NCBI GenBank assembly: GCA_016187945.1
Contig: JACPIT010000010.1
Coordinates: forward strand, 1 to 64,000
Direction of reading: 5' to 3'
Length of the DNA stretch: 64,000 bases
From: Opitutia bacterium
GTDB taxonomy: Bacteria; Verrucomicrobiota; Verrucomicrobiia; Opitutales; Opitutaceae
Shown here in pieces: positions 1 to 64,000 of this stretch; the first letter of the stretch is position 1; every line of letters starts with the position of its first letter. A model generated the notes under the pieces. That model saw nothing but the letters and a program-made list of their open reading frames with translations. It did no database searches and was not told where the DNA came from. The position numbers were made by a program, and so were the translations under genes.

Positions 1-3000
1 CAGATCGCCGGTAACCGTCACCGCACCACGGAAACGCACCGTCGTGCCGTTTTGAACGGTGAGATTGCCGCCCAGCGTCACCGCACCACCGATGTCGATC
101 GAACTGCCGGCGTTCAACGTGAGGTTTTGCAGGGCTTTGTTTTGACCCACGCCGTTGTCGACCGCGATGGAGGTGCTGGCGGTGAGGGTCAGGCTGTTGG
201 TGCCGGAGCCGACGCCGTCGATCTGGCCGCCGGGGTTGCCGATGATGATGCCGCCGTTGGTCGCGGTGATGGAGCGCGTGCCGGAGACTTCGACGGTGTC
301 GTTGATGATTTCGGAGAGGCCGGTGATGTCGGCGAAGAGCGTCGTGGTGGTGCCGTCGCCGAGGATGTAGAGGCGCTGCGTCTGGAGCGGCGAGTTGACG
401 AAGATGACGTCGCCGCGGAGGACGACGTTCGGGTCGTCGAGAACGATCGGGGTGAGCGTGCGGTCGCCGATGTAGAGCTGGCTGAGAAGCTCGGCGGAGC
501 CGTAGTAGACGACGTTGCTCGAGATGATGTTGTTCAGCTCGGACTGCGTGAGGACGAGGCCGCCGCTGGCCGCGGGGACGGCGCCGGCGTTGGCGGCGGT
601 CGGGATGAAGAGGATCGCGAGCGACGGGTTGGTCGGGTAAACGTAGATCGTGCTCGTGCTGGTGACGGGCTGCGTGATGTTGATCTGGTTGCCGGAGAGG
701 ACGACTTCGGTGGTGGTGGTGATCGGTTGCGAAATCGTCTGCGTGCCGAAGAGGCTGACCAACTCGACGCGGCCGGACGTCGAACTGGCGACGTTGGTGA
801 CGTCCTTCATCGTGATCACGTAGCTCGATTTGTCGGTCGGCGTGTTGACGGAGAGTTCGGCGATGTTGGTGTAGATCGAGAGCGGGCTGATGAAGTCGCC
901 GGAGACGGCGGCGCCGACGCCCTGCGCGGCGCTCATGACGAGCTTGCCGGCCTGGGCCTCGATGAAGGCGCCGTTGGCGGCGCGGAGCTCGGTGCCGTTG
1001 GCGGTGAAGAGCGTCTCTTCCCACGTAAACGCGCCGGCTTGCACGACGCGGCCGGAGTCGAAGTCGACGGAGGCGGTGGTGTATTTCGCGAAGCGGAGCG
1101 CCCAATCGAGCCAGGTGTGGAAGCCGCCGGGGCCGGTGCCGGTGCGCCAGCCGAGGCCAGTGGTGGTGATCGCGCCGGCGTCGGAGGTGAGCGTGATGAC
1201 GTTGGTGCCGTTGCCGACGTAGCCGTCGTCGGAGGCGCCGTAGATGCCAGCGTTCAGGCTGATGTCGCCGGCGGTGTTGTGCATCGTGATCGCGCCGTTG
1301 GCGCGGGCGACGACATCGTAGTCGACGGCGATCGCGGACGCGGTCTGGAAGTCGAACATGCCGGCGTGCAGGCTGCCGGTCCAAGCGAGCGAGGCGGACT
1401 CGACGGTGAAGTCCTGGCGCAGATCGAGCACTTCGGTGCCGCCGGTGGAGGTCGTGACGAGGACCGGCGCGGCGGTGGCGACGATGTTGATGCTCTCGAT
1501 GTTGGTGTAGCCCGGGTCGTAGTTCACGACCTGCGTGCCCTGCGAAATCTTCGAGTCGCCAGAGCTGTCGGAGACGCGGATCGTGCCGGAGTCGGCCGAC
1601 GTGAGGTTGAGGACGTCGATGTTGGTGCTGCTGGCAGCGTCGTCGATGGTGACCTCGCCCTGGAGGTTGCCGAAGGTGACGTTGTAGGTGTCCTCGTTGC
1701 TGCCGCCCTTGAGCGTGACGTCGTTGGTGTTGGTCGAGGTGACGTTGTAGACGTCCTTGGCCGAGCCACCCATCCAGACTTCGGCGGTGCGGCTGGTGTC
1801 GGTGACGGTGTTGCTGCCGGTGGTCGCGATGTAGTTCGCGTCGAGGTTGAACGTGATCGCGCCGGTGATCGCGGAGAGGTCGACGATGTCGGCGGTGTCG
1901 TCGCCGGAGTCGTCGACGGAGTCGCTGCCGAAGTCGCCGGTGAACCAATAGGTGTCGGTGCCGCCCTGGCCGTTGAGCGTGTCGTTGCCAGCGCCGCCTT
2001 CAAAATAGTCGTCGCCCGGGCCGCCGAGGATGGTGTCGTTGCCCGCTTCGCCGTAGAGCTTGTCGTTGCCGCCGCCGCCGTCGAGGTTGTCGTTGCCGTC
2101 GCCGCCGTAGAGGAAATCGTTACCGGGGCCGCCCTTGAGGGTGTCGCCGCCGGAGTTGCCGCGGAGGATGTTGTTGCCGCTGGTGGCGGAGAAAATCTTG
2201 TCGTCGCCGACGCCGCCGTTGATCTCCGCATCGGCGAGGACGCCGGCGGCGAGGGTGATGGTGTCGTTGCCGTTACCGGCGTCGTTGACGAGGATCTTCG
2301 AGATGCCGCCGTAGTCCTGCTGGTAGCCCATCGCGGCGACGCGGAGGGTCTCGTTGCCCTTGGAGCCGCCGACGTGCGTGACGACGAAGCTCTCGTTGTT
2401 GTCGGTCTCGTAGCCGGCGCCGCGCGCGCTGGCGTTGACGCCGATATTGAGGCGCAGCGTGGAGCCGATCTTCGTGGCGAGGATCGGCGGGGCGCCGAAG
2501 CTCCACGTGACGTCGATATCGAACGGCCCGATCGAGAAGCTGAAGGTCGCGGTGCCCTTCTGGAGATTGAAGGTGAGGCGGAAGCTGAAGCTGATCGAGA
2601 TGTCGATCGAGAAGAGGCCGAAGTCGATTTCCACGCCCGCGCCGGCCGAGCCGGAGACCGAGAAGCCCCAGCTCGCGAGCGTCATCGAGAAGTTGGCGAA
2701 GAAGTAGACCGGGCCGAAATCGAGGCGCACGCCGGCGCTGGCGGTGAACTCGAATTCGCCGTTCGACCGCACGTAACCGCTCAGGCGCACGGTGATGATG
2801 TTGAAGAAATTCATCGAGAGGTTGCTGATGCGAATCTCGAAGTATTCCGACGTGGCGGTGATGGAGGCGGCGCCGTTCACCTCGAAGACCCAGATCTTGA
2901 GCTTCATCGCGATGGCGACCTGGAAGAAGCTGATGCGCGTATCGAGCTTCAGCGTGAACGTGCCGGAAATCTCGATCAGGCCCATCGACAGCACGCTGAC

Positions 3001-6000
3001 GCCGAGACCGAGATCGATCATGAAGTAAGGCGTGCCGTTCTCCGTGCCGATGGCAGCGGCGCCGCGGACGGAGAGGCGGCCGAAGAGCTTGAGATCGAGG
3101 GAGGCGTCGAAGCGGATCTCGAAGCCCGTGGCGCTGAGCTTCAGGTAGGCGCTGCCGTCGATGGTGAAGAAGCCGATCTTAAAGTGTCCGCCGAAGCTGA
3201 CGACGATCGAGAGCGGGTCGAGGCTCTCGTCCTTCAAGCCGGCGACCTGGCCGCTGTTCGGGTCGACGTCGAGCACTTTGACCGTGCGTGCGGTGGAGGT
3301 GGTGTTGAACGCGAGGCGGAACGTGCCGGTGAGCGACACGACGCCGAAGCCGTCGAGCGCGCCGCTGAGTTCGACGCTGCCCCAGACACCCTCGGCGCCG
3401 AAGGAGAGCGTGCCGGCTGCGGCGAGGTGGCCGAGCGGCGCGAGGTCGGCGATCGCGGCGAGTTCCAAGGTGACCTGCAGGCCCTTGATCGTGAACGTCG
3501 CCTCGCCTTGCAGGCTGAGCACCCCGCCCATCTCGATCGCGCCGTCGATGTGCAGACGCAGGTAGGGCCCGGCGGGCAAATTGACCGTCGCCGAGCCGAT
3601 GGTGGCGATGGCTTCGCCCGTGGTGTTGATCTCCAGCACGGCGCTGCCGTCGAACGTCATGAAGCCGATGTCGAAGGCGAGGTGGATCGACACCTTGCCG
3701 GCGATGCCCTTCGGGCCGATGAGCAGCGCGGCGAGTGCGTTGAAGGTGATGACGTTGGTGCCGCCGATGCGCAGCGCGATGTCGGCGGTGACGGAAACGA
3801 TCAGGCCGCGCGAGCCGACTTCGAGGAAGAACGTGCCGTCGATGCGGAAGCCGGTGTCTTCGCTGCCCATCCACAGATAGCCGTCGGCGCGGATGCGGGC
3901 GTAGATGCCAGCTTCGAGCGTGACGGAGCTGGAGCCGAACGTGAAGGTCTTCTCGGCGTTGGTCGTGTTGACCTCGAAGCGGAACGACGCGTTGAAGCCG
4001 AAGCCGTTGCCGTGGAGCAGGCCGCCGGCATCGATCGTGATGCTGAGGAGGCCCGCCAGGCCGTAGATGGGAACGCCGGCGGCTTCGCCGATCTTGTAGA
4101 CGCTGAGCGCGCCTTGCGCGGTGGCCTTGAAGATGATCGCACCGAAGACCTTCACGGTCATCAAGCCGGAGACGGTGACCTCGAAGCCGTCGCCGTTCAC
4201 GGTCACCGACAACTCGCCTTCGATGCGGAAGCCGGTGTCGATGCCCGGGAACTGGAATTGGATGAAGCCGGACGCGGCGAGCTTCAGCTCGGTGGCCTTG
4301 AGCAGGACGCCGCCGAGGCGGATGTCGTCGCTGCTCGTGTTCAGGTAGAACGCCAGCTTGAACTGAATTTGGAAGACGTTGCCGATGATCTCCTGCGCGT
4401 CGGACGGGGCGGCCGCATCGGCGTTGGTGCCGACGCCGACCTGGATCTGGATGAACGCGGCCAGATACGGCGTGCCGCCGGCGACGCCGATGCGCAGGCC
4501 GCCGGACGCGGTGCCGAGCGTGACGCCGGCGACGGCGGCCTCGGCGTCGACGAGCACCTGCACGTAGCCATCGGCGGCGGCGAGGGTGAACTCGAGGCGG
4601 CCGGTGAGCGTGGCGGCTTTGGCGCCGGCGATGACGAAGGAGATTTTCGCGGACGCGATGAACTGGAAGAACAGCGGACGCAGGACGATCGTGTCGGCGA
4701 CGAGGTGGTTGCTGTCGTCGAAGCGGTAAGCCTGGACCGTCTGCTGCGAGGTCGAGGTGTTGATGAGCACCTTGAAGTCGGCCTCATCGAGATTGAACGG
4801 ACGCGGCAGACCCGGGGCGTTGTAGACGGTGAGCGAGGCGTAGCCGCGGACGCCTTCGGAATCGATGACGAGCGTGAGGCTGCCCGTCATCTCGAAGAGC
4901 GTCACGCCGGTGCCGGGGATCTCGAGCTTGGTCTTGATGACCGCGGCGAGCGTGAGGCCGTTGCCGGAGATGGAGAACAGGAACGCGCCGTCGAACGTGA
5001 CTGCGCCGAGCACGTCGGCGTGCGCGAGGCCGCCGATCGCGATGTAGGGCGCGGCGGACTGGCTCGTGTCGGGCACGAGCAGATCGGTGGTGGCGGCGGC
5101 GCGCGGATCGTAGCCGTCCTTGAATTTCGGCGGGCGGCCGGAGATTTCGATGCTGTCGTAGCCGGTGGCGCCGCGCAGGAAGGTCGGCACGGACCAGAGG
5201 ATGTCCTGGCTCGTGGTGTTGATGAGCAGTTCGAGGGTGCCGCCGAGTTCGAAGCTGGGGAGGTTGAGGCTGGCGCCGAGTTTGAACTTGCCGGCCATGC
5301 CGATGACCTTGCCGTCGTTGACGCCGTCGTTGTCGCGGTCGCCGAGCGGGATGTTGCCGATGAGCAACAGCGCCTGGACGCGCATATCGAAGAGGTGGTT
5401 TCCTCCCGGCGTGAGCGAAATCTGGCCGTCGGCGAAGATCTCGAGACTCGAGGTCGAGAGCTTGATCGAGAAGGCGCCGCTGATGGAGAAGACCTCGGAG
5501 TCGTTGACGGAGAACTTCGCGTAGGCGTAGGCGCCGATGAGGACGGTCTTGGCCGCGAGCGTGAACTGCTGGGTCTCGCCGCGGAAGTTGAGCACCTGCG
5601 TGGGCGCGCCGGTGTCGGAGAGCGTGCCGCTGGAACCGAGTTGGATGAAATACTGTTTCTTGTTCGCCTTGTCGTCGATGCGCCAGGCGGAGCCGGAGAT
5701 GACGGTGGTGACCTTGTAGCCGTCGCCGAGGGTCTTGCCGGCGTTGGCGAAGACGGTGGTCATCGCGCTCGTGAGCGTGCCGGCGTCGAGTGAGGCGATA
5801 TCGTCGGAGGTCGGGCTCGAGATGAACGCGGAGGCGTCGATCAGGTCGCCGGGGATGCCTTCGAGGGTGAGGGTTTCGACCTTGTCGCGCTTGGTCGTGT
5901 TGATCTGGAGCGTGCCGGCGACCTTGATGTCGAGGCCGATGTTCTTGAGGAAATCGAGGTTGGTCTCGATCTTGATGACGCCCCAAATCTTCGGGAGCTT

Positions 6001-9000
6001 GAGCTCGTCGAGGAAGCTGCCGGCGTCGATCGAGATGCCGAAGTCGCGGAAGAAGTCGGCGGCGGTGAGCTGATCGGGGTCGTTGGCGGGCGTGGTGGCG
6101 TCGTAGACGAACTTGCCGGCGGCAGAGCCGAGGTTGCCGAGGTAGATGACGCGGACGGTGCCGCCGAAGGTCAGCTCGAAGTGGGCGCCGCCGCCCGGGA
6201 CAGTCATCGCGGAGAAGTCGACGTAGCCGCGGACGTCGAGGACGGGCTCGTCGATGAAGCCGTATTGGACGAGGCCTTCGCCGAAGGAGAGGCCGCCGGA
6301 GAGGTTGATGAAGAATTGCTCGGCGGCCTTGGTGACGTTGACCGAGGCGGAGAACGTGGCGGACTCGGCGCCGTTGGCGTCCTTCCACGCGGCGGAGGCC
6401 ATCGCGAGTTCGACGTGGATCGTCTCGGCGGAGCTGGCGGGCGTGAAGCTGCCGGTGAAGTGGAAGCGGAAGACGTTGCCGGGTTTGCCGTTTTCGTCGT
6501 TGAGCTGCTCGACGCTGGTGATCGAGACGCCGGTGACGTCGGCGCCGCGGCGCGTGAAGTAGTATTTCGCGCTGGCGGTGTCGGTGTTGGTCGAGAAGTC
6601 GATCGCGGCGCCGCCGGAAGTGGTGGCGAGTTTGAAGGTGTAGGCGTCGACGACGATGACGTAGTAATCGCCGACCGTGAGGCCGCCGGGGAGCGTGCTG
6701 GCGGTGGCGAGCGTGACGACGTCGCCGTTGGCGAAGCCGTGCGTCGCGGTGGACGTGAAGGTGTCGGCGGTGCCGTCGGTGCTCGCACCGGTGACGGAGA
6801 CGACGGTCGTGCGGTAGGCGGTGAGCGTGAGGTCGCTCGCGGCGACGGTGGAGGCATCGATGGCGGCGCCGTTGACGCCGGTGAGGGTGACATCGAAGTA
6901 GCCGGCGTCGTTCAGCTTCGTGGCGTCGATCGAGCTGCCGTTGACGACGCTCGTCACCGCGGCGGTGCCGACGCCGAGCGTGAACGTGACGGTGGTGTCG
7001 ATGTTGTCGGTGCCCTTGTCGTCGGTGAAGGTGCCGCCGAGGAACTTCAGCGTGGCCTTGCCAGAGACGACGGTGCCGGTGAACGCGTAGCGCCAGGTGT
7101 TGGTGCCGGCGAGCGAGCCGGGCTGCGTGGGCGTGCCGTCGATCGTGAGGGTGCTGCCGTCGGCGAGCGTGATCGTGAACTCGGCGTCGGTGTCGGTGAT
7201 CGAGGTGGCGTTGAGCGTCTTGCCCATGCCGGGCGCGAAGGTGATGTCGATGTAGCCGGCGTTCTTGAACGAGGTGAGGCTGATCGTCGCGCCGCTCTTG
7301 ATGCTGGTGAGCGTGCCGGTGCTGCCTTCGACGGTGAGGGCGATCGAGGTGGCGACGTTCTTGAAGCCGGCGGCGTCGGTGATGGCGCCGGCGGCGATCG
7401 CGAAGGTGACGTCGCCGGAATCGAACGCACCGGTGAAGGCGTAGCGGAAGACGTTCGTGTAGGCGCCGCTGCTGTTCTTCTGGCGCGTGCCGGTGAGGCT
7501 GAGCACGGCGTTACCGGTGCCGGTGCCGGACATCGTGATCGTCGGGCCGGTGGTGACAGTGCTGGCGAAGTTCGAACCGGTCGTCGGCGCGATGAGGAAA
7601 TCGATGTAGCCCTGGCGATTCAGCGCGGAGATGCCGGCGGTGCCGCCCGCGCCGATGGAGTTCAGGCGGACGGTCGGGCCGGAGATGACCGCGGAGGCGG
7701 TGCTGGCGTCGTTGGTGACCGGCGTGGTGGCGCCGAGGGTGTTTTGCGCCACGGAGCCGGCGGCGAAGGTGATCTGGAGCGTGCCGGGCTCCCACGCGAA
7801 GCCGGCGTTGGTGATCTTGTAGCGGAAGCGCTGGATGCCGTCCTTCTTCAGCGTGGCGGCGTCGGTGACTTTGGTTTCGACGATCTTGCCGGCGTCGTCA
7901 CCGGTGGTCGGGCTCGTGATGCTGATGCCGACCGGCGTCGCGTCGAAGGTGAGATCGACGCTCGTGCCGTCGACCTTGACGAGCTTGGCGGTGAACTCGG
8001 CGTCGCTGTCGAGGATCGTGGCGTAGTCGAGCGTGCCTTTCGCGCCGGGGGCGAAGATGACGTCGATGTAGTAGTTATCGCCGTCCTTGGTGAGGTTGAG
8101 CTTGCCGGCATCGAGCGTCGTGCTGGGCGTGACCGCGGGCGAGAAGAGTTTGGCGGTCGGGACGTTCGAGGCGCGGACGAGGAAGCTGCCGTCGACGGCT
8201 TCGAGTTGGAGCGTGCCCTCGGCCCAGGTGAAGCTGGCGTCGGAAATCTCGTAGCGGAAGCGGAGGATGGTCTGCTCCTTCAGCGTGGCGACGAGCGCTT
8301 CGTCGGAGGCGGCGGTGACTTCCGTGTAGGTTGTGCTGCCGTTGCTGTCAGTCGAGGACGCGAGGCCGATCGGACGGCCGCTGAGCGTGATCGTCTGGCT
8401 CGTGGAGCTGCCGGTCGGCGTGAACTTGAGCGTCACCTCCTGGTCGGCATCGAGGATGGAGCCGTAGTCGAGCGCGCCGGTGTCGGGGTCGAAGACGACG
8501 TCGATGTAGTATTTGCCGTTGGCGTCCTTCGCGAGGCGGGTGGTCGGAGGATCGGTGACCGTGGTCGACGTCGGAAGCATCGGCTCCGTGATCGTGGAGA
8601 GCGACGCGAGCGAGACGGTCGGATTGAGCGTGCGGTCGGCCGAGGCGGTGGAGATGACGGGGATCGTGACTTCCTCGCCGGCGGCATTGCGGAAGCCCAT
8701 CTTCAGGCGGCCGTCGATGGTGAGCAGCGGGAATTGGTCGGGCAGATCGGCGAGGAAGAGGACCGTGGCGGCGCCGTTGGAGATGTTCGAGAGATCGATG
8801 TATATCTTGGCGGAGACGGAGAGGAGGTCCGCGGCGAAGTTGAGTTTGCCGCCGATGAGGATCTTGCCGTCGGTGCTGATGATGATGTCGACCTGGCCGT
8901 TGAAGGACGCCTCCGAGGTGTAGGCGTCGAAGATCTTCGCGGAGCCCTTGATGAGCATCGGCTGCGTGAACGCCGCGCCGAAGCCGCCGAGCGCGGGGTT

Positions 9001-12000
9001 GGCCTGGATGGCGATGTATTGGTTGAGCACCTGCTGCTTGACCGAGGCGAGCCAGCCTTCCGCGGTCGGCAGGGCGCCGACGCTGAACTCGGAGTCGCGG
9101 AGCGCGCGCGGGTCGTCGATCGACGGGAGCGTCTTGAAGAAGTCGACGCTGGCCGTGAAGTCGCCGATCGCGATGCCGGTGGTGGGCTCGAGGATGATCG
9201 GCACGTCGATGTTGAGGAACACGCCCAGCGGGCCGAGTTCGCTCAAGGCAAAGCGGATGCCGATGCCGCCGACGCCGGGGATCTCGATGGAGCCTTGGAC
9301 GCCGACGAAGAAGATGCGGTCGGCGATCTCGCTTTCGGGCGTGAGCGCGTCGCCGAGCGTGTTGTCGGTTTTGACCTTGAGGATGCCGCCGATGAGGCCG
9401 CCGGAGATGCCGTTGCCGCCGACAACGACACCGAGGGCACCAATGTCGACGACGGGGAACTTGCCGTCGGCGAGGAGGCTCGGACGGATGATGATGTCGT
9501 CGACGGTGCCGCTGAAGGTGAAGCCGGAGACGGAGGCGTTGATGCTCGCCGAGAGGATGATGTCGAACGTGCCGGGGTCGTTCTCGAAGTCCGCCCATTG
9601 CAGGCCGATCTTCGTGATGTGGATCGGGAGCCATGACGGCCACTTGAAGCTCTCGCCGTTGGCATCGCCGATGCGGAGGAGGACGGCGAAGGGCTTGCTC
9701 GGATCGGTCGGGTTGCCGGCGTGGAAGGTGCCGTCGCCGGTGATGTAGAAGTTGCGCGCCTCGCCGCCGAGCGTGAGCGAGCCGATCGTGAGGTCGGCGC
9801 CGACGCTGCCGAAGGTCGCCATGGCCTCGTCGGCGCCCGCGGCGGTGTTGAGGTCGAAGCCGGTGGCGAAAATGTGCAGGAACGAGCCGATCGTGATGTC
9901 GAGCGTGTCGACCTTGAAGATGAGGCCGTCGACCTTGCCGTCGGTGAACGCGAGCGCGACGCGCATGGCCTCGGTGCCGGCGTCGGTGCCGTCCTTCACC
10001 TTGGCCGTGAACGCGCCGCCGAGCGTCAGGCTGGCGCCGCCGGTGGCGAGGAAGATGGAACCGTTGAACGCGGGCTGCGCGCTGCCGTCGAAGTTGACGG
10101 ACCAGTTCGTGACGCCGACGCGGATGTCGTCGAGCGTGAACGTGCTGCCGATGGTGAACGGTCCGCCGACGGTGATCTGCGCCTGGCCGATCGTGAATCC
10201 ATTGCCGGTGACAACGATGCCGCGGATGTCCTTGTTCGTCTCGGCGTCGTGATACGTGCTGACTTCGCCGGTGATCGTGTTGCCCGGGAGAGCGAGGATC
10301 GAGATCGCGAGACCGTCGGCGGCGAAGAGTTCCTGGTCGTCGCCCGCGGCGGGGTCGTAGGCGACGTCGATGTTCGAGCCGGTAATCTTGAGCACGCTCG
10401 GAACGAGGATCAGCAGGCCGTCGGCGTGGACGCTCCACTTGCCGGTCGCGCCGACCGCGAAGCCCGCGGCGAGGTCGACGCCGATGTCGAACTTCACCGA
10501 GAGACCGGTGAGCTCGGCCTTGACGCCCGAGGAGGCTTGCGCGCCGGCAGAGGCGGAGCCGCCGAACGCGAGCGAGGCTTTCTGGAGCGTGAGTTCGAGC
10601 GTGATGACGACCACGCCGCCCTTGAACGAGAAGTCGGCGAGCGAGACGCCGGGCTTCTCGAAGCTCAGCGGTCCGACGGAAATGTTGTTCGTCGCCGTGG
10701 GCGGCGTCGTGCCGCCGGTGGCCGCGAGCGTGCCGGAAGGCGCCGCGCCGAACTCGAGCGTCGTGCCCGCGATCGTCGCGCCGGTGATGGAGAAGCTGAC
10801 GAGTTTGAAGCCGTTGGTCTGCGAGAGCTTCATCTCGGCCGCGCCGGAGAGGCCGTAGTCGCCGCCGCCAAACGAGAAGCTCGCGCTCTCGACGTTGATG
10901 TCGACGTCGCCGTTGGTCTGTTTCTGGAACGAGACGGTGCCGCTCAGCGTGAACACGTCCGCGACGGAGATCGTGAGGCCGCCCTTGAAGATCGGGTTGG
11001 CGTTGCCGTCGGTGAACTTGAGTTGGACCGACTTCGTGTCGGTGACGGCGATGGTCTCGTCGAGCGCGGCGCCGGTCTTGTTCAGCGCGACGCCGAACTT
11101 CAGGCCGAGCGAGTCGGCCGCGGCCGAGAGGCCGTCGAGGCCGACGAACGTCACCGAGCCTTCGCCCGAGAACGCGTATTTGCCAGCCACGTTCGTGTAG
11201 ACGACCATGCCGATCTCGAGGTCGGTGATGAGCAGGCCGATCGCGTCGGGGTCGGTGCGCGGCGAGCCGAGGTAGATTTCGCCATCGGTGACGCCGACCG
11301 TGAACTTGTCCGCGGAGCGCGTGAACGCGAAGTTGCCCGAGATGTCCACGATGTCGGCGAAGGAGAGGTTCACGTCGGTTCCGACGAACTGAATGAAGCC
11401 GTTGGTCTCTTCGGACGAGAAGGTGAGGTCGATCGTCTCGCCGTTGAGGATCACAGTCTCGCTGATCGCGTCCGCGAACTGATTCAGGCGGAGCGTCATC
11501 GTGGCCGAGAGCGTTACGCCGGTGACGCCTTCGAGCGAAACGGTGCCGGTGACGCGGCCGGCGTTGAGGTCGCCTTCCTGGAGGAAGATCGCCTCGCCGT
11601 CGGTGAGGCGGATGCCGATGCCGCTGCCGCCGACGTTGTCGCCGACGAAGATCTCGACGTTCGAGCCGACGATCACCTGTTTGCTGACGCCGTTGACGGT
11701 GGCGGTCTTGAAGCTGAAGTCGCCGGTGATCTCGACGCCCGGGAACGAAATCTTGAGGTCGTTGAGGACGATGCGCGTGTAGTGGCCGGCATCGAGGGTG
11801 ACCGTGCCGAACACGCCGGTCGCCGTGATGGCCTCGCCGGTGTCGTTCATCTCGAACGTCAGCGTGGCGCCGGCGGAGAACACGCCGAAGTTGATGTCAG
11901 CGACGAACGACAGCGTGCCGGCGATGCCAGCGTCGGAGATGACGAACAGGCCCTGCGCGTTGGTGACATCGATCGGGCTGCCGCCACTCCCCTGCCCTCC

Positions 12001-15000
12001 GAAATTGTCGATGGCGATCTTCGCGGCCGAGATGACGATGAGCTTGTGGCCGGCGGTATCGGTCGTCTGCTCGAAGCCGAACTGGCCGGAGAGCGTGATG
12101 CCGAGAACGGTGACGTTGAGCGGATCGGCGACGACCTTGACGAGCGAGCCGGCGGCGGCCTTCAGCGTGTAGCTTGCGCCGCCGACCGTGATCGTCTCGT
12201 CGACCGCGGTCGTCAGCTTCGCGAGCGTGACGGTGAACGTCGTGTCGTTGATCGAAATGCCGGGGACGTTTTGCAGCGTGACGCTGGCGCTGATGCTCGC
12301 GATGTAGCCGGCGGAGTTGAAGAGGAACGCGCCAGAGCCGCCGTGGATCTTCAGGTAGGTCGTGCTGCCGTCGCCGAGCTCGGTCGAGAAGTTGGCGATG
12401 CCGACTTTCACGATCGACGCGCCGACGGCGTCGGTGCCCTTCGAGAAGGAGAAGTCGCCGCCGATCTTCACGACGTCGCCGAGGTTCACCTCGACGCCGA
12501 TCGCGCTGAAGGAGACGAACGGCGAGGCGGCGGTGCCGGACTCGGCGGCGATCGACGCGCTGATGCCGTTGATGTCGAGCGCGAGCGGCGTGGTCGAGTA
12601 GTCGTTGCCGCTCGTGTTGTATTGGACGGCGACCGTGTCGACCGTCACGCCGGCGAAGTCGAGGCCGGTCATGTAGAAGTGGCCGGACGCTTCGAGCGCC
12701 ACGCCACCGTCCTCGAACAGCTTCATGCCGAGCGTGCCGGTGTCGATGCCCACCGCGAAGTCGCCGACGGTGAGTCCGGCGTTCACGTTGGTCGCGATCA
12801 CCGCGAGTTCGGTGGCTGTCTTTTCAAAGGCAAAGGAACCGCTGACCGTAACAAAATTGGCGATGCTCAGCTCCGCATCGTCAACGGAGACGCTCAGGAG
12901 CGACTGGTCGAAGTCGAGCGTGAGCGGGTTGTTGCCCGTCGCGACCTCGAGGCCGCCGCCGGACAACTGCGTGAAGTCTATTGCTGGCGGGCCGGTCGCG
13001 TCGGGGCCGGTCGCCTGGTTGTAGGCGACGGTGATGCCGTTGAGGGCAAAGTGCAGCGCGTCGGGCAGGCCGACGAATTCGGCGCTGGCGGCCGTGACCT
13101 TCAGCGCGGTGTAGCGGCTGAGATCGGCCTCGTCGACCGGCGTGAGCATCGCGAGCGCGAAGTCGACGCCGCCGACCGCGATGCCGATGGCGCCATCGGC
13201 GTTCGGGGTGTCGGACGAATCGATGATGCCGTCGGCGTTGCTGTCGGCCCAATACGGGCCGCCGATGCCGGCGAAGACGTGGACGTTCGAGCCGCCAAAG
13301 GTGAGCGTGCGGACGGACTTCACGTCGCCGTCGGTGTCGGTGACGTCGACCGTCGGACCTTTCTCGAAGGCGAAGCCGCCGCGGATGTAGATGAACTGCG
13401 AGACGGCGAGCGTCGCGTCGGCCACGGAGACGCGCAGGAGCGGGCTCGCGAAGTCGAGGAGCACGGACTGGCCGCCGGTCGCGACCGTGAGGCCGCCGTT
13501 GTCGAGTTTCGAGAGATCGAGCGCCGGCGCGTTCGCGTCGGTCGAGCGCACCTGGTTGACGTCGATCGAGACGCCACCGGCCGTCAGCGTGAAGCCGGAG
13601 AGGCCAACGATCGACGCGGAGTCGGCGCGAGCGGAGAGCGCGAAGTAGCTGTCGGTGTCGAGCGCGTCGGTCGGCTTGAAGAGCGCGAGGCCGACGCGGA
13701 CGCCGCCGAGCGCGACACCGATGGCGCCGTCGGCGTTCGGTGTGTCGGCGCTGGTGATCGCGCCGTCGTTATTCGAGTCGGTCCAATACGGGCCGCCGAT
13801 GCCGGCGAACACGTAGGCGTTGTCGGTGCCGAGCGTGAGGACGGTGGTTTCCTTCGTCGGCGAGCCGTCGGCGGTCGTGGCGCCGTCGAGCGTCTTGCCG
13901 GCTTCGAGGGCGAAGGCGCCGCGGACGTAAACGAACTCGGAAACCGCAAACGTCGCATCGGCGATGGCGACGCGGAGCAGGCGCGAGTCGTAGTCGAGCA
14001 GCATCTCGTCGCCGCCGGTCGCGACGGTGAGGCCGCCGCCGGCGAGCGTCGAGAGGTCGAGCACCGCGGGTTGCGCGTTGGCGTCGGCGGAATCGGAAGC
14101 GGTGTTCACCTCGACGCTGATGCCGTGCGCGTCGATCGTCAGCAGGCTGCCGAGGCCGACGAGCGTCGCGGAGTCGGCGGTGACTTTCAGCGCGGTGTAG
14201 GCGACGGTGTCGTCGACGTCCGTGGGCTTCGCGATGGCGAGCGCGGCGTTGACGTTGCCGAGCGCGACGCCGAGGGCGCCGGCTTCGCTCGGCGTGTCGT
14301 TGGCATCGAGCACGCCGTCGTTATTCGAGTCGGTCCAATACGGGCCGCCGACGCCGGCGAAGACGTAGGCGTTGGCGAAGCCGATCTTCAGGAGCGAGAC
14401 ATCCTTCGCGACGCCGGCCGTGTCGGCGATCGTTGCGGCGCTGGATTTTTCGAGAGCGAAGCCGCCGCGGAGGTAGATGAACTGCGAGACCGAGAGCGAG
14501 GCGTCGCGGACGGCGACGCGGAAGAGGTTCGCGTCGAAGTCGAGCGAGACGGGCGTGCCGCCGGTGACGACATCGAGCTTGCCGCCGGTCGCGGTGGTGA
14601 AGTCGAGCGGCGCGGGCGTGGCGTTCGCGTCGTCGAGCTTCGAGGCGGTGTTGATCTCGACGCTGACGCCGCGCGCGGTGAGGTCGAGGAAGCCGAGGCC
14701 GACGAGGCTGGCCATTTCGGCGTCGACGGAGAGCGCGGTGTAGCGCGTCTTGTCGGCGAGATTGGTCGGGCGGAAGAGCGCGAGGCCGACGTTGACGTTG
14801 CCGAGCGCGAGCCCCACGGCGCCGTCTGCGTTCGGGGTGTCGGCGTTGGTGATTTTGCCGTCGTTATCCGAGTCGGTCCAATACGGGCCGCCGACACCGG
14901 CGAAGACGTAGGCGTTGGACGCGCCGACCGTGATGCCGCGCACGCTGCGGTCGGTGCCGTCGGTATCCTTGAGCGTGTAGCGCTGGTCCTGTTCGAAGGC

Positions 15001-18000
15001 GAAGGAGCTGCGGACGTAAACGAAGCTGCCGAACGCGAGCGTGCCGTCGCCAACGACAACGCGGAGCAGGCGCGAGTTGAAGTCGAGTTTCACCGGATCG
15101 CCGCCGGTCGCCACTTCGAGGCCGCCGCCGGTGAGCTGCGAGAAGTCGATGGACGCGGGCCAGGGCGGGCCGACGAGGCCGGGGCGCGAGGCGGTGTTGA
15201 CCTCGATGGAAATGTCGCGCGCGGAGAACGTGATCGTGTCGGGGAGGCCGACGATGTCGGCGCTGGTCGCGGTGGCTTTGAGCGCGGTCCAGCTCGTGGT
15301 GTCGGCAGTGTCGGTCGAGCGGAAGAGCGCGAGGCCGAGGCTGACGCCGCCGAGCGCGATGCCGAGGGCGCCGTCGGCGTTCGGGGTGTCGCTGGCGTCG
15401 ATCTTGCCGTCGTTGTTCGAGTCGGTCCAATACGGGCCGCCGATGCCGGCGAAGGCGTGGACGTTGCTGAGGCCGAAGGTGACGACGTTGACGGTCTTCG
15501 TGCCGCCGGTCGTGGTCTTCACTTCCATCTGGCGGCCCTTCTCGAAGGCGAAGCCGCCGCGCACGTAGAGGAATTCGGAAATCGCGAGCGTCGCGTCGGC
15601 GACGGTCACGCGCGTGAGGATCGAGTCGTAATCGAGGACAACAGCGTCGCCACCGGTGGCGATCGAGAAGCCGCCGTCGAGCAGCGTGGAGAAGTCGAGG
15701 GCGTCGGGTTCGGCATCCGGGTCGTCGGACTTCACTTGATTCACGGCGATTTCGATGCCGTGCGCTTCGATCGTGAGTCCTTCGACGCCGACGAACTCGG
15801 CGGTGTCGGCTACGACCTTCAGACCGAGGTAACTGGTGGTGCTGTCGGGGTCGGTGGGCGTGAAGATGCCGATGCCGACGCTGACGCCGCTAAGCGCGAT
15901 GCCGGCGGCGCCGGCTGTAAGCGGCGTGTCGCTGTTGTCGAGCACGCCGTCGTTGTTCGAGTCGGTCCAATACGGGCCGCCGATGCCGGCGAAGACGTGG
16001 AGATTGGCGCCGCCGAGCGTGAGGGTGTTGACCTCCTGCTCCACTCCGGCGGTGTCCTTGATCTTCTTCACCGGACCGGTTTCGAAGGCGATGGAGCCGC
16101 GGATGTAGACGAATTCGGAGACGGCGATCGTCGCGTCGGCGATGGTGACGCGGAGGAATTTCTCGTCGTAAGCGAGTTGGACCGAGTCGGTGCCGTTGCG
16201 AGTGAGCACCGCCAGGCCGTCGGCGCCGAAGCGCGTGAAGTCGAACACGGCCGGCGTGGCGTCGGGGTTGGAGCGATCGGTGGCGCGGTTGAGTTCGACG
16301 GTGATGCCCTTGGCGTCGATCGTGAGCAGCGAGCCGAGGCCGACGAGCGTCGCGCTGGCGGCGGTGACCTTGACGGCGGTGTAAACGATCTGCGGCGCGT
16401 CTTTCGCGCTGACCATCGCGATGCCGGCGGTGACGCCGCCGACGGCGATGCCGATGGCGCCGTCTGCGGCGGGCGTGTCGGCGTTGGTGATCTTGCCGTC
16501 GTTGTTCGAGTCGACCCAATACGGGCCGCCGACGCCGGCGAAGACGTAGGCGTCGTTCGAGCCGATCGTGAGAATGTCGTAGACGGTCTCGCCGGTGCCG
16601 GAGGTGTTCGGGAGCGAGTTTTCCTTCTTCTCGAAGGCGAAATCGCCCGCGAGCGTCACGAAGCTGAAGAGCTGGATCTTAACGTAGCCGGTCGCGCGCA
16701 GCAGATTGCCGTCGGAGCCCTTCATATCGAGCGTCGTCGTCGAGGACGGACCGGTCGTGACCTCGAGCGGTTGCGCGTCCCAATCGATGACCGTCTCGCC
16801 GCCGTCGGTGTTGACGTTGCCGACTTGCTCGGTGGTCAGCGCGGCGTCGGTGACGTCGAGCGTGAGCATAACGACGAGGTCGGGCAAGTCGCGGCCAGCG
16901 AGGTCGCCCTCGAAGGCGATGTCCCAGGTGCGGTGGCCGTATTCGGTGACCGTGATCGTGAGTGTGGCGTAGGTGGCCTTGAGCGCGTCGAAGACGGCGG
17001 TGACGAGTTCCTCGGAGGTCGCGTCGAGGCCGACTGACGCCGTCGTGAACGTGTGGCCGTCGAGCGCGAGCGAGAGCGTAAAGGTGCCGTTGGCGCCCTG
17101 CCCGATCACGACGCGCTGCACTTCACCGACGGGCGCGGCGCCCTGCGTCGACGTGGACCACGCAACGGAGGCGGCGCCAGCGGAGGCTTTCTTCGCGCCG
17201 CCGACGGTGACCGCCTTGAGCGTGGCCGCGGGGCCGGTGGAGGTCGCGAGGACGGTGATGAGCTGCGGCGTGCGACCGCCAAACGAAGACGGATTGAAGG
17301 TGATGACGTAGACGCCCGCGGAGGTTTCCTCGACGAAACCGGACGAATCCGGGCTCCACGCGGCGGTGAGGGCCTTGGCGATGTCGGCGTCGGTCGCGCC
17401 GACTTTGAGCAGCGCGGTCGTGTAGGTTTTGCCGTTGTCGACGATCTGGAGGCGGAACGTGCCGGTGCCGGTCGGGGCGACGATCGTGATTTGCTGCTGC
17501 TGGCCGACGGCGGCGGCGCCGGTCGTGACGGCGGAAACGGAAACGACGGCGAAGCTGAGCTTGTTGTTGTCGACCGTCATGGTGGCCAAGTGGCGCGCGG
17601 CGACCTTCGTGCTGAAGGTGACAACGTAGCGCTGGTGCTTGATCGTCGACGACGAGTCGAAGGTGACCGTGACGTTGCCGGCGCCGACCGTCGTGAGGCC
17701 TTCGAGCGCCTGGCGGATGTAGCGGGCATTGTTCGTGACGTCGCTGCCGGCGTAGCGGATGGCGACGGTATTGACGCCGTTGAGCGAGAGTTTGTAGGTG
17801 CCGGAACCGTTCAGGAGAACGTCGTCGATGACGATCGCCTGGACGTTGGCGGCCGGCGCGGTCGGGTTGCGGATGATTTCAACGTCCGACTGGATCGTCG
17901 GCAGCGTCGTGGCGACCGCGAGGCCGGTGACGGGCTGGCGCGCGAGCGCGCCGACGAATTCGAGCGAGAAACCGTTCGTGCGCGTGCCTGTCACGGAGAC

Positions 18001-21000
18001 GTTGCCAGCGCCGATGCCGGTGAGCGATTCGAGGGCGGCCTTCAGCTTGGCGATGACTTGCGCGGACGTGTCGGCCTCGAGGATCGCGGCCTGCGCCGTC
18101 GCAGCGCCGTAGGTGAACGTGAGCGTCGAGGCGCCGGTGCCGAGCGTGAGCGAGTAGCGCGCGTTTTGCACGAGGCCGGCTTCGGTGAGGCGTGCGGTGA
18201 CGTTCTCGACGTCCTGCATCGCGAGCGTGCCGCCGAACGCGAGACGGAAGCGGCGCACCGTGGCCGTCGACGAGCTGTCGAGCGTGACGGAGACTTGGCC
18301 GGCGCCGAGCGTCGAGAGACCGTCGAGCGCGGCCTGGATGGCGGTGGTGAGCGCGGCGGCATCGGAGGTGACGGCGATCGGCCCGCTGGTCTGATCTCGG
18401 AAGCTGAGCGTGAAGCTGGCGTAGGTGCCGGCGGCCGCGGTGATCGTGAGCAATTGCACTTCGCGCGTGCCGGGGACGGCGTGGACGACTTCGGTGACGT
18501 CGGAGCTGACGGTCGGCGCGACCGTGGCGACGGAGAGGCCGGTGACATCGGTGCCGGCGAGCGTGCCGACGAACTCGATCGTGAAGCCTTCGCCGCGGTT
18601 GCCGGCCACCTGGACGTTGCCCGCGCCGATACCGGCGATGGATTCGAGGGCGGATTTCAGGTTGGCGAGGATCTGCTCGTCGGTGGAGTCGCCGGTGAGT
18701 TCGAGCGAGCCGCTGTGGCCGGCGAGCGTGAACGTTACCGTGCCGAGCGTGCCGGAGAGGTCGAGGTTGAGAACGGTGTTGTGCGACGCGGAAGTGTTGC
18801 GGTTGACCTCCACGATGAGGCCCTTGCCTTCGACCGTGACGCCGTCGAGGCCCACAAACGCGACGGTGCCGGCTTGCGCCTTGAGCGCCATCCAGCGCCA
18901 CGCCGGGTTCGCGCGGTCGGCGACGAGCGCGAGCGCCATGTCGCCTTCGGCGATCGAGAGGCCGAGTTCGTCGGTGCTGCCGTGGTTGAGGCCGGCGAAG
19001 GCGTCGAGGTGGCTGATGCCGATGGTCATCAGGTCGGCGTCGACGACCTTGCCGTCGGCGAGCGTGACGGTGCCGCGCGATTTCTCGAAGGCGAAGCCGC
19101 CGCTGGCGGAGAAGAAGTCGCCGACGGTGATGGAGAGATTGCTCGAAGCCTGGATCAGGTTGCCCTTCGCGCCGTCGGCGGCGAACTTCTGGGTCTTGGC
19201 CGGGCCGGTGCGTATCTCGAGGTCGGTCTTCGTGTAATCGACGACGAGGTCGGCAGAGTCGTGACCGGCGAGCGTGTCGTTGAAGCGGTTGACGGTCACC
19301 GCGAGCGTGTCGCCGGTGATCGAGAGGCCCGGCAAGCCCACGACGCCGAAGTCGGCCGCGGTGCCCTCGAACGACGTCCAGCTCACCGGGGTGCCGTCAA
19401 TCTCGCCGTGGAAGAGCGCGAGGCCGAAGTCGAGGCCGGTGACGCTGAAGCCCATCGCGTAACCGGAGTCCGCCGGGCCGTTGATGCCGACGAAGGCGGA
19501 TGCGCCCGAGGCGCCGAGCGCGAGGACTTCGGTGGCGACTTCGGTGCCGTCGGCGAGCGTGACGGTCTTTTCCGTCTTCTCGAAGGCGAAGCCGCCCGAG
19601 AGCTGCACGAAGCCGAAGAGGCTGATGTCGAGATTACCGGAGGCGCGGAGCGTTTCGCCGTTGGCCGAGGAGAGGTCGATGGTGCGCTCGGTGGACGGGC
19701 CGGTCGGGAGCGTGAGCGGCGCGGCGGCGAAGTTCACCAGCGAGCCGTCGGTGGCGGCCTGGTTGATCGCGAGGGAAATCGTGTCGGCTTGAACGCGGAG
19801 GCCGTCGATGCCGATGAAGGCGGCGGAGGCAGCCTCGGCTTCGAGCGCGACCCACTCGCGGGTCGGGTCGGCCTTGTCGGTCTGGATCGCGAGCGCGAGG
19901 TCCACCCCACCCAACTGGAAGCCGAGCGACGGCGTGCCGTCTTGCGCGAGACCGGCGAAGGCATCGACGCCGTGCGCGCCGAGCGTGAGGCGCTCGACGT
20001 CGACTTCGCTGCCGTCGCTCAGCGTCGCTTTGCCGGACGAGCGCGAGAAGGCCAGCTCGCCGCGGAATTGCACGAAGCCGTAGAGGTCGACCTCGACCAC
20101 GCCGAGTGCGCGGAAGAGTTCGCCGTCGGCGCCATCGAAGCCGAGCGTGATCGTGTCACCCGCACTGGAAGTCGTGACGTCGAGCGGTTCGGCGGAGAAA
20201 TCGATCACGACGGGATCGACGCCTTCGGCGAGACCGAGTTCGCGGCTCATCTCGACCGTCATCGTCTGCACGTCGAGCGTGACGCCGGGGATGCCGATGA
20301 AGGAAACCGTCTCGGCGGTCGCGCGCAGCGCCATCCATTCGCGCGGCGTCGCGGTCGAGTCGGCGGCCAACTTTTCCGCGAAGAGCGCGAGGCCGAATTC
20401 GACGCCCGTGAGGCTCAGACCGATCGCGCCGTCTTCGCTCGCCGGGCCGTTGATGCCGGCGAAGGCCGTGAGGCCGGTGCCGCCGACGGTCATGAGGCGG
20501 GTGTCGACGTCGGTGCCGCCGGCGAGCTTCACGGTCGCGGCGCTCGAGCGGAAGGCGAGCGAGCCGGCGACGTAGAAGAAGGAACCGACGGAGAGATTGA
20601 TGTTGCCCGCGACTTCGAGGAGCTGGCCGAGTTCGCCCGCGAAATCGAAGTCGATCGTCACGTCCGGCCCGGCGAGGACCGGAAGCGCCGCGGTGCTGTA
20701 GTCGATGACGCGGAGATCGGCGTCTTCATCGGTCGGCACGCCGCTCACGCGGTTGGCGGAGATCGTGAGTTCCGTGGTCGTCACCGAGATGCCCGGCAGG
20801 CCGACGAGCGAGAACGCGTCCGCGGTGGCCTTGAAGGTCGTCCAGCCGTAGCCGGCGAGTTCCTCTTGCCCGGCGTCGGGCGTGAAGAGCGCGAGCGCGA
20901 AGTCGAGGCTGGTGAAGCTGAAGCCCATCGCCCCGTCGGCGTCCGCCGGGCCGTTGAGGCCGGCGAAGCCATCGACGCCCGTCCCGCCGAAGGTGAGCAT

Positions 21001-24000
21001 CGAGGTCTCGACTTCCGTGCCGTCCGCGAGCGTGACGGTCTGCGGCTTCTGCTCCATCGCGAAGGCGCCGGAGAGGAAGATGAAGCTGCCGATCTGCAAC
21101 TCGCCGTGACCGATCGTGACGCGGGCGAGCTTGTCGGCGAAGTCGATCTTGATGGCGTCGCCGCCGGTCTGGACGGTCAGGCCGCCGCCGGCGAGTGTCG
21201 TGAAGTTGCCGGCGCGAATCTCTCCACTCGCGTCCTCGGCGTAGTTGAGTTCGACCGTGAGGTTTTGCGCGGAGAGCTTGAAGACATCCTCGAAGCCGAC
21301 GAACGAGGCGGAGTCGGCGTGGAGCTTGAGCGCGATGTAACGGACGGGTTGCGCGACGCCGGTCTGCTTGAGCATCGCGAGCGCGGCGTTGACGCCGCCG
21401 ATGGCGAAGCCCGCCGCGCCGTCCGCGGCCGGGGTGTCGGTGCCGTCGATCTTGCCGTCGTTGTTCGAGTCCTGCCAGTAGGGCCCGCCGACGCCGACGA
21501 AGACGTGGGCGTTGCTGAGGCCGAAGGTGACGACGTCGAGATCGCGCTGCGTGGTGGCGTCGACTTGCTCGACGACCGGCGCGCCCTTCTCGAAGTCGAA
21601 GCCGCCGCGCACGTAGATGAAGTCCGCGAGGCGGAACGTGGCATCGGGCGACGAGACGTGGAGCAACTCGTGGTCGAAATCGATGAGCACGGCGTCGTTG
21701 CCGCCGCCGGTGGCGATCGAGAGGCCGCCGTTCTCCATCGCGCTGAAGTCGCCCGCGACCACCTCGCCGCTCGGATCGTCGGCGCGGTTGATTTCGATGG
21801 TGAGATCGCTCGCCGAGGCCTCGATCACGTCGAAGCCGACGATGCTCGCGGACGCGGCGTTGGCCTTAAGGGCAATGTAAGTCGCCGGATCGGCGACGCC
21901 GGTCTGCTTGAGCAGCGCGAGGCCGAAAGTGACGTCTTCGAGGGCGATGCCGATGGCGCCGTCGGTCGCGGGAGTGTCGTCGGCGTCGATGTCGCCATCG
22001 TTATCCGAGTCGGTCCAGTAAGGTCCGCCGAGGCCGGCGAAGGCGTGCACGTGCGACGCGCCGATCGTGAGGACGTCGAGTTCGCGCGTGGTGTTGACGT
22101 CGATGACTTCGTGCACCGACGGACTGCGCTCGAAGGCGAACGAGCCGCGAACGAAGATGAAGTTGGAGATCGCGACCGTCGCGTCGGCGACATCGACGCG
22201 GACGAGTTTCTGGTCGTAGCTGAGGACAACCGGATCGGTGCCGTTGCCGGTGAGGACGGAGAGGCCGCCGCCTTCGAAGCGCGAGAAGTCGAACACGTCG
22301 GGCGTGGCGGTGGCGTGGTCGCGATCCTTGGCCGTGTTGACGTCGATGTTGATGTCGTGGCCCTCGATCGTCAGGAGATCGGAGAGACCGACGACCGCGG
22401 CTGAATCGATGTGCGCGTTGAGCGCGGTGTAAGTGATGTTCGTCTCGGCCTGGTCGACCACGAGCGCGAGGCCCGCGGTGACGCCGCCGACCGCGATGCC
22501 GATGGCGCCGTCGGTGTCGGGCGTGTCGGCGCTGGTGATCTTGCCGTCGTTATTCGAGTCGACCCAATACGGGCCGCCGATGCCGGCGAAGACATAGGCG
22601 TCGCTCGAACCGATGGTGAGAACGTCGTAGATGTTTTCGCCCGTGCCATCGGCGGTCGGGATCGCGTTTTCCTTTTTCTCGAAGGCGAAGTCGCCGGCGA
22701 GCGTGACGAAGCCGAAGGCCTGAATCGTGACGTTACCGGAGGCCCGCAGCAGGTTGCCGTCGGAGCCGGCCATATCGAGCGTCGTCGTCGAGCCGGGGCC
22801 GGTCGTGACGTCGAGCGGGCGGGCGTCCCAATCGATCACGGTCTCGCCGCCGTCAGTGTTCACCGTGCCGGTTTGCTCGGTGGTGAGCGCGGCGGCGGTG
22901 TTGGTGACGTTCAACGTGACAACGAGGTCGGGCAGATTGCGGCCGGCGAGGTCGCCTTCAAATTCGATGTCCCAGGTGCGATTGCCGTATTCGGTGACTG
23001 TGATCGTCAGCGTGGCGTAGGTGGCTTTGAGCGAATCGAAGACCGCGGTGACGAGTTCGTCGGCGGTCGCGTCGAGATCGACCGCGGCGGTCGTAAACGT
23101 CTGGCCGTCGATCGTGAGCGAGAGCGTGAAGGTGCCGGGCGCGCCTTCGGTGATCGTGAGGTGCTGCACTTCGCCGACGGGCGCGCTGCCGTGGGTCTTT
23201 TCCGTCGCGCCGACGGTGACGGCGCCCGCGACGGCCTTCTTCGAGCCACCGACGACCGTCGCGTGCAGCGTGGCGCTCGGGCCGGTGGGCGTGGCGTTGA
23301 CGACGATGAGTTGCGGAGTGCGACCGGAGAAGCTCGAGGGATTGAAAGTGATGACGTAGACGCCCGTGCCTTCCGCCGAGACCGTGCCGGAAGACGTCGG
23401 CGACCAGGCGGCGGTGAGCGCTTGCGCGACCTCGGAGGCGGACGCGCCGACTTTGAGGAGGCTCGTGGTGTAGGTCTTGCCATTGTCGGTGATCGAGAGG
23501 CGGAACGTGCCGCCGGTGGGCGCGACGAGCGTGATTTGCTGCTGTTGGCCGGTGGCGGCAACGCCGCCTTGCACGCCTTGGACGGAAACGACGGCGAAGC
23601 TGAGCTTCGTGCTGTCCGGCACGATGACCGCAAGGTGGCGCGCCTGGACCTTCGTGCTGAACGTGACGACGTAGCGCTGGCGCGTGATCGTGGAGGATTG
23701 GTCGAAGGTGACCGTGACGTTGCCGGCGCCGACCGTCGTGAGATTTTCGAGCGCCTGGCGGATGTAGCGGGCGTTGTTCGTGACGTCGGAGCCGGCGAAG
23801 CGGATCGCGATCGTGCCGACGCCGTTGAGCGAGAGCGTGTAGGTGCCGGAGCCCTTCAGCAGCGGGTTGTCGATGACGATCGCCTGAATGTTGGCGGTGG
23901 CAGCGGTCGCCGCGGTGACGATCTGGACATCGGACGTGATCGCCGGGAGGGCGGTCGAGACGGTCAGGCCGGTGACCGGCGTGCGGACGAGTGCGCCGAC

Positions 24001-27000
24001 GAACTCGATGGAGAAACCGTTGGCGCGCGTGCCGGTGATGCTGACGTTGCCGGCGCCGATGCCGGTGAGCGATTCGAGGGCCGCCTTGAGCTTCGTGATG
24101 ACCTGCGCGGAGGTGTCGGCCTCGGCGATGGCGGCCTGCGCGGTCGAAGAGCCGTAGGTAAACGTGAGCGTCGAGGCGGACGCGCCGAGATTGAGCGTGT
24201 AGCGGGCGTTTTGGAGGATGCCGGCTTCGGTGACCTTCGCGACGACGAGCGGAACGTCTTGCGCGGCGAGCGTGCCGGCGAAGGCGAGGCGGTAACGGCG
24301 CGCGGTGCTCGTGGACGAAGCGTCGACTGTGACAGTCACCTGCCCCGCGCCGATCGTGGAGAGCGCGGCGAGCGCCGACTGGATCGCGGTGGCTTGCGCG
24401 TTCGCATCGGCGACGAGGTCGATCGCGGCCGTGCTCTGGCCGCGGAAGCTGAGCGTGAACTTCGCGTAGGCGGCGCTGCTCGTGTTGAGCGTGAGAAGCT
24501 GGACTTCGTTCGAGCCCGGAACAGCGGCGGTGACTTCGGTGACGGAGGACGTGAGCGTCGGCGCCACCGTCGCGACGGTCAGGCCGGTGAGGTCCGTGCC
24601 GGCGAGCGTGCCGATGAACTCGACGGTGAAGCCTTCGCCGCGATTGCCGGCGATCTGCACGTTGCCGGCGCCGATGCCCGTGATCGATTCGAGCGCGGTC
24701 TGGAGCGCGGCGAGGATGTCAGCGTCGGTGTCGTCGCCGGTGAGCGGCAGCGAGCCGGAGGAACTGCCGAGCGTGAACGTCACCGTGCCGAGCGTGCCGG
24801 CGAGATCGAGGTGGAGAACGGTGTTGTGCGAAGCGGAAGTGTTGCGGTTCACCTCGACGAGCATCCCCTGCCCTTCGAGCGTCAGGCCGTCGAGGCCGAC
24901 GAAGGCAACGGTGCCGGCTTGGGCCTTCAGCGCCATCCAGCGCCAGGCGGGGTTCGCGCGATCGGCGACGAGCGCGAGGGCGAGATCGCCTTCGGAGAGC
25001 GAGAGGCCGAGTTGATCGGCGCCACCGTGATTCAGACCGGCGAAGGCATCGACGCGCGTCGCGCCGATGGTGAGCAGATCGGCGTCGACGATGCGGCCGT
25101 CGGCGAGCGTGACCGTGCCGCGCGATTGCTCGAAGGCGAAGCCGCCGGTAACCGAGAAGAAGTCGCCGACCGTGATCGCGAGATTGCCGGACGCCTGGAT
25201 CAGGTTGCCCTTCGCGCCGTCGATTGCGAACGTGTGCGTCGCGCTCGGGCCGGTGTTCACCGTGATCGGAAGCGTCTTGTAATCGATGACGAGGTCCGCC
25301 GAATCGTGGCCGGCGAGCGTGTCGTTGAAGCGGTTGATCGTGACGGACAGCGTGTCGCCCGAGACCTCGAGACCGGGTAGCCCCACGAGCGCAAAATCGG
25401 AGGCGGTGCCCTCGAAGGTGGTCCAGGAAACGGCGGTGTTGTCGATCTCGCCGTTGTAGAGCGCGAGCGCGAAGTCGAGGCCGCTCAGGCCGAAGCCCAT
25501 CGCGTAACCGGAGTCGGCCGGGCCATTGACGCCGACGAAAGCGTCGACGCCGGTGCCGCCGAGCGTAAGCACTTCCGTGGCGACCTCGGTGCCGTCGGCG
25601 AGCTTCACGGTCTTCTGCGTTTTCTCGAAGGCGAAGCCGCCGGAGAGCTGCACGAAGCCGAAGAGGTCGATGTTCACGTTACCCGAGGCGCGGAGCGTTT
25701 CGCCGTTCGCGGAGGAGAGGTCGATCGTGCGCTCGGTGGTCGGGCCGGTCGGGAGCGTGAGCGATTGGGCGGCGAAATTGACGAGCTTGCCGTCGGCGGA
25801 GGCGCGGTTGATCGCGACCGAAATCGTGTCGGCTTCGAGGCGCAGGCCGTCGACGCCGATGAAGGCGGCCGAACCGGCCTCGGCTTCGAGCGTCACCCAC
25901 TCGCGGCTCGGGTCGGCGTGGTCGGTCTGGATCGCGAGCGCGAGGTCAACTTGGCCGAGTTGGAAACCGAGCGACGGCGTGCCGTCGTGCGCGAGGCCGG
26001 CGAAGGCGTCGATACCGTGCGCGCCGAGGGTGAGGCGGTCGACGTCCACGGTCGTGCCGTCGGAGAGCTTGGCGGTGCCGGACGAACGCGTGAAGGCGAG
26101 TTCGCCGGAGAACTGGAGGAAGCCGTAGAGATCGACCTCGACGCGGCCGATGGCGCGGAGGAGTTCGCCGTCGGTGCCGTCGAAGGCCAGCGTCATCGAG
26201 TCGCTGCTGGAGGTGGCGACATCGAGCGGCGCGGCGGAGAAATCGATGACGTTGGCGTCGCGATCGGTCGGGACGTTCAGCTCGGAGTTGATCTCGATCG
26301 TCGTCGACTTCACCGCGAGCGTGACGTTCGGGATGCCGATGAACGAAACGCTCTCGGCGGTGGCGCGCAGGGCCTGCCACTCGCGCGGCGTGTCGGTCGA
26401 GTCGGCGGCGAGTTTTTCGGAGAGCATCGCGAGGGCGAAGTCCACGCCCGTCAGGCTCAGGCCGATCGCGTCGCCGGAGTCGGCCGGGCCGTTGATGCCG
26501 GCGAAGGCGGACAAGCCGCTGCCGCCGACGGTCATGAGGTGCGTGTCGACCGAGGTGCCGTCCGCGAGTTCGACGGTTTCGACGCTCTTGCGGAACGCGA
26601 GGCCGCCTGCGACGTAGAAGAAGTTGCCGACGGTGAGATTGATGTTACCGGCGACTTCGAGGAGCTGGCCAAGGTCGCCGCCGAAATCGAAGTCGATGGT
26701 CGACGACGGGCCGGCGATGACGGCGAGCGCTGCGGCGCTGTAGTCGATGACGCGCAGGTCGGGGTCGTCGTCGGTCGGCACGCCGGAGACGCGGTTCAAC
26801 TTGATCGTGAGCTCGTCGGCGGAAACGGAGAGGCCCGGCAGGCCGAAGGTCGTGAAGGACGCCGCGGTGGCCTTAAAAGTCGTCCAGCGCCAGTCGGCGA
26901 TGTTCTCCTGCGTCGCGTCCGGCGTGAAGAGGCCGAGCGCGAAGTCGAGACCGCTGAAGCCGAAGCCGACCGCGCCGTCGTTGTCGGCGGGACCGTTGAG

Positions 27001-30000
27001 GCCGGCGAAGCCCTGCACGCCAACGCCCGCGAGCGTGAGCAGCGAGGTTTCGACTTCGGAGCCGTCGGCGAGCGTCACGGTCTGCGGTTTCTCCTCGAGC
27101 GCGAACGTGCCGCTGAGGAAAATGAAGTCCGCGATTTGCAACTCGCCCTGACCGATGACGACGCGTGTGAGCTTATCGGCGAAGTCGATCTTGATGGTCT
27201 CGCCGCCGGTGAGGACGGAGAGGCCGCCGCCGGTCATGTGCGTGAAGTCGCCGGCGCGGATGCGCTCGTCGGCGTTCGGGTTCGGGTCGTCGGCGAGGTT
27301 GATCTCAACGGTGATGTCGGTCGCGTTGAGCTTCAGGAAATCCTCGAAGCCGACGAGCGCGGCCGAGTTGGCGTGGAGCCTCAGCGCGAAATAGGTGACG
27401 GGTGCGGCAACGCCGGTCTGCTTGAGCATGACCATCGCGGCATTGACGCCGCCGATGGCGAGGCCGGTGGCGCCGTCGGTCGTCGGCGTGTCGTTCGCGT
27501 CGATGACGCCGTCGTCGTTCGAGTCGGTCCAATACGGGCCACCGACGCCGGCGAAGAGGTGGGCGTTGCTGAGGCCGAACGTGACGACGTCGAGATCGCG
27601 CGTTGTGGTGGCATTGACCTGCTCGACGACCGGCACGCCTTTCTCGAAGGCGAAACCGCCGCGCAGGTAGATGAAGTCGGAGACGCGGAAGAGTGCGTCG
27701 GCGGCGGTCACGCGCAGGAGCGCGTGGTCGTAATCGATCAGCACCGGGTCGCCGCCGGTGCGAACCGTGAGGCCGCCGCCGTCGAGCGAGCTGAAGTCAC
27801 CGGCGCTGACCTTGCCGCTCGGATCGTCGGCGCGGTTGACGTCGATGGTGAGATCGCTGGCCGAGGCTTCGAGCACGTCGTCGAAACCGATGAGGGCGGC
27901 GGAATCGGCCTTGGCTTTGAGAGCGACGTAGGTCGCGGGCGCGGCGACCCCGGTCTGCTTGAGCAGCGCGAGGCCGAAGGTGACGCCGCCAAGCGCAACG
28001 CCGAGCGCACCGTCGGCCGCGGGCGTGTCGTCGGCGTTGACGATGCCGTCGTTGTTCGAGTCGGTCCAGTAAGGCCCGCCGAGACCGGCGAAAACGTAGG
28101 CGTTGGACGCGCCGACGGTGAGGACGTCGAGTTCGCGCGTGGTGTTATCGGAGAGGACTTCGTGCACCGACGGGCTGCGTTCGTAGGCGAAGGAGCCGCG
28201 GACGTAGAGGAATTGCGAGATCGCGATCGTGGCGTCTTCGACGGAGACGCGCGTGAGCGATTGGTCGTAGTTGAGCAGCACCGAGTCGGTGCCGTTGCCG
28301 GAGAGGACCGAGAGGCCGCCGCCCTCGAAGCGCGTGAAGTCGAACACGGCGGGCGTCGCGTCGGCGTTGTCGCGGTCCTTGGCGGTGTTCAGTTCGACGT
28401 CGATGCCTTTCGCGTCGACGGTGAGCAGGCTCGCGAGGCCGACGAGCGAAGCTGAATCGATGTGCGCGTTGAGCGCGGTGTAAGTGATGTTCGTCTCGGC
28501 CTGATCGACCACGAGCGCGAGGCCCGCGGTGACGCCGCCGACCGCGATGCCGATGGCGCCGTCGGTGTCGGGCGTGTCGGCGCTGGTGATCTTGCCGTCG
28601 TTATTCGAGTCGACCCAATACGGGCCGCCGATGCCGGCGAAGACGTAGGCGTCGCTCGAGCCGATGGTGAGGACGTCGTAGATGTTTTCGCCGGTGCCGG
28701 AGGTCTTCGCGAGGGCGTTCTCTTTCTTCTCGAAGGCGAAGTTGCCGGCGAGCGTGACGAAGCCGAAGAGCTGGATCGTGACGTTGCCGGAGGCGCGCAG
28801 CAGGTTGCCGTCGGAGCCGGCCATATCGAGCGTCGTCGTCGAGTCGGGACCGGTCGTGACGTCGAGCGGGCGGGCGTCCCAATCGATGACGGTCTCGCCG
28901 CCGTCGGCGTTCACCGTGCCGGTTTGCTCGGTGGTGAGCGCGGCGGCAGTGTTGGTGACGTTCAGCGTGACGACGAGGTCGGGGAGATTGCGCCCGGCGA
29001 GGTCGCCTTCAAATTCGATGTCCCAGGTGCGATTGCCGTATTCGGTGACTGTGATCGTCAGCGTGGCGTAGGTGGCTTTGAGCGAATCGAAGACCGCGGT
29101 GACGAGTTCGTCAGCGGTGGCGTCGACGTCGACCGCGGTGGTCGTGAAGGTGTGGCCGTCGAGCGTGAGCGAGAGCGTGAAGGTGCCGGGCGCGCCTTCG
29201 GTGATCGTCAGGTGCTGCACTTCGCCGACCGGCGCGCGGCCGTTGGTCTGCGTGGACCACGCGAGCGAAAGCGCACCGGCGAGGGATTTCGTGGAGCCGC
29301 CGACGACGGTGCTCTTCAGCGTGGCGGGAGTGCCGGCGGCGACGGCGGAGACGACGATGAGCGACGGCTCACGTCCGGCGAAGCTCGAGGGATTGAAGCT
29401 GATGACGTAGGCGGTGTCGGACTCCTTCTCGACGTAACCGGACGACGCCGGGCTCCACGTGGCGGTGAGCGCGCGGGCGACTTCGGAGGCGGAAGCGCCG
29501 ATCTTGAGCGAGCTGGTCAGGTAGGTCGTGCCGTTGTCGGTGATCGAGAGGCGGAACGTGCCGCCTTCGTCGGCGACGATCGTCACGCGCTGCGCGGCGC
29601 GAGCACCGGAGGAGCCGTCCGTGACACCTTCGATGGAGACCGTCGCGCCGTGGAGCTTCGTGTTGTCGACGGTGGCGGTCGGGAAATTGCGGCCGGCGAT
29701 GCCGTTCTTGAACGTCACCTCGTAACGCTGATGCGTGATCGTGGAAGTCTGGTCGTAGACGACCGTGACGTTGCCGTCGCCAATGATCGGGAGCGCGGCG
29801 AGCGCTTCGCGGATGCGACGGGCGTTGTTGGTGACGTCGCTGTTCGCGAAGCGAATCGTCGCCGTCGTGTAATTGCCGACGCTAAGCGTGAACGTGCCGG
29901 AAGCGCTCAGGCTCGCGTCGATGATGACGGCCTGAATCTCGTTCGCGCTGGTGCCGGTGGTGGACAGTTGCGTGACGGAGGTCTGCACCGGCGGATAGGC

Positions 30001-33000
30001 GGTCGTGACGGACAGGCCGCTGACGGGCGTGCGAGCGCGGGCGCCGATGAACTCGATCGCAAAGCCGCCGGCGCGCGTGCCGGTGACGAGGACGTTGCCG
30101 ATGCCGACGCCGCCGAGCGCTTCGAGACCGGCGGTGAGATTGGCGATGATCTGCGCGTCGGTTTGCGCGGAGCCGATGTTCACGGCGCTCGTGTCGGCGC
30201 CGAGCGCGAACGTCAGCGCGACGGCCGGCGAGCCCAGCGTGAGCGAGTAGCGGGCGTTGGCGAGGATGCCGCTGACGACGTTGCGGACGGCGAGTTGTGC
30301 GACGTCCTTCGCGGCGAGCGCGCCCTTGAACGTGATGGCGAAGACGCGCGACGCGGCGGTCGAGCCGGAGGCTTCCGCGACGCCGACGTTGCCGGCGCCG
30401 ATGTTAGAAAGAGCGGAAAGCGCGGACTGGATCGCCTCGGCAAGCGCGCTGGCGTCGCTCTGGTAGTTGATCGCGGTCGTGAGCTGGTCGCCGAACTTTA
30501 GCGCAAAGGAGCCGACGGTGCCGGTCGAGGCGTTGATCGTGAGCAACTGAACTTCGTTCGAGCCGGGGACGGCGGCGGTGACTTCGGTGACAGAGGACGT
30601 GAGCGTCGGCGCGACTGTCGCCACGCTCAGGCCGGTGAGGTCGGTGCCGGCGAGCGCGCCGATGAACTCGACCGTGAAGCCTTCGCCGCGGTTGCCGGCG
30701 ATCAGGACGTTGCCGGCGCCGATGCCGGTGATCGACTCGAGCGCGGTCTGAAGCGCGGCGACGATGTCCGTGTCGGTGTCGTCGCCGGTGAGCGTCAGGG
30801 AGCCGGAGGAGCCGGCGAGCGTGAACGTCACCGTGCCGAGCGTGCCGGCGAGATCGAGGTGGAGAACGGTGTTGTGCGAAGCGGAGGTGTTGCGGTTCAC
30901 CTCGACGAGCATCCCCTGCCCTTCGAGCGTCAGGCCGTCGAGGCCGACGAAGGCGACCGTGCCGGCTTGGGCTTTCAAGGCCATCCAGCGCCAGCCCGGA
31001 TTCGCACGGTCGGCGACGAGCGCGAGGGCGAGATCGCCTTGCGAGAGCGAGAGGCCGAGTTGATCGGCGCTGCCGTGGTTCAGGCCGGCGAAGGCGTCGA
31101 CGCGCGTGGCGCCGATGGTGAGCAGGTCGGCGTCGACGATGCGGCCGTCGGCAAGCGTCACGGTGCCGCGGGATTTCTCGAAGGCGAAGCCTCCACTAAT
31201 AGAGAAGAAGTCGCCGACCGTGATCGCGAGGTTGCCGGAGGTTTGGGTCAGGTTGCCCTTCGCGCCGTCGATCTCGAAGGTGTGCGTCGCGCTCGGGCCA
31301 GTCGCGATCGTCACGGGAGTCGTCTTGTAGTCGATGACGAGGTCGGCGGCGTCATGGCCGGTGAGGGTGCCGTTAAAGCGGTTGATCGTGACGGAAATCG
31401 TGTCGCCGGAAACGCTCAGGCCGGGCAGGCCGACCAAGCCGAAGTCGGACGCGGTGCCTTCGAAGGTCGTCCACGAGACGGCGGTGTTGTCGATCTCGCC
31501 GTTGTAGAGCGCGAGCGCGAAGTCGAGGCCGGTCAGGCCGAAGCCCATCGCGTAGCCGGAGTCGGCCGGGCCGTTGAGGCCGACGAAGGCGGAAACGTCG
31601 GTGCCGCCGATGGCGAGCACTTCGGTTTGGACCTCGGTGCCGTCGGCGAGCTTCACGGTCTTCTGCGTTTTCTCGAAGGCGAAGCCGCCGGAGAGCTGCA
31701 CGAAGCCGAAGAGATCGATGTTGACGTTGCCCGAGGCGCGGAGCGTTTCGCCGTCGGCGGAGCTGAGGTCGATCGTGCGGTCGGTCGACGGGCCGGTGGC
31801 GAGCGTGAGCGATTGGGCGGCGAAGTTGACGAGTTTGCCGTCGACGGAAGCGCGGTTGATCGCCAGCGAGATCGTGTCGGCTTCGAGGCGGAGGCCGTCG
31901 ATGCCGATGAAGGCTGCGGTGCCGGCTTCCGCTTCGAGGGTCACCCACTCGCGGCTCGGGTCGGCGTGGTCGGTCTGGATGACGAGCGCGAGATCGACCT
32001 GGCCAAGCTGGAAACCGAGCTGCGGCGTGCCGTCGTGCGCGAGACCGGCGAAGGCGTCGATGCCGTGCGCGCCGAGCGTGAGGCGGTCGACGTTGACGGT
32101 CGTTCCATCGGAGAGCTTGGCGGTGCCGGAGGAACGCGAGAAGGCGAGCTCGCCGGAGAATTGCAGGAAACTGTAGAGGTTGATCTCAACGCGGCCGATG
32201 GCGCGGAGCAGCTCGCCGTCCGCCCCGTCGAAGGCCAGCGTCATCGATTCGGTGCTGGAGGTGGGGAGCTCGAGCGGCTTCGCCTTGAAATCGATGACGT
32301 TCGCGTCGCGGTTGGCGGGGACGTTCAGCTCGGAGTTGATCTCGATGGTCATCGTCTTGAACGCGAGCGTGACGTTCGGGATGCCGACGAAGGAAACGCT
32401 CTCGGCCGTGGCGCGCAGGGCCTGCCACTCGCGCGGCGTATCGGTCGAGTTGGCGGCGAGTTTTTCGGAGAAGATCGCGAGGGCGAAGTCGACGCCGGTC
32501 AGGCTCAGGCCGATCGCGTTGGTCGAGGAGGCGGGGCCGTTGATGCCCGCGAAGGCGCTGAGCCCGCTGCCGCCGACTTGGAGCGTCTCGGTCGTGACGC
32601 TCGAGCCGTCGGCGAGTTTGACGTCGGCGAGCGATTTGCGAAACGCGAGGTTGCCGCTGACGTGGAAGAAGCTGCCGACCGTGAGCGTGAGATTGCCGCC
32701 GACCTGGAGCAGTTCGCCGTCGGCGCCGTCGAACTCGAATTTCAGGCTCGTGCTGCTGCTCGTCGCGACGGTCATCGGCGCGCCGCTGTAGTCGATGACG
32801 AGGTGGTCGGGATCTTGGTCGGTGCCGACGCCGAGGGCGCGGTTGATCGAGATCGACAGCGCGGCGCCGGAGACGGCGAGGCTCGGCATGCCGAGGAGGC
32901 TGAAGCCGTTGGCGGTGGCGTAGAGCGTCTGCCAGGTGATGCCGGCCATCTTTTCCTCGGAGGCGTCGGGCGTGAACAGGCCGAGCGCAAAGTCGAGGCC

Positions 33001-36000
33001 GGTGAGCGAGAAGCCGCGAGCGTTGGGCGCATCGGCGGGGCCGTTGAGGCCGACGAAGCCGGTGACGTTGTGGCCGCCGAGCGTGAGGACGTCGGTGACG
33101 ACCTGCGTGCCGTCGACGAGCGTCACGGTCTTCGTGGCGCGTTCGAGGGCGAAGCCGCCGGAGATGCTGAGGAAGCTGGAAACCTTGAGCGTGGCGGTGC
33201 CGACGGCGACGCGCTCGACTTTGTCGGCGAAGTCGATGAGCACCGGCGTGCCGCCCGTGGTGACGCTGAGGCCGCCGCCGGTCATCTGCGAGAAGTCGCC
33301 GGCGGTCACGATGCCGGCCGGGTCGATGGCGCGGTTGATCTCTATTACTATATTAGAGAGGGTCAGCGTGAACGAGGAGCCGAAGCCGACCCAGGATGCG
33401 GTGGCGGCGGAGACTTTGAGCGCGAGGTATTCGATCGGGTTGGCGACGCCGGACTGGCGGAGCAGCGCGAGGCCGAAGGTGACACCGCTGAACGCCACGC
33501 CCGCCGCGCCGGCGGTCGGGGTGTCGTTGGCGTCGATCGTGCCGTCGTTGTTCGAGTCGGTCCAATACGGGCCGCCGACGCCGGCGAAGATGTGGACGTT
33601 GGCGGCGCCGAAGGTGACGACGTCGAGGTTGCGCGTGCTGCCGTCGTCGAGTTGCTCGACGACCGGCACGCCCTTTTCGAGGGCAAAGCCGCCGCGGATG
33701 AAGACGAATTCCGAAATCTGAACCGTGGCGTCGCCGATGCTGGCGCGGAGCAGCGCGTGATCGAAGTCGATCAGGATGCTCTCGCCGCCCGTGACGACGG
33801 TGAGGCCGCCACCTGACATGCCGCTGAAATCGCCCGCGGTGATCGTGTTGGCCGGATCGGTGGCGCGGTTGACTTCGAGAGTGATGTCGGAGGCGTCGAC
33901 CACGAGCACGTCGGAGAAGCCGACGAACGACGCGGAGTCGGCGTGGGACTTCAGCGCGGTGTATTTGACGGCGGCGGATTCGGCGACGCCGGTCTGCTTG
34001 AGGAGCGCGAGGGCGAGGTTGACGCCGGAGAGGGCGAGGCCGATGGCGCCTTGGGAGACGGGCGTGTCGGCGGCGGTGATTTCGCCGTCGCTATTCGAGT
34101 CGGTCCAATACGGACCGCCGACGCCGACGAAGACGTAGGCGTTCGACGCGCCGACGATGAGGGCATCGAGGTCGCGCGTGGTGCTGGCGTCGACGACTTC
34201 GACGATGTCGGGGTTGAAGTCGAAGCCGAAGCCGCCGCGGACGAAGATGAAGCTCGAGAGCGCGAGCGTGGCGTCTTTCGCGGCGGCGTGGAGGACGCGG
34301 CCGCTGTAATCGAGGAACACCGAGGCGCCGCCGGTCGCGACGGTCAGGCCGCCGCCGTCGAGTTTCGAGAAGTCGATGACGGGGTTGCTCGAGCCGCTGA
34401 GGCCGGTGACGCCGTTGGCGGCGGCGGTGAAGCCGCTGATCGACATCGTGACCTGACTAACGCCAACCAGCGCGGCGGTGGCACCGCTCAGCGCGAAGGC
34501 GTAGTAGCGGGCGGCGTCGGTCTTGTCGCTGGGCGTGAAGAGCGCGAGGGCGAGATCGACGCTGCTGGCGGCGAGACCGACGGCGTTGGCGTTCGGGGTG
34601 TCGCTGCTGTCGACCGTGCCGTCGTTGTTGGAGTCGGTCCAGTAGCCGCCGAGGCCGACGAAGGCGCGCACGCCGGTCATGCCGATCGTGAGCTGCGAGA
34701 CGTTTTTCTTGGAGCCGTCGCTGAGGGTCTTCTCGCTGTAGCCTTGGGAATCGAGAGCGAGCGAGCCGACGAACGAGATGAAGTCGCCGATCGTCAGCGC
34801 GGCTTGGGTCATCTTCGCGCGCTTGGTGGTGGTGCTGAAATTCAAGAGCTGCGTGCCGCTGCCGACCGCGATGGTGTAGCCGCCGCCGGTGCGGACCGAG
34901 AAGTCGATCGGCGTGGCCGCGGTGCCATCGGACGCGGTGGCGCGGTTGATTTCGACCGTCAGACCTTTGAGCGAAACGCTGAACGCCGAACCGAAACCGA
35001 CGAGCGCGGCCGTGCCGGCGGAGGCCTTCAGGGCGTAGTAGCTGGTGGTGTCCGCGGTGTCGTTCGGCTTGGCCCAGAGCAGCGCAACGTCGACGCCGGA
35101 GGCCGCAAAGCCGGTCGCGGTGGTCGAGGGCGTGTCGGAGGCGTCGATGGCGCCGTCGTTGTTCGAATCGAGCCAGTAGGGGCCATTGGCACCGGCGAAG
35201 ATCCGGACGTTGGACGCGGCAAGCGTGAAGCCGGACAGGAGCTTGGTCGCGCTGCCGATGTTGGCCGAGAAGTCGGTCAGCCGCGTCAAGGTGAACGAAC
35301 CGGCGACCTGAACGAAGCCGCCGAGGTCGAGCGTGCCGGAAACCGTCGCGGTGGTCAGCGCGAAGTAGGAGTAGCTGAAGAACTCGCCGAGGAGATTCTT
35401 GGCCGTCGTGCCGGCGAGATTGAAAACGAAGTTGTCGGTGCCCCACGAGAACGAGCGCGCGACGAGTTGGATGCGGTCGGCTTTCTGGACGATCTCGAGG
35501 TAGACCTTGCCGTCGCCGAAACCGAAGATGCCCGTGGCGTGCGCGAATTTGCCGCTGACGCTGCCGAACGTGATGATGTCGAAAACATCGCCGACCTCGG
35601 GCTTGAAGTCGTTCGTGAACGTCACCGCCAGAGTGCCCGCGATCGTGGCGAGGCCGGTGACTTCGATCTGAGTATACGATCCCGCGGTGGTCTCACCGAT
35701 GGTGATCGTCGTAGTGTCGCTAGAGGTAAGAGTGAGCGTGGTTTGCGTCGCTGCACTCGTGGGCGCCGTGCCGGCGCTGAGAGTCGGCGCGAGCGTCGTG
35801 GACGCCGCGCTGGCGCTCGGCGGCGCTGGGCCGGCATTGAGTGTTTCGACCAACTGAGAAGCGATGGGGGCGGTCGCGTCCGCACTCGTCGCGGGCGACA
35901 CGGTGCTCGCAACCGACGTCGGAACGCCGGCCACCGAGGCCGCGGAAATCGTCGGCGCCGCGGTTTGCGCGACCACTTTTTCGGCGACCACGGACGACGC

Positions 36001-36321
36001 CGGTGCAGCTTCGGACGCCGGCTCGGCGACGGGGGTTTCGATCGCAACCGGAGCGACCGTGGGCGCCGTGTTTTCCAACGCCGATAAAGCGACTTCTTGG
36101 AACAGCCCGTCGTCACTTGCAGGCTTCGCGCCGGGCGTGACCGCAGCGAGCTGTGCGTGCCCCACGTCCGCCAAAAGCGTGACCTCGGTGAGCTCCTTGA
36201 GCACGAGTCCGCCCACCGCCGCGATGGGCGTAGCCGAAAGCAGCAAGCGCGGCTCCAACGCCTCGACGGCAAAGGACGGCAGCGACTCCCGCGGCGTGGA
36301 CTGGGGCTCAGCTCGGGTCAC
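1..36321 (-). CDS. Giant LEPR-XLL repetitive surface/secreted protein, 3' end outside window
   Basis: One reading frame stays open from a GTG at 36321 to the left edge (at least 12,107 codons). I checked the phase at about ten places, and no closed frame of useful length exists in this phase. TAG and TAA lie in frame 18-24 bases upstream of the GTG, so it is the only plausible start; the ribosome site is weak. Residues 22-30 read LEPRLLLSA, the LEPR-XLL motif known at the N-terminus of very large surface proteins. Residues ~35-230 are a Ser/Thr/Ala/Pro linker. Residues ~385-7700 are tandem ~180-residue modules, including three ~2,010-residue super-repeats and 17 EF-hand-like loops. Residues ~7700-11300 are beta-rich, with repeated short blocks ending in Leu-rich or INTT segments. 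Residues ~11369-11460 are RTX-like, and beta-helix-like sequence follows to the edge. An adhesin, matrix or predation role is inference. It is probably the cargo of the export genes just upstream, 106 bp away on the same strand. Confidence 0.93.
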   Translation of the reverse strand, partial: MTRAEPQSTPRESLPSFAVEALEPRLLLSATPIAAVGGLVLKELTEVTLLADVGHAQLAAVTPGAKPASDDGLFQEVALSALENTAPTVAPVAIETPVAEPASEAAPASSVVAEKVVAQTAAPTISAASVAGVPTSVASTVSPATSADATAPIASQLVETLNAGPAPPSASAASTTLAPTLSAGTAPTSAATQTTLTLTSSDTTTITIGETTAGSYTQIEVTGLATIAGTLAVTFTNDFKPEVGDVFDIITFGSVSGKFAHATGIFGFGDGKVYLEIVQKADRIQLVARSFSWGTDNFVFNLAGTTAKNLLGEFFSYSYFALTTATVSGTLDLGGFVQVAGSFTLTRLTDFSANIGSATKLLSGFTLAASNVRIFAGANGPYWLDSNNDGAIDASDTPSTTATGFAASGVDVALLWAKPNDTADTTSYYALKASAGTAALVGFGSAFSVSLKGLTVEINRATASDGTAATPIDFSVRTGGGYTIAVGSGTQLLNFSTTTKRAKMTQAALTIGDFISFVGSLALDSQGYSEKTLSDGSKKNVSQLTIGMTGVRAFVGLGGYWTDSNNDGTVDSSDTPNANAVGLAASSVDLALALFTPSDKTDAARYYAFALSGATAALVGVSQVTMSISGFTAAANGVTGLSGSSNPVIDFSKLDGGGLTVATGGASVFLDYSGRVLHAAAKDATLALSSFIFVRGGFGFDFNPDIVEVVDASTTRDLDALIVGASNAYVFVGVGGPYWTDSNSDGEITAADTPVSQGAIGLALSGVNLALALLKQTGVAESAAVKYTALKSHADSASFVGFSDVLVVDASDITLEVNRATDPANTITAGDFSGMSGGGLTVVTGGESILIDFDHALLRASIGDATVQISEFVFIRGGFALEKGVPVVEQLDDGSTRNLDVVTFGAANVHIFAGVGGPYWTDSNNDGTIDANDTPTAGAAGVAFSGVTFGLALLRQSGVANPIEYLALKVSAATASWVGFGSSFTLTLSNIVIEINRAIDPAGIVTAGDFSQMTGGGLSVTTGGTPVLIDFADKVERVAVGTATLKVSSFLSISGGFALERATKTVTLVDGTQVVTDVLTLGGHNVTGFVGLNGPADAPNARGFSLTGLDFALGLFTPDASEEKMAGITWQTLYATANGFSLLGMPSLAVSGAALSISINRALGVGTDQDPDHLVIDYSGAPMTVATSSSTSLKFEFDGADGELLQVGGNLTLTVGSFFHVSGNLAFRKSLADVKLADGSSVTTETLQVGGSGLSAFAGINGPASSTNAIGLSLTGVDFALAIFSEKLAANSTDTPREWQALRATAESVSFVGIPNVTLAFKTMTIEINSELNVPANRDANVIDFKAKPLELPTSSTESMTLAFDGADGELLRAIGRVEINLYSFLQFSGELAFSRSSGTAKLSDGTTVNVDRLTLGAHGIDAFAGLAHDGTPQLGFQLGQVDLALVIQTDHADPSREWVTLEAEAGTAAFIGIDGLRLEADTISLAINRASVDGKLVNFAAQSLTLATGPSTDRTIDLSSADGETLRASGNVNIDLFGFVQLSGGFAFEKTQKTVKLADGTEVQTEVLAIGGTDVSAFVGLNGPADSGYAMGFGLTGLDFALALYNGEIDNTAVSWTTFEGTASDFGLVGLPGLSVSGDTISVTINRFNGTLTGHDAADLVIDYKTTPVTIATGPSATHTFEIDGAKGNLTQTSGNLAITVGDFFSISGGFAFEKSRGTVTLADGRIVDADLLTIGATRVDAFAGLNHGSADQLGLSLSQGDLALALVADRANPGWRWMALKAQAGTVAFVGLDGLTLEGQGMLVEVNRNTSASHNTVLHLDLAGTLGTVTFTLAGSSGSLTLTGDDTDTDIVAALQTALESITGIGAGNVLIAGNRGEGFTVEFIGALAGTDLTGLSVATVAPTLTSSVTEVTAAVPGSNEVQLLTINASTGTVGSFALKFGDQLTTAINYQSDASALAEAIQSALSALSNIGAGNVGVAEASGSTAASRVFAITFKGALAAKDVAQLAVRNVVSGILANARYSLTLGSPAVALTFALGADTSAVNIGSAQTDAQIIANLTAGLEALGGVGIGNVLVTGTRAGGFAIEFIGARARTPVSGLSVTTAYPPVQTSVTQLSTTGTSANEIQAVIIDASLSASGTFTLSVGNYTTATIRFANSDVTNNARRIREALAALPIIGDGNVTVVYDQTSTITHQRYEVTFKNGIAGRNFPTATVDNTKLHGATVSIEGVTDGSSGARAAQRVTIVADEGGTFRLSITDNGTTYLTSSLKIGASASEVARALTATWSPASSGYVEKESDTAYVISFNPSSFAGREPSLIVVSAVAAGTPATLKSTVVGGSTKSLAGALSLAWSTQTNGRAPVGEVQHLTITEGAPGTFTLSLTLDGHTFTTTAVDVDATADELVTAVFDSLKATYATLTITVTEYGNRTWDIEFEGDLAGRNLPDLVVTLNVTNTAAALTTEQTGTVNADGGETVIDWDARPLDVTTGPDSTTTLDMAGSDGNLLRASGNVTIQLFGFVTLAGNFAFEKKENALAKTSGTGENIYDVLTIGSSDAYVFAGIGGPYWVDSNNDGKITSADTPDTDGAIGIAVGGVTAGLALVVDQAETNITYTALNAHIDSASLVGLASLLTVDAKGIDVELNTAKDRDNADATPAVFDFTRFEGGGLSVLSGNGTDSVLLNYDQSLTRVSVEDATIAISQFLYVRGSFAYERSPSVHEVLSDNTTRELDVLTVGASNAYVFAGLGGPYWTDSNNDGIVNADDTPAADGALGVALGGVTFGLALLKQTGVAAPATYVALKAKADSAALIGFDDVLEASASDLTIDVNRADDPSGKVSAGDFSSLDGGGLTVRTGGDPVLIDYDHALLRVTAADALFRVSDFIYLRGGFAFEKGVPVVEQVNATTTRDLDVVTFGLSNAHLFAGVGGPYWTDSNDDGVIDANDTPTTDGATGLAIGGVNAAMVMLKQTGVAAPVTYFALRLHANSAALVGFEDFLKLNATDITVEINLADDPNPNADERIRAGDFTHMTGGGLSVLTGGETIKIDFADKLTRVVIGQGELQIADFIFLSGTFALEEKPQTVTLADGSEVETSLLTLAGVGVQGFAGLNGPADNDGAVGFGFSGLDFALGLFTPDATQENIADWRWTTFKATAASFTTFGLPGLSVSADELTIKLNRVSGVPTDDDPDLRVIDYSAAALAVIAGPSSTIDFDFGGDLGQLLEVAGNINLTVGNFFYVAGGLAFRKSVETVELADGTSVDTHLMTVGGSGLSAFAGINGPADSGDAIGLSLTGVDFALAMLSEKLAADSTDTPREWQALRATAESVSFIGIPNVTLAVKSTTIEINSELNVPTDRDANVIDFSAAPLDVATSSSDSMTLAFDGTDGELLRAIGRVEVDLYGFLQFSGELAFTRSSGTAKLSDGTTVDVDRLTLGAHGIDAFAGLAHDGTPSLGFQLGQVDLALAIQTDHADPSREWVTLEAEAGSAAFIGVDGLRLEADTISVAINRASADGKLVNFAAQSLTLPTGPTTERTIDLSSANGETLRASGNVNIDLFGFVQLSGGFAFEKTQKTVKLADGTEVATEVLTLGGTGVDAFVGVNGPADSGYAMGFGLSGLDFALALYNGEIDNTAVSWTTFEGTASDFALVGLPGLEVSGDTLSVTINRFNDTLAGHDSADLVIDYKTLPITVNTGPSATHTFAIDGAKGNLIQASGNLAITVGDFFSVTGGFAFEQSRGTVTLADGRIVDADLLTIGATRVDAFAGLNHGGADQLGLSLSEGDLALALVADRANPAWRWMALKAQAGTVAFVGLDGLTLEGQGMLVEVNRNTSASHNTVLHLDLAGTLGTVTFTLGSSSGSLPLTGDDTDADILAALQTALESITGIGAGNVQIAGNRGEGFTVEFIGTLAGTDLTGLTVATVAPTLTSSVTEVTAAVPGSNEVQLLTLNTSSAAYAKFTLSFRGQSTAAIDLVADANAQATAIQSALAALSTIGAGQVTVTVDASSTSTARRYRLAFAGTLAAQDVPLVVAKVTEAGILQNARYTLNLGASASTLTFTYGSSTAQAAIAEADTSAQVITKLKAALESLTGIGAGNVSITGTRANGFSIEFVGALVRTPVTGLTVSTALPAITSDVQIVTAATAATANIQAIVIDNPLLKGSGTYTLSLNGVGTIAIRFAGSDVTNNARYIRQALENLTTVGAGNVTVTFDQSSTITRQRYVVTFSTKVQARHLAVIVPDSTKLSFAVVSVQGVQGGVAATGQQQQITLVAPTGGTFRLSITDNGKTYTTSLLKVGASASEVAQALTAAWSPTSSGTVSAEGTGVYVITFNPSSFSGRTPQLIVVNATPTGPSATLHATVVGGSKKAVAGAVTVGATEKTHGSAPVGEVQHLTITEGAPGTFTLSLTIDGQTFTTAAVDLDATADELVTAVFDSLKATYATLTITVTEYGNRTWDIEFEGDLAGRNLPDLVVTLNVTNTAAALTTEQTGTVNTDGGETVIDWDARPLDVTTGPGSTTTLDMAGSDGNLLRASGNVTIQAFGFVTLAGDFAFEKKENAIPTADGTGENIYDVLTIGSSDAYVFAGIGGPYWVDSNNDGKITSADTPDTDGAIGIAVGGVTAGLALVVDQAETNITYTALNAHIDSAAVVGLSDLLTIEGHDINIDVNTAKDRDHATATPDVFDFSRFEGGGLSVLTGNGTDPVVLSYDQKLVRVDVADATVAISNFIFVRGSFAFERSPSVHEVIDVNTTRELDVLTIGASHVHAFAGLGGPYWTDSDNDGDIDADDTPATDGAIGIALEDVTFGLALLKQTGVADPATYIALKANAASASIVGFDVIEASASDLTIEINRADDPSGEVVAGDFSAMENGGLSIATGGGNDAVLIDFDHELLHVSSPDATFRLADFIYVRGGFDFEKGAPVVEQVDATTQRDLDVVTFGLSNAHVFVGVGGPYWQDSNNDGKIDGTDTPAADGAAGFAIGGVNAALAMLKQTGVAQPVRYIALKLHADSASFVGFEDVFKLSAQNLTVELNYAEDASGEIRAGNFTTLAGGGLTVQTGGDAIKIDFADKLARVTIGHGELQIGSFIFLSGAFAMEQKPQTVTLADGTEVETSMLTFGGTGVDGFAGLNGPADADGAMGFSFTSLDFALALFTPDAGQEELAGYGWTTFKATADAFSLVGLPGISVTTTELTISANRVSGVPTDEDADLRVIDYSTAALPVLAGPDVTIDFDFAGELGQLLEVAGNINLSVGSFFYVAGSLAFRSSAATVKLAGGTDVDTRLMTVGGTGLTAFAGINGPASEDGAIGLSLTGVEFGLALFAEKLAADSTATPREWMALRATAETVSFIGIPGVTLDVQTMTVEMSRELGLAEGVDPVVIDFSAEPLDVTTSSAGDTITLGFDGADGELFRALGVVEVDLYGFVQFRGELAFSRSSGKATLSDGSEVDVERLTLGAHGVDAFAGLAQDGTPSLGFQLGGVDLALAIQTDKADPTREWVALEAEAASAAFIGIDGLRVQADTISLAINQAATDGSLVNFAAAPLTLPTGPSTERTIDLSSANGETLRASGNLDISLFGFVQLSGGFAFEKTEKTVTLADGTEVATEVLALGASGASAFVGINGPADSGYAMGFSVTGLDFGLALFHGEIDGTPVSWTSFEGTAADFGVVGLPGLSITGDTLAVTVNRFNDTLAGHDSADLVVDYTKTDLEIRTGPAKTQKFAADGAKGNLIQASSNLSITVGDFFSASGGFAFEKSRGTVTLADGKVVDADLMTIGISHLDAFAGLNHGSTDELGLSIAEGDMALALVADRANPAWRWMALKAQAGTVAFVGLDGVTVEGKGLIVEVNRNTSASHNTVLNLDLSGTLGTVTFTLAGHSGSLELTGDSTDEQILANLKSALESIAGIGAGNVQVAGNRGEGFTIEFVGTLAGTDVTGLSVATVAPTVSSDVTEVVHAVPGTREVQLLTITAAAGTYASFTLSFRDQTSGPIAVTSDAAALTTAIQAALDGLSTLGAGQVSVTLDSSSTATVRRFRLAFGGTLAMQDVENVTARLTEAGLVQNARYSLTLGTGASTLTFTYGAATAQAAILEADTSAQVIAKLKAALESLTGIGAGNVSVTGTRTNGFSLEFVGALARQPVTGLAVATTLPTIQSDVEIIRNPTAPAANVQAIVIDDVLLNGSGTYKLSLNGVNTVAIRYAGSDVTNNARYIRQALEGLTTVGAGNVTVTFDSSSTIKHQRYVVTFSTKVAARHLATMTVDNNKLSFAVVSVSAVTTGAAAVGQQQQITIVAPTGTGTFRLQIVDNGKTYTTALLKVGATDADIAKALTAAWSPDSSGFVEETSAGVYVITFNPSSFGGRTPQLITVLATSTGPAATLKAVTVGGAKKASAGAASVAWSTSTQGAAPVGEVQRVVIGQGANGTFTLSLALDGHTFTTASVGLDATSEELVTAVFDALKATYATLTITVTEYGHRTWDIAFEGDLAGRDLPDLVVMLTLDVTDAALTTEQVGNVNTDGGETVIDWDAQPLEVTTGPSSTTTLDMKGSDGNLLRATGYVKIQLFSFVTLAGDFAFEKKENSLPNTSGTGETVYDILTIGSNDAYVFAGVGGPYWVDSNNDGKITNADTPAADGAIGIAVGGVTAGIAMVSAKDAPQIVYTAVKVTAASATLVGLGSLLTIDAKGITVELNRATDRSNPDATPAVFDFTRFGADGLAVLTRNGTDSVQLAYDEKFLRVTIADATIAVSEFVYIRGSIAFETGPVKKIKDTAGVEQEVNTLTLGGANLHVFAGIGGPYWTDSNNDGVLDNSDTPLTAGAAGIALSGVSVGIGIFTPTDPDSTTSYLGLKVVADTAEFVGVEGLTIEAHGIEIAVNQVKSDDPDAEPDALDFSTLLDGGFSIATGGDAVVLDYDSILTRVTVADATLAISEFLYVRGGFAFEKGRQMEVKTTTGGTKTVNVVTFGLSNVHAFAGIGGPYWTDSNNDGKIDASDTPNADGALGIALGGVSLGLALFRSTDTADTTSWTALKATATSADIVGLPDTITFSARDISIEVNTASRPGLVGPPWPASIDFSQLTGGGLEVATGGDPVKLDFNSRLLRVVVGDGTLAFGSFVYVRSSFAFEQDQRYTLKDTDGTDRSVRGITVGASNAYVFAGVGGPYWTDSDNDGKITNADTPNADGAVGLALGNVNVGLALFRPTNLADKTRYTALSVDAEMASLVGLGFLDLTARGVSVEINTASKLDDANATPAPLDFTTATGGKLDVVTGGTPVSLDFDANLFRVAVRDASLSVSQFIYLRGGFALEKSSAATIADTAGVAKDVSLLKIGFANAYVFAGVGGPYWTDSNNDGVLDANDTPSEAGALGVALGNVNAALAIAKPTDVDDTVAYTALKVTADSATLVGLGSLLTIDAHGISVEVNTASDSADANAQPAVLDLSTLAGGGLTVATGGDEMLLDYDSRLLRVAIADATFAVSEFVYVRGAFALEAGKTLDGATTADGSPTKETTVLTLGTDNAYVFAGIGGPYWTDSNNDGAITSADTPNADGAIGVALGGVRVGLALFKPTDALDTDSYFALSARADSASIVGLSGFTLTAGGVSIDVNQVRSTDANAPALDLSKLDNGGLTVATGGQSVLLDFASPLLRVSVADATLAVSQFIYIRGGFAFEKGPTVDVTDTDGDVKSVRTLTFGGSNVHVFAGIGGPYWADSNADGIIDSSDTPNADGAIGIAVGGVDFALAMLTPVDEADLSRYTALKVTAASAEFVGLPDALHFALNGITVAYNQATGPDATGPPAIDFTQLSGGGLEVATGNNPLTLDFDQSLLSVSVDDAELSIANFVTVSGSFAFEKTATELAVIATNVNAGLTVGDFAVGIDTGTLGMKLFEDGGVALEASGHFYMTGLDFAGVTVDTVAVQYNTSGNDYSTTPLALDINGISASIAAESGTAASPFVSFSAIGVEVNLGDVVKIGGDFSFSKGTDAVGASIVKVGIANFSTELGDGSTTYLKIHGGSGAFLFNSAGYIASISASVTLQNVPGISINDTTFTVTLAKLTTAVDETITVGGASYTLKAAAGSLVKVVADPLNVTVLGITLSGQFGFEQTTDTAGHKLIVISAAKIAIDNFGGQGSGGSPIDVTNAQGLFVISDAGIAGTLSFVADINFGVFSAGATLTFEMNDTGEAITATGVFGTVTLDAGHYTRIVLNDLKISFPGVEITGDFSFKTATVNGVSKQVIVGSNVEIFVGDNVGGSGIGIRLTDGEAIFLQEGDLNAGRVTGTVSLEGVTGVTLSATMTLRLNQFADAISETVILNGETIDLTFSSEETNGFIQFVGTDVNLSFADIVDISGNFAFTRSADKFTVGVTDGEIYLGSPRTDPDAIGLLITDLEIGMVVYTNVAGKYAFSGEGSVTFVGLDGLSAAADSLGLKFGVALNKTGAALDETIAVTDTKSVQLKFTDGNANPIFKGGLTISVADVFTLSGTVSFQKQTNGDVDINVESASFSFGGGDYGLSGAAEMKLSQTNGFKLVSFSITGATIAGTTLEFGAAPSGTLAATGGTTPPTATNNISVGPLSFEKPGVSLADFSFKGGVVVITLELTLQKASLAFGGSASAGAQASSGVKAELTGLSVKFDIGVDLAAGFAVGATGKWSVHADGLLILVPSVLKITGSNIDVAYDPAAGDDQELFAADGLAISILALPGNTITGEVSTYHDAETNKDIRGIVVTGNGFTIGQAQITVGGPFTIGSTFTLDDIRVGVTNWSVNFDGSAQPAFNGSIFLATGGASLTLGGAFTAKVKDGTDAGTEAMRVALAFTDGKVDGLIFKVDTLDITIGSFLHIFATGFDLNTAAGADEAMATFGSVGADLTIGSLTLGGEARNFYITGDGTFHAGNPTDPSKPFAVLLRIGDANGESFKWPSWLPIHITKIGLQWADFENDPGTFDIILSASINASVSGFTFSGTVDDIIIRPSLLADGKFPVVDIGALGVVVGGNGISGGLIGGILKVKTDNTLGDALTPESEIADRIFFVGVQGSIEIPGVGGIGIRFALSELGPLGVFLNIDVPIILEPTTGIAIGDFTASVDFFKTLPSIDDPRALRDSEFSVGALPTAEGWLASVKQQVLNQYIAIQANPALGGFGAAFTQPMLIKGSAKIFDAYTSEASFNGQVDIIISTDGKILIGGKLNFAADLLSVSAKIYIDLSNISNGAATVLFLADLPDQFPLLTIDGRLKMGFRNAAGEEVTIPVISTASADRTLNPTVSLASLSTITEPMLPTSTTVTDPPTTRLAKDANGKYYIDVVFDPDTGALDYGSILDADQEVTLKFTPTGSSTSQTITLSGRPIGLASSTDSNGSTTYTEVTAASDEALVATLKEQTILRFRYEISDASFTWAEGTLQLEAVDGSFLVRASNVPTAKLFSPAVTPSTTLDAGKLNLTKDGDNYYIDVIFAPGAKGTLDYATILDSDAEFTAKLVKVDGTSVDLTFDATPVGISITSPTTGDDAGKIVETKVTDAATLKKDGIQRFRYKITNAGFAWEPGTLQITFAAGSVAQNTLGATTPVTNDASTASAVISGPTVRLNSIGAGGTAGISALNRQGYIDFLIAPTTGSNFASTVTTGPTITMSGTGTGNAVLSLTGTRQKNSSGAYTNVFRYAFTGAFDSGDVTFAIAAGAITDAAGFKNVATSIALTVEGSTGTLTSIKSGATISLTSFKNAGYIDITFAPGMGKTLNATSITDTDAEFTITLADGSTLTIDGTPTQPGSLAGTNTWRYAFTGTVVSGKATLKFLGGTFTDDKGTDNIDTTVTFTLGVGTAAVTSVVNGSSIDATKLNDAGYFDVTLTGVNGAAIDASTVAASDLTLTAYRTTVVSVTGASTDGTADTFTSTATHGFANGDVVTLATASTLPGGLTVGDYYVIVVDAYTFKLATTSGGAAIDFSTNTDTASAKYYFTRRGADVTGVSITSVEQLNDENGKPGNVFRFHFTGSFTPASSAETIHVELAMASAAWKDANGAESATFSASVNVTKAAEQFFINLSGGLSFGEGLVQYGFIDEPVLDVRGYVDFSAMTVPGGGAHFELTFGGTVRVIYLGNLGSAAGKFVYDATTPANDPDQLTAADFFRDFGISIDAGSFLDELKLPKIWGVIKIETNLDFLKNIGLDIKVAGTLQINTTKRDKVETLTLEGIPGDLIDASAFISSPTSDDIASLDAGTLTSAMTTVFANAGKTLGDGYKVTTVISGSAWRIDDKANKKQYFIQLGSSGTLSDTGAPTQVLNFRGETQQFTLAAKTVLIGAYAYAKFSVNDSEVFSISGAFSIKLSTSSLEIFADGQISLTPGGNHLFDMRVQALLLIGNIPLGDRDNDGVNDGKVIGMAGKFKLGASLNLPSFELGGTLELLINTTSQDILWSVPTFLRGATGYDSIEISGRPPKFKDGYDPRAAATTDLLVPDTSQSAAPYIAIGGLAHADVLGAVTFDGAFLFSISGNGLTLAAVIKTKLEIPGTGVTLFEMTGSLTLVIDSEGVRGYASLTVYNAPGLPRPFNLDEADFKVLINTSTSQQTVQAYRFDDSNHLVADTIVLRPLFFQFIASAKISFVIAGAKAATLTGRLEFTLAAADGYVQVLVDAEAAVAGVTLGTASGGLRIGVAGGTPYLAAFIQIQVGVGTNADAAAPSDAQEIIGNVFQIQFKLAFYLNTSSDDIRLGGVLLKATELKLAASGFIQFQFPGIDTGFRIEGELSVTVNGDGFEVTVSGLMTVKVFGAIIFKATAQGALSVYKIGEAAGVPIYGLAGLLSITIDAGGLLHGNGFGFNASFRFEVNTTNAEKTFTFGSSSVTLEAGIYARIRADGYLWMGSEDTGFRIDGTFFLEVGSRGLIVSVTADIALRIGGTNVITFNALAALLIGPKGIAGKVSIHLAFDIGFMTFDGSAVLEINTTGEAIATIGSATVNLPAGPYLRLHIDGAIEMGGVLSLQGEATFTIKGLQVTLELAAIADLAPLGHLAAAGTLSFGAEGVWGSVELSGALDGFGVVSLTGTFRLAFNTTSTARTVKVLDVDPNSGQVAGLKDESLDPLSIVVSFGGHFKIGFFTIDGSAYLKLSATGFEIRFDASLDLKLFGRLSVRGAAAIGTENGTPYFMIDLGLGVSVLSMGLIEISGTFTLKLDTRISFFQVAIAMKLKIWVFEVNGAASITATSEYFEIRISNLSMNFFNIITVRLSGYVRSNGEFEFTASAGVRLDFGPVYFFANFSMTLASWGFSVSGSAGAGVEIDFGLFSIDISISFSFRLTFNLQKGTATFSFSIGPFDIDVTWSFGAPPILATKIGSTLRLNIGVNASARGAGYETDNNESFVVTHVGGSKGNETLRVAAMGYQQDYGGISKILVNDAGNGNDTITLAAGVLADAEINGGVGDDKIFSATSGNNILRGNSGGDTLKGGPGNDFLYGGDGNDNLDGGGGNDKLYGEAGNDTILGGPGDDYFEGGAGNDTLNGQGGTDTYWFTGDFGSDSVDDSGDDTADIVDLSAITGAITFNLDANYIATTGSNTVTDTSRTAEVWMGGSAKDVYNVTSTNTNDVTLKGGSNEDTYNVTFGNLQGEVTIDDAASSTNIDVLNLTSADSGTIRVSDSSGDSKISQGTQVVNYDPGYTNIESINIVATAAPVLVTTSTGGTEVLDLRQDFTVESASLAWTGSLHAGMFDFQTASAIAVDYDVVARANGAITMHNTAGDISLNAGIYGASDDGYVGNGTNVITLTSDAGAITTTGLGWRTGTGPGGFHTWLDWALRFAKYTTASVDFDSGRVVQAGAFTWEETLFTANGTELRAANGAFIEAQAGKLVMSAAQGVGAAVSGDFISPLSIYTNIAELSVNTPTDKSSYVITMKDVTNVASSTSGRVELVSLFGTQTISQPITTTTEVVLSGNQINITQPVTSTSTIYVYPTNPSLAILFIPTAANAGAVPAASGGLVLTQSELNNIISSNVVYYGSAELLSQLYIGDRTLTPIVLDDPNVVLRGDVIFVNSPLQTQRLYILGDGTTTTLFADITGLSEIINDTVEVSGTRSITATNGGIIIGNPGGQIDGVGSGTNSLTLTASTSIAVDNGVGQNKALQNLTLNAGSSIDIGGAVTLGGNLTVQNGTTVRFRGAVTVTGDL
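1948..2217 (-). repeat. RTX-like calcium-binding nonapeptide block in the giant protein
   Basis: About 90 residues around residue 11,369 carry at least eight glycine/aspartate repeats of the type GGxGNDxLxGG, ending in GTDTYWF. This is the RTX (hemolysin-type) calcium-binding parallel beta-roll signature common in type I secreted proteins. It is not at the C-terminus: at least another 640 residues of beta-helix-like sequence follow before the window ends. Confidence 0.88.
13210..16512 (-). repeat. Array of seven ~180-residue modules with EF-hand-like loops
   Basis: Seven consecutive modules spaced 534-552 bp apart each carry FAGxGGPYWxDSNNDGxIxxxDTP. The 12-residue loops lie at 16477-16512, 15928-15963, 15388-15423, 14839-14874, 14296-14331, 13744-13779 and 13210-13245. 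Their spacing D-x-N-x-D-G-x-I/L-x-x-x-D matches the canonical EF-hand/dockerin calcium loop. The rest of each module is beta-rich with conserved GGGLxVxTGGxxVxLDFD and FVYVRGxFAFEK segments. Calcium binding is inferred from the loop. Confidence 0.85.
16502..22549 (-). repeat. Super-repeat unit 3 (6,048 bp)
   Basis: Third copy (2,016 residues). EF-hand-like loops are at 22525-22560, 21976-22011 and 21436-21471, followed by the shortened-loop modules near 20960, 20450, 19960, 19490 and 18990 and the GIGAGNV block at about 18800-16900. It is more diverged from unit 2 than unit 2 is from unit 1. After it the protein switches to a plain array of EF-hand modules. Confidence 0.85.
22550..28600 (-). 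repeat. Super-repeat unit 2 (6,051 bp)
   Basis: Second copy of the ~2,017-residue super-repeat, same module order as units 1 and 3. Long DNA stretches are close to identical to the neighbouring units. For example, the segment around 28455-28640 (spanning the YWVDSNNDG module) nearly matches 22404-22590. That suggests fairly recent duplication or ongoing gene conversion. Confidence 0.87.
22905..24840 (-). repeat. GIGAGNV repeat block (representative, in super-repeat unit 2)
   Basis: About 645 residues made of ~100-residue repeats. Each has a pattern of the type ALESLTGIGAGNVxVxG, then a short strand ending in FxIEFxGxLA. Equivalent blocks lie at about 28960-30900 and 16860-18800. The fold is not recognised with certainty; the alternating hydrophobic pattern predicts beta-rich domains with one short helix each. 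The block ends each super-repeat and is unlike the EF-hand modules around it. Confidence 0.7.
28601..34624 (-). repeat. Super-repeat unit 1 (N-terminal-most, 6,024 bp)
   Basis: First of three in-frame copies of an approximately 2,010-residue super-repeat inside the giant gene. Measured between equivalent bases of the YWxDSN motif, the units are 6,024, 6,051 and 6,048 bp, all multiples of three. Each unit has the same order: three modules with EF-hand-like loops, five modules with a shortened FAGxNGPAD-type loop, then a block of ~100-residue repeats marked by GIGAGNV. The first module of this unit is the most divergent from its counterparts. Confidence 0.85.
36232..36258 (-). other. LEPR-XLL N-terminal motif of the giant protein
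   Basis: Residues 22-30 read LEPRLLLSA, preceded by a short polar stretch and FAVEA. There is no hydrophobic Sec signal peptide before or after it. In known families the LEPR-XLL motif sits within the first ~40 residues of very long repetitive proteins and is thought to be a sorting or export determinant. That it is recognised by the adjacent SecA-like/M50/HlyD proteins is inference. Confidence 0.8.
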
Positions 36322-36427
36322 AATGGGTAACTTACCCTACGGTTATTCTCCCACAGGAAATTCGATACAAGGACAAATTTGCCGGAAGCGCATTTGTCAC
36401 GTCGCGCGAGAGCTGGAGTCGCGCCGG

Positions 36428-38419
36428 TCATATCTGATCGAGTGCCTGACCGGGCATGAGCGCGGCGGCGAGTTCGTGATCCTGCTCCATGACGCGGCGG
36501 CGGCGGTGAAATGCGGCAGCTTCGGCGGACGCCTGTGCACGCTGGAAAAACTTTTCCACCCAACGCTCGCCTTGTGCGCTGCCGGTCGCGAGCAACCGGG
36601 CGGCAAATCGCTTCGCGACGCCGGACATGAACCGCTCCGCCAGATCGTCCTCGAGCGACGCGAACGTCCGCGAAGACCCCGGATCGCCCTGGCGTCCGGC
36701 ACGGCCTTCGAGCTGACGGTCGATGCGGCCGGATTCGTGCAGCTCGGTCACGATAACGTGCAATCCGCCCACCGACGCCACGCCGGTGCCGAGGCGGATG
36801 TCGGTGCCACGGCCGGCCATGTTGGTCGCGACCGTGATCGCTTTCGCTTCGCCCGCGAGCAGGACGATCGCGGCCTCCTGCTCGTGGCGCACCGCGTTGA
36901 GCAGCGTGAAGCTCAGATTGCGGTGCGTGAGCAGCCGCCCGAGATGCTCGCTCGCCGAGATGCTCCGCGTGCCCACGAGCACGGGCCGGCCTTGCGCGTG
37001 CACGGCGCAGATTTCCTCGACCACCGCGCGCCACTTCTCGTCCGCCGTCGCGAAATACCGCGCCGGCCAGCGCTGGCGGACGTTCGGGCGATTCGGCGGC
37101 ACCTTGAGAAACGGCAATTCGTAGATCTGCCAAAACTCCGACGCCGCCTCCGCCGCCGTGCCGGTGATGCCTCCGAGTCGTCGAAACAGTCGGAAGAAGC
37201 GCTGAAAGCTCAGCCGCGCCAGCGACTCGTTCGGCTGGGTGATGTCGAGCCCTTCCTTCGCCTCCACCGCCTGGTGCAAGCCGAGCTGCCACGACCGCCC
37301 CGGCATCATGCGGCCCGTCGATTCGTCGACGATGATCACGCGTCCGTCGGAGATGACGTATTGCTTGTCGCGGAGAAAAAAATGCCGCGCCTGCAACGCC
37401 TGCACGACGAGCCCGCTGACCCAGCCCGGCTGATTGAAGATCGAACGTCCGTGCTGCGCGCACCAGTCGTCGATGCGTGCGTGCCCCGCCTCGACGAGCT
37501 TCGCCTCCTTGTGGCGCACGTCCAATTCGTAGTGCTCGCCGGGCAAAAGTTCGGCCGCGAGCCGGTTGGCCTGCCGGCAAAGTTCGACCAGAGCCTCGTT
37601 CGGCTGCGGGCGGCTGATGATGAGCGGCGTGACCGCTTCGTCGATCAACTGGTTGTCCGCTTCGTCGACGATCGCCGTGTGCAGGCCGCGCAACACGATC
37701 GGCTCCTCGCCCACTCCACCGCGCACGAGCTTCGCGACCATGCGCCTTCCCGGGTCGGCCATCACGCCAAGCACGAGACGATCGCGCAGGAAATCCGCGA
37801 CGAGTTCCTTGCTCGTCGTATAGACCACGTTCGCGCGATACGCCTCGCGCCGCTCGAGCGCCTCCATCGGCCCCGTCACGGCGGCGACCGTCAGACCGCA
37901 GCGTTCGTAGAGCGGTCGGAGCGTCGCCGCGTCGCGCGTCGCGAGATAATCGTTCGCGGTGATCACGTGCACCGGTCGCGCCTGCCAGCCGGCCGCGGCC
38001 GCAGCGAGCGCGATCGTGAGCGTCTTGCCCTCGCCCGTCGCCATTTCGACGAGCCGTCCGTCGGCGAGCCCGAGCGCGCCCATCAATTGCACCGGAAACG
38101 CCCGGAAACCGAGCGCGCGATGCGCCTGCTCGACGATCACCGGCAACGCGTCCGCGAACGCCTCGCGCCACGTCGCGCCCGCACGGCGCACCGCCTCGCG
38201 GCGCTCGCGCATCTCGACTTTCAGTTCCAAGTCGCCCGCCGACGCGAGCACGCCCGCCGCCGCATGCAGCGCGAACGCCTGCTCGCGAAACTCGCGCGAG
38301 AATTTTCGCCGGCTGTGCCACGCGCCGTGCGCGCGATGCACGACCGCGTCGAGGCCGACGGGCAGTTTCTCGGGCAACACGAGTTCGGTGCGGCGGACTT
38401 CAGCGAGCGGCGCGTGCAT
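36428..38419 (-). CDS. Short SecA-like preprotein-translocase ATPase
   Basis: The 663-residue product has SecA motifs in order: FPVQLMGALGLADG, Walker A ATGEGKT (127-133), ITANDYLATRDA (~153-164), DEAD-type Walker B VDEAD followed by LIDEAVTPLIIS (251-269), then TNMAGRGTDIRLG and EGRAGRQGDPGSSR in the second motor domain, with SLEDDLAERF after it. It is about 240 residues shorter than housekeeping SecA. It ends soon after the second motor domain, lacking the C-terminal metal-binding tail and much of the helical region. The ATG at 38419 is five bases past the stop of the M50-HlyD gene, so coupling is likely; the frame stays open upstream but there overlaps that gene. It presumably powers movement of the giant LEPR protein (inference). 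The alternative is a housekeeping SecA, which the length and context argue against. Confidence 0.9.
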   Translation of the reverse strand: MHAPLAEVRRTELVLPEKLPVGLDAVVHRAHGAWHSRRKFSREFREQAFALHAAAGVLASAGDLELKVEMRERREAVRRAGATWREAFADALPVIVEQAHRALGFRAFPVQLMGALGLADGRLVEMATGEGKTLTIALAAAAAGWQARPVHVITANDYLATRDAATLRPLYERCGLTVAAVTGPMEALERREAYRANVVYTTSKELVADFLRDRLVLGVMADPGRRMVAKLVRGGVGEEPIVLRGLHTAIVDEADNQLIDEAVTPLIISRPQPNEALVELCRQANRLAAELLPGEHYELDVRHKEAKLVEAGHARIDDWCAQHGRSIFNQPGWVSGLVVQALQARHFFLRDKQYVISDGRVIIVDESTGRMMPGRSWQLGLHQAVEAKEGLDITQPNESLARLSFQRFFRLFRRLGGITGTAAEAASEFWQIYELPFLKVPPNRPNVRQRWPARYFATADEKWRAVVEEICAVHAQGRPVLVGTRSISASEHLGRLLTHRNLSFTLLNAVRHEQEAAIVLLAGEAKAITVATNMAGRGTDIRLGTGVASVGGLHVIVTELHESGRIDRQLEGRAGRQGDPGSSRTFASLEDDLAERFMSGVAKRFAARLLATGSAQGERWVEKFFQRAQASAEAAAFHRRRRVMEQDHELAAALMPGQALDQI

Positions 38420-38424
38420 CGGGC

Positions 38425-40599
38425 TCAGATTTGATAACGCTGCTGCAACATCTGGCGGAACTGCCGCGCCCAGCGCACGCCGAGCGGCGACCACGCGAGG
38501 TCGAACCGCATCACGCCGACGCGCCCTTGCCAGACGGCTTTTTCGTCCGCGCCCGGCAGGTCCGACCCGGCGACCCGACCGACGACGAGGAAGAACGGCT
38601 CGGCGGCGTGGACGCCGGAGTTGTCGTCGGCGCGCGTCTTCACCGGGCCCTTGCCGTTCCACCCGAGCGCGGCGCTCGGCAAAATTTCCTGACGGCCCGG
38701 CACGACGCGCCATTCGCGGATTTGCAGCACGCGCCCCGATGTGCCGGGAAAACGAATCTCCGCGCCGTCCTTCGCCGCACCGAAGAGATCGCTCGCGTCC
38801 TCCTGCGAGACGATCGCGAAAAATTCCCAATCCGGTCCCGCGCCCACGATCTCGCCGAGCCGCACGCCGCGCCCGAGCCAGAGGCCCTTCCAGTCGTCCG
38901 AGGTCGGCGCGACCCACTGCCCCGCTCCGATCGCGCGGACGTTCAGCTTCGCGCGATCCGCCTCGAGTTGCGCGAGGCGCTGCTCCGATGCCTGGCGACG
39001 GACGCGCATCGGCTCGATGCCGCCCGCGAAATCCGCGAGCATCTGCCGCTCGCGGCTGCGCGATTCCTCAAGGTCGCCGCGCGCGGCGGCGATCGAGAAA
39101 TCGAGCTCGGGGCTCTCGAACTTCACCAACGCCTTGCCCGGATCGGCGCGTTGTCCGCTGCGCGCCGGCAGATCGACGACCCAACCGGCGACTTGTGTGT
39201 AGACTTCCTGCGAACCCGACGCGCGCACGACGCCCGGTGCGCGAAAATGGTGCGGCACCGGCACCGCGCCGATCAGCAGCACGAGCGACGCCGCGATGCC
39301 CGCCGCGACGAGCCACGCGCGTTTGCGTTCGCGCTCGATGCGTGGCTCGCGCACGAGATAGCGCACCGCACGCACCACGGGGACGATGAACGCGCCGATC
39401 ATCGTCACGACGCCCGCCAGCAAACCGATGCCGAAGTAGCGGTCGGCCACGAGCAGGATGATCGTGATCGTCACCATCATCCGGTAAACCCAGCTCGCGA
39501 CGCCGAAGATCGTCAGCCACACGGCGTCCGCCCTCGAACGCGCCGGCGTCTCCAGCGAGGTCGAGCCGAGCGCGTGTTTCTCGAAGAGATACAGCCACTG
39601 CCGCATCGAGCGCGATTGCAGGTTCGGCGAGTCGGTGATGTCGGAGAGAACGTAGTAACCGTCGAAACGCAGCAGCGGATTCAGGTTGAACACCACCGTC
39701 GAAATCGAGGCGACGATCATGGTGTTGTAGGCGAGACTGTTCAGCGCGCCCGGACCGGTGTAAGCCCACACGATCGCCGCGAGACTCGCGTAGGCCAGCT
39801 CGGGGATCATGCCGCCGAGGCCGACGAGCACGCGTTTCCAGCGCTCGCGAAACGCCCACGCCGCCGTCGCGTCGACGTAGGGCACCGGCGTGAACACCAG
39901 CAGCGTCACGCCCATCGCGTGCACTTCGCCGCCGAACGCCTTCACGGCGTAGGCGTGGCCGAATTCGTGGATCAGCTTCGCGAAGGAAAACGCGACATAG
40001 AGCAACAGCAGGTTGCCCGGCGCGAGGATCGCCTGCGACTGGTCCATCGCGCGATCCCAGTTGCCGAGCACCATCGCGAGACCGATGGCGACCGCCACGC
40101 CCCACGCGACCGCCGTGGCAGGCGTCGCGAGCCAGCGCATCCACGGCCATGTGCGCGCGAGCCACGCATCGGGGTCGAAGAGCCGGATGCGCAGAAAGAA
40201 AATGCCGAAGATATTCGACGCGAGTTCCTGCCGCACGCGCTTCTGATGGCGCTCGAAAAGGCGCTTCGTGTCCGCCGCCGTGTCGGCCGCGAGCAAGTTG
40301 GCCTGGTAGAGCTGCGCGAGCATGTTGAGCACCTCGCCCTGCCCCGGCGTCGTGTTCGGCGAGCGGCGCAGACAGCCGAGCCAGACTTCCTCGACCGTCG
40401 CCGTGCCGTCGAGGCGCGCGATGAACTCGTGCGCTTCCGGACGGAAACGGAAAAACGAATTGGTGAATCCATCCTGCGCGACGAACCACGGCTCGCCGCG
40501 GAAGCGCTGGCGCCGCAGCGAGACGGACGGGCGCAATTTCAGCCGCTGGCCCGCGACGCGGTGCCACGACTCGGTGAACAGAGGTTTGGGTTCGCTCAT
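38425..40599 (-). CDS. PqqD-like / M50 site-2 protease / HlyD fusion membrane protein
   Basis: 724 residues. Residues ~20-120 resemble a PqqD-like winged-helix peptide-binding domain. The multi-pass core holds the zinc-protease motif HEFGH (211-215) in a membrane segment and the second M50 motif NLNPLLRFDG (~305-314, Asp313). Further membrane helices reach ~440. Residues ~445-724 form a HlyD/biotinyl-lipoyl-like periplasmic region (QVAGWVVDLPARSGQ). All predicted catalytic residues (two His, Glu, Asp) are present. It sits 10 bases after the GAF-HlyD stop and five before the SecA-like start, so it is the middle gene of an export operon. It could act as a membrane channel-like partner or process the cargo N-terminus; neither is shown by sequence. 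Similar architectures are annotated as efflux-associated site-2 proteases. Confidence 0.9.
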   Translation of the reverse strand: MSEPKPLFTESWHRVAGQRLKLRPSVSLRRQRFRGEPWFVAQDGFTNSFFRFRPEAHEFIARLDGTATVEEVWLGCLRRSPNTTPGQGEVLNMLAQLYQANLLAADTAADTKRLFERHQKRVRQELASNIFGIFFLRIRLFDPDAWLARTWPWMRWLATPATAVAWGVAVAIGLAMVLGNWDRAMDQSQAILAPGNLLLLYVAFSFAKLIHEFGHAYAVKAFGGEVHAMGVTLLVFTPVPYVDATAAWAFRERWKRVLVGLGGMIPELAYASLAAIVWAYTGPGALNSLAYNTMIVASISTVVFNLNPLLRFDGYYVLSDITDSPNLQSRSMRQWLYLFEKHALGSTSLETPARSRADAVWLTIFGVASWVYRMMVTITIILLVADRYFGIGLLAGVVTMIGAFIVPVVRAVRYLVREPRIERERKRAWLVAAGIAASLVLLIGAVPVPHHFRAPGVVRASGSQEVYTQVAGWVVDLPARSGQRADPGKALVKFESPELDFSIAAARGDLEESRSRERQMLADFAGGIEPMRVRRQASEQRLAQLEADRAKLNVRAIGAGQWVAPTSDDWKGLWLGRGVRLGEIVGAGPDWEFFAIVSQEDASDLFGAAKDGAEIRFPGTSGRVLQIREWRVVPGRQEILPSAALGWNGKGPVKTRADDNSGVHAAEPFFLVVGRVAGSDLPGADEKAVWQGRVGVMRFDLAWSPLGVRWARQFRQMLQQRYQI

Positions 40600-40609
40600 G
40601 GTCGCGCGC

Positions 40610-42442
40610 TCACCACCAGAGTTTCAGCCGCAGGAAATCGATCAGGCGATGCGTTGCCATCCACAGCAGGCTGCGGTGGCCCGACTCGATTTTCGCCACA
40701 CCGGTCATGCCGGGCCGCAGCCAGTCGGCGCTGCCGGCCATGTTCGCGCGCAGCACGAAGACGCTGCCGTCGCGATCGACGACCGCCGACGGCTCGACGC
40801 GATCGATCGCGACGGCAAACGTGTCTTCCGGTCGCGCCGTAAATGCGATCTCCGCGCGCTTGCTGCCGGCCACGAGATCGATGTCGCGCTCCGGCACGCG
40901 CATCTCGACGTAGAGACCCTTGAGCTGCGAAACCTTGATCAGCACGTCCCCCGCGTGCACCGGCGCGCCGAGACGCTCGCGCAAATCGCCTTCGACCACC
41001 ACGCCGTCGAACGGCGCCGACATCACCGCGCGGCCGAGGCGGTAGCGAATGAGATTCACGCGCGCCTCCGCCTGCGCCTCGAGGGCGCGGTTGGCGCGGA
41101 GATCGGCGAGCTTGTGGTCGGCTTCCGCTTTTTCCGCTTCGGAGGAATAGCGCTGCTTCTCCGCGAGCGCCGAAGCGAGTTCGACGACGAGGTCGCTCGT
41201 GTCGAGACGCAGCAACTCGTCGCCCGCGCGCACGAGGTCGCCGGGACGCACCTTCACGGCGCCGAGATAGCCCTCGAACGGCGCGGGCAGGTGCAGCAAT
41301 TTTTCCGCGCGCACGATGAACGTCGCGTCGACGCGATACGACAGCGGCACAAACGCCGCGAACGCCAGGAACACCGTGCCGGCCACGGCACCGACCTTGA
41401 TCCACGTGTGCTTCGGTCCGAGAAATTTTGCGAACGCCTGCCGCCACTCCGCGGCCCAACGCGCGCCGAACCAGCGATCCTGCCGGTGCAAATCGTCGAG
41501 CCGGCGCGCGACCTGATCCGCGATGACGCGCAGCGCGAGCGCGTCGTAGTCGCTGAACGCCGTCGCCCGTTCGAGCGTGAGCGCGCCGATCGGTTCGCCG
41601 GCGATTCGCACCGGCACCGAGAGCAGCGCGGGCACGCGTTCGGTTTCGCCGTAAGTCTGGTGATCGCGCACGATCGCTTCGGACTCCGGCGCGGCGGGCC
41701 AGGCGATTTCCTCGTCCTGATCGCACGATTCCTCCATCGCTGCCTCGAGCTTCTGCACGACCGCCATGCGTTTTTCGAAATGGTCAGTGCCGCTGATCGC
41801 CTTCACGCGGATGTAGGAACTTTCGCGCCAGCCGAGCGACACGCGCGAGCAGCGGTGGCGCGTCGCGATCTCGTTCACGAGCGCCATCGCGACGGAGAGG
41901 AAACGCGTGTGGACGTTCGTCGCCGCGAGCACTTCGAGCGCTTGCGAGAAATTCGTGAGCTCGCGCTTCGAGCGGTCGAGCTGACGCTGCCGCTGGTAGA
42001 GCAAAGGCGTGTCGGCCGCGAGGCGCAGCATCTCGCCCGCCGCGAGGAGATCGTCCGCCGTGCCCGGCGTAACCGCCGCGGCGAAGAGGCACTGATCCTT
42101 GGCCTCACCGGTGTTCAACGCCACGAGCACCAAACCCGCCGGCGCGTTCGCGGCGGCCGGTTGCGCCGCGATGCCCTCGCTCAGCGCCGACTCGGCCAGC
42201 GCCTCGAAACTCGCACCCGCCATCGCCACGGGAAAGTCGCGCGGATTCGGCCACGCGGCCGCCAGGCGCCATTGCCCCTCGGTGCGCACGATGACGCGAC
42301 CGCCGGCGGCGCGGGAAATTTCCGTGCCGGTGCGCGCGAGCAGCGCCCAGAATTCCTTGGCCGGTCCTTCAAAAAGACGGCACGCCTCCAGGCGCGCGAT
42401 GGCCTCCGCGAACGAGGCACTCCGAGAATTCGTGTGATTCAT
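40610..42442 (-). CDS. GAF-domain HlyD-family membrane fusion protein
   Basis: 610 residues. The N-terminal cytoplasmic half contains a GAF-like domain (~175-315, ending in PVRIAGEPIGALTLER and ADQVARRLDDL). One transmembrane helix (~348-366) follows. The periplasmic part is HlyD-like: lipoyl half-motifs (FEGYLGAVKVRPGDLVRAGD and APFDGVVVEGDLRERLG), a short coiled coil (~418-455) and a beta-barrel. This is the first gene of the minus-strand operon, with its ATG at 42442 facing the divergent TolC gene. Adaptors normally bridge an inner-membrane pump to TolC; the added GAF domain suggests control by a small ligand or by protein contact. No ABC transporter gene accompanies it. Confidence 0.88.
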   Translation of the reverse strand: MNHTNSRSASFAEAIARLEACRLFEGPAKEFWALLARTGTEISRAAGGRVIVRTEGQWRLAAAWPNPRDFPVAMAGASFEALAESALSEGIAAQPAAANAPAGLVLVALNTGEAKDQCLFAAAVTPGTADDLLAAGEMLRLAADTPLLYQRQRQLDRSKRELTNFSQALEVLAATNVHTRFLSVAMALVNEIATRHRCSRVSLGWRESSYIRVKAISGTDHFEKRMAVVQKLEAAMEESCDQDEEIAWPAAPESEAIVRDHQTYGETERVPALLSVPVRIAGEPIGALTLERATAFSDYDALALRVIADQVARRLDDLHRQDRWFGARWAAEWRQAFAKFLGPKHTWIKVGAVAGTVFLAFAAFVPLSYRVDATFIVRAEKLLHLPAPFEGYLGAVKVRPGDLVRAGDELLRLDTSDLVVELASALAEKQRYSSEAEKAEADHKLADLRANRALEAQAEARVNLIRYRLGRAVMSAPFDGVVVEGDLRERLGAPVHAGDVLIKVSQLKGLYVEMRVPERDIDLVAGSKRAEIAFTARPEDTFAVAIDRVEPSAVVDRDGSVFVLRANMAGSADWLRPGMTGVAKIESGHRSLLWMATHRLIDFLRLKLWW

Positions 42443-42622
42443 GGGGTCGTGTGTGTGGCGAAAAATGCGCGGCCGAAAAGCCGCCGGAAATTCACCTTCG
42501 TGGGAAAGGTAGGAATTGCATTCTCCGGGGAAACACCCAGTTCATATCGGGACGTTCTGCCAAGTTCAAACCGAAGAAGACCCCACGTTTTTTCTCCGAT
42601 GGCCTTGGCGGGAAACATCCAC
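42443..42622. promoter_or_regulatory. Divergent intergenic region of the export locus
   Basis: 180 bases separate the outward-facing GAF-HlyD and TolC genes, so promoters for both operons are expected here. The stretch is less GC-rich than the genes. For the TolC side, GGGAA at 42609-42613 serves as a plausible ribosome site ahead of the ATG at 42623. I see no convincing -35/-10 pair or operator palindrome, so only the region is called. Confidence 0.45.
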
Positions 42623-44155
42623 ATGAAGCGTCCGTTGACCGTTCTCCTGACCTTGCTAACCGGCTTGCAGCTCTTTGCTGCGGCCCCCTCGGCCGAGGAG
42701 CCCGCGCCCGCCTCCTCCAGCCGCGCGGCGTCGCTGCACGACTTGCTCGTCGCCGCGATGAACACGAATCTCGAACTGCGCGCGAAACGGATCGATCCGG
42801 AGATTCAGAAGCTGCGCACGCAAGGCGCTTGGGGCGCGTTCATGCCGAGCTATGTGGCCGGCTATTCCTGGACCAGCAACGAGCGGGCGAAAACGGCGCA
42901 GGAAAACTCGTCCATCTCCTCGATCTTCGGCGGCAAGAACGATCCAATCCTCCGCGAAGACACCGTCCGTGCACAAACCGGCCTCACCGGCAAACTGCCT
43001 TTCGGCATGACCTACGAAGCCGTCACCGGCGTCGATCGCCTGCGCAATAGCTACAACACCTTCCGCTCGGAATACGTCGCCAACTCCACGCTCACGATCA
43101 CTCAACCGTTGCTGAAGGATTTCGGCTTCCGCGCCAACCTCGCCGAGGTGCGCCTGCAAAAACAAGCGACCATCGCCGCCGAATACGAGCTGCGCACCGT
43201 CGCGCTCCGCATCATGCGCGACGTCGCGAACGCTTACTACGAAATGGCTTTCGCCCAGCAGAACGTCGACGTGAAGGCCGAAGCCGTCACGGTCGCCGCC
43301 AACCTCGTGCGCGAAAACCAGCGCCGCCTCGACGAAGGCAAGATGGCGCCGATCGACGTCACGCAGGCGCAGAGCCGTCTCTCCGAAGCGAAGGAGGAAC
43401 TCGTGCTCGCGAAAAACTTCCTCGCCCAACGTCGCAACGCGCTCCGCGAGCTCACGCACGAATCGTTCAATGCCGACGAAGCCGCTGAGCTGGTCGTCGA
43501 CCGCGAGTTCGTCCGCACCGAAGTGCCCGCCATCGATCGCGAGGAGGCGACCGGAGCGCTGTTCAAACACAACCCGTCCTACCTCTCCGCGCTCGAACTC
43601 GCGAAAGCCGACGACATCCGTCTCGCCTACGCGCAAAACCAGCGCTGGCCGCGCCTCGATCTCAAGGCGTCCTTCGGCTACAATGGCCTCAGTCGCAACA
43701 TCGACATGGCCTACCGCAATTATTGGGAGCGCACGCAGCCGTCGTGGACCGCCGGCCTCGTGCTCAACGTCCCGATCCACGACCTCGCCGGCAAGAGCCG
43801 CGTCGCCGAATCGAAGCGCCGCAAAGCGCAGACGCTCCTCGAAATCAAACGCACCGAAGTCACGCTGCTCTCCGCCTTCGACACCGCGCTGCGCGACATC
43901 TCCAACGCCACCGAACGCGTCGGCCTCGTGAAGGACACGGTCCGCCTCGCGCAATCGGCCCTCGACGTCGAGTTGCGCCGCCTCAGCAGCGGCCTCACGA
44001 CCAGCTACAACGTCGCGCAAGCGCAGCGCGACCTTTCGCAAGCGCGCTCTCGCGAACTCGCCACCTACGTCGACCTCAACAAAGCCGTCACGCAGCTCTA
44101 CTTCGTCCTCGGCACGCTCGACCAGCAACTCCGCGTCAGCGTGACCGCAGAATAG
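42623..44155 (+). CDS. TolC-family outer membrane efflux protein
   Basis: 510 residues from the ATG at 42623. An in-frame ATG 24 bases upstream is possible, but this start gives a clean signal peptide (MKRPLTVLLTLLTG...AAAPSAEE) and has GGGAA about 10 bases before it. Two TolC-type halves are visible: LxxLLxxAMxxNLELRxxR near the mature N-terminus with QPLLKDFGFR later, and NPSYLSALELAKADDIRLAYAQ opening the second half, followed by long helices (IDVTQAQSRLSEAKEEL; TTSYNVAQAQRDLSQARSRE). It would form the outer-membrane exit duct. It is followed by a second adaptor gene, and both face away from the SecA-like/M50/HlyD operon; together these look like one secretion apparatus. Confidence 0.93.
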   Translation: MKRPLTVLLTLLTGLQLFAAAPSAEEPAPASSSRAASLHDLLVAAMNTNLELRAKRIDPEIQKLRTQGAWGAFMPSYVAGYSWTSNERAKTAQENSSISSIFGGKNDPILREDTVRAQTGLTGKLPFGMTYEAVTGVDRLRNSYNTFRSEYVANSTLTITQPLLKDFGFRANLAEVRLQKQATIAAEYELRTVALRIMRDVANAYYEMAFAQQNVDVKAEAVTVAANLVRENQRRLDEGKMAPIDVTQAQSRLSEAKEELVLAKNFLAQRRNALRELTHESFNADEAAELVVDREFVRTEVPAIDREEATGALFKHNPSYLSALELAKADDIRLAYAQNQRWPRLDLKASFGYNGLSRNIDMAYRNYWERTQPSWTAGLVLNVPIHDLAGKSRVAESKRRKAQTLLEIKRTEVTLLSAFDTALRDISNATERVGLVKDTVRLAQSALDVELRRLSSGLTTSYNVAQAQRDLSQARSRELATYVDLNKAVTQLYFVLGTLDQQLRVSVTAE

Positions 44156-44262
44156 TCCGTCGCCTCTCGTCGGAGCAGCCGGCAGCAGACGGCTGTCCGC
44201 ACTCCGGCGAGCGCTGCGACGAAATCCCCTAAGCACTTCCCCACGTTCCCCACTCTCCCGCC

Positions 44263-45144
44263 ATGTTCTCTCCGACCTCCACCCTCCGTCCGCCGTTCTC
44301 GATCTCACCAAAGCGTTCGCTCATTAGGTGGAGCGCGTTGACCCCAACGCGCTCTTCAACCGCCGCTCGCAGAAAGCGCGTTGCGGTCAACGCGCTCCAC
44401 CCGCGAGCCGCCTTAGGTCGCGCGATCGCGCTCGTCGCCTTCGCCGCCACCGCCCTCGCCGCCCGCGCCGAGGCGCTGCGCTTCGACGGCCTCGTGCTCC
44501 CCTTCAAGGAAGTCGTCGTCTCCTCGCCGGTGCAGAGCACGATCCAGTCGCTCAACTTCAAGGAAGGCGACACCGTCAAAGCCGGCGCCGTCCTCGCCCG
44601 TCTCTACGGTCGCGTCGAGGAACTCGACATGCTGCGCGCCAAAGCCGCACTCGAGAAACGCGAGTTCGATTTCAAGGGCTCGAAGAATCTCTACGCCGAC
44701 AAGATCATCTCCGAAGACGAGGCGCTGAAGAACAAGATCGAGCTCGAACTCGCGCGCCTCCAAGCCGAACAGGCCGCCGAACTCTTTAACCAACGCACGA
44801 TCCTCGCGCCGATCGACGGCCTCGTCGTCGAACGCATGCGCGAGATCGGCGAGAGCGTCACCGCCACGCAGCCGATGTTCCGCCTCGTCGACATCGATCG
44901 GGTCTACGTCCAGTTCTACCTGCACTCGGAACAACTCGTGCGCCTGCACGTCGACGACACCGTGAAAGTCCGCTGCACGAACGGCGGCGCCGACGCCGGC
45001 AGCGCCGACACGTTTGTCGGGAAGATCGACTTCATCGACCCGCGCGTCGACGCCGCCAGCGGGCTGCTGCGCGTGAAGGTGCTCGTCGCGAATCCGAAGC
45101 ACGTCATCAAACCCGGCCTCCGCGCCGAAGTCGCGCTGGAGTGA
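44263..45144 (+). CDS. Periplasmic adaptor, HlyD/RND membrane-fusion type
   Basis: 293 residues if begun at the ATG at 44263. The secretion signal is GRAIALVAFAATALAARAEA, then a first lipoyl half-motif (VVSSPVQSTIQSLNFKEGD), a short helical hairpin, a second half-motif (ILAPIDGLVVERMREIGES) and beta-barrel domains ending PGLRAEVALE. The start is uncertain. A 73-bp inverted-repeat element (44328-44400) lies inside the predicted N-terminus, and residues before the signal peptide look like translated repeat. A TTG at 44338 preceded by GGTGGAG is an alternative. It probably links the TolC-like duct to the inner-membrane components. Its last 11 codons are duplicated about 850 bp downstream. Confidence 0.85.
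   Translation: MFSPTSTLRPPFSISPKRSLIRWSALTPTRSSTAARRKRVAVNALHPRAALGRAIALVAFAATALAARAEALRFDGLVLPFKEVVVSSPVQSTIQSLNFKEGDTVKAGAVLARLYGRVEELDMLRAKAALEKREFDFKGSKNLYADKIISEDEALKNKIELELARLQAEQAAELFNQRTILAPIDGLVVERMREIGESVTATQPMFRLVDIDRVYVQFYLHSEQLVRLHVDDTVKVRCTNGGADAGSADTFVGKIDFIDPRVDAASGLLRVKVLVANPKHVIKPGLRAEVALE
44328..44400. repeat. REP-like inverted repeat at the 5' end of the adaptor gene
   Basis: Perfect 16-base arms, gtggagcgcgttgacc at 44328-44343 and its complement at 44385-44400, flank a 41-base loop that itself contains nested aacgcgct/agcgcgtt pieces. It resembles mobile REP-type palindromes. It lies at or just inside the start of the HlyD-type gene and may shape the mRNA 5' end or attenuate translation. 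Confidence 0.75.
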
Positions 45145-45436
45145 AAGTCGATCCGATCTCCCGCGAGACACACAAGCACACGACCAGAAGCGGTTGAAAC
45201 GCGGAGGCCGTCGAGGTCGCAGAGAACGAACCACGAAACACACCAAACACACGAAACAAGACGGCCCAGCGAGCCGAGCGCCCGCATCCATCTCCGTCCG
45301 ATTTTCGTGTGTTCCGTGTTTTTCGTGGTGAAACGTCAGCCGCCTTGCAGCGAAACGGCTGAACTCGTCACAAGGTTCCCGCCGCTTCCTCCGCGCTCTC
45401 CGCGCCCCCCGCGTTTCAAGCTCTCTTGATTTCGCA
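45112..45436. repeat. Direct repeat copy 1 (3' end of adaptor gene plus intergenic hairpin)
   Basis: Begins in the last 11 codons of the adaptor gene (PGLRAEVALE and stop) and continues through the intergenic hairpin element to about 45436. It matches 45965-46279 closely, with scattered substitutions and a few small indels. The space between this copy and the antitoxin start (45437-45511) holds nothing I recognise. Confidence 0.85.
45230..45329. repeat. Intergenic hairpin element, copy 1
   Basis: Imperfect 28-base inverted repeat: accacgaaacacaccaaa at the left (45230-45257) and ttccgtgtttttcgtggt at the right (ending 45329). Both arms are built from short cacgaa/cacacc units. Elements of this look are widespread between genes in Verrucomicrobia. 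It could act as a bidirectional terminator for the adaptor gene, though it lacks a clean poly-T run. Confidence 0.7.
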
Positions 45437-45511
45437 CGGAGACGAAAGCGTGTCGCCGGCTCTCCGCTGCCGCAGCTTGACCCATCGAAGCGAGCGACCA
45501 TTGTTCGCGCC

Positions 45512-45706
45512 GTGAGCGTCCTCCAGATTAAACAAAGCCTCTCCCGTCTTTCCGCCAAAGAACAACGCGAGATTCAAGTTTACCTTCACCAGTTGCGTCG
45601 TCGCACGCCGGCTTGGAAGAAGGCGACCGCCAAGCGAATCGCGGAAGTGAAAGCGGGAAAATTTACGACGATCGAGCAGATGGAAGAGCTCTATCGCCGT
45701 GACTAA
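45512..45706 (+). CDS. Small antitoxin-like protein of a toxin-antitoxin pair
   Basis: 64 residues from a GTG. The sequence is helical and charged (SLSRLSAKEQREIQVYLHQL, then RRTPAWKKATAKRIAEVKAG), ending in an acidic segment (TIEQMEELYRRD). The size, the extended acidic tail and an 8-base overlap with the next gene are typical of antitoxins paired with RelE/ParE toxins. I do not recognise the exact family; the assignment rests on partner and layout. Confidence 0.65.
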   Translation: MSVLQIKQSLSRLSAKEQREIQVYLHQLRRRTPAWKKATAKRIAEVKAGKFTTIEQMEELYRRD

Positions 45707-45963
45707 CAGACTCGGCTATGCGCCGATTTTTGCCTCGTCCGCCGTCGAGTTTTTCAGCGGCCAGCCGAAGCGTCGGCAGCGAAAGATTCTGGATCGGGCT
45801 CACGAATTGGCGGCAGACCCGTTTCTGATCCCCGATCTTCGGTCGACCGACTCAAGCGGGAGAGATATCTTCCAGCTCATGAGCGACGATTTCATTTTTC
45901 GATTACTGGATCGACCATGCGGCCAAGCAGATCGTCGTGACTGAAATCGACTACGTCGATTGA
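45699..45963 (+). pseudogene. RelE/ParE-like toxin, frameshifted
   Basis: Begins at a GTG overlapping the antitoxin stop. Its frame carries RelE-like sequence (RQRKILDRAHELAADPFLIP, then SGRDIFQLMSDDFIF) but shifts at the T run 45895-45899 and would end wrongly near 45944. Reading one T fewer gives DYWIDHAAKQIVVTEIDYVD and a stop at 45961-45963, an 87-residue protein with the expected RelE/ParE C-terminus. The region is 265 bases, one more than a multiple of three, as expected for a single-base insertion. This is either a real inactivation or a homopolymer sequencing error. The stop lies one base before the second direct repeat. Confidence 0.75.
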
Positions 45964-45964
45964 G

Positions 45965-46279
45965 CCCGGCCTCCGCGCCGAAGTCGCGCTGGAGTGAAAG
46001 TCGATCCGATCTCCCGCGAGACACGCAAGCACGCGACCAGAAAGCGGTTGAACCGCGGAGGCAGTGGAGGTCGCAGAGAACGAACCACGAAACACACCAA
46101 ACACACGAAACAAAGCGGCCTGGCGCCCCGTGCGCCCGCATCCGCTCTGGCCGATTTTTTTGTGTGTCGTGTTTTTCGTGGTGAAACGTCCGCCGCCTTG
46201 CAGCGAAACGGCTGAACTCGTCACAAGGTTCCCGCCGCTTCCTCCGCGCTCGCCGCGTTTCAACCGTCTTGGTTTCGCA
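45965..46279. repeat. Direct repeat copy 2, including a duplicated 3' fragment of the adaptor gene
   Basis: About 315 bases matching 45112-45436. It starts with the codons for PGLRAEVALE and the stop of the adaptor, here without the rest of the gene, then the same intergenic hairpin. The remaining 68 bases before the next gene (46280-46347) show nothing else. Confidence 0.85.
46084..46182. repeat. Intergenic hairpin element, copy 2
   Basis: Second copy of the imperfect inverted repeat with cacgaa/cacacc units: left arm from 46084, right arm ending in tgtttttcgtggt at 46182. It lies within the second direct repeat and upstream of the TPR-like gene. Confidence 0.68.
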
Positions 46280-46347
46280 TATCCGACCGCGCTTCGCGGA
46301 AAATGAATCTTGCACGTCGAATCCGTGGCGCGCCCAATCGGTGACGC

Positions 46348-48360
46348 ATGGCGCTGAGCACGAAACAAGCCCCGGCCGGCCAACTGAAGCGGCCCCATTT
46401 TCACCTCGTCTGGAAACCTGCCGGCCAGCCGAACGCGTCGTGGAAGTGGCAACTTTTCGGCTACTACTGGCGCGAGACGCCGCGGCGCTTGCACGTGGTG
46501 TTGTCCCTGCGCGGTATGGCGGTGTGGGCGGCGTCGCTGAGTTTCGCCGCTTATCTCATCGCGGCGGCGGTGCTGGTGGCGATTTGGGACCGCAGCCCCT
46601 ACAACCAAGTCGGCTACCTCGACGTCGTGCTGCCGACGCGCTGGTCCGATCTCCGCGCCCTCCGCGGCAAAGGCCTGATCGCCGAGGGCATCGCCGAAAT
46701 CAGAGCGAAACGCTACGCCACCGGCATCATGCGCCTGACGCAAGGCGTCGCCCGCAACCCAAAGGATTTCACCGGCCGCCTCGAACTCGCCCGGATCTAC
46801 GTCGCGCTCGGCCAGCTTCACCGTGCGCAAGATTTCCTGATCGAAGGGCTCGACCTCGGCACGCCACCGCGCGCTTACCGCGACACACTCCTGGCACTGA
46901 CCGCTTATATGGCGGATCATGAAAAAGTGCTCGCGCTCGTCGCCCGCTTGGAGCGATCCGCGGATGCCGAATCGCAAAGGCAGATGTTATCTTGGAAGGC
47001 GTCGGCTCTTGAAAAGCTCGAACGTGTCGCGGACCTCAACGAGCTACGGCAGCGCCTCCGTGCGACCACGCCGAGCATCGCCGTCGAGGCGGCATGGGCG
47101 CGCACCCAACTCGCCGCCGGCGCCCCCAAGATCGCACTCGCCGAACTGCGCCGAGACCGCGCTCGCTTCGGCACGCCCGTCGAAGGCCTTGAACTCGAAC
47201 TCAAATTAGCCGCGGCATCGCATGATCTCGCGGTAGTGGACGAAGCGGTGGCTGCGTGGCTCAAGCTCGATTCCGCTGGCGCCGTTCCACGAGCGAGAGA
47301 AATCGTCGCCCGAATAACGCTCGAGCAAACCGAGCTCGCACGTGAACGGATCCGCCAATACTTCCTCCACTTCGGAGACAACGCGCCGTCGGCGCAGCTT
47401 CTCTTTCGCGTGCTCTTCCGCGAGACGGACGTGAACTGGGTGCGGTTTGCTTTTGGCGAAGCTGAAGCGGCGGGCACGGTATCGATTCCCGTGCGGATGA
47501 CCTGGGTCGAGGCACTCATGAACGCGGGGGAGTTCGTCGAAGCCGCACGTCAGTTGAGCATCACCCGCAAAGCGATTGTGACCGAAAAATTCGCCGATCG
47601 CGACTGGTCGATCGGCACGCAGCGTGTGATTGATTGCATCACCGCGCCGACGCCCTCGACCGAATCGTCGCTTGTTGATTTTTTTGCCGAACACCGACTC
47701 ACTCCGGACGCCTACCTGTTTGCGTGGCGGACACTCTTGCGTGCGAAGTCACCGATCGCGTTCAAGTTCTCCGGCATCGCCAACAATCGCTTTCCCGCGT
47801 TGCGCTTGGGTGAGTCGAACGCCGAACAGGCCGTTCTCACCACGATCAAGCTGCCCGTCGCGGAGCCGCCGCTCCCCAAAGCGGTCGCTACGGCACCAAC
47901 TCCGACGACGCCGCAAACGACGAATGCCGAGGAAGCGGCGAAAGCCCTGCCCACTGAGGGCCATGCGCGCAACGAGTTGAAGCGGATCGATGGTTTTATC
48001 GCAGTTCACGACTGGGATCGCGCATTCGAGGCGCTGCAAACCGTCGAGCGTGCAAATTTCGATGTGTTGCGCGGCGAATGCGCGTGGCGGCGCCTGCAAA
48101 TCCACGGCGAGCGCGCCGAACTCTTCCAACTCACTTCGGCGGCTCGCATCTACCTTCGCAGTCCCGCAGCAAACCAGACAGCCCTGCGAACGCTCGCTGA
48201 ACGATGGAGCGATCGCCGCCACCGCGAGAGCCTGCTCGCCTTGCTCCGCGAAACAGCGCGCCAATTCCCCGCGGCAACATGGGCGGCCCTGAAGCTCAAA
48301 AACGCCGAAAGCGAGTTGATCGTCGCGCCAGATGATAACATCACCTTGCCACAAAAGTGA
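46348..48360 (+). CDS. Membrane-anchored TPR-like protein of unknown function
   Basis: 670 residues. After a basic, aromatic cytoplasmic segment there is one transmembrane helix (~57-80, MAVWAASLSFAAYLIAAAVL). The rest is helical and resembles degenerate tetratricopeptide repeats. The clearest are GIMRLTQGVARNPKDFTGRL followed by ARIYVALGQLHRAQDFLIEG (~125-165). A Pro/Thr/Ala linker (~520-550) precedes a second helical domain. The ATG at 46348 has GGTGA just upstream. It ends 73 bases before the convergent terminator stem. It could be a periplasmic scaffold for the neighbouring secretion or surface-protein genes, but nothing in the sequence proves that. Confidence 0.8.
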   Translation: MALSTKQAPAGQLKRPHFHLVWKPAGQPNASWKWQLFGYYWRETPRRLHVVLSLRGMAVWAASLSFAAYLIAAAVLVAIWDRSPYNQVGYLDVVLPTRWSDLRALRGKGLIAEGIAEIRAKRYATGIMRLTQGVARNPKDFTGRLELARIYVALGQLHRAQDFLIEGLDLGTPPRAYRDTLLALTAYMADHEKVLALVARLERSADAESQRQMLSWKASALEKLERVADLNELRQRLRATTPSIAVEAAWARTQLAAGAPKIALAELRRDRARFGTPVEGLELELKLAAASHDLAVVDEAVAAWLKLDSAGAVPRAREIVARITLEQTELARERIRQYFLHFGDNAPSAQLLFRVLFRETDVNWVRFAFGEAEAAGTVSIPVRMTWVEALMNAGEFVEAARQLSITRKAIVTEKFADRDWSIGTQRVIDCITAPTPSTESSLVDFFAEHRLTPDAYLFAWRTLLRAKSPIAFKFSGIANNRFPALRLGESNAEQAVLTTIKLPVAEPPLPKAVATAPTPTTPQTTNAEEAAKALPTEGHARNELKRIDGFIAVHDWDRAFEALQTVERANFDVLRGECAWRRLQIHGERAELFQLTSAARIYLRSPAANQTALRTLAERWSDRRHRESLLALLRETARQFPAATWAALKLKNAESELIVAPDDNITLPQK

Positions 48361-48432
48361 TGGGGCCTGGTAATTGGCCGCAACGGACAACTACCGGACT
48401 AGGATACGGAGGAAGAGCACCCAAAGCACAAA

Positions 48433-48455
48433 GGGCGAGCCGATGCGGCTCGCCC
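48433..48455. terminator. Hairpin terminator between convergent genes
   Basis: A perfect 9-base stem, gggcgagcc / ggctcgccc, with a 5-base loop. It lies 33 bases beyond the stop of the PEP-CTERM gene and 73 bases beyond the TPR-like gene. Short A and T tracts flank it, so it may serve both strands; on the minus strand it is followed by TTTGTGCTTT. Confidence 0.8.
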
Positions 48456-48487
48456 TCTTAATGGAATATCCGCCGCCAGAGAGAAGG

Positions 48488-49105
48488 TTAGGCGATCAGT
48501 CGGTGCCGGCGATAGGCAATAATGCCCATTGCGAACACACCGAGAATCGCAGCGTAGGTCGTCGGCTCAGGAACTGCGGCTGGGGCCGTGCTGAGGCTCG
48601 CATAGCCGAGCGTGTTGGCAAAACTGCCCAATGTCGTGGACACCGTGAAAAAATTATAGGCGAGAGTATTGCCCGCGGACGGAGCCACCCATGTATTATC
48701 GTTCGGATATCCGAATTCACCATATGCTGTGCTGTTTCCGGGCAACGCTTGCAGTGAAGTGAGCGTCGGGAACCAACGGACCAGCAAAAAATTCGCCGCG
48801 TAGGTAGACGAAACCGAGAGCGAGATCGAAGTCGTTCCTGTGTTGAGCCCGAGACCGGCGCTGCCGTCCAAGAGCCCCGAATAGATCACGACATCGTTGC
48901 CGCTTACGAAACTAGAGTCGGTTGGAGCCCCGAATAGAGCATCTGAAGAAGCGATAATCTTCACCAAGCTACCTTCCGGAACCGCTGTGCCATTAGCGCC
49001 GGACAAGACGCCTAAGCCAAAATCCATCGCGATAGTTTGCGCGCGACCAGCAACTGCGGAGACCGCGATAGCCAGAACGAGGAGGATCTTTTTCGAGTTT
49101 TGCAT
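48488..49105 (-). CDS. PEP-CTERM sorting-domain secreted protein
   Basis: 205 residues. The ATG at 49105 gives a signal peptide (MQNSKKILLVLAIAVSAVAG, cleavage after GRAQ). The mature part is a Ser/Thr/Gly/Ala-rich beta protein. The C-terminus is a textbook PEP-CTERM tail: VPEP at ~178, a hydrophobic helix (YAAILGVFAMGIIAY) and a basic end (RRHRL). Such proteins are processed by exosortase and placed at the cell surface; no exosortase gene is in the window. It lies 29 bases after the stop of the TIGR02597-like gene and probably shares its transcript. A longer upstream start is possible but would place sequence before the signal peptide. Confidence 0.92.
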   Translation of the reverse strand: MQNSKKILLVLAIAVSAVAGRAQTIAMDFGLGVLSGANGTAVPEGSLVKIIASSDALFGAPTDSSFVSGNDVVIYSGLLDGSAGLGLNTGTTSISLSVSSTYAANFLLVRWFPTLTSLQALPGNSTAYGEFGYPNDNTWVAPSAGNTLAYNFFTVSTTLGSFANTLGYASLSTAPAAVPEPTTYAAILGVFAMGIIAYRRHRLIA

Positions 49106-49133
49106 GATGTTTTTTTGAAAATTGCTAGATTCC

Positions 49134-50168
49134 TTAGATGCCTGTGGCGAAGTTCCACGTTCCGCTCGTGCCATTCGCCGCCTTACGGATGATGAAACCG
49201 CTACCGGCCTTCAAGACGGTGGAGCCGAAATTGAGGGACGCCGACGAGCCGCGTTTGCGCCACGCACCATTGTAGTAATAATAGGTGGCGCTGGACGCTA
49301 CGTTGATTCCCGTCGCGGCCGGATCATACCACAATAGCTGGTCACTGATCGCCAGCGGAGACGAACTGGCCGCAAAAACCGTTCCGGCCAAGCCGACCTG
49401 ATCCAATGTGACATCAATCGGGAAAGAGATCGAAACGAAATTGTCGTTCTGCGCGGAGGCGGTCGCTTCAATAACGCTTCCCAAGTATGCCGGCTGGACA
49501 CGGCCAGTTTGAACCAAAGTTGTCGCGGCGGCTTTGTTGCGCTGGATCACGTAGCCATCAGGGAAGATCAGGGTCGAATCAAAGCTGGTGCCGGCAGAGG
49601 AGCCGACTTTACGCCACGCGCCGTTCAAAAAATAGTAGGTTCCGCTAGATGCACGATTGATGCCCGTCTGGGTCGCATCGTAGGTCAGAACTTCGGTCTG
49701 GCGGGCAAGGGCGGAGCTGGAGGCAACGAAAGCGGAGCCCGCTTGGCTAGCAGGGAAAAGCGTGCCGAGCGTCCAGAAGGGAACAACCTCGAAGGCGTCG
49801 CCTGCTGTGATGGTCGTCAGATTCAGACCAGCATTGTCGACGGTGAGCGTATCAGTCGTGCTTGCGGTGATGATGAAATACTGACCGCGCTGGGCACCGC
49901 TCAGCACACGCGCATAGTAAGTCGAAGCACCCGGTCCAAACGCGCTCGCCGTCCAGTTGGGCGTTCCTGCTGCTGTAAGTGTCGTCGCGCTCACGCTAGC
50001 AATCGTGCCGACCCATGCGGCATCTCTCGCGAGCACAGGAGAAATTCGAGTATCAGTGCTTGCCGCAGCAGCGTTTGTAAAACCGCCCACCGGCTTCGTA
50101 TATGCCACGTCGGCGGCGAGAACGGGGGCGGTGCAGATCAGGGGCAGGGCGAAAGCCAGGAGTCTCAT
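49134..50168 (-). CDS. Secreted TIGR02597-like protein
   Basis: 344 residues from the ATG at 50168, which gives a signal peptide (MRLLAFALPLICTAPVLAAD). The mature part has two related halves with YDATQTGINRASSGTYYFLN and YDPAATGINVASSATYYYYN, each followed by GAWRKxGSSAxxxF, then a YVIQR- or FIIRK-type strand. It ends in a GTWNFATGI tail. The repeated pattern matches what I know as TIGR02597, a family of unknown function concentrated in Verrucomicrobia and often found beside PEP-CTERM proteins. An upstream ATG at 50243 would add 25 residues and spoil the signal. The 200 bases before it show no clear promoter. Confidence 0.8.
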   Translation of the reverse strand: MRLLAFALPLICTAPVLAADVAYTKPVGGFTNAAAASTDTRISPVLARDAAWVGTIASVSATTLTAAGTPNWTASAFGPGASTYYARVLSGAQRGQYFIITASTTDTLTVDNAGLNLTTITAGDAFEVVPFWTLGTLFPASQAGSAFVASSSALARQTEVLTYDATQTGINRASSGTYYFLNGAWRKVGSSAGTSFDSTLIFPDGYVIQRNKAAATTLVQTGRVQPAYLGSVIEATASAQNDNFVSISFPIDVTLDQVGLAGTVFAASSSPLAISDQLLWYDPAATGINVASSATYYYYNGAWRKRGSSASLNFGSTVLKAGSGFIIRKAANGTSGTWNFATGI

Positions 50169-50368
50169 CGATTTCAGGGGCCGGTGCGGGATAGGAAGCC
50201 AGCGGGAGCTGTTCCGAGCAAGGAAATTGCGTGTGTTGTCCATAAAATTTACGACAAGGGTCGGGGCGTTTCCTAGAGCGTGGGATTGATTTGAATTCAG
50301 ATGGATCGCCACGGTTCGCTGTGCGAACCTCGCGATGACAATCATGAAGGAGGTCACGAACGATGGTG

Positions 50369-52090
50369 TCAGGGGCGGTCCACTTTCAGACGGAAGAAGG
50401 CGTTTTGGCCGGCGGTGATCGTCAGGCGGCCGCGCCAGGTTTCGGTCGCGCCGGTGCTGACTCGCTCGTGCGTGATGCCGGTGGTCGTCCACGTCGAGAG
50501 GTTCGTCGAGGTTTCGACCGTGTAGGTGAGGTCGCTACGGTCGGCGGGGCGCGTGTAGGTGAACACCCATTCGCCGTTGCTGACGGTGATCGCCGGCAGA
50601 CCGGAGGTCGAGGCGGCCTTCGGGTCGGTGCCGAGGGCGTATTCGGTCAGGTTGGCGACGCCGTCGTGATCCGGGTCGGCGGCGGGGCCGCTCACGTTCG
50701 CGTCGGAGAGTTCGCCGGAGGTGAAGTTCGTCGCCTGCCACGCGGCGAAACCGACTTGGTTCACGGTGAGCGTCGCGACGTCGCTCGTCACACTGCCGCC
50801 GGCGTTGGTGACGACCACGGTGTAGTCCGCGGCGTCGCCGAGCGTGAGCGGGTTGATCGTGTAGCTGGAACTCGTGGCGCCGTCGATGTCGCTGCTGCCT
50901 TTTTTCCACTGATATGTCGGCGACGGAGTGCCGCTGGCTGTGACGGTGAACGTGACGCTTTCGCCGACGTTCTTGGTCTGTGAAGCGGGCTGCGCCGAGA
51001 TGCTCGGCGCGGTCGGTGCGGCGATCTGGATGCTGAGCGTGAACGCCGGGCCGGTGCCGACGGCGTTGTTGGCCGTGATGCTCACGGTCGAATTGCCAAC
51101 GGCGCTCGGCGTGCCGGTGATTTGCTGCGTCTGCGTGGAATAGCTGAGCCCGCTCGGCAACGTGCCGACGGTGAAGCTCGTGGGCGAGTTCGTGGCGGTG
51201 AGCTGATAGGTGCCGATGGCGGCGCCGGCGTAGCCCGTGACGGTCGTGGCGCTGTTCACGATCGCAACGGGGCCGAGGATGAACGTGAGCGAGAAATTCG
51301 CGCTGGCGCCGTTGCCGTTGCTGGCGGTGAGCGTCGCGGTGCTGACGCCGGCGACCGTTGGCGTGCCGGAGATTTCGCCGGTCGAGGTGTTCAACGTCAG
51401 GCCGACGGGAAGATTGCTCGCGGTGAAGGAGGTCGGCGTGTTCGACGCGGTGATTTGGTAACTGAGCGACTGGTTCAGGTTCGCCGTGACGCTCGCGGCG
51501 CTATCGATCGTCGGCACCGGGCCGGACGGCGCGATGGTGACAACGAGCGTCACCGCCCCACCCGCGCCGGTCGCGTTGTTGGCGCTGAGCGAAACGTTGT
51601 AGGTGCCGGCGGTGGTCGGCGTGCCGGTGATCTGCGCGTTGGCGGAATCATACGACAGGCCGGCGGGCAAGGTGCCGACGTTGTAACTCGTGGGCGAGTT
51701 GCTCGCGGTGAGCGCGAAGGTAAACGGATCGCCGACGGCGCCGAGCGCGGTGAGCGCGTTCGTGATTTCGGGCGCGCCGAGCGCGGGTGCGATCGTGAGC
51801 GCGTAGGTGAAGTTGTTCGTCGCGCCGTTGTCGTTGATCGAGAGCGTGCCGGTGAAATCGCCGGCTTCGAGCGGCGTGCCGCTGATCGTGCCGCTCGAGG
51901 TGTTGATCGACATGCCGCTCGGCAGGCCGGTGGCGCCGTAGATCGTGCCGGCGCCGGCCGGCGGGTTCGTGGTGACCGTGTAGGGCGTGTAGGCGACGTT
52001 CACCTGGCCGGACGGCAGCGTGATGTCGACGCTGGCGAAGGCCGCGGCGGTGAACGCGACGAAGAGAGAAACAAAGCGCGCGAGTTTCAT
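50369..52090 (-). CDS. Secreted protein with four putative Ig domains and one Ig-like domain
   Basis: 573 residues from the ATG at 52090, with signal peptide MKLARFVSLFVAFTAAAFAS. Four He_PIG-type putative Ig domains follow, each with an LPxGLSxxxxTxxIxGTPxxAG core. An I-set-like Ig domain is marked by SYTINPLTLGDAADYTVVVT. The C-terminal region has DPDHDGVANLTEYALGTDPK, a calcium-site-like segment common in large verrucomicrobial surface proteins. The final ~70 residues are a beta domain ending in NAFFRLKVDRP. There is no PEP-CTERM or other obvious anchor. The frame continues upstream of the ATG, but that extension covers intergenic repeat and part of the next gene, so it is not used. Confidence 0.88.
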   Translation of the reverse strand: MKLARFVSLFVAFTAAAFASVDITLPSGQVNVAYTPYTVTTNPPAGAGTIYGATGLPSGMSINTSSGTISGTPLEAGDFTGTLSINDNGATNNFTYALTIAPALGAPEITNALTALGAVGDPFTFALTASNSPTSYNVGTLPAGLSYDSANAQITGTPTTAGTYNVSLSANNATGAGGAVTLVVTIAPSGPVPTIDSAASVTANLNQSLSYQITASNTPTSFTASNLPVGLTLNTSTGEISGTPTVAGVSTATLTASNGNGASANFSLTFILGPVAIVNSATTVTGYAGAAIGTYQLTATNSPTSFTVGTLPSGLSYSTQTQQITGTPSAVGNSTVSITANNAVGTGPAFTLSIQIAAPTAPSISAQPASQTKNVGESVTFTVTASGTPSPTYQWKKGSSDIDGATSSSYTINPLTLGDAADYTVVVTNAGGSVTSDVATLTVNQVGFAAWQATNFTSGELSDANVSGPAADPDHDGVANLTEYALGTDPKAASTSGLPAITVSNGEWVFTYTRPADRSDLTYTVETSTNLSTWTTTGITHERVSTGATETWRGRLTITAGQNAFFRLKVDRP

Positions 52091-52437
52091 GCGAAGGGAA
52101 GAAGTTGAAGCGCGAAGAACGGGGAGCGCGCGGAGGACTGAATCCAGAAGGTCCACACGAAGAGAGCGAAGGTAGCGAAGAGCGGCGGGAGCTTCTGAAC
52201 TTTGCTTCCTTTGCTGCCTTGGTGTGAAGATCGAGTTGGAGGAATTCTCACAGGAGGAAACGGAGAGAACGGAGGATTGTTTCTCGGTTCGTTCGGAACT
52301 CTCTGTTCCCTCAGTGGCCTCCTGTTCAAATTCTTCTCGAGGAGTTGAAACGCGGAGAGCGCGGAGGGCGGAATCTGGGTTCATCGGGAGAACGATCCGG
52401 TGTGAAGTGATCATGGCGTTGGGGCGATGACTGCGGA
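52091..52437. repeat. Intergenic repeat region with an imperfect palindrome
   Basis: A 347-base gap without a gene. It contains two imperfect inverted arms, around 52237-52270 (gaggaattctcacaggagg) and 52310-52345 (cctcctgttcaaattcttct). Purine-rich gcggagagcgcggaggg-type units are at 52350-52372. Read on the minus strand it gives a Glu/Thr-rich pseudo-peptide (FEQEATEGTESSERTE), a hallmark of dispersed intergenic repeats in Verrucomicrobia. It may act as a terminator for the upstream giant gene. No gene is supported here. Confidence 0.6.
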
Positions 52438-55400
52438 TCAACCGCCGACGATCTGCACGCTGGGCGAGATGGTGACTTGGATGGTGATCGGCTGGCCCTG
52501 ACCGTTGGCGTTCACGCCGCTGACGACGACGTTGAACGTGCCGGAGGCAGTCGGTGTGCCGCGGATCTGGCCGTTTGAGGTGTCGACCGTAAGCCCGGCG
52601 GGCAGGCCGCTGACGACATAACTCGTCGGCGTGAGCGACGCGGTGATGTCGTAGGAGAAGGCCTGGCCAACGCGGCCGCTGGCGCTGCGCGAGCTCGTCA
52701 CGACCGGTGTGTTCGGCGCGGCGGCGATGGAGACGGTGACGTTCACCATCGTGCTCGAACCGCCGGCGTTGCTGGCGCCGACGCGGAGCGCGATCGTGCC
52801 CGGGCCGGGCGGCGTGCCCGAGAGCAGGCCGGTGCCAGTGTTGACGCTGAGCCACGCGGGCGCGTCGAGTGCCTCGAACGCGGTCGGGTTGTTCGTCGCG
52901 GTGATCTGATAAGAGAACACCGTGCCGGCTTGCGCGGACGCAGCGATCGGGCTGTTCACGACCGGCGCGTTGGGCGCGGGGCTGATCGTCAGCGTGAGCG
53001 TGCGCGGCAGGCCGGTGCCGTTGGCGTTGACGCCGACGAGCGACACGAGATAGGTGCCGGCGGCGCTCGGCGTGCCTTGGATGAGGCCGGTGGACGCGTT
53101 GACGGCGAGACCCGGCGGCAAGTTGACCGCATCGAGGAAGACCGACGGCGGGAACGGCGTCGTGTTGGGGACGTTGGTCGCGGTGATTTGATAAGTGAAT
53201 GCGACGCTGACCATGCCGGTGGCGTTCGTCGGACTGGTGATCACGGGGGCGTTGTCGGCGGGCGCGATGCCGATGAGCAACGTCTGCGGCTGGCTCGTCC
53301 CGGCGGCGTTCATCGCGGTGAGCGTGACGGTGTAGAGGCCGGGGTTGTCGGCGGGGTTGCCGCTGATGAGGCCGGTCGTCGTGTTGATCGCGAGGCCCGC
53401 GGGCAACGTGCCGCTGAGGCCGTAGCTCGTGGGCGAGTTGGTCGCGACGATCTGGTAAGTGAAGACCGTGCCGACCTTGCCGTTCGCGGTCGCGTCACTC
53501 GTGATCGCGGGCGCGGTGAGCGGCGCGGCGAGATCGATCGTGAGCGTCGAGGCCTGACCGAGACCGGCGGCGTTGGCCGCGCGCAGTTGCACGCTGATCG
53601 TGCCGGAAACGGTCGGCGTGCCGGAGATGACACCGGTGCTCGAGTTGAGCGTCAAGCCGTCGGGCAACTGATCCGTCGTGAACGAGGTGGGCGACTCCGT
53701 CGCGGTGATCTGGTAGGTGAAGGCGTTGCCGACACGGCCGCCGATGGCGAGCGGGCTGGTGATCTTCGGCGTGGCCGGCGCGGGCGAGATGGAAATCGCG
53801 AGCGTCTTCGGCGCGCTGGTGCCGTCGGCGTTGCTCGCGGTGAGCGTGACTTCGAACGGCGTCGTCGTCTCCACGGTCGGCAATCCGGAGATGATGCCGG
53901 TGCTCGTGCTGAACGAGAGACCGTTCGGGAGCGCGGTGGCGGCGTAGGAGGTCGGCGCGTTCGTCGCGATGATCTGATACTGGAACGGCTGGCCAACCTG
54001 ACCGGCAGCGGTGCCGTTGGAGGTGATCAGCGGCACGGTGAGCGCGCGGGCGATGTCGAAGAGCATCTCGACCGCAGGGCCGCGGCCGCCAGCGCCGTTC
54101 GACGCGGCGACCCAGACGCGGGTCTGACCGGCAGCGCTCGGCGTGCCGGTGATGGCGCCCGTCGAGGTGTTGAGCGAGAGGCCGGCGGGCAAGGTGCCGC
54201 TGACGACGGCGAAGCTCGTCGGCGAGTTGCTGCCGGTGAGCGTGAAGTTGAACACGCTGCCTGCGGTGCCGGTGGCGATCGGGCTGTTCGTGATGACGGG
54301 CGCGAGCGCGGACGAGTTGATCGTGATCATCAACGTCGCCGTCGAGGAACCGGCGCTGTTCGTGAGCGTGAGCGTGACGTTCGAGATGCCGGGATCGGTG
54401 GGCACGCCGGTGATCGCTCCGGTGGTGGCGTTCAGCGTGAGACCGCCGGGCAGCGTCGTGGAGGCGAAGCCGGTCGCGGCGGGATTCGTCGTGATCGTGA
54501 AGGTGAAAGCCGAGCCGACGGTGCCGACGGTCGAGCCGGTGCTCGTCACCGCTGGCGCGCTCGCGGCCGGGTTGATCGTGAAGGTGACGACCTGCGTCGT
54601 GCTGCCGTCGGCGTTGGTGGCGCGGATGGCGACCTTGAACGTGCCGGTCTGCGCGGTGTTGCCGGTGATGGCGCCGGTGCCGGTGTTGAACGAGAGGCCG
54701 GTCGGCAGCGTCGAGGGCGTGCCGTCAGGCAAGTTGACGAGCGCCCAGGCGGTGATGCCGCTGCCGAAGTTCGGCGTGAAGCTGAAGCTCGTGCCAGCCG
54801 TGCCGCTGACGTTCGATCCGCCGGTAAAGACCGGCGCGTTGAGCGGGGCAGCGATCTGGATGTTGATCGACTGCGTGGACGTGCCGGTCGCGTTCTGCGC
54901 GGAGACGCTCGCGGTGTAGAAGCCCGCGGCGGTGGGCGTTCCGGAAATCGTCGCGCCGCTAAGCGTGAGGCCCGGAGGCAGCGTCGCCGCGCCGTAACCG
55001 GTCGGCGAGTTGGTCGCAGTGATCGTGTAAGTGAACGACTGCCCCACCCTGCCCGAGGCGGACGCCGGACTCGTGATGATGGGCGCGGGCGGTTGCACGC
55101 TGAGGACGAGCGTCTGCTGGTCGGAGCCGGTGGCGTTCGTGGCGGTGAGTGCGACGTTGAACGTGCCGGTCTGCGTCGGCGTGCCTTCGATGACGCCGGT
55201 GGTTTGGTTGAGCGAGAGGCCGTTCGGCAGGCCGGTCGCGCCGAACTGAGCGAGCGTCTGGTTCGTGCCGATCTGGTAACGGAACGGCGCGTTCGCGACG
55301 GCGTTGGCCGAGAGCGGGCTCGTGATGACGGGCGCCAGCGGATTCACGGTGAGCAGCGCGCCGTTGCTGACGAGCGTGCCGCCGGCGTTCGTGACGGCGA

Positions 55401-58400
55401 CCGTGATCGTGCCGTTATCGGCGAGGCGGAGGTTGTTCAGCGTGAGCGTCGACGTCGTCGCGCCGGAGATCGGTGCGCCGTTGAAGCGCCACTGGTAAGT
55501 CGGTGCGGGCACACCGGTGGCAGTGACGTTGAACGTCGCAGAGCCGCCGACGGTGGCGGTTTGCGGCGCGGGCTGCGCGGTGATGTGGAGGCTGACGTTC
55601 AGCGCGAGCGTGACGGGCGTGGCGCTCGTCGTGCTGCCGAAGGCGTTGGTCGCTTGCACGGTGTAAGCACCGGCGTCGCTGGCGGCGACGGCCGCAATGC
55701 GGAGCACGGGCGCGTTCGGGCCGGAGATCGGCTGCGCGTCCTTGAACCACGAGTAAGTGACCGGGAACGGCGAGTTGGAGATGGCGAACTTGATCGTCGC
55801 GGGCGCGCCTTCGTCGGCGTTGATCGTGCCGCCGCCCTGGACGACTGGCGTGTCGGCCGTGAGAACCGTGCCGAAACGGCCGACGCCGACGACTTGGCCG
55901 TTGAAGAGCACGGTGTCGTTGAGCTGATCGGCGGCGCCGGTGGTGCGGCCGGTCCAGGCGATGCCGTCGGTCGAGGTGTAGTAGTTGTTCGACGGCCCGG
56001 TGGCGACGAAGTGGCCGTTGAGATAAGTGACGCTGAGCAGGTTCAGCGTGCCGAGCGTCGTCGTGGTCCAGTTCGCGGCGTCGGTCGAGCGCGAGATCGT
56101 GCCGCCGGTGCCGACGGCGACGAAGGCGCCGCCGCCGTAGACGACGTCGTTGAACTGCGCCGTGGTGTTGCTCGTGCGGACGGTCCATGTGCCGGTCGGG
56201 TTCGACGCGGACACGATCGTGCCGTTGCCGCCGACGGCGACGGTCAGGCCGCCGCCGTGCGCGACGCGGCGCAGTTGCGCGGTCGTGCCGGAGGTTTGCT
56301 TCGTCCACGTGAACGGCGGCGTGGCGTCGGGCGCGGTGAAGATGTTGCCGCCGTTGCCGACGACGATCCACGTGCTGAAGCCGCCCGAGTAACGGAGGCC
56401 TTGCAGATTGGAGCTCGAAATCACGTTGCTCGTCGCTTGGAGCGACCAACTCGCGCCGTCGGTCGAGACGAGCACGCTGCCGCCGCCGCCGACGGCGACG
56501 AACTTGCCGGCCGCGAACGTGACGTCGACCAACTGCGCGGTCGTGCCGGAGCTGCGCGCGGTCCACGCCGCGCCGTCGCTCGAGGAGACGATCGCGCCGG
56601 CGTCGCCGACGGCGACTGCGACTGAGCCGGAGGCGGCCACGCCGTTGAGGTGCGTGCCTTGATACGGGCCCGCGGTAAGGATGTTCCAGTTTTCCGCGTC
56701 GGTGGACGTGAGGATGACGCGACCGCTCTGACCGGCGATGACGTAGCGGCCGGCGCCGAAGGCGGTGTTTTGGAGATTGCTCGTGTTGCCGGCGGCGCTG
56801 CGCGCGGTCCAGATGAGGCCGTCGGGCGACGTGAGGATCGTGCCGCCGACACCGACGGCGACGAAGCGGTTGTTCACGAAGTTGACGCCGAGGAACTGCG
56901 CCGTGGTGCCGGACGAAACCGGTGTCCAGCTCGTGCCGTTGGCGGAGACGACGATCTGGCCGTTCTCGCCGACAGCGACGAGGCGGCCGGCGCCGTAAGC
57001 GAGCGCTTGCAGCGAGGTGGCGCCGCTGGCGACGGACGACCACGTGACGCCGTCGGGGCTGGAGAACACTTTGCCCGTGCTGCCGCTGACACCGTAGAAT
57101 TTGTTCAGCACGTAGGTGGCGCCGAAGAGCGTGTCGGTGACGCCGGTTCCGAGCGTGCCGGGCGTCCAGTTGAGGCCGTCGGTCGAGACGGCGGTGACGC
57201 CGCCGGTGCCGAACGCGACCACGCGCCCGCCGCCCGCGACCATGTCCTGGAGTTGGGTGAGGCCGCCGTTGATGCCCGTCGGGTGCGTCTCCCACGTGAC
57301 GGCGTCGCGCGACGTGAACATGCCGTTGAGGCTGCCCATCGCGAGCAGACGGTCGCCGAGGGTGACGAGCTTGAAGATATTATTCTGCGCGGGGATCTGG
57401 CGCGTGGTCCAGGCGAGGCCGTCGTTCGACGCGAGCAACGTGCCGCGAATGCCGCTCATGAGGAACTGGCCGCCGATGAACGCGACGCGCGTGGAGCCGT
57501 TGCCGGTGGGCGTCGGGTTGCGCCAGCGCCAGCCGCCTTCGGGCGTCACGAAGAACGGCTCGGCCGGACTCGTGGCGTTGCCGAGGGAGTTCGTGATGCG
57601 GACGCTGTAGAGGCCTTCGTTGGACTTCTGCCAATCGGCGATGAAGTAGAACGGATCGGTGGCGCCAGGGATGTCGACGTTGTTGAACTGCCACTGATAA
57701 CTGAGCGGAGCGGAGCCGCCCGCGGGCGTGACGCTCAGCGCGGCACTCGAACCGGCGGGCAGAACGCCGCCGGCGCCGGTGAACGAACTGAAGATATTGC
57801 CCGCCGCGAAGAACGCCGGCGCGCTCGGCGAGAGCGTGATGACGGCGGCGTCCGAGGTCGTCGTCGCGCCGTTTTGCGTGACGGTGACGGTGTAGCTGCC
57901 GGCGGCGGTGGCGTCGTAGAAATTATTCGTCGCATCGGCGATCGCGACGCCGTCCTTGAACCACTGATAAGTAATCGGGGCAGGACTGATGCTGCTCACG
58001 TTGACCGAGAGGCGGTTGATGCTGCCCTCGGCGAAAGCGCCGCCGGTCGGCTGCGCGGTGATCGCCGCCGCGGCGGGCGGCTCGACCACGTTGGCGAAGT
58101 CGTCCGCCCAGACCGCACCGGTCGGGACGAAGAGATTGCTCGAAAGGCCGCCGAGCGCGACGGTGACGAAGCCGGCGCGGTTGTTGCCCCAGGAACCGAG
58201 GAGATTCGTCGAGCCGACGGTCGCGAACGCGGCGCCCGTCGAGTAAGCGACGGTGGCGTTGCCCGTGGTCGAGTCGTAGCTGACGCGCACCAGGTAGGCG
58301 TTCGCCGCGAGATCCGCGATGCCGAGGATGGAGGGCATGCCGTTGTTCACCTGCGCTTGCGCGTAGCGTTCGGTGCGTGCGGTCGTCGTGCCGGCGTCGT

Positions 58401-61400
58401 TGACGAGACGGAAACCGGTGTCGAGGCGGTCGGCCGGATCGAGGAGGTTGACGATCGAGAGCTGCGCGCCGGCGAGGCGGAACGAACCGGAACCACCGGT
58501 GCCGGCGATGTTGCCACCTTGGAGGCCGAGGCGCGCAATGACGGTCCAGTTGCGATCGAGCGGGAGCGGCGCGACGCGAGTCGCGACGCGATAACCCCAC
58601 GAGGTGGCGTAGGCCGTGCCGTAATTCAGGCGGCCGCGGGCGACGGCGAGTTCCGTGTCGCTCTCGGGCCACGAGGTTTCCTGCATGGCGTTCCAGCCGG
58701 TGTCGAGACCGGTGCCGCCGAAGAAGTCGGTCGCGGTGACGCTGCCGGCCGGCACGCTGAGCAACACGGCGGGGACGCTGCCGGTGTAGTCGGCGGGATT
58801 CGCGCCGACGACGAAGCCGGCGGAGTAAACGCCCGCGGTGCTCTGCGTGAGTGTGGCGGCGGTCGAGCCCGCGAGGTCGACGGTTTCGCGCGCCCATTGG
58901 ACGCCGACGTTGTTGGCCGCATCGGGCTGGACGGTGAGCGAGGCGCCCTGCCCGACCGTCGCGATGGCGATCGCGGGCTCGGGCGTGGTGACGAGGCTGT
59001 AGTTGAGCACGATGTTGCCGCGCGTGCCGCCGTTGCTGCCGACGGCGACGTAGTAGGTCGTGCCGGCGGTGACGGGAATCGCGATGCGGCTCGCGGTGGA
59101 CGTGGGCGCGTCGTTGTTCTGCGCGAGGAACGCGAGGCTCGCGAGCGAGTTGCCGGTGTAGACGGCCATCGCGGTGTCGATCGCGCTGCCGCCGGTGTCG
59201 AACGTCGCGACGCCGGTCGCGATCGGACGGTAACTATACCAGAGCGAGGACGAGACGCTGTTGGTATTCCAGTGCGTGGGCTCGCCCGCTTCGCTGGTGG
59301 CGGCGGCGTTGGAGGTCGCGGACGTCGTGCCGGAGAGACCGGCGAGTTGGAACGCGTTGGCGAAACTGTCGTTCGCGATCGGCTGGCTGACGGTGAGGTT
59401 CACACCGCTCAAATAGAGCGTGGTGTTGCCGGCCGAGAGACGCACGGAGTAGGTGCCGGAATCGGTCGTGGCGAGATTCGTGAGTGGGAGAGTCGCATTT
59501 GTGGCGCCGGAAATGTCGGTGCCGTTCTTCATCCACTGGTAGCTGATCGTGGCGGTCGAGTTCGCGACGACGCTGAGAGTGATGTTGGCGCCGACGAGCA
59601 CGGTGCCTCCGATGGGTCCGCTGACGATCGACAGCGGCGTGCCGGCGTAGACGCGGCGGACGACACTGTTGTTGCGATCGGCGACGAAGATCGTGCCGTC
59701 GGGGGCGAAGGCGAAGCCGCTCGCGATGTCGAAGCGCGCGCTGCTGCCCTGGCCATCGACGTAGCCGGCGGTGAAGGAACCGCCCGCGATCATGGTCACG
59801 GTGCCGCTCGGCATGACGCGCAGGAGCGCGCCGCTGTTGCCGCCCGCGTAGAGATTGCCGTCGGGGCCGATCGCCAGCGACGTGAGACTCGGCAGACGCG
59901 AGAACGGAGCCGCGCCGTCGAGCTGCGAGCTGAAGTTGAGCAGACCGGCGACGGTCGTGACGTTGCCGGCGGTATCGATCTTGCGGATGATGCTGCCGGA
60001 TTGGGCGAAGAAGATGTTGCCGGAGGAGTCGACCGCGATGCCTTGCGGGAAGTTCAGACGCACCGCGCTCGATGCGGCGCCGCCGGCGACGCTGCCGTCG
60101 ACGGTGCCCGAGCTGCCGGCGAGGCCGGCGACGGTGGTGACGACGCCAGCGGTCGTGACCTTGCGGATGACGTGATTGTTCGTGTCGGTGACGTAGAGAT
60201 CGCCGCTCGGTGCGAACGCGATGCCGGCGCCCGTGCTGAATTTCGCGACGTTGCCGGTGCCGTCGGCGTAGCCGGTCGTGAAGCTGTTGGAGCCAGCGAG
60301 GAGCGAGACGGAGCCGTCGGTGGCGACTTGGCGAATCGTGCCGTTGTCGAAGACGTAGAGGATGCCGGTCGTCGGATCGATCGTCAGCGAGCGCGGGAAG
60401 GCGAAGCGCGCGGTCGCGGCGGAGCCGTCGACGAACGAGCCGCCGGACTGCGAGACGACGCCGGAGAACAAGCTGACGACGCCGGCGGTCGTGACCTTGC
60501 GGATCACGTGATTGCCGGACTCGGCCACGTAGAGATTGCCGGAGGAGTCGCGCGCGATGCCTTCGGGGTTGAAGAAGCGCGCGGCGGTGCCCGTGCCGTC
60601 GGCGTAGCCCGGTGCGACGCCGGCGAGCGTGACCACGGAGCTGTCGGGCGTGACGGCGCGGATAGTGTTCGAGCCGCCGTCGACGACGCCGAGCGCGGAG
60701 CCCATCCAGCCCATGCCGCGAGGGTTGTTGAAGCGCGCGACGCTGCTGCCGCCGTCGGCGAAGCCGATCTGGAACGCGGTGCCGGCGATGGTGGTGACGG
60801 CGTAGTTATTGCCCGGCGTCAGGTCGACCTTGCGGATCGTTTGGCTGAAGTCGGCGACGTAGAGCGCGTTCGCGCCGTCGTAGAAGATATCTTGAGGGCT
60901 GCTGAAGCGCGCCGATGTGCCGATGGCGTTATCGATGTAGCTATTCGAGCCCGCGGAGCCGGCAATGGTGGTCACTGTGCCGTCCGTCGCGATGCGGCGG
61001 ATGGTGTGATTGTTCGAGTCGGCGACGAAGAGCGTGCCGTCGGCGAGTGCGGCGAGGCCGCGCGGGCCGCTGAAGCGCGCTGCGGTGCCGACGCCGTCGG
61101 TGGAGCCGCTGGTGGCGGTCGTGCTGCCGGCGTAGGTCGTCACGACGCCCGCGGGCGTAACCTTGCGGATGCTGTGGTTGTTGGAGTCGGAAACGTAGAC
61201 GTTCCCCGCTCCATCGACGGCGACGCGCGTCGGGAAGTTGAAGCGCGCGGCGGTGCCGGTGGCATCGACATTGCCGCTCGAGGACGAGCCGGCGAGCGTG
61301 GTGACGTTGCCGTTGGAGATTTTCCGAAGGAGATTGCCGCCGACGACGTAGAAGTTGCCGGAGGAGTCGAGCGCGATGCCTTGCGGATTCGAGAAGCGCG

Positions 61401-64000
61401 CGGTGGCGAGCGTGCCGTCGGTCGTGCCGGAGTTGCCCGGGCTGCCGGCAAAGGTCGTCACGACTCCCGCGGTCGTGATCTTGCGAATCGTGTGATTGTT
61501 GCTGTCGGCGACGTAGAGGTTGTCGACGCCGTCGCCGACGGCGCCGTTGATGTTCGAGAACCGAGCCGCGGAGCCGGTGCCGTCGGATATGCCGCGCGAC
61601 GACGCGCCAGCGACGGTGTTGACCGCGAGCGGCGTGCCGCCCGTGAGCGTGGCGGTGTTGCTCGTGGTCTTGCCGCCGTTCGAGGCGGTGACGACCACGT
61701 AGTAGCTGTTCGAGGATCCGGTGTTCGGAGCGGAGACATTGATGCTCGAGTTGGTGGCGCCGTTCGCCGTGAACGTGCTGTAGAGCGAGTTGTTCTGATA
61801 CCACTGATAGGTGGTGATCGTCGCGCCGCTCGGAGCGGTGACGGTGACGCCGAGCGTGACGCTGTAACCCGAGTAGACGGTCTGCGTGAGAGGTTGCTGC
61901 GCGATCGTCGGCGCGTCGGGCGCGGGCGGCGCGGCGTTGACGGTGAGCGTGGCCGTGGCGCTCTCGACGGACGTGGCGGCGTTCGTCACGACGACGGTGT
62001 AGTCGCCGGCGTCGGCGTTGGACGCGCTGGCAATCGTGTAGGAGTCGCCGGTCGCGCCGGAGATGTCGCTGCCGTTGTGTTTCCACTGATAGCTGAGCGC
62101 GGTGGCGCTGACGGCTTTGACCTTCAACGTGACGCTGGCGCCGGCGGTGACCGTCTGCGATTGCGGTGCGGCGACGATGAGCGGCGAGTTGGAGAACGTC
62201 AGGACGATGTCGGTGGTCTGCGCGGAACCGACGTTGTTGGTGACGGTGAGGCGATACGTGCCCGCGAGATCGCTTGTGACGGCGCCGAGGTTGAGGAACG
62301 GGCCGACGGCGCCGAGGACGGGCTGGCCGTCGTGCGTCCAGGCGTAAGTCGCGCCGTTGCCGCCGAAGGCACCGGCGAAGAGCTGGACGTTTTGTCCGCC
62401 GTAGATGGTGCGGCTGGTGGATTGGCCGACGATGACCGGAGTGACGTTCGCGATCGCGACGCGCTTGTAGCCGACAGGGCGGACGTCGCTCGGAGCGGCG
62501 ACCGGGCCGAGGAGGTGCAGCCAGCCGCGGCCGGCGACGAGCTTCGTGCCTCTTGCGAGCGGATCGCGAATCTGGACGCCGGGCGACCACGCGGTGTCGA
62601 GCGAGCCGTCGGTGGCGAAACGGATGATGCCGGCGGCGGCGTTGCCGTTGGCCGTGTCGAAGCGGCCGGCGAGGTAGATGCGGCCGGAGTCGTCGAGACC
62701 GAGGGCGTTGGCGAAGGCGGAGAGGCCGAGCGGGGCGTTGTTGGCGAGCGCGACGTCGGGGACGTTGGCGTCGACGGTGCCGGCGGCGGTGAGGCGCGCG
62801 ACGTTGCGGGCGGTGCCGCCGATGTTGAGCGTGCCGGCGACCCAGGCGCTGCCGTCGGGGAGGACACGGAAGACGATGTTCGCGCCGCCGAAGCTCGTGA
62901 TCGTCGCTTGCACGTAGGAATTCACGACCGGGTCGAAATAGGAGGTCGAGAACCCGGCGGAGCTGGGCGCGTCGGCGATCGGCGTCGGTGTGTAGTTCGG
63001 ATCAAGCGTGCCGTTGGAACGCAGTTTGTAGACCGTCATCTTGCCGTCGCGTCCGCCGAGCAGCACGAAGATCGAGCCGTCGCCGGCGACCTGCACGTCG
63101 GAGATCGTGGCGGTTTCGAAGACCGGGAAGTTGCTCGCGTCGCGTGTGGCGCTGACGAGTCCGCTGAGATCGGGCGCGAAGCTCGGATCGTAGGAACCGT
63201 CGGCGTTGTAGCGGCGCACCCAGTCGCTCGTGCCGAAGTAGGAGTATTGCGTGACGTCGAGCGTCGAGCGCCACGCGATCACGCCGCCGTCGGGCAGCGC
63301 GGCGTAGTTGTATCGCGTCGGATCGTCGGGGAAATGCCAGTTGCCGCGCGCGGAGCCGTCGGCGTTGTAGCGGACGAACGTCGGATCGGAGGAGCCGGCG
63401 CCGGTTTGTTGCTCGCCAAAATCGACGCGCACCACGCCGAACGAGCGGTCGGGCCACTGGAAGACGTAGGCGTAGGGATTCTGCAGGAGGACGCCGGGGT
63501 TGTGGAACGCGGTGGAGTCGCCCGCGAGCAGGCCGGTGGCGCCGAAGAGCGCGGTGCCGGGCTGGCGGAGATCGCCGAAATGATCGAACGTGCCCGCGGC
63601 GAGCACGCGACCGTCGTTGAGCAGGATCGCCGTGTCGGGCACGACCGTGCTGCCGAACCCGCCGGTGTTGAAGCCGTCGAGCGGTGCGCCGGATGAGGTG
63701 AGCGCCAGGATGTTGCCCGGGGTGTTGTTATCGAGGTCGGGCACGTAGAGATTGCCGGAGGTCGCACTGCGGCAAATCCAGAAGAGTTGACGATTGTTGT
63801 AGCCGGTGCCGTTGGTCGGCCAGGCGCCGTCGAGCGTGCCGTCGGCATTGAAGCGCAGGAGGCGCTCGACGGTGACGAGGAACTTGTCGTTCGCGTCGAT
63901 CACGGCGTAGCGCGCATAGGCGCCGGACGAGCCGTCGACGGGGGTTTCGCTGCGCAGCGGCCGCGCGAAGGCGTCGTCGAACGTGCCGTCGGTGTTGAAG
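52438..64000 (-). CDS. Giant multi-propeller / Ig-repeat surface protein, 5' end outside window
   Basis: At least 3,853 residues; the start lies beyond the right edge (the GTG at 63903 is internal, since sequence of the same character continues upstream). Numbered from the edge, the domains are: delta-60 beta-propeller repeats (FNADGTLDxxW type, ~1-500); Ig-like domains (~515-790, YQWKHNGSDISGATGDSYTI); about 12 NHL repeats (~797-1455, ARFSNPQGIALDSSGNFYV type); an Ig domain; a PPC-like domain (~1540-1680, TTYYVAVGSNGG); a lectin-like jelly roll (~1747-1973); Ig domains; a BNR/sialidase-like propeller (~2150-2710, repeats of SxDGxxWT and GxGxxVAVGxxG); Ig domains; and 11 putative Ig (He_PIG) domains to the C-terminus, which ends SPSVQIVGG without a sorting tail. 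It is presumably extracellular, with a binding or adhesive role inferred only from domain types. Confidence 0.92.
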   Translation of the reverse strand, partial: FNTDGTFDDAFARPLRSETPVDGSSGAYARYAVIDANDKFLVTVERLLRFNADGTLDGAWPTNGTGYNNRQLFWICRSATSGNLYVPDLDNNTPGNILALTSSGAPLDGFNTGGFGSTVVPDTAILLNDGRVLAAGTFDHFGDLRQPGTALFGATGLLAGDSTAFHNPGVLLQNPYAYVFQWPDRSFGVVRVDFGEQQTGAGSSDPTFVRYNADGSARGNWHFPDDPTRYNYAALPDGGVIAWRSTLDVTQYSYFGTSDWVRRYNADGSYDPSFAPDLSGLVSATRDASNFPVFETATISDVQVAGDGSIFVLLGGRDGKMTVYKLRSNGTLDPNYTPTPIADAPSSAGFSTSYFDPVVNSYVQATITSFGGANIVFRVLPDGSAWVAGTLNIGGTARNVARLTAAGTVDANVPDVALANNAPLGLSAFANALGLDDSGRIYLAGRFDTANGNAAAGIIRFATDGSLDTAWSPGVQIRDPLARGTKLVAGRGWLHLLGPVAAPSDVRPVGYKRVAIANVTPVIVGQSTSRTIYGGQNVQLFAGAFGGNGATYAWTHDGQPVLGAVGPFLNLGAVTSDLAGTYRLTVTNNVGSAQTTDIVLTFSNSPLIVAAPQSQTVTAGASVTLKVKAVSATALSYQWKHNGSDISGATGDSYTIASASNADAGDYTVVVTNAATSVESATATLTVNAAPPAPDAPTIAQQPLTQTVYSGYSVTLGVTVTAPSGATITTYQWYQNNSLYSTFTANGATNSSINVSAPNTGSSNSYYVVVTASNGGKTTSNTATLTGGTPLAVNTVAGASSRGISDGTGSAARFSNINGAVGDGVDNLYVADSNNHTIRKITTAGVVTTFAGSPGNSGTTDGTLATARFSNPQGIALDSSGNFYVVGGNLLRKISNGNVTTLAGSSSSGNVDATGTAARFNFPTRVAVDGAGNVYVSDSNNHSIRKVTPAGVVTTYAGSTTATSGSTDGVGTAARFSGPRGLAALADGTLFVADSNNHTIRRIATDGTVTTIAGSAGSNSYIDNAIGTSARFSSPQDIFYDGANALYVADFSQTIRKVDLTPGNNYAVTTIAGTAFQIGFADGGSSVARFNNPRGMGWMGSALGVVDGGSNTIRAVTPDSSVVTLAGVAPGYADGTGTAARFFNPEGIARDSSGNLYVAESGNHVIRKVTTAGVVSLFSGVVSQSGGSFVDGSAATARFAFPRSLTIDPTTGILYVFDNGTIRQVATDGSVSLLAGSNSFTTGYADGTGNVAKFSTGAGIAFAPSGDLYVTDTNNHVIRKVTTAGVVTTVAGLAGSSGTVDGSVAGGAASSAVRLNFPQGIAVDSSGNIFFAQSGSIIRKIDTAGNVTTVAGLLNFSSQLDGAAPFSRLPSLTSLAIGPDGNLYAGGNSGALLRVMPSGTVTMIAGGSFTAGYVDGQGSSARFDIASGFAFAPDGTIFVADRNNSVVRRVYAGTPLSIVSGPIGGTVLVGANITLSVVANSTATISYQWMKNGTDISGATNATLPLTNLATTDSGTYSVRLSAGNTTLYLSGVNLTVSQPIANDSFANAFQLAGLSGTTSATSNAAATSEAGEPTHWNTNSVSSSLWYSYRPIATGVATFDTGGSAIDTAMAVYTGNSLASLAFLAQNNDAPTSTASRIAIPVTAGTTYYVAVGSNGGTRGNIVLNYSLVTTPEPAIAIATVGQGASLTVQPDAANNVGVQWARETVDLAGSTAATLTQSTAGVYSAGFVVGANPADYTGSVPAVLLSVPAGSVTATDFFGGTGLDTGWNAMQETSWPESDTELAVARGRLNYGTAYATSWGYRVATRVAPLPLDRNWTVIARLGLQGGNIAGTGGSGSFRLAGAQLSIVNLLDPADRLDTGFRLVNDAGTTTARTERYAQAQVNNGMPSILGIADLAANAYLVRVSYDSTTGNATVAYSTGAAFATVGSTNLLGSWGNNRAGFVTVALGGLSSNLFVPTGAVWADDFANVVEPPAAAAITAQPTGGAFAEGSINRLSVNVSSISPAPITYQWFKDGVAIADATNNFYDATAAGSYTVTVTQNGATTTSDAAVITLSPSAPAFFAAGNIFSSFTGAGGVLPAGSSAALSVTPAGGSAPLSYQWQFNNVDIPGATDPFYFIADWQKSNEGLYSVRITNSLGNATSPAEPFFVTPEGGWRWRNPTPTGNGSTRVAFIGGQFLMSGIRGTLLASNDGLAWTTRQIPAQNNIFKLVTLGDRLLAMGSLNGMFTSRDAVTWETHPTGINGGLTQLQDMVAGGGRVVAFGTGGVTAVSTDGLNWTPGTLGTGVTDTLFGATYVLNKFYGVSGSTGKVFSSPDGVTWSSVASGATSLQALAYGAGRLVAVGENGQIVVSANGTSWTPVSSGTTAQFLGVNFVNNRFVAVGVGGTILTSPDGLIWTARSAAGNTSNLQNTAFGAGRYVIAGQSGRVILTSTDAENWNILTAGPYQGTHLNGVAASGSVAVAVGDAGAIVSSSDGAAWTARSSGTTAQLVDVTFAAGKFVAVGGGGSVLVSTDGASWSLQATSNVISSSNLQGLRYSGGFSTWIVVGNGGNIFTAPDATPPFTWTKQTSGTTAQLRRVAHGGGLTVAVGGNGTIVSASNPTGTWTVRTSNTTAQFNDVVYGGGAFVAVGTGGTISRSTDAANWTTTTLGTLNLLSVTYLNGHFVATGPSNNYYTSTDGIAWTGRTTGAADQLNDTVLFNGQVVGVGRFGTVLTADTPVVQGGGTINADEGAPATIKFAISNSPFPVTYSWFKDAQPISGPNAPVLRIAAVAASDAGAYTVQATNAFGSTTSATPVTLALNVSLHITAQPAPQTATVGGSATFNVTATGVPAPTYQWRFNGAPISGATTSTLTLNNLRLADNGTITVAVTNAGGTLVSNGALLTVNPLAPVITSPLSANAVANAPFRYQIGTNQTLAQFGATGLPNGLSLNQTTGVIEGTPTQTGTFNVALTATNATGSDQQTLVLSVQPPAPIITSPASASGRVGQSFTYTITATNSPTGYGAATLPPGLTLSGATISGTPTAAGFYTASVSAQNATGTSTQSINIQIAAPLNAPVFTGGSNVSGTAGTSFSFTPNFGSGITAWALVNLPDGTPSTLPTGLSFNTGTGAITGNTAQTGTFKVAIRATNADGSTTQVVTFTINPAASAPAVTSTGSTVGTVGSAFTFTITTNPAATGFASTTLPGGLTLNATTGAITGVPTDPGISNVTLTLTNSAGSSTATLMITINSSALAPVITNSPIATGTAGSVFNFTLTGSNSPTSFAVVSGTLPAGLSLNTSTGAITGTPSAAGQTRVWVAASNGAGGRGPAVEMLFDIARALTVPLITSNGTAAGQVGQPFQYQIIATNAPTSYAATALPNGLSFSTSTGIISGLPTVETTTPFEVTLTASNADGTSAPKTLAISISPAPATPKITSPLAIGGRVGNAFTYQITATESPTSFTTDQLPDGLTLNSSTGVISGTPTVSGTISVQLRAANAAGLGQASTLTIDLAAPLTAPAITSDATANGKVGTVFTYQIVATNSPTSYGLSGTLPAGLAINTTTGLISGNPADNPGLYTVTLTAMNAAGTSQPQTLLIGIAPADNAPVITSPTNATGMVSVAFTYQITATNVPNTTPFPPSVFLDAVNLPPGLAVNASTGLIQGTPSAAGTYLVSLVGVNANGTGLPRTLTLTISPAPNAPVVNSPIAASAQAGTVFSYQITATNNPTAFEALDAPAWLSVNTGTGLLSGTPPGPGTIALRVGASNAGGSSTMVNVTVSIAAAPNTPVVTSSRSASGRVGQAFSYDITASLTPTSYVVSGLPAGLTVDTSNGQIRGTPTASGTFNVVVSGVNANGQGQPITIQVTISPSVQIVGG

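Follow-up and report, generated by a model that had tools for sequence, protein, structure and literature searches.

A candidate export locus for LEPR-XLL proteins with a short SecA-like ATPase and an M50-HlyD fusion

Results and Discussion

Organization of the locus

Our analysis of the window (the whole 64,000-nucleotide stretch of DNA) revealed five compact genes in two divergent transcription units. The minus strand encodes a GAF-HlyD adaptor (40610..42442, 610 aa; HlyD_D23, E = 7.9e-20; GAF, E = 2.9e-7), with its strongest hydrophobic segment near residues 350-368; a fusion of a putative PqqD-like region, an M50 zinc protease and an HlyD adaptor (38425..40599, 724 aa; hereafter M50-HlyD); and a short SecA-like ATPase (36428..38419, 663 aa; Pfam SecA_DEAD, E = 1.6e-82). 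On the plus strand lie genes for a TolC-family outer-membrane channel (42623..44155, or from an alternative start at 42599; OEP, E = 2.5e-39) and a second, stand-alone HlyD/RND-type periplasmic adaptor (44263..45144; RND_mfp, E = 1.6e-37, above its cut-off), and the spacer separating the two units (42443..42622) carries putative promoters. All five genes that an earlier note on this DNA had described are present where it put them, each with high family significance; it had them flanking a giant gene, and all do adjoin that gene, but from one side only.

The giant, a probable cargo, occupies 1..36321 of the minus strand, its putative start being the first start codon after a stop, and runs off the contig. 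Its frame holds 12,107 codons without a stop and is open to base 1, so the protein has at least 12,107 aa (12,112 aa for the frame in the source organism's own genome assembly); as the first base of the window is also that of its contig (G000:C13), the C-terminus is absent from this assembly. The LEPR-XLL model NF012209 matches near the N-terminus, at residues 17-38, with 29.9 bits against a curated cut-off of 17, thus marking the leader EALEPRLLLSATP (36208..36273, minus strand). By a crude hydropathy measure this leader is non-hydrophobic, with a maximum over 12 residues of 1.06 versus 2.04 and 2.43 for the N-termini of TolC and HlyD, respectively. Further on, the giant carries RTX repeats (PF00353, E = 5.4e-25) in five calcium-binding stretches, the best at 2056..2160 on the minus strand (residues 3388-3422 of the piece window:1-12321:-); beyond RTX, searching the protein as three pieces gave no Pfam match at E ≤ 0.001.

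Conservation of the gene set

Confirmed loci number at least 586, and gene order was counted in the 80 whose M50-HlyD matched best. The SecA-like gene followed M50-HlyD on the same strand within 600 nt in 63 of the 70 of these loci with room for it, and among the 57 with 4.5 kb of upstream sequence the upstream neighbors included GAF-HlyD in 54, HlyD in 48 and TolC in 47. We did not accept the seven loci without a SecA-like gene right behind M50-HlyD as counter-examples: five of the genomes carry the gene elsewhere, in L168 it lies 4.2 kb further on, and in L180 that position carries only fragments of the gene. A second SecA search of 31 genomes, namely 30 with the module plus G119, found the SecA-like gene in all 30 module genomes at 761 bits or more, in six of them (L121, L132, L137, L169, L174 and G086) away from M50-HlyD. 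The conserved order in these best 80 loci, together with the genome-level co-occurrence described below, led us to reject chance neighbors as an explanation.

The gene set itself is not new. The main text of Kamneva, Poudel and Ward (2015; PMC4452313) describes, in several phyla, a secondary SecA_DEAD/type I secretion-related locus composed of GAF-HlyD, an M50-like HlyD, a SecA_DEAD protein missing most of SecA_SW, HlyD and sometimes OEP, with no ABC transporter, and proposes SecA as the ATPase and M50 as the pore, so that the idea of SecA replacing HlyB is already there as well. The paper reports the GAF/M50/SecA_DEAD/HlyD operon in a laboratory strain, Methylobacterium extorquens AM1 (META1p2402-2399). 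Features of their locus are also present here, both the second SecA_DEAD protein that lacks all or most of the wing-scaffold part and stands beside a canonical SecA, and the same neighbors (M50-HlyD, GAF-HlyD and HlyD) without an ABC transporter. That main text names no cargo, and the words LEPR, giant and cargo are absent from it. Beyond it, the present analysis links a LEPR-XLL RTX giant to the locus as cargo, finds an invariant zinc site and a probably PqqD-like N-terminus in M50-HlyD, and sets apart a sister type that lacks a SecA-like gene next to M50-HlyD and has a leader variant of its own.

Pairing with LEPR-XLL proteins

Strong M50-HlyD matches and LEPR-XLL proteins occurred together in three samples: the source organism's own phylum (337 genomes; 22 with M50-HlyD, 22 with LEPR-XLL, 20 with both; Fisher p = 6e-28), Planctomycetota, the phylum of G343 (246 genomes; 18, 16 and 13; p = 3e-15), and the family of G342 (299 genomes; 44, 44 and 38; p = 2e-35), in tests that ignore shared ancestry and use cut-offs chosen after the scores were seen. 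The conserved linkage with LEPR-XLL proteins on which the earlier note had staked its proposal is thus strong at the genome level. The M50-HlyD scores of the two locus types overlap, SecA-linked loci reaching down to 413 bits and sister loci up to 439, and at a 600-bit cut-off the module is found in only 28 of the 44 LEPR genomes of the G342-family sample. Module genomes without a LEPR match number 2 of 22, 5 of 18 and 6 of 44 in the own-phylum, Planctomycetota and G342-family samples, respectively, and LEPR genomes without the module at the chosen cut-offs number 2, 3 and 6. A LEPR match in G119 was rejected as a false positive (partial, E = 9.6e-4, in a genome with only canonical SecA and no SecA-like gene).

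More specifically, in seven loci of six single-contig genomes the nearest NF012209 match lay 2-61 kb from M50-HlyD in six and 150 kb away in the seventh, five of the seven distances falling within 26-150 kb. A leader ORF was visible in 17 of the best 80 of at least 586 loci, with flanks of up to 10 kb; leader-motif matches at L218, in a minus-strand ORF of L085, at L129 (1409-2863) and at L205 were set aside as chance. The earlier note spoke of a route for giant proteins, but the cargo need not be giant: many LEPR-XLL frames of the Planctomycetota sample span 400-2500 codons (contig ends may have shortened some of them), and 17 LEPR-XLL matches occur in a single genome of that sample. Among open-licence PubMed Central papers, a collection that leaves preprints outside, we found none linking LEPR to the module, and the pairing is new relative to the 2015 description of the gene set.

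Absence of an ABC transporter from the locus

The statement that the locus holds no HlyB-type ATPase was borne out by gene calls and family searches. Consistently, neighborhoods lacking HlyB, which the earlier note had proposed to count, are the rule: Walker A plus LSGG motifs mark an ABC ATPase in only 2 of the best 80 of at least 586 loci. Among the 23 module genomes of the own phylum, in each of which at most 31 candidates were scored, none exceeded the curated cut-off for HlyB (TIGR01846) and one, G289, exceeded that for LssB/LapB (TIGR03375); the source genome was negative for both.

These data bear on a rival view in which the gene cluster is real but the giant leaves by some other type I system or stays unexported, its co-occurrence with the module reflecting genome size or lifestyle. 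Each of the 23 module genomes does have general ABC proteins with sub-cut-off matches to the HlyB model, and G289 has its LapB-type exporter. However, HlyB and LapB, the two exporter classes covered by the search, are both missing over cut-off in the other 22, the same co-occurrence holds, few exceptions aside, across three samples, and the distances between NF012209 matches and M50-HlyD are as given above; we regard this explanation as very improbable. The locus shares TolC, HlyD-type adaptors and RTX cargo with type I secretion (HlyB-HlyD-TolC, and LapBCE for giant RTX adhesins), but type I secretion has a dedicated ABC transporter and this locus has none. Moreover, the recognition element proposed here is N-terminal, whereas that of type I cargo is C-terminal, the C-terminus of the present cargo lying beyond the contig.

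A SecA-like motor that ends early

The SecA-like protein aligns to residues 23-602 of Bacillus subtilis SecA, and nothing aligns past ~602-606. It comprises NBD1, the preprotein-binding domain, NBD2 with Walker motifs and the start of the scaffold helix, and its ATPase motif residues are invariant or nearly so in an alignment of 50 rows. A Pfam search gave no SecA_SW match, and the helical wing domain and two-helix finger were not found in the alignment to B. subtilis SecA; in SecA the finger, which works inside SecY, falls after residue ~602. The predicted structure (pLDDT, 91.2) ends in a helix at 615-654 and matches SecA in Foldseek at 3.4e-51, the highest query TM-scores among the 50 matches listed being those of SecY-engaged SecA (6itc and 5eul; 0.77 and 0.76, respectively). 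In extent, judged by title and length, the protein resembles SecA-N68, a C-terminally truncated E. coli SecA (PDB 5k9t; chain of 576 residues, 598 Foldseek columns, sequence match reaching chain residue 527); that, however, is a laboratory fragment, whereas the present motor is a natural, conserved protein.

A canonical-type SecA is also encoded in the source genome (G000:C8), and a second SecA next to a canonical one is likewise a feature of Gram-positive SecA2 accessory secretion. The present system differs from the latter in its TolC/HlyD partners, its shorter motor and a cargo without a hydrophobic signal peptide (by crude hydropathy), and the SecA-like protein scores below the cut-offs of the SecA2 NCBIfam models TIGR03714 (440 versus 930 bits), TIGR04221 (432 versus 725), TIGR04397 (501 versus 1085) and NF012136 (382 versus 1100). 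The SecA-like protein might feed cargo through ordinary SecYEG, as in Gram-positive SecA2 secretion, after which M50-HlyD and TolC would carry it across the outer membrane. The motor is after all a SecA homolog, its model lies nearest SecY-engaged SecA among the matches listed, and the tree in the main text of PMC4452313 places the secondary SecA_DEAD proteins near actinobacterial SecA2. Against this two-step route, the leader is not hydrophobic like a Sec signal peptide, by the crude hydropathy measure, and the motor stops before the region that contains the finger in SecA. Furthermore, RTX proteins usually fold on meeting calcium. On balance, we consider passage through SecYEG quite unlikely.

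An invariant zinc site in M50-HlyD

The zinc-site residues H211, E212, H215, N307, P308 and D313 (HExxH plus NPxxxxD) are invariant in 50 of 50 aligned M50-HlyD proteins, which suggests that M50-HlyD is a working protease rather than only an anchor or pore. Pfam M50 matches 48 of the 50 at E ≤ 0.01, the window protein at 2.9e-5 and 23.9 bits, below the gathering threshold of 27.2; PqqD (PF05402) matches 18, the window protein not among them. Daptide (NF041824) and epipeptide (NF058609) intramembrane metalloproteases are likewise M50 proteins with HExxH, and their models match 50 and 49 of the 50 proteins, respectively, at E ≤ 0.001. The window protein stays under both cut-offs (176 versus 300 bits and 35 versus 225 bits; NCBIfam daptide_HExxH, E = 1.2e-51), and, unlike in those proteases, M50 is here fused to an HlyD adaptor. 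Its single-chain model (pLDDT, 86.2) shows strands then helices at residues 20-105, an order in keeping with a PqqD fold, and matches MexA/AcrA-type adaptors in Foldseek (best, 8.4e-12). The invariant zinc site and the probably PqqD-like N-terminus together make reading and cutting of the leader plausible.

Sister loci and leader types

In 27 sister loci, M50-HlyD occurs without an adjacent SecA-like gene, with HlyD in 22, a GAF-HlyD-like gene in 21, a TolC match in 9 and an FD-type leader ORF in 9. The short SecA-like gene was absent from 19 of the 23 sister-locus genomes covered (of 27) and lay elsewhere in G217 (on a different contig from M50-HlyD), G495, G570 and G704 (a 520-aa piece). Inspecting the clustered sister-locus neighbors by eye, we found no other conserved ATPase. 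Presence of the SecA-like gene is clustered on the M50-HlyD tree, which requires 4 changes with neighborhood labels, 3 with genome labels and 2 with labels that mix both kinds of evidence; with three to four changes, the SecA link may have arisen more than once.

The leaders mostly differ by locus type, with LLSA in the SecA type and FDGA in the sister type. Among 42 leaders (repeated contexts counted once, L085 classed as SecA-type by the gene on its contig and L145 by its M50-HlyD score as its contig ends first), D or E was lacking at the FD position in all 31 SecA-type leaders, as against 2 of the 11 leaders of the sister type (p = 1.2e-7).

The earlier note had regarded the SecA-like protein as the only visible energy source. 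No ABC transporter stands in the locus, in agreement with this view, but the sister loci keep the apparatus without an adjacent SecA-like gene. Because they retain M50-HlyD, mostly the adaptors and in some cases leader-bearing cargo, the SecA-like protein may not be the sole possible energy source or the core motor. It could instead be a helper (an unfoldase or targeting factor) of an apparatus powered by the proton-motive force, canonical SecA or folding outside the cell, as in the sister loci; its clustering on the tree, which gives it the look of a lineage-specific part, and its absence from most sister genomes fit such a role. That role is nevertheless unlikely in our judgment, given its place directly behind M50-HlyD in most of the best loci, its conserved ATPase motifs and a leader that shifts with locus type.

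Proposed mechanism and its implications

We favor, with a probability of roughly 0.55, the reading that the locus encodes an exporter of proteins with a LEPR-type leader, in which the SecA-like motor drives cargo, here the RTX giant encoded downstream, into an HlyD/TolC duct. The earlier note's account of the genes is confirmed, and its export interpretation is supported in part. The sequences show the genes, their order, the LEPR pairing at genome level, ATPase and protease motifs that are intact, a leader without hydrophobic character and a motor that lacks the C-terminal part of SecA; from these we infer the physical contacts, the pore, the cleavage and the SecA-like protein's role as energy source as follows. 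The PqqD-like N-terminal domain of M50-HlyD would bind the leader on the cytoplasmic side; the membrane-embedded M50 part and the HlyD part would form the inner-membrane entry, where the zinc site would cut or release the leader; the SecA-like ATPase, a natural SecA minus its SecY-entering part, would then thread the cargo N-terminus first by ATP; and M50-HlyD, GAF-HlyD and the stand-alone HlyD would connect the entry to TolC. Calcium-dependent folding of the RTX part outside may help to pull the chain out.

More tentatively, and at slightly less than even odds, this may be a separate secretion class, in which a PqqD-like/protease/HlyD fusion reads the LEPR leader and a SecA lacking the SecY-entry part drives N-first export through TolC, while a sister branch whose loci have no SecA-like gene alongside M50-HlyD reads LExRxxFDGA, the leader being the code for the branch. 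If this is true, it would account for the arrival of many very large bacterial proteins at the surface; SecA could then work apart from SecY in combination with a TolC duct, and secretion could employ an M50 protease as its gate or signal peptidase. The LEPR pairing gives the 2015 gene set a candidate cargo and signal, and it makes the exit of proteins of 10,000-20,000 residues from Gram-negative cells a testable question, with the sister branch as a natural experiment on the motor's contribution.

Other genes were also seen nearby. The TPR protein encoded at 46348-48360 of the window had no relative in 140 loci. Two neighbors recurred without being general: a protein family with a histidine kinase as its longest member, in 12 loci by clustering of SecA-type neighborhoods, and SapC (PF07277), which neighbor clustering placed near SecA-type modules in 16 of 140 loci.

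A compact putative export module beside a giant LEPR-XLL protein

The window is the opening 64 kb of C13, a contig of 129,361 bases in a 5.47-Mb genome. Gene calls and family models recovered the gene content that the earlier note had read at 36428-45144, namely, on the minus strand, a GAF-HlyD protein (42442-40610), an M50-HlyD protein (40599-38425), and a SecA-like protein of 663 aa (38419-36428), separated by gaps of 10 nt and 5 nt, respectively, and, in the opposite direction, TolC (42623-44155) and HlyD (44263-45144). The giant protein starts 106 nt beyond the SecA-like gene, and its frame is open on the minus strand from 36321 to base 1. It carries a LEPR-XLL leader close to its N-terminus as well as RTX repeats; searched in three pieces, it gave no other Pfam match at E≤0.001. 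An ARAGORN call of tRNA-Arg within this frame (31396-31482, minus strand) is probably a false positive.

Adjoining the export genes is a TPR-like protein with a hydrophobic segment at its N-terminus (46348-48360, plus strand), for which no relatives were found among 140 related or sister loci. A small protein near the LEPR locus (48488-49174, minus strand) ends in VPEP, a hydrophobic stretch, and arginines, which we take to be a PEP-CTERM-like motif, a surface-sorting signal differing from LEPR. Further on, a second very large repeat protein (52438-63999, minus strand; 3853 codons) is open at the window edge, with its N-terminus beyond it, and contains He_PIG, Ig, and NHL/beta-propeller domains. 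The G+C content is 0.578 at 48001-50000 versus 0.65-0.69 over most of the window, and the GC skew switches sign near 36 kb and again near 48 kb, following gene direction.

Conservation of the module and its prior description

We searched genome contigs with an alignment of 18 M50-HlyD proteins (A1) and used the best 80 of at least 586 loci, which came from Verrucomicrobia, Lentisphaerae, Phycisphaerae, Proteobacteria, Desulfuromonas-type bacteria, Thermodesulfovibrionia, Fibrobacter, Elusimicrobia, Spirochaetales, Acidobacteria, Chlorobiaceae, and Rokubacteria. Among those of the best 80 with at least 2.2 kb available downstream, 63 of 70 had a SecA-like gene starting within 600 nt past M50-HlyD on the same strand. 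Five of the seven exceptions (L121, L132, L137, L169, and L174) come from genomes that carry the gene elsewhere, which is also true of genome G086; in L168 it lies 4.2 kb onward, and L180 holds only pieces of it. Upstream, where at least 4.5 kb was available, GAF-HlyD, HlyD, and TolC were present in 54, 48, and 47 of 57 loci of the best 80, respectively. These loci overlap the genome sample used below for LEPR-XLL (L103, L104, and L109 are from G140, G283, and G126, respectively).

Several genomes of the Planctomycetota sample have 2 or 3 M50-HlyD copies, and a genome with the main type additionally encodes another M50-HlyD, divergent and accompanied by a SecA-like gene of its own (L217, G186:C1:2605802-2609782). 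In 16 of 140 loci (e.g., L151:14152-15102), mainly in Proteobacteria, a SapC gene, assigned from a PF07277 match in the single member scanned, lies close to the module, frequently immediately upstream of tolC; SapC is known next to genes for S-layer type I secretion.

Kamneva, Poudel and Ward (2015, PMC4452313) describe SecA_DEAD proteins together with M50-like, HlyD, and GAF-HlyD proteins, at times with OEP, and report finding no ABC transporter in these loci. Because they propose the SecA_DEAD protein as the ATPase and the M50 protein as the pore, the central idea of the earlier note is already theirs. The terms giant, LEPR, and cargo are absent from the main text of that paper. In the literature searched, LEPR-XLL occurs in two papers, with no mention of this module in the passages on it.

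Pairing with LEPR-XLL proteins

M50-HlyD and the LEPR-XLL model NF012209 (E≤0.001) were each searched in identical genome samples, and the linkage that the earlier note expected is borne out at the genome level in all three. In the window's own phylum (337 genomes), M50-HlyD occurred in 22 genomes, LEPR-XLL in 22, and both in 20 (one-sided Fisher p=6e-28; cut-off ≥288 bits with a single-protein query, the next score down being 225). In Planctomycetota, the phylum of a Phycisphaerales MAG (G343, L175; 246 genomes), the counts were 18, 16, and 13 (p=3e-15; ≥600 bits with A1). In the family of a Comamonadaceae MAG (G342, L150; 299 genomes), they were 44, 44, and 38 at ≥350 bits (p=2e-35) and 30, 44, and 28 at 600 bits (p=9e-26). 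These Fisher tests ignore shared ancestry, and the cut-offs were chosen once scores were seen, with slightly overlapping score ranges for SecA-linked and sister loci (M50-HlyD loci lacking an adjacent SecA-like gene).

Module genomes without a LEPR match numbered 2, 5, and 6 in the three samples, respectively; NF012209 is a short model that overlooks divergent leaders, e.g., that of L062 (LETRLLLSATA). Among the LEPR-only genomes, G217 has a SecA-like gene on the same contig as its LEPR match, G495 and G570 have SecA-like genes distant from their M50-HlyD, and G704, G715, G716, G761, G860, and G875 have sister-type M50-HlyD matches of 294-333 bits. G508 is also LEPR-only, and the match in G119 looks like a false positive.

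At seven loci in six single-contig genomes, the closest NF012209 match lay 2, 7, 26, 30, 48, 61, and 150 kb from M50-HlyD. LEPR-XLL frames ranged from 184 to 20,466 codons, the short ones possibly cut by contig ends. One Planctomycetota-sample genome, G563, holds 17 LEPR-XLL matches, and thus a single module may handle numerous cargoes whose genes lie elsewhere.

The putative SecA-like motor, the M50-HlyD protein, and ABC exporters

The SecA-like protein aligned with B. subtilis SecA over residues 23 to 602, lacks all SecA sequence past the aligned part (presumably including the helical wing and two-helix finger), and terminates in a long helix (615-654). Its structure model, a confident one (pLDDT 91.2, pTM 0.89), gave its top query TM-scores, among the 50 matches listed, with SecY-engaged SecA (0.77, 6itc; 0.76, 5eul); the truncated E. 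coli SecA-N68 (5k9t) was also among them. A canonical-type SecA of 1002 aa is encoded on another contig (C8) of the same genome.

In M50-HlyD, the zinc-site residues H211, E212, H215, N307, P308, and D313 were invariant in 50/50 proteins from many phyla. The daptide intramembrane protease model matched 50/50 and the LiaK model 49/50 (E≤0.001), and Pfam PqqD matched 18/50 (E≤0.01); the window's protein had no PqqD match and scored below the daptide cut-off. RiPP pathways use PqqD-like domains to bind leader peptides, and the fold of such domains begins with strands followed by three helices. The M50-HlyD model (pLDDT 86.2) likewise has strands and three helices first, then a helical middle with approximately seven or eight hydrophobic segments, and a C-terminal adaptor part resembling MexA/AcrA. 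We assume that the PqqD-like part is cytoplasmic and the adaptor periplasmic.

The idea of export without a HlyB-type ABC transporter is supported by a search of module genomes for such exporters. With up to 31 candidates scored per genome, the HlyB class (TIGR01846) exceeded its cut-off in 0/23 module genomes and the LapB/LssB class (TIGR03375) in 1/23 (G289); the search comprised these two classes. General ABC proteins matched the HlyB model below cut-off in 23/23.

Taken from sequence, these data support reading the locus as an export system that is directed by a leader, linked to TolC, and equipped with a motor derived from SecA, and they tie it to LEPR-XLL cargo. The maximum mean 12-residue hydropathy over 42 leaders was 1.32, whereas the N-termini of TolC and HlyD at this locus reached 2.04 and 2.43, respectively; the leader is therefore not hydrophobic, and ordinary Sec targeting is unlikely. 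Cargo might be threaded N-terminus first, a direction that would fit the N-terminal position of the leader, the SecA motor, and the PqqD-like reader, and that would be opposite to the threading of HlyA.

A sister branch without an adjacent SecA-like gene

The earlier note's view of the SecA-like protein as the energy source is favored by its ATPase motifs, as the GxGK positions, DExD positions, and last-motif arginines were invariant in 50 rows, but it does not extend readily to the sister branch. In none of its 27 loci (L086, L088-L101, L200-L209, L215, and L216; 276-439 bits with the family model) did the fetched stretch contain a SecA-like gene. Family models found HlyD in 22/27, GAF-HlyD-like proteins in 21/27, and TolC in 9/27, and neighbor clustering grouped TolC-like ORFs in 12/27. 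A short SecA-like gene was absent from 19/23 sister genomes searched (G202, G187, G150, and G054 were left out) and present elsewhere in G217, G495, G570, and G704 (a 520-aa piece). Thus, the motor may be optional for the apparatus overall.

In a phylogeny of 79 M50-HlyD proteins, the label for SecA was clustered but required 4 changes when scored by neighborhood and 3 by genome; a single gain or loss is therefore not established. The leaders differ as well: D or E occupied the FDGA position in 9/11 sister-locus leaders versus 0/31 leaders of SecA-type loci, window included (p=1.2e-7). Both sister exceptions come from L088 (G099; 1759-5067 and 15271-16842), where the leaders read LEQRQLLAG and LETRTLLAG, neither FDGA nor LLSA (the SecA-type counterpart).
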